In this document: positions 1 to 38,517 of the stretch, one piece after another
Layout: each line of letters begins with the position of its first letter
Position numbering within the stretch: position 1 is the stretch's first letter
Assembly (NCBI GenBank): GCA_022616275.1
Contig: JAKEFB010000170.1
Coordinates: 1 to 38,517 of the forward strand
Direction: 5' to 3'
DNA: 38,517 nt
Source of the DNA: Chloroflexota bacterium
GTDB lineage: Bacteria; Chloroflexota; Anaerolineae; Promineifilales; Promineifilaceae
Translations under genes and position numbers: made by a program
Notes under the pieces: model-generated
Told to the model about the DNA's origin: nothing
Databases searched by the model: none
Seen by the model: the letters and a program-made list of their open reading frames with translations, nothing else

Positions 1-215
1 AAGGGCCAAGGTTTAAGCATTTCTGGGCGATTTCGAGGCCAAAAAGTGGCTGAAATCAATAATTATTCAAAACCGCAAAAACAGGTGCGGAATGTGGGCT
101 GTTCATGTTGGCTGATCAGTTCGGCAAGTTCAAAGGCGTCCATTGTTTGGCCTCAAACGGGTAAAGAACGGCCACAATTTTACACCAGGGCGGGAAGAGT
201 AGCCAGGTATTGGGT
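1..215. other. left-edge stretch without a confident gene
   Basis: I see no full gene before the EamA stop codon at 216. The AT content is higher than in the neighbouring coding DNA. The only reading frame with any support is a 26-codon ORF on the minus strand, listed separately. A plus-strand frame running into the EamA gene has no family resemblance. The stretch is probably intergenic or degraded DNA. Confidence 0.5.
63..143 (-). pseudogene. short ORF, possible truncated gene start
   Basis: A 26-codon frame runs from ATG at 143 to TAA at 63. A GAGG sequence lies about 7 bases before the ATG. The protein begins MDAFELAELISQHEQ, which resembles the amphipathic first helix of small cupin-type proteins, then hits a stop. 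Seen: a short ORF with a plausible ribosome site. Inferred: it may be the remnant of a longer gene. It could equally be chance, and I assign no function. Confidence 0.2.
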
Positions 216-1181
216 CTACGAACAGTTCCCGGTTGGTACGACGGACTCCGGCTCTGGCACGGCCGGGGCGCTTTTCCGAGACGCCCGATAGCTGGTGATA
301 ATGATGACGGACAGGATAATGATGGCGGCGGCCAGCAACGTTTGCTCGTTAAGCTCCTCGTTGGCCAGGAGCCAGCCGAGAAAGACGGCTACGACCGGGT
401 TGACGTAGGCGTAGGTGGCGACGTAAGCCGGCAGGGTGACTTGTAGCAGCCAGGTGTAAGCGGTGAAGGCAACAATGGAGCCAAAGATGGTCAGGTAGAG
501 CAAGGACAGCAGGGAACGAAGCGACCATTGGCTGGCGTCCAACCGGCCCCACTCGCCGGTGAGCAGCGAGACCAGAAACAGCAATCCGCCGCCAGCCAGC
601 ATCTCCATCGCCGTGGCCAGCAGGGGTGAAGGAGGCAGGTCGGCCTGGCGGCTGTAGAGAGAGCCGGCCGCCCAGGAGAGGGTGGCCAGGATGATGGCCC
701 CCGCGCCCACCAGGTTGAGCGACGCGGCGCCGCCTAGCTCCCGAGGGTTGACCAGCAGGGCCATGCCCAAGAAGCCCAGGAGCACCCCGGCAATCACTTT
801 GCCGGCTGGCCGGACGCCGCCCGGCCGCAGCCAGTCCAAAATGACGATCCACAGGGGCACGGTGGCGACGAGGAGGGCGGTGACGCCGGAGGGGACCAGT
901 TGTTCGGCCCAGGTGACGCCGCCATTGCCGCCCAGAAGCAGCAACCCGCCGATGATGATCGTGGAGCGCCAGTGGCGCCAGGCCGGCCGGGTCGCGCCCC
1001 GAGAACGGGCCAGGGGGTAGAGCAGGGCCCCGGCCAGGACAAAACGCATCCCGGCCATGAAGAAGGGCGGGATGGTCTCGATGGCGAAGCGAATACCCAG
1101 ATACGTGGAGCCCCAGATGACGTAAATGGCGGCGAAGGCGGTGATGATTTTCAGGCGAGAAGGGTGGGCGTGGGTAGACAT
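216..1181 (-). CDS. EamA/DMT-family transporter
   Basis: Inner-membrane permease of the drug/metabolite transporter superfamily, which usually exports amino acids or other small metabolites; the substrate cannot be read here. About 321 residues contain ten hydrophobic segments arranged as two EamA repeats. The first opens with the typical YVIWGSTYLGIRFAIE stretch, and the second contains the PVVAVFLGWLLANEEL block seen in many members. The frame is open further upstream to 1259, but those residues are hydrophilic and cross the start of the divergent dehydratase gene, so I prefer ATG at 1181. No strong Shine-Dalgarno sequence is visible. The gene is divergent from the dehydratase gene and appears to be transcribed alone. 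Confidence 0.9.
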   Translation of the reverse strand: MSTHAHPSRLKIITAFAAIYVIWGSTYLGIRFAIETIPPFFMAGMRFVLAGALLYPLARSRGATRPAWRHWRSTIIIGGLLLLGGNGGVTWAEQLVPSGVTALLVATVPLWIVILDWLRPGGVRPAGKVIAGVLLGFLGMALLVNPRELGGAASLNLVGAGAIILATLSWAAGSLYSRQADLPPSPLLATAMEMLAGGGLLFLVSLLTGEWGRLDASQWSLRSLLSLLYLTIFGSIVAFTAYTWLLQVTLPAYVATYAYVNPVVAVFLGWLLANEELNEQTLLAAAIIILSVIIITSYRASRKSAPAVPEPESVVPTGNCS

Positions 1182-1235
1182 GGCGGGGGATTGTAGTGTG
1201 CGGCGGCCGGAAAAGCCAGCGACGAGAGCATCAGC

Positions 1236-1280
1236 AGAATTTCCAGGAATTTGACGCAAAGGCGCAAAGGCGCGAAGATA
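1236..1280. repeat. short repeat of dispersed-repeat type (CGCAAAGG units)
   Basis: The divergent intergenic region carries two exact tandem CGCAAAGG units (1255-1262 and 1263-1270), followed by a degenerate CGCGAAG. Read on the other strand it would encode the FAPLRLCVKF-type string that I recall as a frequent spurious ORF in many bacterial genomes. It abuts the start codon of the dehydratase gene. The classification as a dispersed repeat rests on recall of similar sequences and was not checked by search. Confidence 0.5.
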
Positions 1281-2257
1281 TGGTCATGAACCTTAGCATG
1301 CACCAGGTGTTGGCAGCGCATCGTTTTGTTCAACCTTATATTCGGCGCACGCCGCTGGCGCGGAGCGCCTTTTTGAGCGAGCGGTCGGGGGCGGAGGTCT
1401 GGTTAAAACTGGAGAACCTGCAACCGACCGGCTCGTTTAAGGTGCGGGGGGCGCTGTACAAGCTCGGCCGGTTAGCGGAGGCTGAAAAGGCGCGGGGCCT
1501 GGTGGCTGCCTCGGCCGGCAACCACGCCCTGGGGCTGGCTTATGCTATCCACTGCCTGGGCGGGGTGGCGGCCGATATTTTTGTGCCGGCGACCGCGCCC
1601 CAGGCCAAGCTGGACAAGCTGCGGCGCTTCCCGGTCGGGCTGCGCCTGGAGGGGGAGACGTATGACCAGGCCCACGAGGCGGCCGTCGCTTTTGCCAGGC
1701 AAACAGGGGCGGTGGAGATTCCGGCCTACGATGACCTGGAGATCATTACCGGGCAGGCCACGATTGGGTTGGAGATAGCCACCGAGCGGCCGGAGACGGA
1801 TTTGATCTTCGTGCCGGTGGGCGGTGGGGGGATGATTGCCGGGATTGCTACCGTGGCCCGGGCGCTGCTGCCCGGCTGCCAGGTGGTTGGCGTGCAGCCG
1901 GAGGCCAGCCCGGCGGCGCTGCTCAGCCTGCGGGATGGCCTGGCTTACGAAACGTACGACCACGGGCCGACCATTGCCGACGGGCTGGCCGGGGGCTTCG
2001 GCCGGCTGCCGTTCGAGCTGGTCAGAAACCTCGTTCAGGAAATTGTATTGGCCAGCGAAGCGGACCTGCGCCGGGCGATTTTTGCCCTTTTAGACCAGGA
2101 ACAGCTCGTCGTGGAGGCTTCGGGCGCAGCGGCCATAGCGCCTTTGTTGAACGGCGCGGTGGACGTGAGCGGCCGGACGGTGGTCTGTGTGCTCTCCGGC
2201 GGCAACCTGGCGACGTCTCTGCTGAGGGAAATAATGGCGGGTGGGCTGTCGTTTTAA
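1280..2257 (+). CDS. threonine/serine dehydratase, PLP fold type II
   Basis: PLP-dependent ammonia-lyase or racemase of the TdcB/IlvA-catalytic/serine-racemase group. Family members deaminate L-threonine to 2-oxobutanoate or L-serine to pyruvate in the cytoplasm. From ATG at 1280 it has about 325 residues, the length of a catalytic domain alone, with no C-terminal ACT-like regulatory domain, which fits a catabolic rather than isoleucine-pathway enzyme. Visible motifs are TGSFKVRGA with the Schiff-base lysine, ASAGNHALG, the phosphate-binding PVGGGGMIAG loop and the late VLSGGN serine loop that contacts the PLP ring nitrogen. A GTG at 1196 is in frame, but the extra residues come from the repeat. 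ATG at 1286 or 1298 are alternative starts. Serine racemase activity cannot be excluded. Confidence 0.88.
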   Translation: MVMNLSMHQVLAAHRFVQPYIRRTPLARSAFLSERSGAEVWLKLENLQPTGSFKVRGALYKLGRLAEAEKARGLVAASAGNHALGLAYAIHCLGGVAADIFVPATAPQAKLDKLRRFPVGLRLEGETYDQAHEAAVAFARQTGAVEIPAYDDLEIITGQATIGLEIATERPETDLIFVPVGGGGMIAGIATVARALLPGCQVVGVQPEASPAALLSLRDGLAYETYDHGPTIADGLAGGFGRLPFELVRNLVQEIVLASEADLRRAIFALLDQEQLVVEASGAAAIAPLLNGAVDVSGRTVVCVLSGGNLATSLLREIMAGGLSF

Positions 2258-2343
2258 TCGCGAATCGCGCGAATGTACAAATGACGCGAATTATTTTTAA
2301 TTAGGTCATTTGCGTCATTCGCTAATTGGCGTCATTCGCGATT
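2256..2343. repeat. nested inverted/direct repeat between convergent genes
   Basis: A perfect 10-bp inverted repeat, AATCGCGAAT (2256-2265) and ATTCGCGATT (2334-2343), encloses a second pair, AAATGAC (2279-2285) and GTCATTT (2305-2311), around an AT-rich centre. GCGTCATTCGC occurs twice (2312-2322, 2329-2339). The element overlaps the dehydratase stop codon and supplies the stop and last codons of the GNAT gene on the other strand. It may act as a bidirectional terminator. It looks like a short non-autonomous dispersed repeat. Confidence 0.6.
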
Positions 2344-2790
2344 GATGATTGAGAGCACCATAGCCAGGGCGGTGGAGGGGCAGGCGGTGGTGAATTCGAG
2401 GGATTGCTGGACGGCGGCGGGGACGTGGGCGCGGTCAATGGGCTGGAAGCCAAAGCGGGGGAAGAAGCCGGCGGCCGTTTCGGTGAGCAAGTAGACGTGG
2501 CTGGCGCCCCGCTGGCGGGCCAGCGCCAGGGCGGCCTGGGTGAGCTGGTGGCCCAGGCCCCGGCCGCGCCGGCTTTCGGCGACGGCGACGGAGCGCAGCA
2601 AGGCGGAGCGGCCGTACAGTTCCAGGGCGGCGCTGCCGACGATGGCCTGGCCGTCGCGGGCGACAAGAGCGGTGGCCAGGTGATCGCTGAAGCCGTCCAG
2701 GGGCAGACGGCTCTGGTGTAGTAACTCCAAGAGGGAGGTTAGGTCGGCCGGGGCGGCCGGTTCAATGATAATGACGTTTACGTTGAGCAT
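2332..2790 (-). CDS. GNAT N-acetyltransferase, ArsN2-like
   Basis: A single-domain acetyl-CoA-dependent N-acetyltransferase of 152 residues. The central LLRSVAVAESRRGRGLGHQL stretch is the GNAT core, with the RGRGLG pyrophosphate-binding loop. The following LYLLT-like segment, the FFPRFGF block, and the C-terminal EF..ACPSTALAMVL block match my recollection of the ArsN2 group, which is often linked to arsenic resistance. No other arsenic gene is present in the window, so the substrate remains open. A GGAG sequence lies about 13 bases before the ATG, further than usual. The last codons and the stop lie inside the repeat at 2256-2343, so the natural C-terminus may have been altered by repeat insertion. 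Confidence 0.75.
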   Translation of the reverse strand: MLNVNVIIIEPAAPADLTSLLELLHQSRLPLDGFSDHLATALVARDGQAIVGSAALELYGRSALLRSVAVAESRRGRGLGHQLTQAALALARQRGASHVYLLTETAAGFFPRFGFQPIDRAHVPAAVQQSLEFTTACPSTALAMVLSIINRE

Positions 2791-2857
2791 TCGGTTTTAT
2801 AATTCTCCGGGTTTAAGGGATTTCGAACTTAAATCTTCGAGATAGGGGATGCCGTAT

Positions 2858-3496
2858 TTATTTGGCACGGCCGGAGCCGGATAAGGCGGTGGTAACGCCA
2901 AGGAGGAGGTAGATAGTCCCGGCGAAGTAGCGCTGGGCTGACAGGACCCCGGTATTTCGCTTCAGCCAGCGGCCGGCGGTCCCGGCCAGCAGGGCGTACA
3001 GGCCGTCGCTGCAGAGGCCCATGACCGTGAAAAGGGCGCCCAGGAACAAAATCTGGGTGGAGGCTGCGCCTTTGTTGACGTCCACAAACTGGGGCAAAAA
3101 GGCGAAGAAGAAGAGGGCGGTCTTGGGATTGAGGACGTTGACCAGGACGCCCTGGTAGAAAACACGGGCCAGCTTCCGGGAGCCTTTGACTTCCAGTTGG
3201 TGGAACTCTTTCTTGACCAGCAACTGGCGGACGCCCAGGTAAATGAGGTAGGCCGCGCCCAGGTATTTGACCCCCAGGAACAGCGTGGCCGAGGACATCA
3301 ACAGGGCCGAGAGACCCAGCGCGGCGGCGGCGATGTGAAACAGGGAGCCGGTGGCAATGCCGAGAACGGAGACAACGCCGGCCAGGCGGCCCTGGTCTAC
3401 GCTGCGGGCAACGATATAGAGCACGGCCGGGCCGGGGATGACCAGCAGGGCCAGGGCCGCAGCCAGGAAAATGAGGAGGGTTGAAAATTCAGGCAT
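2858..3496 (-). CDS. LysE/RhtB-family exporter
   Basis: Inner-membrane amino-acid or small-metabolite exporter of 212 residues, the usual size for the LysE superfamily, with about six hydrophobic segments. The N-terminal PGPAVLYIVARSVDQGR block, with the conserved PGP turn, the GVRQLL cytoplasmic stretch and the VNVLNPKTALFFFAFLPQFV segment are hallmarks of RhtB-like members. The gene lies 81 bases downstream of the STAND-type regulator on the same strand. GGAG sits about 9 bases before the ATG. The proximity allows co-regulation, but no operator was identified and the substrate is unknown. Confidence 0.9.
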   Translation of the reverse strand: MPEFSTLLIFLAAALALLVIPGPAVLYIVARSVDQGRLAGVVSVLGIATGSLFHIAAAALGLSALLMSSATLFLGVKYLGAAYLIYLGVRQLLVKKEFHQLEVKGSRKLARVFYQGVLVNVLNPKTALFFFAFLPQFVDVNKGAASTQILFLGALFTVMGLCSDGLYALLAGTAGRWLKRNTGVLSAQRYFAGTIYLLLGVTTALSGSGRAK

Positions 3497-3577
3497 AGAT
3501 AAACACTCCAGGGAAATAGTTGCTTCAGTGTACTCGACAGTGAACGGCAGCGCCAGCGCCGGCCGGATGGCGGCACG

Positions 3578-6469
3578 TTAAGCGATGATGGCTAAATGGG
3601 GAAGGTTTTGAGCTTCCGGCCCCCATTTCTCGGTGGAGACGTCTACCCAGAGCAGCCAGGGAAGCGCGGCAGCCGGTGGCGGGTTGCGGCTGGCGGCCAG
3701 GAGCCGCCGGGCGCGCAATTCGTAGAGTTTATGGCCGGTTGCCTGGCAGCGCTCTAACACGGCCCCGGCCGCCTCGGCCACGCCGGCTTTATCGCCGCTG
3801 GCCAGGGCCACAGCAGCCCTCGTCAGGTGACGCTCCATCTGCATCCATATTTGCTGATCTGGTGGTAGTAGTTCGGTTACCAGAGCCTGGGCGGCCTCAA
3901 TTTCTTCCTGGGCCAGGAGGGCAATGGCCAAATCATACTGTAACTCAACCCAAGAGCCGGAGATATTTTGCATTCCGGGGAGGGCGATGGCGGCCGACAG
4001 CGTATTTTGTGCGCCGGCGAAATTTCCCTCCAACATCTGGACCATGGCCAGGCGATCTAAATAATTGGCTTGCTTCCACAACTGGTTCAGTTCTCGAGTG
4101 GCCTCAAGAACGCTTTCGATAGCCCGCCGTGCTTCCGCCACTCGCCCCAGAGACAGGAGCACTTGCACTTGCATGCTCATGTTGTTAGCCCACTCCTGAA
4201 GATCGCCAAGCTGCCAGTGGAGGTCGCTGGTCTCCCGCAGGTGCTCCAGGGCCTTTGGCGTTTCAAGACGCATAAAAGATAGATAGGCGAGAAATGATTG
4301 GTACCTCAGTGCGGCCAGGATGTTGCCTGTGGCTAATAAGCCATTGATAGCTGTTTCGTAGGTTGGGAGAGCCAGCTCCAGGTCGCCTTGCGTGAAATGG
4401 ACGCCAGCTATTTGCGCCAGGCCAATATATTCCCTGCTTTTCAAGCCTGAGCGCCTGGCAGCCTCGACGCCACGTTGCAAGTGATCAAGCGCTGGTGTGT
4501 ACTCCCCCTGGGCGCTGTTCATCGCGCCTAATACGCTGTAGGTTCGTGTCCGTAACTCATCAGCAACATACAGCAAGTTAGGAGGAAGCTGATCCGTCAG
4601 GTCGAAAACTTCGTGAGCCAGTTGATTGACTCGAACAAAGTCGGATTTTTGATAATGTGTCCAGGCTTCCGCTACTTTCAGACTGGCCAACAAAAGGGTA
4701 TCGGTTGGGGTCAGGGAGGCGATAGCGGCCTGGCACAGCCGCTGGACATCTTCGATTTGACCGCGCGTATTGAGCACATAGGCCAGGCGGGCGGTAATGT
4801 GCGCCCGGACGGACGGTTGAGTGGCCAACGCCAAAGCCTGCCGGTAATTTTCTTCGGCTTCAATCGTGCGGGTCGTATAGGCGAGCAGGTCACCCCGGAT
4901 GATCAGCAACTGGCGGCGGAGGACGTTATTTTTAGAAGTGGGTTGCCTGGGTAACCGGTCCAGGGCCTCGTCTACGACTTCCAGGGCAGCCGGCCCCTGC
5001 CCCTGGTCGAAGAGCCAATTGCCCTGGTCAGTCAATAGCTCAACAGCCTGGGCCACGTCGTTAAACTGGAGGTGGTGGTAGGCAGCTTCCACGATGTTGC
5101 CCTGGCCTGTTTCCCACCACTGGGCGGCGGCCCGGTGCAGCCGTTTCTGCCACTGGCTGCGCAAAGCCAGCGTTGCCCGGACGTGATCGCGGACCAGAGG
5201 ATGGAGGTCAGCCTGGGCCGGGTGGTGGACGAGGTGCCGCCGCTGCAAGTCGGCAATAGCGATGGCCACGTCCTGAACGTCTGTTGCCTGGCGAAAGTGA
5301 TCTGCCAGATTTTGGTCGTACAAATTGACCGGCCGGCGGAAGATGGACATCCACTCCACCAGGGCGCGTGTGTCCGGCTGAAGGCAGTTGAGGATTGTGT
5401 CGAGAAGATAGGAAGCAACCTGGGGGTGCATTTCCAGGTGGTCAATAAAAGTGGCCGGGCCGGCGTTTGGAGTGGCTTCGTCGTTGAGCAACTGGCCAAC
5501 GGCTAAACGAAGGAGCATGGGGCTGTGGCCGGTTTTGGCCAGGAGACGCCGGGCCAGTTCGGGCGCCAGCCGGCTACCGAGCTGGTCAAGAAGGTCCAGG
5601 GCCTCGGCCTCGGCTAAACCCGCCAGACGGAGGTGCGGAACGCCGGCCAGGGGGACTTCTTCCCGGCTAACAAAGAGCAACGCCGCCGGTGTAGCGGCCA
5701 TCAGGTGGCGGAAGAGAGCCAGCGTGGTGGCGTCCTGGCTGACCAGGTGGACGTCGTCGAAGCATAAAAGGGCTGGCCGACTGTTGAGGGCGGCCGTTAA
5801 CAAGGCGACTTGCTGGTCAAAGGAGAGGGAGGCTCCCTTCTCGGCCGCCGGTGACAGCAACGGCCGGACCTTGGTGAGTCCCTGGGCCAGCAGGAAGCCG
5901 GCCAGGTGGCGGATGATGGCTTCAACCGGGGTGGTGATGCCGCTGGTGAGGGTAAGCCAGAAAACGGGGCCACGTTTGGCGGCTTCGTGGGCAGAGGCGG
6001 CGGCCAGGGTCGTTTTGCCCATGCCGGGCAGGCCGGTGAGGGCGACGCGGCGCTCAGTGGCCAGGTGCCGGCGCAGACGTTCCAGCAGCGCCGGACGGGC
6101 GACAAAGCCGGCCGGGGCTGGTGGAATCCCGTCCTGGGGTGGGATGGCCGGGGATGTTCTCTGGGGCCTGGTAGTAGCCAGGTTTTTCTGGCGAGCGTCA
6201 GTGGCCAGTTGGAGCAACTGTTCAGCCCAGACTGGTTCGCGCTCCAGCTCCAGAGCCGGCACGAACAGCGCAGCCACCGTGGTTTCGTCGGGCAGACGCT
6301 GGTTCTTCTCCAGCCGGCAGACGTGGGCTTCGGTGTAACCCACGGCCAGGGCCAGATCGCGTTGGGTCAGGTGCGAACGGCGGCGCAAGAATTTTAGCAG
6401 GTCACCGAAGGAGGTGAATGAAACTGGCGTATGAACGGTTCTGGCCCGGGAATGGATCGTCATAAACAT
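3578..6469 (-). CDS. XRE-type HTH, ATPase and TPR regulator (STAND-like)
   Basis: A large multidomain signalling regulator, about 963 residues from ATG at 6469; ATG at 6463 is equally possible. An upstream in-frame ATG at 6661 would translate a palindromic repeat and was rejected. Order of parts: an XRE-type helix-turn-helix near residues 20-80 (TQRDLALAVGYTEAHVCRLE), a linker, an NB-ARC-like ATPase with Walker A GLPGMGKTTLA and Walker B ALLCFDDVH, a winged-helix-like segment, then about 500 residues of TPR-like helical repeats. Such proteins usually act as ATP-switched transcription regulators whose repeats sense a ligand or partner. The LysE-type exporter follows on the same strand and is the nearest candidate target. 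A defence role is possible for STAND proteins, but nothing nearby supports it. Confidence 0.82.
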   Translation of the reverse strand: MFMTIHSRARTVHTPVSFTSFGDLLKFLRRRSHLTQRDLALAVGYTEAHVCRLEKNQRLPDETTVAALFVPALELEREPVWAEQLLQLATDARQKNLATTRPQRTSPAIPPQDGIPPAPAGFVARPALLERLRRHLATERRVALTGLPGMGKTTLAAASAHEAAKRGPVFWLTLTSGITTPVEAIIRHLAGFLLAQGLTKVRPLLSPAAEKGASLSFDQQVALLTAALNSRPALLCFDDVHLVSQDATTLALFRHLMAATPAALLFVSREEVPLAGVPHLRLAGLAEAEALDLLDQLGSRLAPELARRLLAKTGHSPMLLRLAVGQLLNDEATPNAGPATFIDHLEMHPQVASYLLDTILNCLQPDTRALVEWMSIFRRPVNLYDQNLADHFRQATDVQDVAIAIADLQRRHLVHHPAQADLHPLVRDHVRATLALRSQWQKRLHRAAAQWWETGQGNIVEAAYHHLQFNDVAQAVELLTDQGNWLFDQGQGPAALEVVDEALDRLPRQPTSKNNVLRRQLLIIRGDLLAYTTRTIEAEENYRQALALATQPSVRAHITARLAYVLNTRGQIEDVQRLCQAAIASLTPTDTLLLASLKVAEAWTHYQKSDFVRVNQLAHEVFDLTDQLPPNLLYVADELRTRTYSVLGAMNSAQGEYTPALDHLQRGVEAARRSGLKSREYIGLAQIAGVHFTQGDLELALPTYETAINGLLATGNILAALRYQSFLAYLSFMRLETPKALEHLRETSDLHWQLGDLQEWANNMSMQVQVLLSLGRVAEARRAIESVLEATRELNQLWKQANYLDRLAMVQMLEGNFAGAQNTLSAAIALPGMQNISGSWVELQYDLAIALLAQEEIEAAQALVTELLPPDQQIWMQMERHLTRAAVALASGDKAGVAEAAGAVLERCQATGHKLYELRARRLLAASRNPPPAAALPWLLWVDVSTEKWGPEAQNLPHLAIIA

Positions 6470-6506
6470 TTGATAGGAAATACCAACTTTCGTACAGGTC
6501 CTCTTA

Positions 6507-6512
6507 ATTATA
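6507..6512 (-). promoter_or_regulatory. candidate -10 box of the STAND regulator gene
   Basis: TATAAT on the minus strand would place a transcription start near 6500, about 30 bases before ATG 6469. No convincing -35 hexamer lies 16-18 bases upstream, so the assignment rests on the -10 box and its position alone. Confidence 0.3.
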
Positions 6513-6543
6513 ATGCTGCCTGACCTGTGTGGGTAACAGGGGG

Positions 6544-6576
6544 AAACCCCGCAGGTTTCAAAAACCTGCGGGGTTT
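6544..6576. repeat. perfect 15-bp inverted repeat with 3-base loop
   Basis: AAACCCCGCAGGTTT (6544-6558), CAA, then AAACCTGCGGGGTTT (6562-6576) forms a perfect hairpin. It resembles hairpin repeats that I recall as widespread in intergenic DNA of several bacterial phyla. It lies between divergent genes rather than after a stop codon, so a terminator role is less likely than a dispersed repeat. Confidence 0.7.
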
Positions 6577-6681
6577 GGCGTGGATTGAATGCTTTTTGGA
6601 CGTTTGACAGACGCTTTTTGGACGCCCGGCCACTATCATGATAGGCGAGGAAAGTGAGCATGTGGAGGGTGAGTGAAGCGT

Positions 6682-6744
6682 GTCAAGTGCCAGGTGTCAG
6701 GTTTCAAGTGTCAAGTGTCAGGTTTCAAGTGTCACGTGCCAGGT
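6682..6744. repeat. direct-repeat array (21-bp period)
   Basis: Two exact 20-bp copies at 6694-6713 and 6715-6734, each starting GTGTCAGGTTTC and separated by one base, are flanked by partial copies of the GTGCCAGGT type. The array lies about 80 bases before the start codon of the FAD oxidoreductase. It may be a degenerate dispersed repeat or a set of binding sites. No protein can be named. Confidence 0.7.
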
Positions 6745-6821
6745 GAGTAAATCAGGCAGCACTGAAACAACAGAACAGTTGGTATCAAGACGCCCCTACA
6801 TTTTTTTAGGAGATATAAATC

Positions 6822-8249
6822 ATGGGTTACAGGATGTCATTTTCGACCTCGGCAGATAGACCTGCTAACAAGCTGGCTTATGGGCACGCTGTTGTCATTG
6901 GCGGCAGCATGGCTGGCCTGACGGCCGCCCGCGTTCTGCTCAACCACTTTGAGCGAGTGACCATCATCGAGCGGGACCGCCTGCCGGCCGGGCCTGAGTT
7001 TCGTAAGGGAGTGCCCCAGGCGCGACACCCCCACGTTTTGTTGCTGCGTGGCCAGCAAATCCTGGAAGAACTTTTTCCCGGGCTGCGTGATGAGTTGCTT
7101 GACCAGGATGCAGTCCCCATTAACTTCGGCAACGAGATGCATTTCCAGATGATGGGGAAATGGCTGCCCCATTATCAGACAGAAATGGAAGCAACCGCCT
7201 GCAGCCGGCCGTTGCTGGAAGGAGCGATTCGCCAGCGTCTGGCCGCCTATCCACAGCTTTCGTTTTGCCAGGAAAGCGAGGTCACCGGTCTGGTCGCGGA
7301 CATGGGTGGTTCCTGGGCCGGCAAGCGGGTGACAGGCGTCCAGATCCGCTCTCGGAGTGATGGGAGCACCCAGGAAATAGCGGCCGACCTGGTCATAGAC
7401 GCCAGTGGGCGACATTCAAATGCGCCGGCCTGGCTGACTGCGCTGGGATATACGCCGCCACAGGAGACGACGGTCAACGCTTTTGCCGGTTATGCGACGC
7501 GCATTTACGAATGCCCGGCCGATTTTGCCGAAAGTTGGAAGATCCTGTACGTCATGCCTGCGGCGCCGGAGAACACACGCGGTGGCATCATCCTGCCGCT
7601 GGAGGGCAACCGCTGGCACGTCTGCCTGGTGGGTATGTCTGGCGATTATCCGCCAACTGACGAAGAAAGTTTCCTGGCTTTTGCCCGTTCGTTGCCCTCT
7701 GACCGGATTTATGAGGCGATCAAGGATGCCCGGCCGCTGACCGATCCTTATGGTTTCCGGCAAGCAGAAAATCGGCTGCGTCATTACGACGAACTACCCC
7801 GTTACCTGGATGGTTTCCTGGTCTTTGGCGACGCCGTGTATGCCTTGAACCCAGTCTATGCTCAGGGGATGACGGTAGCTGCCATCAGCACCACGACGCT
7901 GGACGAATGCTTGAGCCAGCAACGAGAGCGAAACCAGGATGGCGATCTGTCCGGTCTGGCCGCGCAGTTCCAAAAGGAATTGGGTAAGGTGATTATGCCG
8001 CCGTGGCAACTGGCGACCGGCGAGGATATGCGCTGGCCGGCGACGGAGGGTAAAAAGGAGTTGGGGACCGGCGAGCGGTTGATCCAGGGCTACATGGGCC
8101 GGGTCATGCGGGCTATGCCCCACAACGTCAAGGTAACCGACGCCTTTTACCACGTGCAGCACATGATTGCGCCGCCCACGTTGCTGATGCGGCCGGACAT
8201 CCTGTTACAGGTCGTCAAGACAAACATGCAATTGGGCCGCTCGGCCTGA
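6822..8249 (+). CDS. FAD-dependent oxidoreductase (PHBH-like monooxygenase fold)
   Basis: A cytosolic flavoprotein of 475 residues. The N-terminal VVIGGSMAGLTAARVL is the ADP-binding Rossmann motif, ending in the acidic ERD of the second strand. A second FAD block, LVIDASGRHS, lies near residue 190. The C-terminal FGDAVYALNPVYAQGMT is the flavin-pyrophosphate motif of the p-hydroxybenzoate hydroxylase/squalene-epoxidase/geranylgeranyl-reductase class. The overall pattern fits uncharacterised FAD monooxygenase-like proteins near the halogenase group, but the substrate cannot be assigned. TAGGAGAT 7-8 bases before ATG 6822 supports this start over ATG 6834. Transcription ends at a strong hairpin directly downstream, so the gene is monocistronic. 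Confidence 0.85.
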   Translation: MGYRMSFSTSADRPANKLAYGHAVVIGGSMAGLTAARVLLNHFERVTIIERDRLPAGPEFRKGVPQARHPHVLLLRGQQILEELFPGLRDELLDQDAVPINFGNEMHFQMMGKWLPHYQTEMEATACSRPLLEGAIRQRLAAYPQLSFCQESEVTGLVADMGGSWAGKRVTGVQIRSRSDGSTQEIAADLVIDASGRHSNAPAWLTALGYTPPQETTVNAFAGYATRIYECPADFAESWKILYVMPAAPENTRGGIILPLEGNRWHVCLVGMSGDYPPTDEESFLAFARSLPSDRIYEAIKDARPLTDPYGFRQAENRLRHYDELPRYLDGFLVFGDAVYALNPVYAQGMTVAAISTTTLDECLSQQRERNQDGDLSGLAAQFQKELGKVIMPPWQLATGEDMRWPATEGKKELGTGERLIQGYMGRVMRAMPHNVKVTDAFYHVQHMIAPPTLLMRPDILLQVVKTNMQLGRSA

Positions 8250-8258
8250 TATCTTCCT

Positions 8259-8291
8259 GACCCGGGAGCCACTTGTGCTCCCGGGTCATTT
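8259..8291 (+). terminator. rho-independent terminator of the FAD oxidoreductase gene
   Basis: GACCCGGGAGC (8259-8269), a 7-base loop and GCTCCCGGGTC (8277-8287) form a perfect 11-bp GC-rich stem, followed by ATTTT. It starts 9 bases after the stop codon. The T tract is short. Confidence 0.8.
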
Positions 8292-8304
8292 TCGTAATAA
8301 GCAA

Positions 8305-8778
8305 ATGAATCGGCTAAAATATCCATTACTTGTTGCCTTTATCTTGTTGGTGTTGGTGGCGTGCCGGCTGGGGCAAATACCTTCACCCGAAGCGTCGCCT
8401 ACGGTGACAGCCACTATGCCTGAAGCCAGCTTAGACGAACCGTTTGTTTTAGACGCCGGCCAGGAAACGTTTGTAGCCGGAGAGGGGTTGCGCCTCCGGT
8501 TTGAAGGCGTGTTGGAGGACTCCCGTTGCCCGACCCAGGTCAATTGTTTCTGGACCGGCCAGGCCAGGATCACCGTGGTGGTGGAACAGGTCGGGCAAGA
8601 GCCCATTACCCTGGAGTTTAATACAAACCCGGCCCCAGGCATGACGCGAGATCTCTTGCCGGCCGGTCCTTACACTGTTCAATTAAAGCAACTGGACCCC
8701 TATCCAGAACACCCCGACCGGCCGATTCCTTTTACCGCCTACCAGGCGACGCTTGTAGTTAGTAAGGCTGGGCGGTAG
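8305..8778 (+). CDS. small exported lipoprotein of unknown function
   Basis: 157 residues from ATG 8305; a GTG at 8275 is in frame but lies inside the terminator hairpin. The N-terminus is a lipoprotein signal: NRLK, a hydrophobic run, and the lipobox LVAC, so the mature protein should be lipid-anchored at the cell surface. A short Pro/Thr-rich linker follows, then a compact domain with SRCPTQVNCFWTGQARI, a paired-cysteine motif that I recall from many uncharacterised bacterial lipoproteins, then beta-type sequence to the end. The gene lies after a terminator and has no clear promoter. Its 3' end touches the truncated end of the decayed sensor kinase on the other strand. Confidence 0.75.
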   Translation: MNRLKYPLLVAFILLVLVACRLGQIPSPEASPTVTATMPEASLDEPFVLDAGQETFVAGEGLRLRFEGVLEDSRCPTQVNCFWTGQARITVVVEQVGQEPITLEFNTNPAPGMTRDLLPAGPYTVQLKQLDPYPEHPDRPIPFTAYQATLVVSKAGR

Positions 8779-9737
8779 GAGATCTGGGGCTAGTCGGGCC
8801 GAGACGCGGATTGTGCCACCGGCCGGTGTAAACTTGATGGCATTGCCCACCAGGTTTTGCAGCACACGCCCGACCAAGGATTGGTCAATCCAGGCCGGCG
8901 GCAGGTCAGCGGGCGTCTGCTGGGCCAGAGTCAGCCCCTTTTCGGCGGCCAGCACTGCCTGGACCTGGAACGTCTCTTGCAACAGTCCACAAAAATCAAC
9001 AGTTTTCGGCCGGAGCGGCATTTGGCCACTTTCCAACCGGCTCACGTCGAGAATGCTCGTGACCAGGTCTGTCATTCGCTGGCTGCTCTTCTGGGCAATG
9101 TCTACCAGTTCCAGGGGTTCCGGCTTTTCCAGGAAGAGCTTTAATATTTCTAACGCGCCTGATATGGAGCCTAGAGGGTTGCGCAGGTCGTGGACCATCG
9201 TGTGCGTCAGGTCGTCGCGCATCCGGGCTAGCGCCTTTTCCTCAGTAACGTCGCGCAGGATGAGGAGCCGGCCGGCGGCCGTGTCACCGGCCATGACCGG
9301 CAAATTTAACCAGCGAACGGTGTATGGCGGAACATCATATTCGCCCCCACCTGGCGGCTCGTCACCCTTCTCAACCCGTTGCATTTCGGCATAGGCGGCT
9401 GGGCCGATTCAGGCGTTGTCAAAATGAGCTGTTTGCCCTCGGTCATCGTACGCCGGGCCATGGGACTGGGTTGGTGGCTTCCCTTAGTCGAAGGTACCTC
9501 CACGCGCCGGCCGTTTATCGTGTCCACGCTCAAAATTGTCTGGACCTGGTCGGAATCAGGGAAGTAAAGAGTTAATAAGCAGGCGTCCCAGCCGATGAGT
9601 TCATCAGCAGCGACGACAATGACCTCCGCTGCTTCGCGCGCTGAGCTAATGGAGTTCAGTTGGCTGGCCAGGTTGGTGAACGTTTCGCTGCGTAGCTCGG
9701 CTTCCTTCAGTTGGGAATTATTCCTGGCGATAGCCAT
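8779..9737 (-). pseudogene. decayed GAF/PAS sensor histidine kinase
   Basis: The 5' part, from ATG 9737 with GGAAGG before it, encodes a coiled lead-in and the first half of a GAF domain (AADELIGWDACLLTLYF). Near 9400 the frame breaks; one added base would restore continuity into QPAYAEMQR. The second frame resumes in the last part of a PAS domain (GRLLILRDVTEEKA), the phosphoacceptor helix with MVHDLRNPLGSISGALEIL, and the ATPase N box NLVGNAIKFTPAGG. Homology stops near 8796, before the DxGxG and GLGL ATP-lid motifs, exactly where the lipoprotein gene ends. The missing half-GAF and half-PAS imply an internal deletion as well as 3' loss. A catalytically active kinase is unlikely. Confidence 0.8.
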
Positions 9738-9875
9738 ATACCCGCCTTCCGCAACGACAGAGGAGAAGTTGCCATTAATATCCCTCTACCATTTACTCCC
9801 TCCTGCACTCCTGACACTTTCCCTTTGCTATTATAGAACAGTTTGCCTATATTTCCAGGGGTTTTGACGACAGGT

Positions 9876-12179
9876 ATGGAAAATCGCGAGCAACTCCCAC
9901 TGGCCGGGTGGAGCAGCCTGGCGCTGTTTCTTTTCCTGGTGGCCTGCTATTTGCTCTTCTACACCGGCAGCTACTATTCGATTGACGAGATGGCTATGTT
10001 TAACATGGCCGAAACGCTGCTGAAGGAGGGGCAATTTAGCGTTGACCAGTTGAACTGGATTGAAATTTCGCCGGCCGCTTCGATTGGCAACTACGGGCCC
10101 GACGGCCGGCTTTACACTAAGGTGGCCCAAACCCAGGCCATCGTGGCTTTACCGTTGGTATGGCTGGCCCGCCACCGCGCGGCACTGGGGCAAATTCAAA
10201 CAGCCTTTCTGGCCAACGTTTTCCTCACAGCGCTCAACGGCGTGCTTATTTACCGGCTAGGCCGCCGCCTGGGATACCGTGACGCCCCCAGCCTGGCGGC
10301 CGCTTTGCTTTACGGCCTGGCGACCATCGCCCTGCCTTATACCCGAACCTTCCTATCCGAGCCATTATCGGGTCTGAGCCTGCTAGGTGCTCTCAGCGTA
10401 CTGGTCGCCTACCGGCAAGAGGGTGAGTTGTGGCGGCCGGCGCTGGCCGGGGTATGGCTGGGCGTGGCGGCGGCGACACGGCTGGTCAATCTGGTCCTGG
10501 TTCCGTTTTATGGACTGTATCTGCTCCTGACACAGCCGGGTTGGATAGCCGGGCTGATCGCCTGGTGGCGGGCCTGGCGCAAAGGGCGCTTTGAGGTGGC
10601 TCCGGCCCGCCAGCTCCTGCTCTGTGTGCCCTGGAGGCCATTGATAGCTCTGGCGGCGCCGGTGCTGCTGGCGGCCGGGCTCATTGCCTGGTATAACGCC
10701 AGCCGCTTTGCCGTGGCGACCGAGGCTGGTTATGCCCGATGGGATGCCTTCTCGGCCAGCCCGTTGACCGGCCTTTATGGCCTGCTGTTGAGCCCGGGGA
10801 AGAGCCTTTTTCTCTACACGCCGCTTTACCTGGCGACTCTCTTATTGCTACCTCGCTTTGCCCGCCAGCGCCGGGCCGAGGGGCTGTGGCTGGCCGGGGT
10901 GACGGTTGGCTATCTGCTGGCGCTGTCGCTCTGGTCTGGCTTTAGCGGCGGTTGGGCCTGGGGGCCACGGCTGCTCGTGCCATTAGCACCGCTGTGGGCG
11001 CTGCCGCTGCTGGAATTGCTGCCCACGGTGCGGGGATCGCGCCACTGGCAGATCGCGGCCGGGCTGCTGGTGACTCTGAGCCTGGCGGTGCAATTGCTGG
11101 GCTCGGTGGTAGACGCGGCTGAGTGGCTGCGAACCGTGCCTGAGGACGCGCCGGACCTGGCCACAGTTTTTGCCCCGCGTTTTTCGGCCCTATTGGGTCA
11201 TTGGGAAATGGCGCAGGCCGGCAAAGTGGACCTGGCCTGGCTGCGGCGTTCCGGGCTAGATCCGGTGAGCGGCCTGCAATGGCCGGCTCTAGCGCCCCTG
11301 TTGGCCTTCCTACTGATTACCGGGGCCGGGCTGCTGGTGCTGGGGTTGATCGGGTTGCCCTGGGTAGCCTCAGGGACGGTGTCCAGGGCTTCTTTCCGGT
11401 TATTGAATGAGAATGACGTGCGGGTAGTGGCACAAATTTTAGAGGCCAGCGGCCGGCCGGGAGACGGTATTGTTTCGGCCGCGGTCACCCATAGCCAGCC
11501 GTTCCAGAACCTGTACGACGGTACGCTGCCTATTTACGGCACGCGTAACAACCCGCCGGACAACTATCCACCGGAGGTGGAAGCGCGGCTGGCTCAATTT
11601 GTGAGCCGCTACGAACGGTTGTGGCTGTTGCTGGAATGGACGCCAACCGGCAGCCAGGAAAGTGGTTTGGAACAATGGCTGGCCGGCCGGGCCTTTCGGG
11701 CCACAGAGTGGGCGGCCGGTGGACTGCGACTGGTTTTATATGATCTCCGGCCAGGACCGGCAATTACGGAGGAGAGCTGGCGCTTTGGCGAAGCAATCGA
11801 ACTGCAAGGTTACGGGCTGGCCCCGGCCAGGCTGGAACCCGGCGAGATGGCCCGTCTGGCCCTGGTGTGGGTGGCCGTGGAACCACCAGACCAGGATTAC
11901 ACGGTCTTCATTCACGTGGAGAATGCGGCCGGGGAGTTGGTGGCCCAGGTTGATCGCCCACCGCTGGCTGGCCTGCGCCCAACTTCCGGTTGGGTGATAG
12001 GTGAACCGGTGAGTGACACCTATGGCCTTTTGCTGGACGAGACGCTGCCAGCCGGCCGCTACTCGGTGTGGGTGGGTCTGTATGCCTGGCCATCGCTGGA
12101 GCGGCTGCCAATATGGGATGCGGCCGGGCAGCCGGCTGGCGACCGGCTAAAGATTGTGGAGTTGGAGATTAGAGATTAA
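9876..12179 (+). CDS. GT-C membrane glycosyltransferase with C-terminal beta domain
   Basis: A polytopic membrane protein of about 767 residues related to the ArnT/PMT (GT39/GT83-like) glycosyltransferases, which use lipid-phosphate-linked sugars on the outer face of the membrane. YYSIDEMAMFNMAETLL after the first membrane segment carries the acidic D-E pair expected in the first outside loop. About ten hydrophobic segments follow up to residue 500. The last 150 residues are not membranous and contain a beta-sandwich-like module (IELQGYGLAP, YTVFIHVEN, GRYSVWVGLYAW) common at the end of such enzymes in Chloroflexota. The frame opens with TTG at 9843, but ATG 9876 precedes the first membrane helix directly. 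The gene converges on the GT2-DUF2723 gene; their stop codons overlap within one TTAA. Confidence 0.8.
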   Translation: MENREQLPLAGWSSLALFLFLVACYLLFYTGSYYSIDEMAMFNMAETLLKEGQFSVDQLNWIEISPAASIGNYGPDGRLYTKVAQTQAIVALPLVWLARHRAALGQIQTAFLANVFLTALNGVLIYRLGRRLGYRDAPSLAAALLYGLATIALPYTRTFLSEPLSGLSLLGALSVLVAYRQEGELWRPALAGVWLGVAAATRLVNLVLVPFYGLYLLLTQPGWIAGLIAWWRAWRKGRFEVAPARQLLLCVPWRPLIALAAPVLLAAGLIAWYNASRFAVATEAGYARWDAFSASPLTGLYGLLLSPGKSLFLYTPLYLATLLLLPRFARQRRAEGLWLAGVTVGYLLALSLWSGFSGGWAWGPRLLVPLAPLWALPLLELLPTVRGSRHWQIAAGLLVTLSLAVQLLGSVVDAAEWLRTVPEDAPDLATVFAPRFSALLGHWEMAQAGKVDLAWLRRSGLDPVSGLQWPALAPLLAFLLITGAGLLVLGLIGLPWVASGTVSRASFRLLNENDVRVVAQILEASGRPGDGIVSAAVTHSQPFQNLYDGTLPIYGTRNNPPDNYPPEVEARLAQFVSRYERLWLLLEWTPTGSQESGLEQWLAGRAFRATEWAAGGLRLVLYDLRPGPAITEESWRFGEAIELQGYGLAPARLEPGEMARLALVWVAVEPPDQDYTVFIHVENAAGELVAQVDRPPLAGLRPTSGWVIGEPVSDTYGLLLDETLPAGRYSVWVGLYAWPSLERLPIWDAAGQPAGDRLKIVELEIRD

Positions 12180-15037
12180 CGATCGTCTATTGGTAAATCA
12201 ATAGAGATGACCGTGAGGTTGTGAAAAACGCCTGGCTCAGATTGCCGGTAAAGATTGATCTCGGCCCTCGTGGGCTGGCCAGCCGGTTCCCATTCTAAGA
12301 GATAAATGTCTCGTACGATCTCACCGGGTAGCCAGCGGGATGTTGGATACCAGCCGAAAACCGGGTGGACCGTGTCCTGTTGGGCCACAATATCGTCGGG
12401 CGAATCAATAATCGGTTCGTCAGTTAGCTTCACCGTCACACTGTAATCGCTGGCCAGGTCGTAGGTAGCCTGGAAATAGAGGGTCAGGCGCAGCGCTGAC
12501 TCGCCGGCCGGTTCCAACCGGTAGCCTAGCAGGGAAATACCATCACCCAAAGAAATGGGAGATTGCGCTGGCGCTTCGTCCGGCCGGACAATTGGTTGGT
12601 TTGAAAGCTGGACGACGTGGGGTGCGGCCGCAGCCAGATAAAGTTCGTCCAACCGTCTTTCCCACCAGGAAAGGGGGAAGCGCCAAAAGGTTGAGTCAAG
12701 CGTATAAAGTTCCCGGCCGGAGGCCAGGTAGGCCTTGAAATTGGCATTGTGGTCTACTACAGTCAGGCCGCCAATCTCGTGGCTGATGTAGCGGGCGAAG
12801 TAAACGAGGAAATAATCATTGCCCCAGGGGACCATAAAGACAGGTTCTGGCTGATTTGCCGGCCGGGGCGTCTGGTTGGCGAGGAACAACACCTGTCGCC
12901 CGTCATTGGCCGGGTGGGTCAGGCTGTGAACGGCTTGCCAGTTGGGAATAGCCAGGGCGATGGCCAGGGCCAACAGGCCAGCGGCCGCGCCCCAACCAAA
13001 AAGCGGGTGTTTTTGCGCCAGCCAGCTTACCACCCAGGCGCTGCCTGCGACGAGGGCCATGACGGCCGGTATGAGGGCGTTGCTGGCTACTGCGGCAATC
13101 GGAAAGGTGATGCCGACACCATAGGCGATAGCGGCCGTCAGGAGCAAGGCTAACCCCGTTGGCCGTTCCGGCCGTCGCCAACTTAAGAGAGCCAGCCCGG
13201 CCAACCCAAGCAGCACGCCCATCAAAGAGACCTCGTCCAGCAATGCAGCCAGCAACTCAATGGAGCGACGGGAGCCATAGCCTTCCAGGTCAACGGAAGG
13301 TGGGCCGACTGAGATTACCTGCCTGGGGCCAATGAAAATGCGCCGGAAGCCTTCCCAGGTGTTGGGTTGCCCGAAGACAAAGTCGCTCCCCTGCCAGACG
13401 CGTAACGGCAGATACAAATAGACGGCGAAAGTAAGCAGCCCGGCCAGGCCGGCCGCGGGTATTAACCACCACAGGCGATGGCGTTGCTGCCAGAGCGCTG
13501 GAGCCAGGTAGACGGCTACGGCCGGCAGAATGAAAGCGGCCAGCCGGTGGTGGCCGCCGGCCAGACCCAGGATAATCCCCAAAACGACAAAGCCATTATC
13601 CGACCAATTTTTAGACAGGCGGCGGGCAACGACCAGCGTTGCCACAATGGAGGCCATGTACAGGCTGTAGACTTCGGGAATGGCGGCGTTGATCCAGAAT
13701 GTGAAAGTGACGGCCGCGAACAATGCCCCCACGGCGGCTGAGGGGATATGATGGGTGATGTCCACCAGGAAAAGATATAGTAGGCCCAGTGTGACCAGGG
13801 TCCAAAAAAGGGAGAAGAGTGAGGGCCCGGCGGCCGGCGGCAGGCCGAGCTGGTTGGTGGCGGCCACAAACGCCGATCCCAGGATCGTATATAAAGGATA
13901 GCCTGTGTGATGGAGCGTGCCCCATTTATTGAGAACAATCTGGATTTCGCCTACGTCAACCAGGTGCTTGTTAAAACTGGAAATGACGGTCCCCAGGTGG
14001 GTTGAAAAGTAGAGGACAAAGGCCACCAGGAGGACAGTACCCCCGACCAACCAGGCCAGGCGCTGTTGTAGCCAGACGCTGCCAAAAGCCAGGCCGCTAT
14101 AGATAAAGTAAAGCCAGTGCCAGGGCATGGCCCGCAAGGCGAACCAGGGACCTCGTTTCTGGCTGAGGAAGGTATAAAAAGGCCTGTTGAGGCCCACCAG
14201 CACGGCCGCTGCCAACAAGACCAGCAGCCAGGCCGGGGCCAGCCACAAGCCGGCCGGGAGAGCAGCCAGCCCTAGGAAAGCGGCTATGGTGCTGAGCCGC
14301 TGGCTGTTTTGCAGATTCAGATCGTTAAGCACACCTTTGCTGTGCAGGATCAGGCGGGTCCAGGGAATGGCCCGGTCGCGGATGTCGGTGATAAGCAGGC
14401 TGCGCACCGTCCAGCGCTTCAGGTGCTTGACCTGGAGCTGCTTGTCGAGGTAAATGTTGTAACCAGCGGCCCGCAGGCGGTAGCCCAGTTCAATATCCTC
14501 AATGCTGGGACGGCGGAAAGAGGTGTCGAAGCCGCCCAGAGCCAGGAAAACATCGCGGCGAATAGCGCCGCAACCGCTCCAAAACGTCGAAGCCTCGCTG
14601 CGAGCTGTCTGGTGGACGTAATGATGCTGCAGGTTTTTATATTGGGAGAGGAAGTTGGACGCGGCCGGCTCATCGTCGTAGGAGCCGAAGCAGGCCGCCG
14701 GCCCGGCGGCCTGGCCAAGGACGGCGGCCACACACCCAACGCTATCCGGCCTGACCAACACGTCGGCGTCTATGAAGTAGAGCAGCTCGCCCCGGGCCAG
14801 TTGAGCGCCAAAGTTACGGGCCGCCGCCGGCCCGCCGCGCGGCCGGGGTGCAGCGGCTAGCTGCGCGCCGTATTGTTGGGCGAGAGCCACCGAACCATCG
14901 GTGGAGCCATCGTCTACGACAATGCAGTCCCAGTGTGAGTAGCAGGTAGCCTGCAAGGCGCTCAGGCATTGCCGGAACGCCTCGCCGCCGTTGTAAACGG
15001 GGATAATGACGGTGACGTGTGGAAGTTGGTCTGGCAC
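12176..15037 (-). CDS. GT2-DUF2723 (GT-C) fusion glycosyltransferase
   Basis: A 953-residue two-enzyme protein. Residues 1 to about 230 are a GT2 domain: VTVIIPVYNG, VVDDGSTDGS for the nucleotide, FIDADVLV as the DxD metal site, and SIEDIELGYRLRAAG as the acidic acceptor motif. A few membrane segments follow. From about residue 335 a DUF2723/TMEM260-like GT-C domain begins, with FSTHLGTV, DVGEIQ and HHTGYPLYTILG, then about ten membrane helices. The last 120 residues form a beta module like that of the convergent gene (SLLGYRLEPAG, SDYSVTVKL). The domain order suggests both cytosolic and outer-face transfer steps on one protein. The start is GTG 15037, 28 bases after the small membrane gene. 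DUF2723 domains are usually separate proteins. Confidence 0.83.
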   Translation of the reverse strand: MPDQLPHVTVIIPVYNGGEAFRQCLSALQATCYSHWDCIVVDDGSTDGSVALAQQYGAQLAAAPRPRGGPAAARNFGAQLARGELLYFIDADVLVRPDSVGCVAAVLGQAAGPAACFGSYDDEPAASNFLSQYKNLQHHYVHQTARSEASTFWSGCGAIRRDVFLALGGFDTSFRRPSIEDIELGYRLRAAGYNIYLDKQLQVKHLKRWTVRSLLITDIRDRAIPWTRLILHSKGVLNDLNLQNSQRLSTIAAFLGLAALPAGLWLAPAWLLVLLAAAVLVGLNRPFYTFLSQKRGPWFALRAMPWHWLYFIYSGLAFGSVWLQQRLAWLVGGTVLLVAFVLYFSTHLGTVISSFNKHLVDVGEIQIVLNKWGTLHHTGYPLYTILGSAFVAATNQLGLPPAAGPSLFSLFWTLVTLGLLYLFLVDITHHIPSAAVGALFAAVTFTFWINAAIPEVYSLYMASIVATLVVARRLSKNWSDNGFVVLGIILGLAGGHHRLAAFILPAVAVYLAPALWQQRHRLWWLIPAAGLAGLLTFAVYLYLPLRVWQGSDFVFGQPNTWEGFRRIFIGPRQVISVGPPSVDLEGYGSRRSIELLAALLDEVSLMGVLLGLAGLALLSWRRPERPTGLALLLTAAIAYGVGITFPIAAVASNALIPAVMALVAGSAWVVSWLAQKHPLFGWGAAAGLLALAIALAIPNWQAVHSLTHPANDGRQVLFLANQTPRPANQPEPVFMVPWGNDYFLVYFARYISHEIGGLTVVDHNANFKAYLASGRELYTLDSTFWRFPLSWWERRLDELYLAAAAPHVVQLSNQPIVRPDEAPAQSPISLGDGISLLGYRLEPAGESALRLTLYFQATYDLASDYSVTVKLTDEPIIDSPDDIVAQQDTVHPVFGWYPTSRWLPGEIVRDIYLLEWEPAGQPTRAEINLYRQSEPGVFHNLTVISIDLPIDDR

Positions 15038-15065
15038 GAGTGAACGGCCGGAGTGCGGCGGGTAC

Positions 15066-15419
15066 TCAGGCGTAGTCGTGGCTGTTTTTTTCCCGCAACT
15101 CTACCAGCCAGTTGTAGACCTTGGCGATGAAGAAGCCGATGGCGAAGCCGGTGATGAAGCCATAGGCAAATCCGATCAGGCTGCCAACGAAGCTAACCTG
15201 GTAGCCAATAAAATATTGGTTGAGCAGGGACAGGTGGGGACCAACCACGTCGCCGCCTTTTAAGACGAGCCAGTTGGTAGCCACAAAAATCCCCAGCCCC
15301 AGGAGCAGCCCGACGACAATGCCGTGCAGCGTGGCGTTGAGGCGAAGCAGACGGGTCAGGACCAGTTTTTCTAACGGTTTTTCGGCCGGTTTTTCCGCTT
15401 CTTCGCTCACCAGTGACAT
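15066..15419 (-). CDS. small membrane protein, KGGxVVGP/GYQV family
   Basis: 117 residues. A charged N-terminus (EEAEKPAEKPLEK) is followed by three hydrophobic stretches: GIVVGLLLGLGIFVATNW, a middle loop LVLKGGDVVGPHL, then YFIGYQV, GSLIGFAYGFITGFAIGF and a charged tail. The same pattern recurs as the C-terminal tail of the FAD oxidoreductase at 18043-18360. Similar small proteins are, as far as I recall, sometimes labelled bacteriophage holin in databases, but no phage gene is near. The ATG lies 2 bases after the aminomutase stop codon, so the two are translationally coupled. Its function is unknown; a membrane anchor or complex subunit is plausible. Confidence 0.75.
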   Translation of the reverse strand: MSLVSEEAEKPAEKPLEKLVLTRLLRLNATLHGIVVGLLLGLGIFVATNWLVLKGGDVVGPHLSLLNQYFIGYQVSFVGSLIGFAYGFITGFAIGFFIAKVYNWLVELREKNSHDYA

Positions 15420-15421
15420 CC

Positions 15422-16852
15422 TTATGACTTTTCTGGTTCGGGCATTTGTTCGACTTCCGGCCCGGCCGGCAGCTTTTCAACGGTGTTTGGGTCTGTCTCG
15501 ATGCTGCCGACGCCAAGCGGCCGCCACTTGTGGGACAGGTCACCACTGCGCAGCCGGTGTTCAGCGCCGCCACGAGCGTGAACCTGGCTGAATCCTTCCG
15601 GCTCTATGAACATACGCTCTCCTTCCAACAGCCCCAGAATACCTTCCTGGCCCGGTTCCGGCCGCTGCTCGATCAGGTTTTCCTGGGCCTTGATTTCGTA
15701 AGGGTCGTAGTCTAACGGTTCCTGGTAGGTGGTGATAAAGCCTTCGAAATTGCGTAAAACCACCTTGCCTGGCGCCTGGGAGAGAACGTAATTGGGCGTG
15801 ACCGGAATTTTGCCACCGCCACCAGGGGCATCCACGACGTAGGTGGGGATAGCGTAGCCAGAGGTGTGGCCGCGCAACCCTTCCATAATTTCGATCCCCT
15901 TGGCGACGGTGGTGCGGAGGTGGCCGGAACCTTCCACCAGGTCGCACTGGTAGAGGTAGTAGGGCCGGACGCGGATCTTGACCAGCTCGTGGCACAGCTT
16001 GCGTTGGATGTGGACGGAGTCGTTCACGCCGGCCAGGAGCACGCTCTGGTTGCCCAGGGGGACGCCGGCGCGGCTCAGCCGGTCGCAGGCAGCCGCCAGC
16101 TCCGGCGTAATTTCCTTGGAGTGGTTGACGTGGATGTTCATCCAGAAGGGATGATATTTGCTGATCATCTCGCAGAATTCGTCGGTGATGCGCATGGGCA
16201 GGAAGACAGGAACTCGTGAGCCGATACGGATAATCTCGACGTGGGGGATGGCTCGCAGACGGGAGAGGATCATGTCCACCAGCTTGGGGGCCAATACCAG
16301 AGGATCGCCACCCGAAAGCAGAACGTCGCGGATTTGCGGCGTCTTCTCAATGTACTCGATTTGGGCGTCAAACTCAGCCCGGCTAAAAGTTTGCGTGGGA
16401 TCGCCGACGATGCGGCTGCGGGTGCAGTAACGGCAGTAGCTGGCGCATTGAGTGGTGATGAGCATCAACACCCGGTCGGGATAACGGTGGACCAGGCCAG
16501 GGACCGGCGAATGTTTGTCTTCAGCCAGGGAATCTTCCATCATAGCCTGGAAGGGGACCATCTCTTTGTCAGTGGGGATAACTTGTTTGCGAACAGGGCA
16601 GCCAGGATCGTCAGGATCAATGAGGCTGGCAAAGTAGGGGGTAATGTCTACCCTGAACAGCCCCTTGGCGCTGAGGGCTTTCTTTTCCGACCCGGTCAGG
16701 TTGACGACCTTGCCCAGTTCGCCCACGGTGTTGAGACGGTTGCTCATCTGCCAGCGCCAGTCCATCCACTTTTCGTCGGGAACATCTTGCCAGTAAGGGG
16801 CGCGTGTATAAACAGGTCCGAAGGGCTGCTCGATAGTTTGCGGTTTGTTCAT
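15422..16852 (-). CDS. kamA: L-lysine 2,3-aminomutase
   Basis: Radical SAM, PLP-dependent enzyme that shifts the alpha-amino group of L-lysine to give L-beta-lysine. The 476 residues contain the cluster motif CASYCRYC (CxxxCxxC), LLSGGDPL, the QCDL aspartate that pairs with the substrate amine, and VVDAPGGGGKIP, which holds the second substrate aspartate and the PLP lysine. These substrate-binding residues favour lysine over glutamate or EF-P type substrates. About 60 residues extend beyond the catalytic core. ACGGAGAAATTT precedes the ATG and a good promoter lies upstream. It is first in an operon with a small membrane protein and the GT2-DUF2723 enzyme. The beta-lysine acetyltransferase AblB is not in the window, so the fate of beta-lysine is open. 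Confidence 0.92.
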   Translation of the reverse strand: MNKPQTIEQPFGPVYTRAPYWQDVPDEKWMDWRWQMSNRLNTVGELGKVVNLTGSEKKALSAKGLFRVDITPYFASLIDPDDPGCPVRKQVIPTDKEMVPFQAMMEDSLAEDKHSPVPGLVHRYPDRVLMLITTQCASYCRYCTRSRIVGDPTQTFSRAEFDAQIEYIEKTPQIRDVLLSGGDPLVLAPKLVDMILSRLRAIPHVEIIRIGSRVPVFLPMRITDEFCEMISKYHPFWMNIHVNHSKEITPELAAACDRLSRAGVPLGNQSVLLAGVNDSVHIQRKLCHELVKIRVRPYYLYQCDLVEGSGHLRTTVAKGIEIMEGLRGHTSGYAIPTYVVDAPGGGGKIPVTPNYVLSQAPGKVVLRNFEGFITTYQEPLDYDPYEIKAQENLIEQRPEPGQEGILGLLEGERMFIEPEGFSQVHARGGAEHRLRSGDLSHKWRPLGVGSIETDPNTVEKLPAGPEVEQMPEPEKS

Positions 16853-16863
16853 AAATTTCTCCG

Positions 16864-16882
16864 TAATAGCTATCAGCTATTA
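16864..16882. repeat. short palindromic repeat TAATAGCT-ATC-AGCTATTA
   Basis: A perfect 8-bp inverted repeat with a 3-base loop lies in the aminomutase leader, between the promoter and the ribosome site. Further AGCTA units follow. It resembles repeated TAGCTATCAGC-type DNA found between genes in other genomes, and it could also form an RNA hairpin in the leader. Confidence 0.5.
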
Positions 16883-16913
16883 GCTAACTCTCACTCTAAT
16901 TCTAAACGCCACT

Positions 16914-16942
16914 ATTGTATCCTTGATTAAGGCCCCCTTCAA
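16914..16942 (-). promoter_or_regulatory. sigma70-like promoter of the kamA operon
   Basis: On the minus strand, TTGAAG (16942-16937), a 17-base spacer and TACAAT (16919-16914) form a good housekeeping-type promoter. Initiation near 16907 gives a leader of about 55 bases. The upstream LysW-like gene ends in a hairpin just before the -35 box, which isolates this unit. Confidence 0.6.
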
Positions 16943-16948
16943 AGCCAA

Positions 16949-16976
16949 AGAGCCAATCTCGGGGGAGATTGGCTCT
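16949..16976 (-). terminator. terminator hairpin of the LysW-like gene
   Basis: AGAGCCAATCTC and GAGATTGGCTCT form a perfect 12-bp stem with a 4-base loop, 22 bases after the stop codon of the zinc-ribbon gene. On the minus strand it is followed by TTTGGCTTTG, a weak T tract. Confidence 0.7.
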
Positions 16977-16998
16977 CTGGCTTCAGGCGAGTAGCTCC

Positions 16999-17211
16999 CT
17001 AGTTACGACGCCTCACCCGGTAACCCTCTTCTTCGTCAAACGGCTCCTCAAAGGCCCAGCCGAGTTTGAGGGGTGCCGTCCGAACCACTTCGAGGGTCGT
17101 GTTACACTCCGGACAGCGGACGAAGGCGCCTAACCCTGGCCCTTCGTTGAAACGAATCTTCGTATCACACTCGGGACAAATGCTAGCAACTGTTTTATCC
17201 GTCATGGCCAC
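16999..17211 (-). CDS. LysW-like zinc-ribbon protein
   Basis: 70 residues with CPEC (residues 12-15) and CPEC (about 34-37), spaced like LysW/AmCP carrier proteins, followed by TTLEVVRTAPLKLGWAFEEPF, which matches the LEVV segment of that family. True LysW ends in EDWGE, and the last glutamate carries the amino-acid intermediate in lysine or arginine biosynthesis. Here the tail is FDEEEGYRVRRRN, so the carrier residue at the terminus is missing. Seen: a zinc ribbon with a LysW core. Inferred: a zinc-binding adaptor or a diverged carrier. A strong AGGAGGTGAGG precedes the ATG, suggesting high expression. The gene lies between the kamA operon and the response-regulator operon, with its own terminator. 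Confidence 0.8.
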   Translation of the reverse strand: MAMTDKTVASICPECDTKIRFNEGPGLGAFVRCPECNTTLEVVRTAPLKLGWAFEEPFDEEEGYRVRRRN

Positions 17212-17242
17212 CTCACCTCCTACACAAATAAAGTTGCCCGCG

Positions 17243-17259
17243 ATACTGCGAGCCAGTAT
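17243..17259. promoter_or_regulatory. possible operator (ATACTG-N5-CAGTAT)
   Basis: A 6-bp inverted repeat with a 5-base spacer lies 32 bases before the LysW-like ATG, in the expected promoter zone. Its symmetry fits a dimeric regulator site, but no regulator can be named and the short arms could occur by chance. Confidence 0.25.
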
Positions 17260-17356
17260 AGGATCAAGATGTCACAATGAGGGATAAATGACGTATGAAG
17301 ACGGTGTCAAAACGACTAAAAATGCACCGATCGCGTGTAAAAATGAAACAAAGCCC

Positions 17357-18037
17357 TTATTCAAGGGAAAAGCGATAACCCAAACCGGGCACGTTTTGCA
17401 CAAAACGAGGGTGGTCAGGATCTAGCTCAATCTTCCGGCGAAGCCGGCGGACGAGGCCGCGGACCAGATCGCGATTATCCTCGCCGGTGTAACCCCAGAC
17501 GTGCTCGACAATCACTTCCGTAGGGATGATCTGGCCGCGGTTGGTCATGAGGACGTAGAGCAGGCGAAACTCTAATTGGGTCAGTGGCTGTGGTTCGCAG
17601 TGGGGCATGGTGACAATGCGCGTGGCCGGGTCCAGGACAATTTCATCCAGCTCCAGGGCCGGCAGGGCGAAGGCTGGCAGCTCGGCCGCCCGGCGCAAGA
17701 AGACCCAGGCATAACGAGAAAGCACGCGCGACGAGACCGGGCGCTCCAGCACCAGGTCTGCTCCGGCCTCCAGGAGGGTTACGTGTTGTTCCTCGGTCAG
17801 GTGATCGACCAGGACCAGCAGAGCAGCCTGACTAGTGGAGCGGGTTGCCTCGATGTTTTTAACGAGGGCTGGATTATTGACGGCCGAAACGACGATCAAG
17901 TCTACCGGCCGTTCCACCAACGTGGCGCTAATGCGCTGCAAATCGGCGCTGGTAGCCACAGCCAGACCCGCATAACGGAGGACAAAGCTGAGAAAGTCCC
18001 GGTCTTCCTGGTTACCGGCAACGACAACAGCCTGCAT
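17357..18037 (-). CDS. OmpR-type winged-helix protein with degenerate receiver
   Basis: 226 residues. Residues 1-115 fold like a receiver, but the key sites are gone. The N-terminal acidic pair is replaced (VVVAGNQED), the strand-3 aspartate is a serine (DLIVVSAVNN), and the usual KP dipeptide is RP (LERPVS). Residues 130-226 are an intact winged-helix DNA-binding domain: LTQLEFRLLYVLMTNRGQII, VEHVWGY, VRGLVRRLRRKIE and VPGLGYRF. It is therefore probably a phosphorylation-independent regulator that responds to a ligand, partner or redox state. It is the last gene of the eight-gene operon; the ATG lies 2 bases after the FAD oxidoreductase stop codon. A weak hairpin, CCCTT-N4-AAGGG, overlaps its stop codon. 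Confidence 0.85.
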   Translation of the reverse strand: MQAVVVAGNQEDRDFLSFVLRYAGLAVATSADLQRISATLVERPVDLIVVSAVNNPALVKNIEATRSTSQAALLVLVDHLTEEQHVTLLEAGADLVLERPVSSRVLSRYAWVFLRRAAELPAFALPALELDEIVLDPATRIVTMPHCEPQPLTQLEFRLLYVLMTNRGQIIPTEVIVEHVWGYTGEDNRDLVRGLVRRLRRKIELDPDHPRFVQNVPGLGYRFSLE

Positions 18038-18039
18038 GG

Positions 18040-19836
18040 TTACATATAATCCAGGAATTTACGCAAAATGCCCAATTCTGCCTTGCGTTGGATAACAGCC
18101 AGGTAAAAGAGCATGGTCATATTGCGTAAAAAGGCGTAACTCCAGCCAGAAGTAAAGCCGATCACGAGGCCATACAGAAAACCGAGAAGGCTGCCTGGGG
18201 CTGTCACCTGGTAGCCGGGAAAGTAGTGGCGAAGGAGTTGTAAATTTGGCCCAACCACCGGGCCACCTTTCATCACCAGGAAGAGCGTGGCCAGGAAGAG
18301 AACCAGGCCAACGGCCAGCCCCACGGCCGAGCCAAATGCCAGGGGGTCCAGCTTGGTGAAGACGTGGGAGAGCGCTTCCTGCATGACCTCCACCGCATCT
18401 TCGGCCTCTACCTGGCCATAAATCTCTTCGTGGTACTCTTCCTCGGCGTTGACAACCCACAAATTGTTTTCTTCCCCAAACAGGGCGTTGCGCACGGCCA
18501 GCAGCCCGGTGAGCATGGCGTGGTCCTGGTTGTTATAGCGGTGCAGGCCGTTGCGGCCGACGGTCTGGAAGTTTTCCAGGGAGGCCAGGTAACTCTTGAT
18601 CGTTTCCAGGTAGTGGCGGTAGTCGCCGTCGTAGACGGGATAGGACTTAGGCACACGGAAGACACAACCATCTTCCACGTCGGCCGCCCGGGCCAGGCCG
18701 ATTTTTTCGATTTCTCGCTTACCCAGTTCAACCAGCGCTTCGTCCGGCATCGTCCACAGGTCGTCCCCTTCGTTACAGAAATATTCCAGGCCGAGGCTGG
18801 TCTTGTCCAGGGTGGGGACCATGTGGGGGCTCCAGTTTTTGAAGTTTTGGATGCGGCCGACCTTGACGCCTGGTTCATGGACATAAATCCAGTTGTCGGG
18901 GAAGAGCGTGGGCTGGTTGATAATCAGGCAAACGGTCAAAAAGTCCCGGTAACGCAGCTTTGCGGCCGCAGCCTGCACTTCCGGTGGCGGTGGTGGCTCC
19001 AGCCGCTTGATAAACTCTGTGACCGGCATACTGGAAATGAAGTCGGTGCCGCCAACGGTTTCCACGTGGCCGTTGCTGGCGACCATAATGCCGGTGAGGC
19101 GGTTGCCGTCGCGACAAATGCCGACGACGTCGGTGTTGAGCTGGATCCGGCCGCCGGCTTGCTCCACCCTTTCCCGGACGGTCTGCCACATCATGCCCGG
19201 TCCCTGGCGGGGATAATCGAATTCTTCGATGAGGCTCGTAATTTTCTGCCCCGGCCGGATAAACATGCTCACCAGGGCCGACTTTAACGACAGGTTTTTG
19301 ATGCGTTGGGCGGCCCACTCAGCCTTTAGCTCGGAGCAGGGAATTCCCCAGACTTTTTCGGTGTACGTTTCAAAGAAGGTCTGGAAGAGCCGCTGGCCGA
19401 AACGGTTGGTCACCCACTGCTCAAACGTTTCTTCCTGCCGGTAAGGAAAGAGCTGCCAGCGGAGATAGCTCAGGATAATCAGCACGCTTTCGACTAAGCC
19501 AAGGTTCAGCAGGGCATTGAGTGGCCGGAGGGGATAGTAGAAGAATTTCTGGTCGTAGTAAATGCGAGACAGGCGCGGCCGGCGCAGGAATTCCTCCCCC
19601 AGGACTTCCTGCCAGATGCGTTTGACCTCGGCCGACTTGGTGAAGAAGCGATGGCCGCCCATGTCGAAATAAAAGCCTTTGTACTTTTCGGTGCGGGCAA
19701 TGCCGCCGACTTTGTCCATTTTCTCAAAGACGAGCGGCTGATGGCCGTGCCTGGTTAGCTCGTAAGCGGCAGTCAACCCGGCCGGGCCGCCGCCAATGAC
19801 GATAAACTTTCTATCTACTCCTTGGGGCTGCTGCAT
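18040..19836 (-). CDS. FAD oxidoreductase (HemY/Glf-like) with membrane tail
   Basis: 598 residues. VIGGGPAGLTAAYEL is the FAD-binding motif, followed by KMDKVGGIARTE and the FDMGGHRFF block seen in the amine-oxidase-fold family that includes protoporphyrinogen oxidase-like and UDP-galactopyranose-mutase-like proteins of glycan clusters. Residues 1 to about 490 match that enzyme. The last 106 residues add a membrane domain with VMKGGPVVGPNL, YFPGYQV and GSLLGFLYG, homologous to the separate protein at 15066-15419. The enzyme should thus be membrane-tethered. It lies 3 bases after the ferric-reductase-like gene and 2 before the pseudo-receiver gene. A sugar-ring mutase or a desaturase role are both possible; the reaction is unknown. 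Confidence 0.8.
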   Translation of the reverse strand: MQQPQGVDRKFIVIGGGPAGLTAAYELTRHGHQPLVFEKMDKVGGIARTEKYKGFYFDMGGHRFFTKSAEVKRIWQEVLGEEFLRRPRLSRIYYDQKFFYYPLRPLNALLNLGLVESVLIILSYLRWQLFPYRQEETFEQWVTNRFGQRLFQTFFETYTEKVWGIPCSELKAEWAAQRIKNLSLKSALVSMFIRPGQKITSLIEEFDYPRQGPGMMWQTVRERVEQAGGRIQLNTDVVGICRDGNRLTGIMVASNGHVETVGGTDFISSMPVTEFIKRLEPPPPPEVQAAAAKLRYRDFLTVCLIINQPTLFPDNWIYVHEPGVKVGRIQNFKNWSPHMVPTLDKTSLGLEYFCNEGDDLWTMPDEALVELGKREIEKIGLARAADVEDGCVFRVPKSYPVYDGDYRHYLETIKSYLASLENFQTVGRNGLHRYNNQDHAMLTGLLAVRNALFGEENNLWVVNAEEEYHEEIYGQVEAEDAVEVMQEALSHVFTKLDPLAFGSAVGLAVGLVLFLATLFLVMKGGPVVGPNLQLLRHYFPGYQVTAPGSLLGFLYGLVIGFTSGWSYAFLRNMTMLFYLAVIQRKAELGILRKFLDYM

Positions 19837-19839
19837 GGC

Positions 19840-20517
19840 TTAGACCGGTTTTATCGAGGTATAAGAGCGGATAAAGAAGAAGCCGGCCAGTTGGAGAACG
19901 ATGGCCACCATGGTTAGCGCCAGGGTGAAGAAGCGCATGGCCGGGTTGCGCTGGATGAGGGCCTGGTAAAGGATGGTGTGGACGAGGGTCAGAACAAACA
20001 AACCATAGTTGAAACGCTGTAAATTTTTCCACAACTTTCCTTTTAGCCAGCGGAGGGTGAGGTCATTGGAGAGGAACAGGAGCATCAGCAGGATCAGGGT
20101 GGCCAACAGGCCGGCGTAATTGCTTATCCCGAACGAGTTAAGCAGCGGCCGGAAGCCGTGCGGCGTTTCCTCGACAAAGAAAAGCCAGAACCGCCCCTGC
20201 AAGTGGGCCATGAAGCCGAAGACGACGTGGGCCGCGCCAACCAGGCCTGTCCAGATGCCAATGTCGCGCCGGAGGTTAATGTTGACCGGGTTGCGTTTGC
20301 GCCTGGCGCGCAGCAATTGCCAGGGGCCAATCAGAAGGGTCAGGGCCAGTAAAAGGAGGGCCAGGTAACCGGTGCCGCCGGCCAGGATGCGGGCTCGTTC
20401 AACGCCGGGCATCAGTTGGAAGGTGACAACCATCCAGACCAGCGTGGCCAGGGCCAGGGCAACATGGGTCAACCACCGCTCTTTTTCGCGGGGTAAAAAG
20501 TTCCAGAGGACGTTCAT
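19840..20517 (-). CDS. ferric-reductase-like transmembrane protein
   Basis: 225 residues with about six hydrophobic helices. Candidate haem-ligand histidines are in GAAHVVFGFMAH and in LTLVHTILYQ, which fits the ferric-reductase-like domain (YedZ/MsrQ/NOX type) that passes electrons across the membrane through b-type haem. No NAD(P)H or flavin domain is attached, so an external partner is needed. The co-translated FAD oxidoreductase just downstream (3-base gap) is an obvious candidate, but that is inference. It lies 3 bases after the methyltransferase stop codon. MsrQ function is less likely because MsrP is absent from the window. Confidence 0.75.
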   Translation of the reverse strand: MNVLWNFLPREKERWLTHVALALATLVWMVVTFQLMPGVERARILAGGTGYLALLLLALTLLIGPWQLLRARRKRNPVNINLRRDIGIWTGLVGAAHVVFGFMAHLQGRFWLFFVEETPHGFRPLLNSFGISNYAGLLATLILLMLLFLSNDLTLRWLKGKLWKNLQRFNYGLFVLTLVHTILYQALIQRNPAMRFFTLALTMVAIVLQLAGFFFIRSYTSIKPV

Positions 20518-20520
20518 GAA

Positions 20521-21333
20521 TTATCCTGCCTGGCGCTTATGAGCCAGGAGTACTATCGAATGACCAAATGGCAATTCTAATCCCAAGCGGCCGATCAGCC
20601 AAGCCTCAGCCTGGAGCAGACCGCGCAGCAAGCGGTTGAGCTGGGCCAAACGGGGTGGCCGGATGGCCAGGCCCGGCCCAATTGCCCGGGCCTGGACCGG
20701 GGGCCGCCAGGGCCAGTATTCGCCCAACATGGCCCACAGGCTGGGCAACACGTTGACGTAGGAGGCGCACCCAACATCCAACCCGGCCTGGATTACCATA
20801 CCTTTTAGCTGGAAGCGGGAGTAACGCCGGTACTGGTCGGGATCCGCGCCGCGCAGCCGGGCGTGGCCCAGGGCCGAGTTGGTGCGGATGTACAGGAGGC
20901 CGCCCGGCCGCAGCAAACGGGCAAAGGCCTCGAGGGTCACCTGGTCAGCCCCGGCCGGGGAGAGGTGCTGGAGCGTGTCCAGGCAAATGATCAGGTCAAA
21001 AGTGCCGGCAATAAACGGCGGGTGAATGGCGCTGGCCAGGGCAAGAGCTGTAGCCCCTCGCTGGCGGCAAAAGCTAAGGGCATGAGTGGAAATGTCTATG
21101 CCTGTCACGGGTTTTACCAACTGGTAACGTTCCAGATAATTGAGAAGCAGGCCGGTGCCGCAGCCGGCGTCCAGGACACGCAGTGGTTGGCGGCTGGCCA
21201 ACGGCCGGCGCAGCAGCCCGGCCATAATGTCGCGCATGCCCATCGCCCACCAGTGCCTCTCTTCAATGTCGTAGAGCCGCCGGTAATAATCATATTCAAA
21301 AATCTGGGGTGGGGCGTCGTGGCTGGTGGTCAT
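20521..21333 (-). CDS. class I SAM-dependent methyltransferase
   Basis: About 270 residues from ATG 21333, which overlaps the glycosyltransferase stop codon as ATGA. The longer frame to 21465 only re-reads the upstream gene. VLDAGCGTGLLLNYL is the SAM-binding motif I, TGIDIS is the acidic strand 2, and DLIICLDTLQHL is motif II/III. The N-terminal YYRRLYDIEERHWWAMGMRD resembles methyltransferases of glycan and lipid clusters. The target is probably a sugar hydroxyl or lipid intermediate, inferred from the flippase, GT4 and SGNH neighbours. Confidence 0.85.
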   Translation of the reverse strand: MTTSHDAPPQIFEYDYYRRLYDIEERHWWAMGMRDIMAGLLRRPLASRQPLRVLDAGCGTGLLLNYLERYQLVKPVTGIDISTHALSFCRQRGATALALASAIHPPFIAGTFDLIICLDTLQHLSPAGADQVTLEAFARLLRPGGLLYIRTNSALGHARLRGADPDQYRRYSRFQLKGMVIQAGLDVGCASYVNVLPSLWAMLGEYWPWRPPVQARAIGPGLAIRPPRLAQLNRLLRGLLQAEAWLIGRLGLELPFGHSIVLLAHKRQAG

Positions 21334-22454
21334 GCGGAACGGCCCACCTCGCGAAGAATATCCAGGGTCTGCCTGGCGCACTCGTCCCAGCGAAAGGCAC
21401 GGGCCCGCTCGACGGCTCGCGCGCGCAACTCCTGGGCCAGGATGGGGTCGCCGAGGGCCTGCCACATGGCCTGGGCCAGAGACTCGACGGTTGGCTCATC
21501 TATCAGCAGCGCTCCGTTTTGGGCAATTTCGCCCAGGGCGGCTTTATTGACGGTGACCACGGGGACGCCACAGGCCAGGGCTTCTACCAGTGGCAGGCAA
21601 AAGCCCTCATAGGAGGATGGGTGAACGAAGAGGTCGGCTGCGTTGTAGAGGGCGACCAGCTCGTGGTGGTGGGAGACCTGGCCGTCGGTCTGGACCAGGC
21701 TATCGGCGATGTCCAGTTCGGCTGCCAGCCGGGCCAGGGGCAGGTGGAGGTGGTTAGGACCGAAGAGGAGCAGCCGGTGGGGAAGGTGGTGGTCTTTTCT
21801 AAGCTGGCTAAAGGCAGCCAGGAGCAAGGGAATGTTGCGGCGCTGGGAGAGCTTACCAACAAATAAAATATACGGCCGGTCGTCGCCCAGGAGTTTACGC
21901 CGTGTTTCGGCCAGCACCGTTTCGTCGCGTAGTGGCCGGAAGGCATCGTCCGCGCCCAGATGGATAGCGACTACCTTTTTCTCCGGCAGGCCGTATAGTT
22001 TTTGCAGGTCTTCTTTGGTGGAAAGGGATGGCGCCACCACGATGTCAGCCTTGAGAGCGCTCAACCGGTAGCGTTGGGCGTAAGTCAGGCGGTGCCACCA
22101 GGGATGGGTGCCACTCTCGGCTTCGTTGGCGCTGTGAATGGCCAGGACGCAGCGGCCAGTGTAGTTGAGGGGCATCGTATAGCTGGGGCAAAAGAGAACG
22201 TCGCTTTCCTGCCTGGCGCGGCCGGCCAGCAACAGGTGTTCCCATAGCATCCCCGTCAGCGCCGGCTGTAGTCGCTGGACCTGAAATGCATCGGAAAGGC
22301 CCAAGTCGCCATTAGCCAGCGGCTCACGGATGTACAGGGTGGCCTTGTCGTCCGGCCGGAACTGGGTATCCCAGTTTTTGACGATATATTCAATGTAACG
22401 GGCCACACCCAGGCGCTGTCCGGCGAGACGTTGGGCGTTGATAGCAATGCGCAT
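21330..22454 (-). CDS. GT4-family glycosyltransferase
   Basis: 374 residues, GT-B fold, retaining transferase using an NDP-sugar at the inner face of the membrane. It starts MRIAINAQRLAGQRLGVARY, the usual N-terminal strand and glycine loop. The C-terminal half holds ILFVGKLSQRRN and the EGFCLPLVEALACGVPVV motif, with the two conserved glutamates that bind the donor. AGGAGA before ATG 22454 fixes the start; the upstream extension overlaps the flippase gene. It lies 10 bases after the flippase stop codon and overlaps the methyltransferase start by 4 bases. The sugar and acceptor are unknown. Confidence 0.9.
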   Translation of the reverse strand: MRIAINAQRLAGQRLGVARYIEYIVKNWDTQFRPDDKATLYIREPLANGDLGLSDAFQVQRLQPALTGMLWEHLLLAGRARQESDVLFCPSYTMPLNYTGRCVLAIHSANEAESGTHPWWHRLTYAQRYRLSALKADIVVAPSLSTKEDLQKLYGLPEKKVVAIHLGADDAFRPLRDETVLAETRRKLLGDDRPYILFVGKLSQRRNIPLLLAAFSQLRKDHHLPHRLLLFGPNHLHLPLARLAAELDIADSLVQTDGQVSHHHELVALYNAADLFVHPSSYEGFCLPLVEALACGVPVVTVNKAALGEIAQNGALLIDEPTVESLAQAMWQALGDPILAQELRARAVERARAFRWDECARQTLDILREVGRSA

Positions 22455-22464
22455 ATTATTTCTC

Positions 22465-23967
22465 CTATTCTGGTTTATCCTCCCGGAGGTTGGCGATTGC
22501 GCCGGGCGGCCTGGCGACCATCGCTTGAACCTCCGGGGGGGTTTTGCCAGGTCGGAATATTTGGTAGGCAAGCTGGATTTCGGCCGGGGTGATAGCCTGG
22601 ACGACCAGCAGGGCAGCCACATAGACGCCTGCGCCAATTACAGCCCGGAACAAGACGTGAAGTTGGCTGGTGAGGAGTAGGACGAGCCCCATAACGGCCG
22701 CCGCCAGCGCCGGGCGGGGCAGGTGGCGAAACAAGGGCACAGGGCCAATGCGCTGCCGGGTATAGAGGTAACCAAAGCCCAGGATGAACAATTCCGAGGC
22801 CACCGTGGCCACGGCCGCGCCGGCCAGTCCCCAACGGGGAATAAAGGCCAGGTTCAGGATCACGTTTGTCACCGCCGCCCCGGTAATGACCTTTAATTCT
22901 ACCTGCTGCTGGTCAAAGGAGACCAGCAGAACGCGGTAATTACGATTCAAAAAGAGCAGGACGATGGACCAGATAAGAAGTTGGAAAGGCAAGACGGCCG
23001 GGCGAAAGTCCGGTCCATAAATGAGATCGAAGCCGGGTCTGGCCAGCAGCACACCGGCTACCCCCAGACCCAGGCCAACTATTGCCGTGAGGCGAATGGA
23101 ACGGCTCAAGAGGTCGGAAACGGTGGCCAGGCCGTGGGCGTAGGCCCGGTCAAGGGAAGGAAAGAGGGCCACGAAGTAGGCCACGGCGGCTACAGAGGGA
23201 ACCCAAACGATGCGGTAAGCTGCGCCGTAGAGGCCGACTGCTTCGGCGCCCCGCATTAAGCCAAGCATTAACGTATCAAAATTGAAGGTGACAGCTCCCA
23301 TGGCTGTGGAGACAGCCAAAGGGAGCGTGGCCCGGACCAGCGGTCGCCAGACAACCCTGTCCAGCCCTAAGCGAAAACGGCCGAAGCGGCGCACGTAGAC
23401 CACGGCCAGGATGGCCATGTTGCACCCAGTGGCAATCAGGTAAATGAGCGGCACACGCAAGGCATCGGCCGGGTCGTGTACCAGCAGCAAAACGGCCGCC
23501 AACATGAGCGCCTGGGAGACAATCTCGGCCGCGGCAATGACCCCCATCATCTCCAGAGCCATGAAGACCCAACCCAGGTCAAAAGCCAGGAAGAAGAGGA
23601 CCAGGCCGTAGGTCAGGACAACCTGCTTTTCCAGGGAAGAGCCGGACCATAGCCAGACGAAAACGGCCAGCAGGGCCAGGGCAGCCACGGCCAACCCCAG
23701 GCGTAGAGTGAGGATAGCCTGCGCCAGGCTGGCCAGCCGGGATTCATCTCGGGCAATTTCTCGAGGCCCGAGACGGTGCAGGCCGGCCTGGACCACCAGC
23801 TCGGCGTAAGAGAGAACGGTCAGGGCAAAGACAATGACGCCAAAGTTCTCCACGCCCAGGGATCGGGCCAGGTGGATGGTGGTGAGGAAGGCGAAGCTCC
23901 GGCTGAAAAGCTGGGCAGCGCTCATAGCCGCCAGGTTGCGGCCGATGCGCCGGGCTCGGATGCTCAT
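22465..23967 (-). CDS. Wzx-like polysaccharide flippase
   Basis: 500 residues with 12-14 hydrophobic helices, matching oligosaccharide flippases of the MOP superfamily that move undecaprenyl-linked glycan units across the membrane. The N-terminus has NLAAMSAAQLFSRSFAFL and GVENFGVIVFALT, and an internal RIVWVPSVAAVAYFVALFPSL stretch typical of this group (written here in overlapping pieces) is present near the middle. The ATG overlaps the SGNH hydrolase stop codon by 4 bases. Its presence marks the operon as a Wzx/Wzy-type surface glycan cluster, but no polymerase (Wzy) was recognised. Confidence 0.88.
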   Translation of the reverse strand: MSIRARRIGRNLAAMSAAQLFSRSFAFLTTIHLARSLGVENFGVIVFALTVLSYAELVVQAGLHRLGPREIARDESRLASLAQAILTLRLGLAVAALALLAVFVWLWSGSSLEKQVVLTYGLVLFFLAFDLGWVFMALEMMGVIAAAEIVSQALMLAAVLLLVHDPADALRVPLIYLIATGCNMAILAVVYVRRFGRFRLGLDRVVWRPLVRATLPLAVSTAMGAVTFNFDTLMLGLMRGAEAVGLYGAAYRIVWVPSVAAVAYFVALFPSLDRAYAHGLATVSDLLSRSIRLTAIVGLGLGVAGVLLARPGFDLIYGPDFRPAVLPFQLLIWSIVLLFLNRNYRVLLVSFDQQQVELKVITGAAVTNVILNLAFIPRWGLAGAAVATVASELFILGFGYLYTRQRIGPVPLFRHLPRPALAAAVMGLVLLLTSQLHVLFRAVIGAGVYVAALLVVQAITPAEIQLAYQIFRPGKTPPEVQAMVARPPGAIANLREDKPE

Positions 23968-25037
23968 GGTACTAACTCGTTGGCCTCAATGTAATCAAAG
24001 TAGTTGGTGGCCATCAATTCGTCGCCATAGACGGTGAAGTGAACGTCGTCCAGGTGGACGGCCGGGTCTTCGGTGGGAATCAGCCCAGCCTGGTCTACCA
24101 GATACATGTTTCGTTCAGTAGCAAGCTGGCGCAGGGCCTGGTTGTAACGGGCTTCAGTTTCGCCCGGCCGGTACCAATGATAGGTAGAGAGAATGAAATC
24201 GGCCCCATTGGCTGCGGCAATCGCCTGCATAGAGACGATATTGCTCAGGACGGCCTCCAGGCCCAGCAAACGATCACCGGCTCGCTCCAGGTTTTCCCGC
24301 TTCACGTTGCCGGCTGTGTTGCCTATTTGCTGGTTCCAGGCGTAGTTTAGGACGGTAATGGCGTAAGAGTTGTACGCAGGACGAGGCAGGGAAATGAGCC
24401 AGGGGGACAGTCCCTCGTAATGTTCTAAAGCGTGAGAATAATCGGTTTGGAAGGGCAGGTAGCCGAGGCAGCAGTGGATATCATTGCCACCCTCGTAATA
24501 GATGACCAGGTCCGGCTGGTAGTGGACGCCGCGCAGGGCCAGCAAGCTGAGACTGTGGGCGCTGGTGGCGGTAGGGACGCCAAAGTTGAGTACCTCAATG
24601 GTCCGGTCAGGGTGGCGGGTCTGCAGCATGGCTTCCAACCGGGCCGACCAGGTCTGGTCGTCGTCTACCCCGTCGCCAAAGGTAGCCGAGCCGCCCAGGG
24701 TGAGGATGCGGTAGGTAGTGGGGCCCTTTTCTTTGCTGACTGCCCGGCCGCGAAAGCCATCAGCGTTGGTCGTGTAGCGCCAGCGCACCAGGCCCCCGTG
24801 TAAGGGGTACTCGATCTGCATGTCGAAGTCGGTGTCAGGACTCAGGACCAGGGGTAAAAAGGGGTGGGGCTCCACCCGGCCGGGCCGGGCATAGCCGATA
24901 AGTGGCTTCATGGCTTCGACGTTCCGGCCGCTCAGGCCAATGTAGAGGCGCGCCATAAGTTCCATCGCTGCCAGGCTGGAAACCAGGGTAAAAACAGTCG
25001 CCAATAAGCGAAAAGCCCAAACTTTCCGGGCGGTCAT
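23964..25037 (-). CDS. membrane-anchored SGNH/GDSL hydrolase
   Basis: 357 residues. An N-terminal hydrophobic segment (LLATVFTLVSSLAAMELMA) acts as a signal anchor, so the catalytic part lies outside. SGNH blocks are clear: GGSATFGDG with the nucleophile serine, FGVPT with the glycine, GGND, and DDVHFT with the catalytic Asp/His. Such enzymes deacylate or transfer acetyl groups on polysaccharides or sugars. The gene lies 12 bases after the Gfo/Idh stop codon and overlaps the flippase start. A role in glycan O-deacetylation or O-acetyl transfer is inferred from context. Confidence 0.85.
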   Translation of the reverse strand: MTARKVWAFRLLATVFTLVSSLAAMELMARLYIGLSGRNVEAMKPLIGYARPGRVEPHPFLPLVLSPDTDFDMQIEYPLHGGLVRWRYTTNADGFRGRAVSKEKGPTTYRILTLGGSATFGDGVDDDQTWSARLEAMLQTRHPDRTIEVLNFGVPTATSAHSLSLLALRGVHYQPDLVIYYEGGNDIHCCLGYLPFQTDYSHALEHYEGLSPWLISLPRPAYNSYAITVLNYAWNQQIGNTAGNVKRENLERAGDRLLGLEAVLSNIVSMQAIAAANGADFILSTYHWYRPGETEARYNQALRQLATERNMYLVDQAGLIPTEDPAVHLDDVHFTVYGDELMATNYFDYIEANELVP

Positions 25038-25049
25038 AGGTGCTCCTAT

Positions 25050-26051
25050 TCATTTACAGGCTAACAAGCGATCCCTGGCCTCAGCCACGGCCAGGGTGTC
25101 GGCCGGGGAGATCGGCGGGTTACCATTTTGCTGTACCGCCTGGTAAAAGTCGCTAACCAGTTGCCACAACCCCGGGTAAGCCGGCTGGCGGCGCAGCGTC
25201 CGTCCGGCCAGGTTGCCGCCGGCCGCCACCAGTCGCCGCATGGCGTAGGAAAAGGGGTGGATGGCCTTGTGGGCCCGCGAGACCTGGCCTGGCTCGACAA
25301 AGGTGTAGCCGTGGTACAGGTCCAGGTGGATGGTCCCGGCCGAGCCCACCACCTGGAAGGCGGCCACCGTGGGCCGGCCAGCCAGAGTGACGGCAATGGA
25401 CAGCGTTACCTCGCCAGCGGCCGAAATAGCCAGAAACTCGCCTGGCCCGGAGCAGACTACCTGCCAGGGGTGTTCTTGCCCCAACCCGCCAGGCAGGAAA
25501 AGCTGTATGAGCGACAGGGGATGGGGCAGAATGTCGGCCACAATTTCATCCAGCCGCTCCGGATCCTGGCCCGCGCCGCCGGCCGAACGGAAAACGGCTA
25601 CTAATTGTACAGGCCGGCCGATAACCGGCAAACGTTGCCTGGCTCTGACGACGCCTTCCTGGAAAGTGAATTGATGCACGGGACAGAGGAGCCGGTTCCG
25701 GGCGGCCGCGCCAGCCAGCAGTTGTTGGGTTACGGCCGCGTCTGGAGCCAGCGGTTTTTCAACCAGGAGATGGAGGTCTCGAGCCAGGGCCTGCTCCACA
25801 ATCGTCGCGTGGCTGGAGGTCGGTGTACAAACGTGCAACACATCCAGCTCGACCTTCGCCAGCATCTCAGCCAGGCCGGCGAATGCCTGGCTGGCGTGCC
25901 CGGCGCCGGCCAGGCGTTGGGCGGCCGGCTGATCTGGGTCAGCCACAGCAACCAGGCGGCCGCCAGCCCGCCGGGAGGCGGCTGCATGCCAACGTCCCAT
26001 AAGGCCGGCTCCGACAATCCCCACACGTAGCGACGAGTGATTCCAAGTCAT
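25050..26051 (-). CDS. Gfo/Idh/MocA-family oxidoreductase
   Basis: 333 residues. RVGIVGAGLMGRWHA is the NAD(P)-binding motif, VAVADPD is the acidic second strand, LDVLHVCTPTSSH and LLVEKPLA carry the conserved EKP lysine, and FTFQEG follows in the place of the substrate loop. The C-terminal half is the two-layer alpha/beta dehydrogenase domain. Members oxidise or reduce sugars or inositols, so this protein probably makes a modified nucleotide sugar for the operon it heads. The catalytic histidine of the usual DxxxH motif is not obvious (LPHPLSLIQ may substitute), so activity is less certain. No strong ribosome site is visible. Confidence 0.8.
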   Translation of the reverse strand: MTWNHSSLRVGIVGAGLMGRWHAAASRRAGGRLVAVADPDQPAAQRLAGAGHASQAFAGLAEMLAKVELDVLHVCTPTSSHATIVEQALARDLHLLVEKPLAPDAAVTQQLLAGAAARNRLLCPVHQFTFQEGVVRARQRLPVIGRPVQLVAVFRSAGGAGQDPERLDEIVADILPHPLSLIQLFLPGGLGQEHPWQVVCSGPGEFLAISAAGEVTLSIAVTLAGRPTVAAFQVVGSAGTIHLDLYHGYTFVEPGQVSRAHKAIHPFSYAMRRLVAAGGNLAGRTLRRQPAYPGLWQLVSDFYQAVQQNGNPPISPADTLAVAEARDRLLACK

Positions 26052-26066
26052 TCTTACCAGCAGGCA

Positions 26067-26097
26067 AGTATACCACGCGCCAGGTGACGCCTGCCAA
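26067..26097 (-). promoter_or_regulatory. candidate promoter of the eight-gene operon
   Basis: On the minus strand, TTGGCA (26097-26092) and TATACT (26072-26067) are separated by 19 bases, longer than the ideal 17. Initiation near 26060 would leave a leader of under 10 bases before ATG 26051. It is the best candidate in the divergent region, but weak. Confidence 0.3.
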
Positions 26098-26160
26098 CGG
26101 GAGGTTGGCCTGAGTTTAGGAAGTTGGTCCGGTATTACTTATTTCTTAACGCCTGGCGCA

Positions 26161-26189
26161 TTGACTTAAGCCGGCCTGTCATGTAGTAT
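26161..26189 (+). promoter_or_regulatory. sigma70-like promoter of the sensor kinase operon
   Basis: TTGACT (26161-26166), a 17-base spacer and TAGTAT (26184-26189) make a near-consensus promoter. Initiation near 26196 gives a leader of about 33 bases to ATG 26229 and makes the in-frame GTG at 26199 nearly leaderless, favouring the ATG. Confidence 0.65.
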
Positions 26190-26228
26190 GAAAGGGTCGT
26201 GTACATTAATTGGGGGCATTCGTTGACT

Positions 26229-28463
26229 ATGCATTGGCGTAATCTGTCTGCCCAGATAGGCGGCAGCATTGGTACCAAAATTATCATGCCCTATTTTCTG
26301 CTGACGCTGGCAGTGGCTGGTGTGGGGGCGTTTATTGTAACCAAACTGGTTACAAATTCCCTTGAGGAGCGTTTTGACAACCAACTCCTGGATGCCGGCC
26401 GGGTGGTTGCCGAGCGAATGGTAGACTACGAAAACGAACGGTTGCAAGTGTTTCGGGCCGTGGCCGGCACGGACAATGTGCCCGAGAGCCTGGCGGCCGG
26501 AGATGCCGAGAGCCTTGCTGGATTAGTGCCCCAGATTGTAGCCAACAGTAGTACGGACGCCGTCGTGCTGCTGAATCGGGAAGGTGAGCAGATTTATAGC
26601 TGGCGCCGCGTGACTGGCCAGGCGGCCGGAGGGACTGTCGAAGGGCCGGATTTTTCTGAGCTGGAAGGGGTTCGCCTGGTGTTGGAGGGCTTTGAAGACG
26701 CTTTTGGCAACAAGCGCGTCTTGTTAGTAGATACACCGGATGGGCACACCCTGTATACGGTTGGTCCGGTAATGTTGGATGGCGTTCAGGCCGGCGCAGT
26801 CCTGGTAGGGAGCGACGTACGCAAAATGGTGATTGCCCTGACGGAAAGCGCGGTAGCGCGGGTCACACTATATGATCCCCAGGGCCGGGTGATTGAAACC
26901 ACTCTTGGCTTGTCGGCAGACGTTGCCGATTTGCCAGAGACCGAGGAACGGCCGGTAACCGTGATCAGCCTGCTACAGGAGTCGCCGGAGCAATACCGGG
27001 TGGTTACCGAGGGGGCGGCCAGCCAGGTGCCGATTCGCCAGGCCGTAGTACTCAACCAGCGTTACCGCCTGGCTTACGGCGACTGGCGCTTGCGAGACCA
27101 ATCGTTTGGCTTTTTCAGCGTGGCTCTGCCCAGTAACTTTATCGTCAATACGGCCGCAACCAGCCGCAACTTGCTCAGCCTGGTCTTTTTCCTGGCCACC
27201 CTGGCTGTTTTTAGCCTGGGCCTGCTCATCTCCCAGCGGATTATTCAGCCCTTGAACCGGCTGGTCCAGGTGTCCAGGGCTGTATCAGAAGGGGACCTGG
27301 ACCAGCGAACCCAAATTCAACGGGCAGACGAGATTGGCGTCCTGGCGCGCTCCTTTGACGCCATGACAGAAAACCTGGCGGAACGAAACCGGCAACTCAT
27401 TGAGCGGGCCAGCGAATTGCAAGCTATTCTGCACAGTATTGCCGATGGGGTAATTGTGCTGGACACCAATGAGCAGATTATTACCATCAACGCAGCGGCC
27501 GAACGCCTGCTGGTTGATATGTCACAGGACTTTTGGAAAGGGTCGCTGCGGGAACTGGCGGCTTCAGTGGTTAGCGGTAACCACAGCCAGCCGCTGGAAA
27601 TGAGCGACAGCCAGCCCAAGCGGTACCAGGCGGGCAAGCGAATGTTTAGCGCCCTGGCCGCCCCGGTGGAGACGCCGTCTGGCAGGAAGCTGGGCACCGT
27701 CATCGTCCTGCGTGACGTGACGCGTGAGGCCGAGGCAGAGCATCTCAAGGACTCCTTTGTCACCAGCGTTTCCCACGAGTTGCGTACGCCCCTGACCGTC
27801 GTAAAGGTTTACAACGATCTGCTGCTGAAAACGGCTGGCGATTTATTAACAGAGCAACACCTGAACTTTATTCGTAAGATTGGCCAGAGCACCCAGCAAC
27901 TGGAACGGCACATTAATCAATTAATCAACATTTCTGAAATACAGGCCGGCACACTTTACCTGCAAAAAGAAGCGGTTGATTTCCCTGACCTGGTCCGGGG
28001 GGTGGCCGAGAATTGGCGCGGACCCATTGAGCAAAAGGGGGTAGCCCTGGAGGTGGTTATCCCCGAACAGCCGTATGTGGTTCACGGAGATGGCAGCCAT
28101 CTGAATTGGGCCGTCGAGAATTTATTCAGCAATGCCTACAACTACACTGAATCGGGCGGCCGGATTTGGGTACGTGTGTTTACCAAAAATGGCGACGTGC
28201 GGCTGGAGGTCGAGGATACAGGTGTTGGCATTGCGCCGGCCGATCAGCCGCACATTTTTGATCGTTTCTACCGGGCCGACAGCGAACTGCACTATGAAGT
28301 GCGCGGTGTGGGCCTGGGGCTATACATAACCCGGTCTATTATCGAATTGCACGGCGGCCGGCTGTGGGTAGAGAGCGAACCAGGCCTTGGCAGCACCTTT
28401 AGCCTCGCTCTGCCGTTGACAACAGTAGTCCCGTCCGGGGAGCAACTGGTGCGGGAGCAATAA
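26229..28463 (+). CDS. membrane sensor histidine kinase (HAMP-PAS-HisKA-HATPase)
   Basis: 744 residues from ATG 26229. Order: TM1 ([20 protein letters not shown]), an extracellular sensor of about 270 residues with the look of a cache domain, TM2 ([19 protein letters not shown]), HAMP ([33 protein letters not shown]), PAS ([19 protein letters not shown]), phosphoacceptor helix ([17 protein letters not shown] with the histidine), and HATPase with N box [23 protein letters not shown] and GVGLGLYI lid. All catalytic motifs are intact, unlike the decayed kinase at 8779-9737. No partner response regulator is adjacent; the nearest, at 17357, lacks its aspartate. GGGGG 12 bases before the ATG is a weak ribosome site. 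The Thr-Pro surface protein follows 7 bases later. Confidence 0.9.
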
Positions 28464-28470
28464 TACAGAC

Positions 28471-30099
28471 ATGAGTGCAAGCCAGAGCGAAAACCACGGC
28501 GGAGATGTCCCACCTGGGAATGAGGAACAAAGCAGACCCTTGCAATGGCTGCCGTTTCTCCTGGCCCTGCTCCTGACGTTTGCCTGTGTTTTCCTGTCTA
28601 CTTACCTGGCATTACTTTCGCCGTCTAATCGTTACGTGGAAGCCAGCATGCTGGCCGAGGGGGCGGCCGATTACGGCCGGGCGCCAGAAGAAAACGCCGT
28701 TTTTGCCCCGCAGGCGACGAGCATCCTGGAGGAAGTACTTCAAGACGAAGTGGCGTTGCGCCTGACACCCGTTCCGGTTGTTACCGACGATCCACTTTTA
28801 CGCGGCACGGCTGTGGCCCTGGCCACGGCCACAGCCACCGAAACGACTGTACATCTTACAGCCTCGGCCACGCCGGTGAAGACGGCCACGGCGACAGCCA
28901 CGGAAACAGAGGCAGAGGCCACACCGGAACTGGAAGCAACGGCGACCTCGAGCAATACGCCGGTGGTCGAAAGCTCATTGACTCCAACGCGAACGCCAAC
29001 CGGAGCAGGCAATTCGGCCACAGCCTCGGCCACACCCAGCCGGACACCGACGCCAACGCGGACACCCACACGGACGCCAACGCGCACGCCTACCAATACG
29101 GTCATGCCTTCAAGCACCCCAACACCACAGGTAGGGCCAAGTTCAACGCCAACACGAACCCCGGCAGCAACTCATACGCCAACGCGGACGCCGACGCGGA
29201 CGCCGACCATTACCCAGACGGCCACGCCGACGCGCACGCCCACACCAACCCGAACACCAACCCGGACGCCGACGCGGACGCCGACCATTACGCAGACGGC
29301 TACACCAACCCGGACGCCGACGCGCACGCCCACACCAACCCGAACACCAACCCGGACGCCGTCGCCAACCAATACGCCTACTCGAACCCCGACGCCAACG
29401 CGTACACCAACGCCCACGCTTACGGCGACCCAGACGCCAACCCGGACGCCGTCGCCAACCAATACGCGCACACCAACGCCCACGCTACCACCCAGTGCAA
29501 CGCCGACGCCGTCGCCAACCCAGACGCCGACCTTTACGCCGCTACCGACGTTGACGCCCAGCGTGACGCCCACGCCAACCTTACCGCCTTACGAGGAGCT
29601 AATTCCTATCCTGGAGTGTGTGACGGACAACGGCGATGGGACGTACACCGCTTTCTTCGGCTACCAGAACGATAACCCTTACAACGTCATGATTCCTGTT
29701 GGTCCACAGAACCGGTTTACCCCGCCGCCGCAGGACCGAGGCCAGCCAACCACGTTTGTGCCTGGCCGGGTTTTCTTTGCCTTCAGTGTTATTTTTGACG
29801 GCACGCCGTCATTGCGGTGGCACCTGGAGGGCAACCAGGCGGTGGCTTCTACTAATAGCCCGCCCTGTAGCAGGGCCACGCCGCCGACCGAAGTGCCTGG
29901 TGATTCAGAACAGGCCGATGAGGGCCAGCAAGGGGATGGTAATGAAGGCCAGAAAGATGAGGGCCAGGGAGGCCACGGCCACCAGGACAATGGTCAGGGA
30001 CATGCTCTGCCGCCGGCCGGCGAACAGCCCTGGTACAGGCTGGCGCAGCACTTTGCCAACTGGATCAGGAGCGCAACGGCGCTGCTGTCCTCGCGATGA
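28471..30099 (+). CDS. membrane-anchored Thr-Pro-rich surface protein
   Basis: 542 residues. A short charged N-terminus precedes a membrane helix ([21 protein letters not shown]). Residues about 115-375 are a low-complexity Thr-Pro-Arg/Ala linker, probably an extended and possibly glycosylated stalk. A compact beta domain follows ([41 protein letters not shown]), a module I recall from the C-terminus of many Chloroflexota exported proteins. The last 70 residues are Gly/Gln/Glu-rich and hydrophilic, then mildly hydrophobic. It is translated 7 bases after the sensor kinase, so the two probably act together. The 3' end overlaps the convergent methyltransferase gene by 35 bases. The specific function is unknown. 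Confidence 0.78.
28981..29590 (+). repeat. coding minisatellite for the TPTRTP linker
   Basis: Six-base and 12-base units of the ACGCCAACGCGG type repeat throughout. A higher-order copy of about 80-90 bases recurs: the block coding [19 protein letters not shown] occurs near 29187 and again near 29262, with small differences and a 12-base insertion. The antisense strand is open in long Val-Gly frames that are artefacts of the repeat. Length variation by slippage is expected. Confidence 0.85.
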
Positions 30100-31123
30100 C
30101 GTCCAGGTAAGGGCCAAAGAGGGTGAGCAGCGGCCATAACAGCGGCTGCCAGGGTGGCCCCAGGCCGACCAGCCGGCCGTACCAGACCAGGAGCCGCTGC
30201 TGCCCGGGAGGCAAGTAGGCCAGCTCGGCCGGGCTGAGCAGCGGAGGCCGGAGCGCCAGGTCAGGCTGGCCGAGGGCGCGGAGCAGCCGGCCGAGACTCA
30301 AGGCCGATTGCAGGTGAATGTGTTCGTAGGGGATGCCCTTCAGGCGGCGAACGGCCGGATCCATCCAGCGCCGGGGCAAGAAGCCTAACCCCCAAACACC
30401 CACGTGCGGCTCTGGGCCTGGAGCAAAGCGGTTGACGGTCCGGGCCAGTAGACCCCCGCCTGGGGCGCATACCCGGCCGGCTTCGGCCAGCACAGCCGCG
30501 ACCGAGGGAACGTGCTCCAGGAGATTTTCGGCCACAACCAGGCTAAAGCGACCGTCAGGAAAGGGCAGGTGATCGGCGCAGGCACAGACCAGGGGAAGCG
30601 CTTCGTAGCCCAGGCCGGCCAGCCGGCGGCGGCCGATCACCAGCCAGCGAAAGGCGATGTCTACCCCGACCACCTCGTGTCCTGCTGCTGCGGCGGCGGC
30701 GACAAAGCCGGCTGTGCCGCAGCCCAGGTCCAAGACCGGCCCGTTGGCTGCCAGGCCGTAGGCTGCCAGGCGAGCCAGGATGCTGTTTCCCCGCTGCACC
30801 CCGGCCAGGTGGTGGGCAGTGAAGCGCCGGGCCTGCTGGGGCAGAACCTCCGGCGTGATGGCGTAGTAGCGGGCAACCAGCGCCGGAAAGTCAAGCCGGC
30901 CGGCTTCGGCGGCCAAGCGTAACCCCTTTTCCCGGTCTGCTTCCAGGCTGATGTACGGATCGGAGTAGAGGCGGAAATCAGGGATCCCGGCGATGATGGG
31001 ATAGACGGCCGGGCAGGCGCGGCATTCATAGCGGCCGGTAAATGATTCCAGGGAGCCTTTGCAGCGGGGACAGCAGAAGGTCAGGGCGGCCATTGGCCGG
31101 CCCGTCATTGGCCGGGCGATCAT
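30065..31123 (-). CDS. SAM methyltransferase with N-terminal zinc ribbon
   Basis: 352 residues from ATG 31123, which overlaps the deacetylase stop codon (ATGA). Residues about 16-50 form a Trm112-like zinc ribbon, CCPRC and CRAC with [11 protein letters not shown], as in a class of glycan or antibiotic methyltransferases. The catalytic domain has [16 protein letters not shown] (motif I), [11 protein letters not shown] (acidic strand 2), [13 protein letters not shown] and ENLLEHVPS. Three in-frame ATGs at 31123, 31108 and 31093 lie in a 15-bp triplication; the ATGA overlap favours the first. The 3' end overlaps the Thr-Pro protein gene on the other strand by 35 bases. The target is probably a sugar or lipid intermediate. 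Confidence 0.82.
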
Positions 31124-31135
31124 TGGCTGGCGTGT
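31091..31135. repeat. three 15-bp tandem repeats spanning a start-codon overlap
   Basis: Units at 31091-31105, 31106-31120 and 31121-31135 each begin CATTGGCYGG. On the minus strand each unit provides an ATG in the same frame, encoding [10 protein letters not shown] and MAALT-type starts of the methyltransferase, while the deacetylase C-terminus ends inside the third unit. Confidence 0.85.
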
Positions 31136-31914
31136 GGGGAAAGCCGGGAGTCCCAGTCCGGCCGCCAGCGGCGGCGAGCGGCCCGCAACCCCTGGCGCAG
31201 GCGCAAATAGTGGTGGAAGAGCGGCCGGTCCAGGTGGGGGGTCAGGCCGGGCCGGAAGTAGTAGGCGTCCAGGCGAGAGAGGGCGTAGGGTTCGCTGCCG
31301 GCCGAGACCAGCCCCAGGCGGACGCTGGCTGCGCCGTCGAAGTAGCGGCGCACCAGGCCGGCCACGGCCGGGTTGGTAGCCCCGTAGGGGTAAGCAAAGA
31401 CGCGAGCCGGGTGGCCGGTGTGGACCTGGATGGCCTGCTGCGAAGCCGCAATTTCCTCCTCGGCCTGGTCTAGGCCCAGGGCGGGCAGCGGAGCGTGGCT
31501 GCGGGTATGGGCGCCCAGCTCCCAGCCGGCGGCGGCCAGCCGGCCGGCCTGTTCCCAGGTGAGCAGCGGCCTGACCGGCATGCCGGCCGGTTGTCCTGGC
31601 CAGCGGTTGTCCCGGCCGCAGTAGCCAGTGACCAGGAAAACGGTAGCACTGAAGCCATGAGCCTGCAAGCGGGGCCAGGCGGTGGTGTAAACGCTGGCGT
31701 AGCCATCGTCAAAGGTGAAGGCAACCGGCCGGGCCGGGAGAAGATGGGCCGGCTCCTTGAGCCAGGCCAGCAAGGTGGCCAAGGACACGGCCTGGTAGCC
31801 GGCAGTGGCCAGGCTGGCCAGGTGGCTCTCGAAGACGGACGGCGGCGTAAAAAGGGGCGAGGCCACTTCCTCGACGGCATGGTAGGTGAGGATGGGAATG
31901 CGCTTCAAGGGCAT
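31120..31914 (-). CDS. polysaccharide deacetylase (NodB/CE4 fold)
   Basis: 264 residues with a CE4 fold. IPILTYHAVEE opens the fold, VAFTFDDGY holds the catalytic base and metal aspartate, HTRSH is the HxxxH metal pair, and FAYPYGATN is motif 3. Family members remove N-acetyl or O-acetyl groups from GlcNAc-type polysaccharides, often during export. No signal peptide is visible, so it may act in the cytosol or on lipid-linked sugars. The start codon abuts the Gfo/Idh stop codon with no gap, and the methyltransferase overlaps its end. Confidence 0.88.
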   Translation of the reverse strand: MPLKRIPILTYHAVEEVASPLFTPPSVFESHLASLATAGYQAVSLATLLAWLKEPAHLLPARPVAFTFDDGYASVYTTAWPRLQAHGFSATVFLVTGYCGRDNRWPGQPAGMPVRPLLTWEQAGRLAAAGWELGAHTRSHAPLPALGLDQAEEEIAASQQAIQVHTGHPARVFAYPYGATNPAVAGLVRRYFDGAASVRLGLVSAGSEPYALSRLDAYYFRPGLTPHLDRPLFHHYLRLRQGLRAARRRWRPDWDSRLSPHASQ

Positions 31915-32991
31915 TTAGCGTTTTATATCGTCAGGGCTGTCTTCAACATCTTTTACTTCGACACCTTCACGAGAGAAGCGGTAAATAGCGTGGGCCAGTT
32001 GCATGGCCCGCAAGCCGTCGCGGCCGGTGGCCGGCACTTCCCGGCCGGCGCGGATACCTTCGGCAAACAGGCTCATTTCTTCGACAAAAGATTGGACAAC
32101 AGTCCAGCGCCAGCCTTTCAGCCGCTCCCGGATCTGGAAGGCAGGGAAGAGATTCCAGCGCCGTTTGGTCCGGATACCTGGCTCCGGCATCTGGCCCCAT
32201 TCGGCCATCATGGGAGGATAAGAGGCCTTGACGTAGCCGCGTGTGCCGAAAATTTCCACCCAGAAGCGGTAGCCCCGCCACTGGGTCCAACTGGCGTGGA
32301 CCTGGGCCACTTTGCCGCCGGCAGTGCGGAAGAGGGCGTAGCCATTATCCTCGGCGTTGCCAAAGGGCCAGACCAGATTGGCGATATACCCGGTGGCACT
32401 CACTACGGGGTCATCGAGGAAAAAGCGAGTCAGGTCGAGGATGTGGATGCCGTTATCTACCAGGCTGCCCCCGCCGGTGACGGCGCTGTCGTGGACCCAG
32501 TCGTGGCCAAACTCCACGCCCCCTGGATGGCCGGCGTAAGCCTGGACAGTAATTATCTCGCCGATACGGCCGTCGTCAATCAGGCGGCGGGCGAAAGCCA
32601 TCGCCGGGAAGTAGCGGTGGTTGAAGCCGGTCTTGAGCAGGACGCCGTGGGCCTCGGCCGCGGCGCACATGCGCCCGGCGTCGGCCAGGGTGTGGGCCAG
32701 CGGCTTTTCACAAAGAACGTGCTTACCGCTGGCCAGGGCGGCCAGACTCAGGTCGGCGTGGTGGTTGGGGGGGGTGGAGATAATGACCAGGTCCACGTTT
32801 TTCTGACCGGCCACGGCCAATGGATCGGCCGACGGCTGGCCGCCATAGCGGCCGGCGACTTTTTCAGCCCGGCTGCGGTCTATGTCGGCCACGGCCACCA
32901 ACTCAAGGCCCGGTGTTTGGGCTACGGCTTCGGCGCGGATTTCGCCAATACCGCCCGCGCCAATGAGAGCTACTCCCAATGGAGCAGTCAT
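31915..32991 (-). CDS. Gfo/Idh/MocA-family oxidoreductase
   Basis: 358 residues. VALIGAGGIGEIRAEAV is the NAD(P) loop, VDLVIISTPPNHH and HVLCEKPLAHT hold the EKP lysine, FNHRYFPAM the substrate loop, and GGGSLVDNGIHILDL the DxxxH-type catalytic aspartate and histidine. This copy therefore keeps the full active site, unlike the more divergent copy at 25050. It probably oxidises or reduces a nucleotide-sugar intermediate. The ATG overlaps the upstream GT4 stop codon by 4 bases and the gene abuts the deacetylase. Confidence 0.88.
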   Translation of the reverse strand: MTAPLGVALIGAGGIGEIRAEAVAQTPGLELVAVADIDRSRAEKVAGRYGGQPSADPLAVAGQKNVDLVIISTPPNHHADLSLAALASGKHVLCEKPLAHTLADAGRMCAAAEAHGVLLKTGFNHRYFPAMAFARRLIDDGRIGEIITVQAYAGHPGGVEFGHDWVHDSAVTGGGSLVDNGIHILDLTRFFLDDPVVSATGYIANLVWPFGNAEDNGYALFRTAGGKVAQVHASWTQWRGYRFWVEIFGTRGYVKASYPPMMAEWGQMPEPGIRTKRRWNLFPAFQIRERLKGWRWTVVQSFVEEMSLFAEGIRAGREVPATGRDGLRAMQLAHAIYRFSREGVEVKDVEDSPDDIKR

Positions 32992-34232
32992 GCGACCTCC
33001 TTTGAGCGGCGAGTGGCCTGTAATTCGGCGATCAGGTTGTAATACATCTCGATATGCTGTTCCTCGGTGTAATATTTGGTGTAACTTTCGTACCCCTGCT
33101 GACCTAACTGGTCTCGCCGTTCCGGCTGGGTGCGCAACTGCTCCAGGGCAGCCAGGAGTTCGTCCGCAGTGCCATAAACCAGGCCGCCACCACCGCGTTG
33201 CACCACCTCCGGCAGCGCGCCCAGGTGGCTGACAATGACCGGAGTGCGGGTGACGAAGGATTCCAGGGTGGCCCAGCCGAAGGATTCGTAGCAGAGGGAA
33301 GGGACAAGCGTGGCAATGGCCCGGCCGTAAAGGCCGCGCAACTGCCCGTGATCCAGCAAGCCTAAAAAATGAACGTGCTCCAACCCGTGAGCTAGCTGGC
33401 GCAGCTCGACTTCGTAAGCGCCAGCGCCGGCAATGAGCAGGTCGGCCTTGTCATAGTGGCGGAAGATATCCAACAGGAGCTGGACGCCCTTGATTTTCTC
33501 CAGCCGGCCGACAAAGAGGAAGTAGGGACGTGGGTGGCGGTATTCTTCGGGCTGCTCCAGCCAGGTGGATACCTCACTGTCCAGGAGAAAGTGGGGGATG
33601 GGATGGATGGGGGCAGGGAAGCCGTGGGCGGCGTGAATGTCACGGCTGAAGTGGCTGGGCGCAATGAAGGCGTCTACATGGCGGATCGCGCCGGCCAGGT
33701 TGCCGTTGTAGCGCCACCACTGGGGAGGCCGCCGGCCGTGGAGGGTACAGGTCAGGCAAGTGCGGCGGGTACAGGCCTCGCGGTCAAAGCGCCATAAAAC
33801 GTGCATGGGACAAACAAACCAGTAATCGTGCATGGAGCAAAGCTTGATGGCCCGGCCGTAAGTGAGAACGTGCGGCCCGCCCAACAGGGAGACGTTGTGG
33901 AAATGAATTACGTCGAAACCGCTCTTGTCGAGGATGGTTTTAAGTTGGGCGCGCCTGGCTACCGGCCGGCCGAGCTGGTGGGAAAGGAAGAGGTCTACCG
34001 GGCCAGCGCTCCGGCTGGTGAGTGGATGATGGGTGATGTTGGCTGAAGTAGGGGCGGCCGGCCTGGGCTGGTGATCGCTTAACAGGGCAAAGGCATCCGG
34101 GTCGTAAATGACGTGGACCTCGTGGCCACGCCGGGCCAGGGCCTGGGTGAGACGGTAGACGTAGATACCATCTCCGCCGAAGTTATAAGGGGGGTAAAAG
34201 GTCGTCACCATGCAAAATTTAAGCGGGGACAT
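32988..34232 (-). CDS. GT4-family glycosyltransferase
   Basis: 414 residues from ATG 34232; the frame reaches TTG 34247. FCMVTTFYPPYNFGGDGIYV is the N-terminal strand and glycine loop typical of GT4 acting on lipid-linked acceptors. CSMHDYWFVCPMHVLW and the CTRRTCLTC cysteine cluster are seen in a subgroup with a small metal-like insertion. YFLFVGRLEKIKG and YESFGWATLESFVTRTPVI carry the donor-binding residues. No strong ribosome site is visible. It is second in the operon, 44 bases after the first GT4. The sugar and acceptor are unknown. Confidence 0.87.
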   Translation of the reverse strand: MSPLKFCMVTTFYPPYNFGGDGIYVYRLTQALARRGHEVHVIYDPDAFALLSDHQPRPAAPTSANITHHPLTSRSAGPVDLFLSHQLGRPVARRAQLKTILDKSGFDVIHFHNVSLLGGPHVLTYGRAIKLCSMHDYWFVCPMHVLWRFDREACTRRTCLTCTLHGRRPPQWWRYNGNLAGAIRHVDAFIAPSHFSRDIHAAHGFPAPIHPIPHFLLDSEVSTWLEQPEEYRHPRPYFLFVGRLEKIKGVQLLLDIFRHYDKADLLIAGAGAYEVELRQLAHGLEHVHFLGLLDHGQLRGLYGRAIATLVPSLCYESFGWATLESFVTRTPVIVSHLGALPEVVQRGGGGLVYGTADELLAALEQLRTQPERRDQLGQQGYESYTKYYTEEQHIEMYYNLIAELQATRRSKEVA

Positions 34233-34276
34233 TTCGTGTAGTGACAAAGCTGATGAAAGAGTTGGCTAATTGGAGA

Positions 34277-35476
34277 TTACCATAAGTGGGAGTATTCGTG
34301 TACTTCCTCGATAGCGGCCAACAGCTCAAGAAACTGGCCGGCAGCGTATTCCCAGGTGAGTTTCCGGGCTTGCTCCAGGGCCACCCGGCTCATTTCCTGC
34401 CAGCGATGCTCGTCCTCCAGTAGTTCGGCCACGGCAATGCGTAGTTCGCCCGGCCGGCGCGGGTCAATGAACAGGCCGCCGCCGGTAAGAAGGCGGGGGA
34501 GGGGGCTGTTTCGCGTAGCGACCACAGGCGTGCCACAAGCAGCCGCCTCTACAGCGCCCAGACCAAACCCCTCGTTCACCGAGGGCATCACCAATAACCG
34601 GGCGGCCGAAAGCAGGCAAGCCACTTCTTCGTCTGGCAGGTAGCCGGTGAAACGAACTATCCCTTCCAGCCCCAACCCGGCAACCATTTGCCTGGCCTGG
34701 GCCACGCCGGGAGTGAAGCTATCCTCCTCGGCCGGGCCAACCAGGATCAGTTGCAGGTCGGCGTAGGCCGTTTGGCGGTGCAGCTCAGCCAGGGCTTCAA
34801 AGAGGATGCCCAGGTTCTTGTGGGGGTTCAGGCCGCCCAGGCAAATGATAAAACGCGCCTCTGGAGCCAGCCCTTGCCGGGCCAGTGCAGGCCGCAGCGC
34901 GGCCTGGTCGGTAATCGGCCGGAAAATGGGATCGGGCGCCTCTCCCACCACCCAGACCCGATCCGGGTTCCAACCAAAACGGCGGATAATGCCCTCGCGG
35001 GCGTGCTCGGACACGGCGACGATGTAATCGGCTTGGTGGTGGGCCATCCAGCTCTTGGCCCGCCAGAGAAAGCGCTGGCGGTAGTTGGGAAAGATGAGGT
35101 GGGGATATTCCTCGGCAATAACGTCGTGGATACCAAGGACGATTTTGGCCCGGGTGACAACCGGGAAGTAGGTGTAGACAGTGGGATAGAAGAGAACATC
35201 CAGGGGAAGCCGGGCCACAGCGCGGCTCATAGCCAGTATATCTCGCGCCGAGCGCCGGCCATTGGCCGAGGCGGCAATTGTGGGCGCCTCGCTGGTAGCC
35301 ACGGTGACTACTTGAGCCCCGGCCGGGAGGGGCCAGGTGGCCTGGGTGTGTTGGTCTACAAAGAAAACGTAGTCATGCGACAGGCGCGTGGCTAATAGGG
35401 CCGAGAGAAGTCCTCGGGCGTAGCGGCCATAGCCGCGTGGGTTAGACCAGCAGGTAGCGTCAATTCCAACGAGCAT
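34277..35476 (-). CDS. GT4-family glycosyltransferase
   Basis: 399 residues, GT-B fold. MLVGIDATCWSNPRGYGRYA is the N-terminal loop, VLGIHDVIAEEYPH contains the catalytic histidine region, and FIICLGGLNPHKN and EGFGLGAVEAAACGTPVV the donor-binding motifs with both conserved glutamates. It heads the second glycan operon behind a perfect TATAAT box. Enzymes like this extend an undecaprenyl-linked oligosaccharide or a surface glycan. The specificity cannot be read. Confidence 0.9.
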   Translation of the reverse strand: MLVGIDATCWSNPRGYGRYARGLLSALLATRLSHDYVFFVDQHTQATWPLPAGAQVVTVATSEAPTIAASANGRRSARDILAMSRAVARLPLDVLFYPTVYTYFPVVTRAKIVLGIHDVIAEEYPHLIFPNYRQRFLWRAKSWMAHHQADYIVAVSEHAREGIIRRFGWNPDRVWVVGEAPDPIFRPITDQAALRPALARQGLAPEARFIICLGGLNPHKNLGILFEALAELHRQTAYADLQLILVGPAEEDSFTPGVAQARQMVAGLGLEGIVRFTGYLPDEEVACLLSAARLLVMPSVNEGFGLGAVEAAACGTPVVATRNSPLPRLLTGGGLFIDPRRPGELRIAVAELLEDEHRWQEMSRVALEQARKLTWEYAAGQFLELLAAIEEVHEYSHLW

Positions 35477-35560
35477 AGGTGAGCCAAAACCAGAGCTAGA
35501 GCTAGAGGATAAGTGAGTTGGTCGTCTAGCTCAGGAACGTAAGGCCTTTGTCTGGCCGGA

Positions 35561-35589
35561 ATTATACTCGACACCGGGCGGGCGGGTAA
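35561..35589 (-). promoter_or_regulatory. candidate promoter of the second glycan operon
   Basis: On the minus strand TTACCC (35589-35584), a 17-base spacer and TATAAT (35566-35561) lie about 85 bases before the first GT4 start codon. The -10 box is perfect, but the -35 is weak. AGAGCTAGAGCTAGAGG near 35493-35509 is a small direct repeat in the leader. Confidence 0.45.
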
Positions 35590-35622
35590 CTTTAATCTTG
35601 TCTTAGAGAGGAGTGGGTATTG

Positions 35623-36159
35623 TTAACCAGGGTCAGCCACTGTCAGGTTAATGGTGCAGGCGCTGGCTTCCGCGTTTTCACTGCTCTGGCAGGCGCCAAT
35701 GGCCAGGGTTCCGGCCGCCTCGTAAACCTCCAGGCTTAACTTTTCACCAAAAGCCAGCGTCTTATTGACCGTCAGGGCGTCTTCCGCTTCCGGCTGTTCT
35801 AAGCGCACGGTCAGTGTTGACGGTGGCCCGCTGGCAAAGTGAAGCTGCAGACTACGAAGGGAGTTATCTTCATTGTCGGCGGCTTTAATGGTGAATTGGC
35901 AAGGCGAGTCAAGGCCGGCCGGGATGATGATCTGCTTGTTTTGCAGCCGGCAGCCATCAGGGGAAGCGCTGTTGATTGCCAGCTCGTCAATCCTGAGCCT
36001 GGTGGTGAAACGTTGCTTGATGTCCCGGACCCAAGAAGCGTTAAAAAAGTCAAGCTCGTTATCTGCGCCAGGACGGTCGGCGCGGGAGCCCATCCACAAA
36101 CTGGCGACAAACAGGGCGACAAGGATAATGACCAGGACGACAAGGAGCTTGGGTTTCAT
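35623..36159 (-). CDS. membrane-anchored exported protein, unknown
   Basis: 178 residues. The N-terminus KPKLLVVLVIILVALFVASL is a signal anchor, and the remainder is hydrophilic and beta-rich, with four cysteines (GCRL, PCQF, GACQ, ACTI) that could pair outside the cell. I do not recognise the family. AGGAAC before ATG 36159 supports the start. It lies 69 bases after the DUF11/LamG gene on the same strand and may share its transcript. By context it is a companion surface protein. Confidence 0.65.
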   Translation of the reverse strand: MKPKLLVVLVIILVALFVASLWMGSRADRPGADNELDFFNASWVRDIKQRFTTRLRIDELAINSASPDGCRLQNKQIIIPAGLDSPCQFTIKAADNEDNSLRSLQLHFASGPPSTLTVRLEQPEAEDALTVNKTLAFGEKLSLEVYEAAGTLAIGACQSSENAEASACTINLTVADPG

Positions 36160-36228
36160 TGTAGAGTTCCTGTAGTAAAAGTGGGAAAGCCAATCAGCCC
36201 GGTTGGCGTTGCCAGAGAACAGGCTTCA

Positions 36229-38517
36229 TTAGCGGACAGTGATGACACCAACATTCAAGTTAGAGTCCGGAGTATAGTTGACAGTCCACCAGCCCAGGTT
36301 ACAAGAGAAAGCCTGTCCCTGGCGGAAGCGAATGTAGTAGGTCCCTGGTTGCCCTGGGGCGTTAAAGTTAACAGTACCTGTTCCGCTTACGCCACCAGGG
36401 CCTGGTACACCGCTGTAGACGCAGCCCACAGCCTGGCTCAGACCTGTCGCCTCGTTGGCAATACCAATAATAATTTGATCAATACAGCCTGGGCAACCCA
36501 CATCCTGGATAAAGTAAGCGACAAACAGTGCCAAAGAGCTACCGGGAGACACCTGGACGCTGCCAGGATTGCCATTGATCTCTACTCTATCAATGCGAAT
36601 CCCGACACCGGAAACCGGCAGGACGGGCACGGGGGCTGGCGTGGGAGGAATGGGCGTTGGCGTTGGGGGAATGACAGGCTCGTTGGAGGCGATCCAGACC
36701 AGGCCGTTCATCGGCTGGCCGTCGCGGCCCCGGCCGCTCTGATCGGTTACGACGGTGCCGGAGGTTTCTACCAAAGGCCAGTAAGCAATCAGGCCAGCCT
36801 CATTGCCCTCCAGCCGCTGCTCCATGAATTGGTTGATCTGTTCCGGGCTGCGGGCGTGGTCCCAAATGCGGACTTCGGCCATCGCCCCCCCGAAGAAGCT
36901 GCCCGTAACACCGCCGGCCGTCAACTGGCCCAGGGTCCACGGTCCCCCGCTAATGTCCGCGCCCAGCACCTCGGCGAATTCCCGGTCCCAAAAGACCTGA
37001 CCATTCTGGTAAACGGTGACCATAGACTGGGACAGCGTCCGCTTCTCGACCACCACCGCCAGGTGGTAGAGGCCGGTCAGCTTGTCGCCGGCGGTATACT
37101 TTTCCTCGCGCAGGCCCACCTGCAAACCGCCTTCCCAATAGCCGACCCGGAAGATGGAACTGCCGGCCGCGCCCTGCTTGGCGATAAAAGCCTGGCCATC
37201 ACGGCTGGCCTCCGGGCTGACCCACATCTCCACGGTAAAGGATTCGGGGACGTTGAAGTCGGGCAGGGCGACCCAATCGTTGGCGCCATCAAAATAGAGG
37301 CCGACGCTACTGAATGCTTTGGCTACCCGGGTTTCCTGGACGACCTGGGCTTCGGGCAGGTTGGCGCTGGTAACGACGAAGGTATTGCTGGTAACGTTCT
37401 CGACTGTCGGCAGCAGGGCAATCACGACTGAGCGAACGTCGTTGGGGTCGGCCGGCAGGGAGCCGAAGCTGCAAATGAGGGTCACCTGGCCGCCAAACAG
37501 TTGTTGAGCGCATTCCGGCTCGGTGCTGATGTACTCCCACCCTTCCGGCAGGGCATAACTCAACTCCACCTCGTTAACCACCTGGCCGCTGTTGTTCCAC
37601 AGGCTGACGGTATATTGAAAGACCTCGCCAAGGAGGGCCTGGCTGCTGGACGGGTTGACAGCCAGTGATAAGCCTGTGGCCGATGTGACCTGGGTGGTGA
37701 CGGGAGAAGATTCCAGGGTGGCGCCATCGCCGTCGGCGACAGTCACGGCGCCAATCAAAGCGCCCAGACTCCCTGGACCGGGAACCACGGTAATCGTCAC
37801 CGGAATAGTGGCCCCACTCTCGATAACACCCAATTCGCAGCGCAATTCGCCTCCTGCCGCTTCGCCGCAGTTGCCTTTGCTGCTGGCGGCGTTGGCCCCC
37901 AAGACGCCGGCCGGGAGCGGATAGGTAACGACGACATCCCGGGCGTGGGACGGCCCGCTATTATTAACCGCTACCTGGTAAGTTACTTCCTGGCCAGCTT
38001 CGGCCGATTCAGGTCCGGCCAGGTCTACAGACAGCCCTACCTGGCCAACGACCGTCGTGGCCGTTTGCCCCTGGATGGCTTCGCCTTCCTGGCCAACGTT
38101 TTTGAGAGTAATGGTGTTCAGAAGCGTCTCGCGCACTGCACCGTCTACAGTTACAGTCAGGTCAATCTGGATGGTATCGCCGCCGTCGACAGCGTCACTG
38201 AGCGTACAGAGGACTACTCCTGCGACCTCGCCGGGCTGGCACTCGTCGGTGCTGGCCGAGACGAAGGTGACGCCGGCCGGCAGGGTGTCGGTCAGGACCA
38301 CCCCCTCGGCCCGGCCGGAGCCGGTGTTGCTGATGGTGATGGTGTAGGTCAGGTCTTGCCCGGCGATGACCGGCTCGGCTGAAGCGGCGGCCGTAATGGC
38401 CAGCTCCGGTTCGCCTCGCGCCAACAGGAAAGCCACAACGCCACCGATGACCACCACGACGACGATGACGACGATAATCCACCAGGGGAACGGCTTCTTG
38501 ACCACCTCCGGCTCGGG
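36229..38517 (-). CDS. membrane-anchored DUF11/LamG surface protein (5' edge)
   Basis: At least 758 residues. GTG 38505 could start it, but the frame stays open to the window edge (PEPE before VVKKPFPWW), so the true start may lie outside. A membrane helix (WWIIVVIVVVVVIGGVVAFL) is followed by three DUF11-like beta repeats (VVLTDTLPAGVTFVSAS, VVVTYPLPAGV, LSYALPEGWEYIST), a LamG/concanavalin-like domain (residues about 410-590, with FTVEMWVSP and AEVRIWDHARS), a Pro-Thr linker, and a 120-residue terminal domain with five cysteines (GCPGC, GCVYSG, SCNLGWW). DUF11 repeats act as stalks or adhesive spacers, and LamG can bind glycan or protein. It is probably a cell-surface adhesin. Confidence 0.85.
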   Translation of the reverse strand, partial: PEPEVVKKPFPWWIIVVIVVVVVIGGVVAFLLARGEPELAITAAASAEPVIAGQDLTYTITISNTGSGRAEGVVLTDTLPAGVTFVSASTDECQPGEVAGVVLCTLSDAVDGGDTIQIDLTVTVDGAVRETLLNTITLKNVGQEGEAIQGQTATTVVGQVGLSVDLAGPESAEAGQEVTYQVAVNNSGPSHARDVVVTYPLPAGVLGANAASSKGNCGEAAGGELRCELGVIESGATIPVTITVVPGPGSLGALIGAVTVADGDGATLESSPVTTQVTSATGLSLAVNPSSSQALLGEVFQYTVSLWNNSGQVVNEVELSYALPEGWEYISTEPECAQQLFGGQVTLICSFGSLPADPNDVRSVVIALLPTVENVTSNTFVVTSANLPEAQVVQETRVAKAFSSVGLYFDGANDWVALPDFNVPESFTVEMWVSPEASRDGQAFIAKQGAAGSSIFRVGYWEGGLQVGLREEKYTAGDKLTGLYHLAVVVEKRTLSQSMVTVYQNGQVFWDREFAEVLGADISGGPWTLGQLTAGGVTGSFFGGAMAEVRIWDHARSPEQINQFMEQRLEGNEAGLIAYWPLVETSGTVVTDQSGRGRDGQPMNGLVWIASNEPVIPPTPTPIPPTPAPVPVLPVSGVGIRIDRVEINGNPGSVQVSPGSSLALFVAYFIQDVGCPGCIDQIIIGIANEATGLSQAVGCVYSGVPGPGGVSGTGTVNFNAPGQPGTYYIRFRQGQAFSCNLGWWTVNYTPDSNLNVGVITVR

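Follow-up and report, generated by a model that had tools for sequence, protein, structure and literature searches.

Small membrane proteins that serve sugar-handling enzymes have been described in eukaryotes and in bacteria. The eukaryotic DPM synthase (DPM1/DPM2/DPM3) combines a sugar enzyme with two small membrane proteins; in the sections of PMC7728079 on these subunits, DPM2 is a two-transmembrane (TM) protein that binds DPM3, and the DPM3 anchor forms a subunit of its own in humans, but in yeast the enzyme carries it as a C-terminal TM domain. In the corresponding part of PMC10821137, a small membrane protein (GacJ or WpsB) activates a glycan enzyme (GacI or WpsA), with natural fusions in some species. 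For the UDP-galactopyranose mutases (UGMs), Table 3 of PMC3624792 assigns roles to individual residues, and part of the same source describes stabilisation of the reduced flavin state.

The locus presented here resembles these systems, as the above sections describe them, and departs from each. It encodes two small membrane domains, termed A and B, together with a UGM-like flavoenzyme. As with the DPM3 anchor, A is found free or fused to the enzyme; however, the catalytic partner is a UGM-like flavoenzyme, and A and B are paralogous to one another. The GacI/GacJ and WpsA/WpsB systems likewise provide a bacterial glycan enzyme served by a small membrane protein, sometimes fused, but there a single small protein partners a glycosyltransferase and no flavoenzyme is involved, whereas here the small proteins form a pair. 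The copies in our window (the whole 38,517-nucleotide stretch of Chloroflexota DNA analysed) matched neither the DPM2/DPM3 Pfam families at E ≤ 0.1 nor the GacJ/WpsB family, which we take to be DUF2304, and none of these was among the best 25 of 42 families for 48 A/B sequences. The best reading by analogy is that A/B may work like DPM3/DPM2 or like GacJ while, by the tests made, belonging to neither; the fused-or-free anchor logic of the eukaryotic DPM synthase would then be repeated by proteins with no detected relation to it. A search of titles and abstract openings, with subscription papers mostly outside its coverage, returned no description of the A/B pair.

In the window, subunit B is a free ORF of 117 residues (15066–15419) with two hydrophobic segments (residues 34–52 and 81–99 in a hydropathy test) and the residues YN where its second helix, TM2, ends. 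Domain A comprises residues 487–598 (18043–18378) of a 598-residue flavoenzyme (18040–19836), carries the signature RN and closes with a charged C-terminal tail. The stop of B lies 28 bases before the start of a single 953-residue protein (12176–15037) that combines a GT2 glycosyltransferase (PF00535; 444 bits with a GT2 profile) with a TMEM260-like O-mannosyltransferase part (PF11028). The free and the fused copy, originally described as within 3 kb of each other, are ~2.6 kb apart. The two genes between them, an arrangement unusual among the loci, encode a response-regulator-like protein with a weak receiver domain (17357–18037, 2 bases past the flavoenzyme) and a KamA-type lysine 2,3-aminomutase (15422–16852; TIGR03820 535.4 bits, cut-off 525.4); all of these genes are on the minus strand. 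When ORFs of other loci were searched, neither intervening gene had a clear counterpart. We rejected KamA, the response regulator, an MsrQ-like protein and a methyltransferase as fixed partners, since this search recovered only the genes of the window itself and weak matches to unrelated proteins.

In a BLASTP comparison of window B with the flavoenzyme's C-terminal domain, 40/78 aligned residues (51%) were identical, with no gaps and an E-value of 2e-22. The alignment bore out the original prediction that both copies share the blocks KGGxVVGPxL, YFxGYQV and GSLxGFxYG at equal spacing, as well as a similar first helix. The fused copy occupies about the last 106–112 residues of the flavoenzyme. 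The local A–B score of 195 compares with a maximum of 66 in 5000 full shuffles and of 76 in 5000 shuffles that preserved the pattern of hydrophobic and other residues (0/5000 reached 195), so the likeness exceeds that of any two hydrophobic proteins. An HMM comparison, suggested at the outset as a way to tell kinship from mere hydrophobicity, gave, for 32 B against 34 A sequences, a probability of 99.9 and E 3e-37 over 92 columns. Chance likeness of hydrophobic proteins was thereby ruled out by BLASTP, shuffles and profile–profile comparison alike. Free B matched no Pfam family at E ≤ 0.1. Sequence searches for a solved structure of A or B gave nothing meaningful (best E 2; an undecaprenyl-diphosphatase at E 4.6), and profile searches gave none up to E 10.

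A five-sequence profile and one contig scan on one conserved peptide pattern yielded 33 loci, 34 with the window, from ~10 phyla as judged by record names and mostly from metagenome-assembled genomes (MAGs). An A-type domain was present in 34/34 and a B-type domain in 33/34; in the sole locus without B (L045) the contig ends ~120 bases past the flavoenzyme. The flavoenzyme itself was found in 33/34 loci and, for L030, on another contig of the same genome. In a tree of 67 domains, one branch divided the 34 A from the 33 B domains (support 100/100, present in 100% of 200 bootstrap trees). Judged from this tree, A and B make up a paralogous pair that goes back to one old duplication, and the 117-residue protein is the second member of that pair rather than, as first proposed, a stand-alone copy of the fused domain. 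The two groups also differ at the end of TM2, which reads RN in 34/34 A domains and YN in 31/32 B domains, with YG in the remaining one. By a crude test, in which some genomes had profile rows (for example G305 and G307), 23/27 two-copy genomes held one RN and one YN copy; G541, G895, G851 and G931 were not clean. Single-copy relatives, mostly YN-type, occur in several phyla. Since lone relatives elsewhere were nearly all YN-type (14/14 in one set; one HN, L062, in another), A looks like the derived copy.

Some relatives fall outside the pair. Single-copy relatives of 81–107 residues were found in Acidobacteriota (L058–L066; L063 lies in a longer frame), where a second copy was not found. At L006 a single-copy relative lies on the opposite strand (L049), and a match at L007, which reads like a transporter permease, was left out. 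The Acidobacteriota genome G327 carries a very divergent A-like gene (L108, 9096–9581; 35 bits) with the RN mark, convergent with a flavoenzyme; no B was found beside it.

We then turned to 996 genomes sampled independently of the peptide pattern: 301 Chloroflexota and, as the phyla of L022, L027 and L035, respectively, 199 Acidobacteriota, 247 Thermodesulfobacteriota and 249 Gemmatimonadota (phyla of these three assigned by record name). Some sampled genomes are loci of the peptide-pattern scan. A best match of at least 100 bits occurred in 3, 4, 6 and 20 genomes of these phyla, in the order Chloroflexota, Acidobacteriota, Thermodesulfobacteriota and Gemmatimonadota (33 in total), counts that may include misses because in many genomes only part of the first-look candidates was scored. 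Both copies were present in 32 of the 33, the exception (G185, the genome of L045) being at a contig edge. One further genome, G920 (89 bits), also carries the pair. Three single-copy Acidobacteriota genomes reach 90–94 bits, so the pair and single-copy families overlap in score.

The flavoenzyme accompanied the pair in 34/34 pair-type genomes of the four phyla: 3/3 in Chloroflexota, and above the cut-off in 31/31 of the other three phyla (G920 included). In 28 of these 31 it lay no more than 13 kb from the pair on one contig; separate contigs carry the two in G498 and G917, and in G931 the flavoenzyme–A gene runs into the contig end. For Gemmatimonadota the pair/flavoenzyme table reads 21/0/7/221 (Fisher p 7e-25). 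The flavoenzyme also occurs without the pair, in 40/43 flavoenzyme genomes of the Chloroflexota sample and 7/28 of the Gemmatimonadota sample. In a tree of 57 flavoenzymes from a short search, the A/B-linked ones gather with two changes of state, in a clade (SH-aLRT 97) that includes L087 and L088, which lack A/B, and the odd L108. The original observation is right and larger in extent than claimed. A pairing kept together with this enzyme across several phyla suggests an undescribed membrane complex that makes surface sugars.

Distances co-vary across the loci (A–B r 0.62, A–flavoenzyme 0.70, B–flavoenzyme 0.59; 0/2000 permutations each). Distances of a neighbouring GT4 glycosyltransferase group, GT4a, correlate as well or better (0.73–0.84), and those of GT2 less (0.39–0.62). 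Because B–GT2 (0.39) falls below B–GT4a (0.73), co-divergence does not single out the proposed partners; the correlation with GT4a indicates that the whole operon travels together, and it is no proof of contact.

Both domains share a small-residue zipper in the second helix. TM2 contains six small residues at i+4 spacing, with a G/A/S fraction in that register of 0.99 in A and 0.98 in B, and permutation reproduced this zipper in 9/20000 (A) and 28/20000 (B) cases; TM1 adds three further small residues. A crude hydropathy test called exactly two segments in 25/32 B and 19/34 A sequences, and in our view the fewer two-segment calls in A are due to its glycine-rich TM2. Lysine and arginine, summed over both flanks, outnumber those of the loop in 34/34 A and 31/32 B sequences, the flanks being longer than the loop, and in B the mean net charge of the loop (+1.0) exceeds that of the N-terminal flank (+0.5). 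These counts, weak as topology evidence, favour both ends inside, clearly for A and weakly for B. Each domain likely consists of two helices with cytoplasmic termini. Conservation is high in the predicted outer loop.

In 19/34 loci the flavoenzyme ends in a fused A domain, in 14/34 A is free, and in one, a Verrucomicrobiota MAG (L030, 3129–4421), A is instead fused to the end of a GT2 and B comes next. Among the free cases, five Acidobacteriota loci have the order A–flavoenzyme–B, and the remainder place the flavoenzyme at other positions within the locus. Across the 18 fused loci besides the window, the flavoenzyme–A stop and the B start lie a median of 24 bases apart (7–168; start codons hand-chosen). 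An apparent GT2–flavoenzyme–A triple fusion in L042 was discarded, the GT2 being a separate ORF in a different frame.

The neighbours of A/B comprise GT2, GT4, polysaccharide deacetylase, GFO/IDH/MocA dehydrogenase, epimerase, sulfotransferase and PMT-type genes. A same-strand GT2 no further than 8 kb away occurred in 26/34 A/B loci and in 1/20 flavoenzyme loci without A/B (p 4e-7), a contrast that is partly biased, as the GT2 profile was trained on A/B loci and Chloroflexota supplied all 20 loci used for comparison. The eight loci without such a GT2 (L020, L021, L025, L028, L036, L037, L043 and L045) include some cut by contig ends, and in L025 the GT2 is on the opposite strand. From the coordinates, GT2 is the next gene (gap < 180 bases) or is fused in 21/34 loci. 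In G802 flavoenzyme and GT2 are adjacent with no A/B.

Pairing, fusion and co-occurrence form a solid pattern, from which we infer a physical complex and its chemistry. Our main reading, to which we assign a probability of roughly 0.68, is that A and B are membrane subunits of a surface-glycan enzyme complex that hold the flavoenzyme and usually the GT2. Each would contribute two glycine-zipper helices and have both its termini on the cytoplasmic side, and the six small residues at i+4 in TM2 suggest that A and B probably pack against each other as a tight 2+2-helix heteromer. A would tether the UGM-like flavoenzyme, by a peptide bond where fused and probably by its charged tail where free, with B as the partner of A. 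Adjacency and the one A–GT2 fusion point to docking of GT2 on the A/B module. At the membrane, the flavoenzyme would rearrange a diphospho-sugar, or otherwise make it ready, and pass it to GT2 and to the other glycosyltransferases of the locus. Two proteins labelled 'hypothetical' or mislabelled 'holin' and an unnamed flavoenzyme would thereby become a defined unit (flavoenzyme, A, B and usually GT2) of mostly uncultured bacteria from ~10 phyla.

A simpler arrangement, in which A only ties the flavoenzyme to the membrane and the related B does a separate job and shares the operon by chance, would suit a flavoenzyme part that has no predicted TM segment in 27/33 rows (the window's own has one borderline segment). 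It would also suit the window, where B comes after KamA and before GT2, not next to the flavoenzyme. However, plain anchoring leaves unexplained why, among the 33 strong genomes, only the one cut off by its contig edge lacks B and why A and B co-diverge, and where A is a separate gene no covalent anchoring takes place. We consider it quite unlikely.

As regards its catalytic partner, the original prediction of an anchor or complex subunit associated with a glycan or redox enzyme is well backed by comparison, with amendments: the same flavoenzyme is always in the genome and glycosyltransferases are mostly near, but this flavoenzyme resembles sugar enzymes of the UGM type, with putative mutase activity, more than an ordinary oxidoreductase. 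The window protein scores 679.3 bits against NF005548 (PRK07208.1-4; cut-off 389) and 43.6 bits against the UGM family model TIGR00031, below its cut-off of 303.75; we found no paper containing the term PRK07208. The nearest solved structures by sequence are UGMs (profile against 3uka, E 1.3e-34); 3uka and 4dsg are the enzymes of A. fumigatus and T. cruzi. We mapped the UGM residues by hand on the alignment of the flavoenzyme profile with 3uka, taking the roles from the table named above. The diphosphate residues R182, Y317, R327, Y419 and Y453 are kept in 33/33 A/B-linked and 20/20 other flavoenzymes, as are N457 and R447, and the His63 loop has H in 31/31 rows with a letter there. In contrast to UGM, Q107 (the uracil contact in that table) is K or R in 27/31 A/B-linked enzymes and 18/20 others (two retain Q), N207 is replaced by I or V in 33/33 A/B-linked enzymes, and a membrane module is added. 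The retained residues make a diphospho-sugar, nucleotide-linked or otherwise, the likely substrate.

In a more specific version of the complex, a UGM-type enzyme embedded in the membrane would use a polyprenyl-diphosphate-linked sugar in place of a free nucleotide sugar, and A/B would present this lipid-linked substrate first to the flavin and afterwards to the neighbouring GT2. It is prompted by the kept diphosphate clamp, the one changed uracil contact and the dedicated two-paralogue module. As most flavoenzymes without A/B show the same residue changes, it is the module, not the residues, that carries the lipid-linked idea, and we hold this version only tentatively, as a rather unlikely one. 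If true, it would provide a lipid-linked counterpart of UGM, and the A/B–flavoenzyme unit offers a direct test case for UGM-type enzymes working at the membrane on lipid-linked sugars.

UGM-type enzymes need reduced flavin to work, which raises the idea that A/B is a quinone- or heme-linked electron carrier keeping the flavin reduced. The window adds a 225-residue protein (19840–20517) with weak similarity to the heme-binding MsrQ (33.8 bits, cut-off 130), whose gene lies directly upstream of the flavoenzyme and ends 3 bases before its start. Yet no relative of this gene was found in the other loci searched, and conserved Cys and His residues are absent from the A/B helices, B having its one conserved His in the loop; a redox role is very improbable.

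Transport presents another alternative. GtrA (PF04138), which has four helices, is likewise a small membrane partner beside glycan enzymes, and two 2-TM subunits would give the same number. If A/B were a flippase or channel-like unit for polyprenyl-linked sugar that replaces GtrA, rather than a scaffold, the high conservation of the predicted outer loop would fit. A model from 15 GtrA sequences also found no GtrA among the ORFs of any of the 34 A/B loci, whereas GtrA sits beside a same-family flavoenzyme in 2/40 Chloroflexota flavoenzyme genomes without A/B (G290 and G253; L105 4804–5292 and L186 6519–7061). These two genomes leave room for a transport-like role. Two cases are too few, however, and the window already has a Wzx-like polysaccharide flippase (22465–23967, minus strand; NF041871 52.5 bits, cut-off 800). 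A free transporter would not be expected to occur fused, as A does, to a soluble flavoenzyme or a GT2. Homology to GtrA or to the DPMS TM domain was rejected, as hhalign gave a probability below 1% for A, B and A+B against the 15 GtrA sequences, and we regard a transport unit as unlikely.

The original prediction knew of no named function for the family. A database label does exist, since NF037947 ('bacteriophage holin') matches 48/48 A/B domains scanned at E ≤ 0.01, but it is unsupported. The window copies score 37.5 and 37.0 bits and six further A or B proteins 34.8–46.0 bits, all below the curated cut-off of 70, and the fused A proteins of L030 and L042 went unmatched at E ≤ 1e-5. In the 8.5-Mb genome, window A and B were the only two matches found (E ≤ 1). 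A derivation from a phage holin or pore would predict phage relatives, and homologues confined to phage holin cassettes had been named at the outset as a refuting outcome, yet searches of phage records, of plasmids, of viral contigs and of PHROGs turned up no A/B relative. Neither B nor a single-copy relative had a match in 50,697 phage records, and one viral-contig match was low-complexity EKPAEKP and no relative. PHROGs gave none for A/B at E ≤ 0.01 and none for free B at E ≤ 1; one weak match of the fused domain (E 0.053 over 18 residues) was not counted. A protein labelled 'bacteriophage holin' on a Haloarcula plasmid (L127, 3980–4246) lies among transporters and a rod-determining gene, with no phage genes annotated within 4 kb, so the name of NF037947 itself looks unreliable; no paper containing the term was found. 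Together with the sub-cut-off scores and the glycan genes around A/B, this rules out phage holin identity for practical purposes, and a phage-derived pore is barely credible. It also suggests that the label deserves review for this small-protein family. DUF5676, a two-TM family of unknown function, gave weak matches in 16/48 sequences at E ≤ 1 (best E 0.0013), the window copies being unmatched at E ≤ 0.1. NF037947 and DUF5676 may belong to the same two-helix family at long range; A differs in its RN signature, its C-terminal tail and its pairing with B, with no phage context.

In Gemmatimonadota, 4/5 loci (L033, L035, L040 and L041; L038 differs) read flavoenzyme–GT4b–GT4a–(epimerase)–deacetylase–GT2–A–B, and G895 has the same order with no epimerase. 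The window carries most of this gene set in two stretches. Besides the genes described above, it encodes, all on the minus strand, a GT4b glycosyltransferase (21330–22637), a polysaccharide deacetylase of the group seen near A/B in other loci (31120–31914; 336 bits), a GFO/IDH/MocA-type sugar dehydrogenase (31915–32991; 558 bits), a GT4a glycosyltransferase (32988–34247; 657 bits) and a second GT4b glycosyltransferase (34277–35476; 577 bits).
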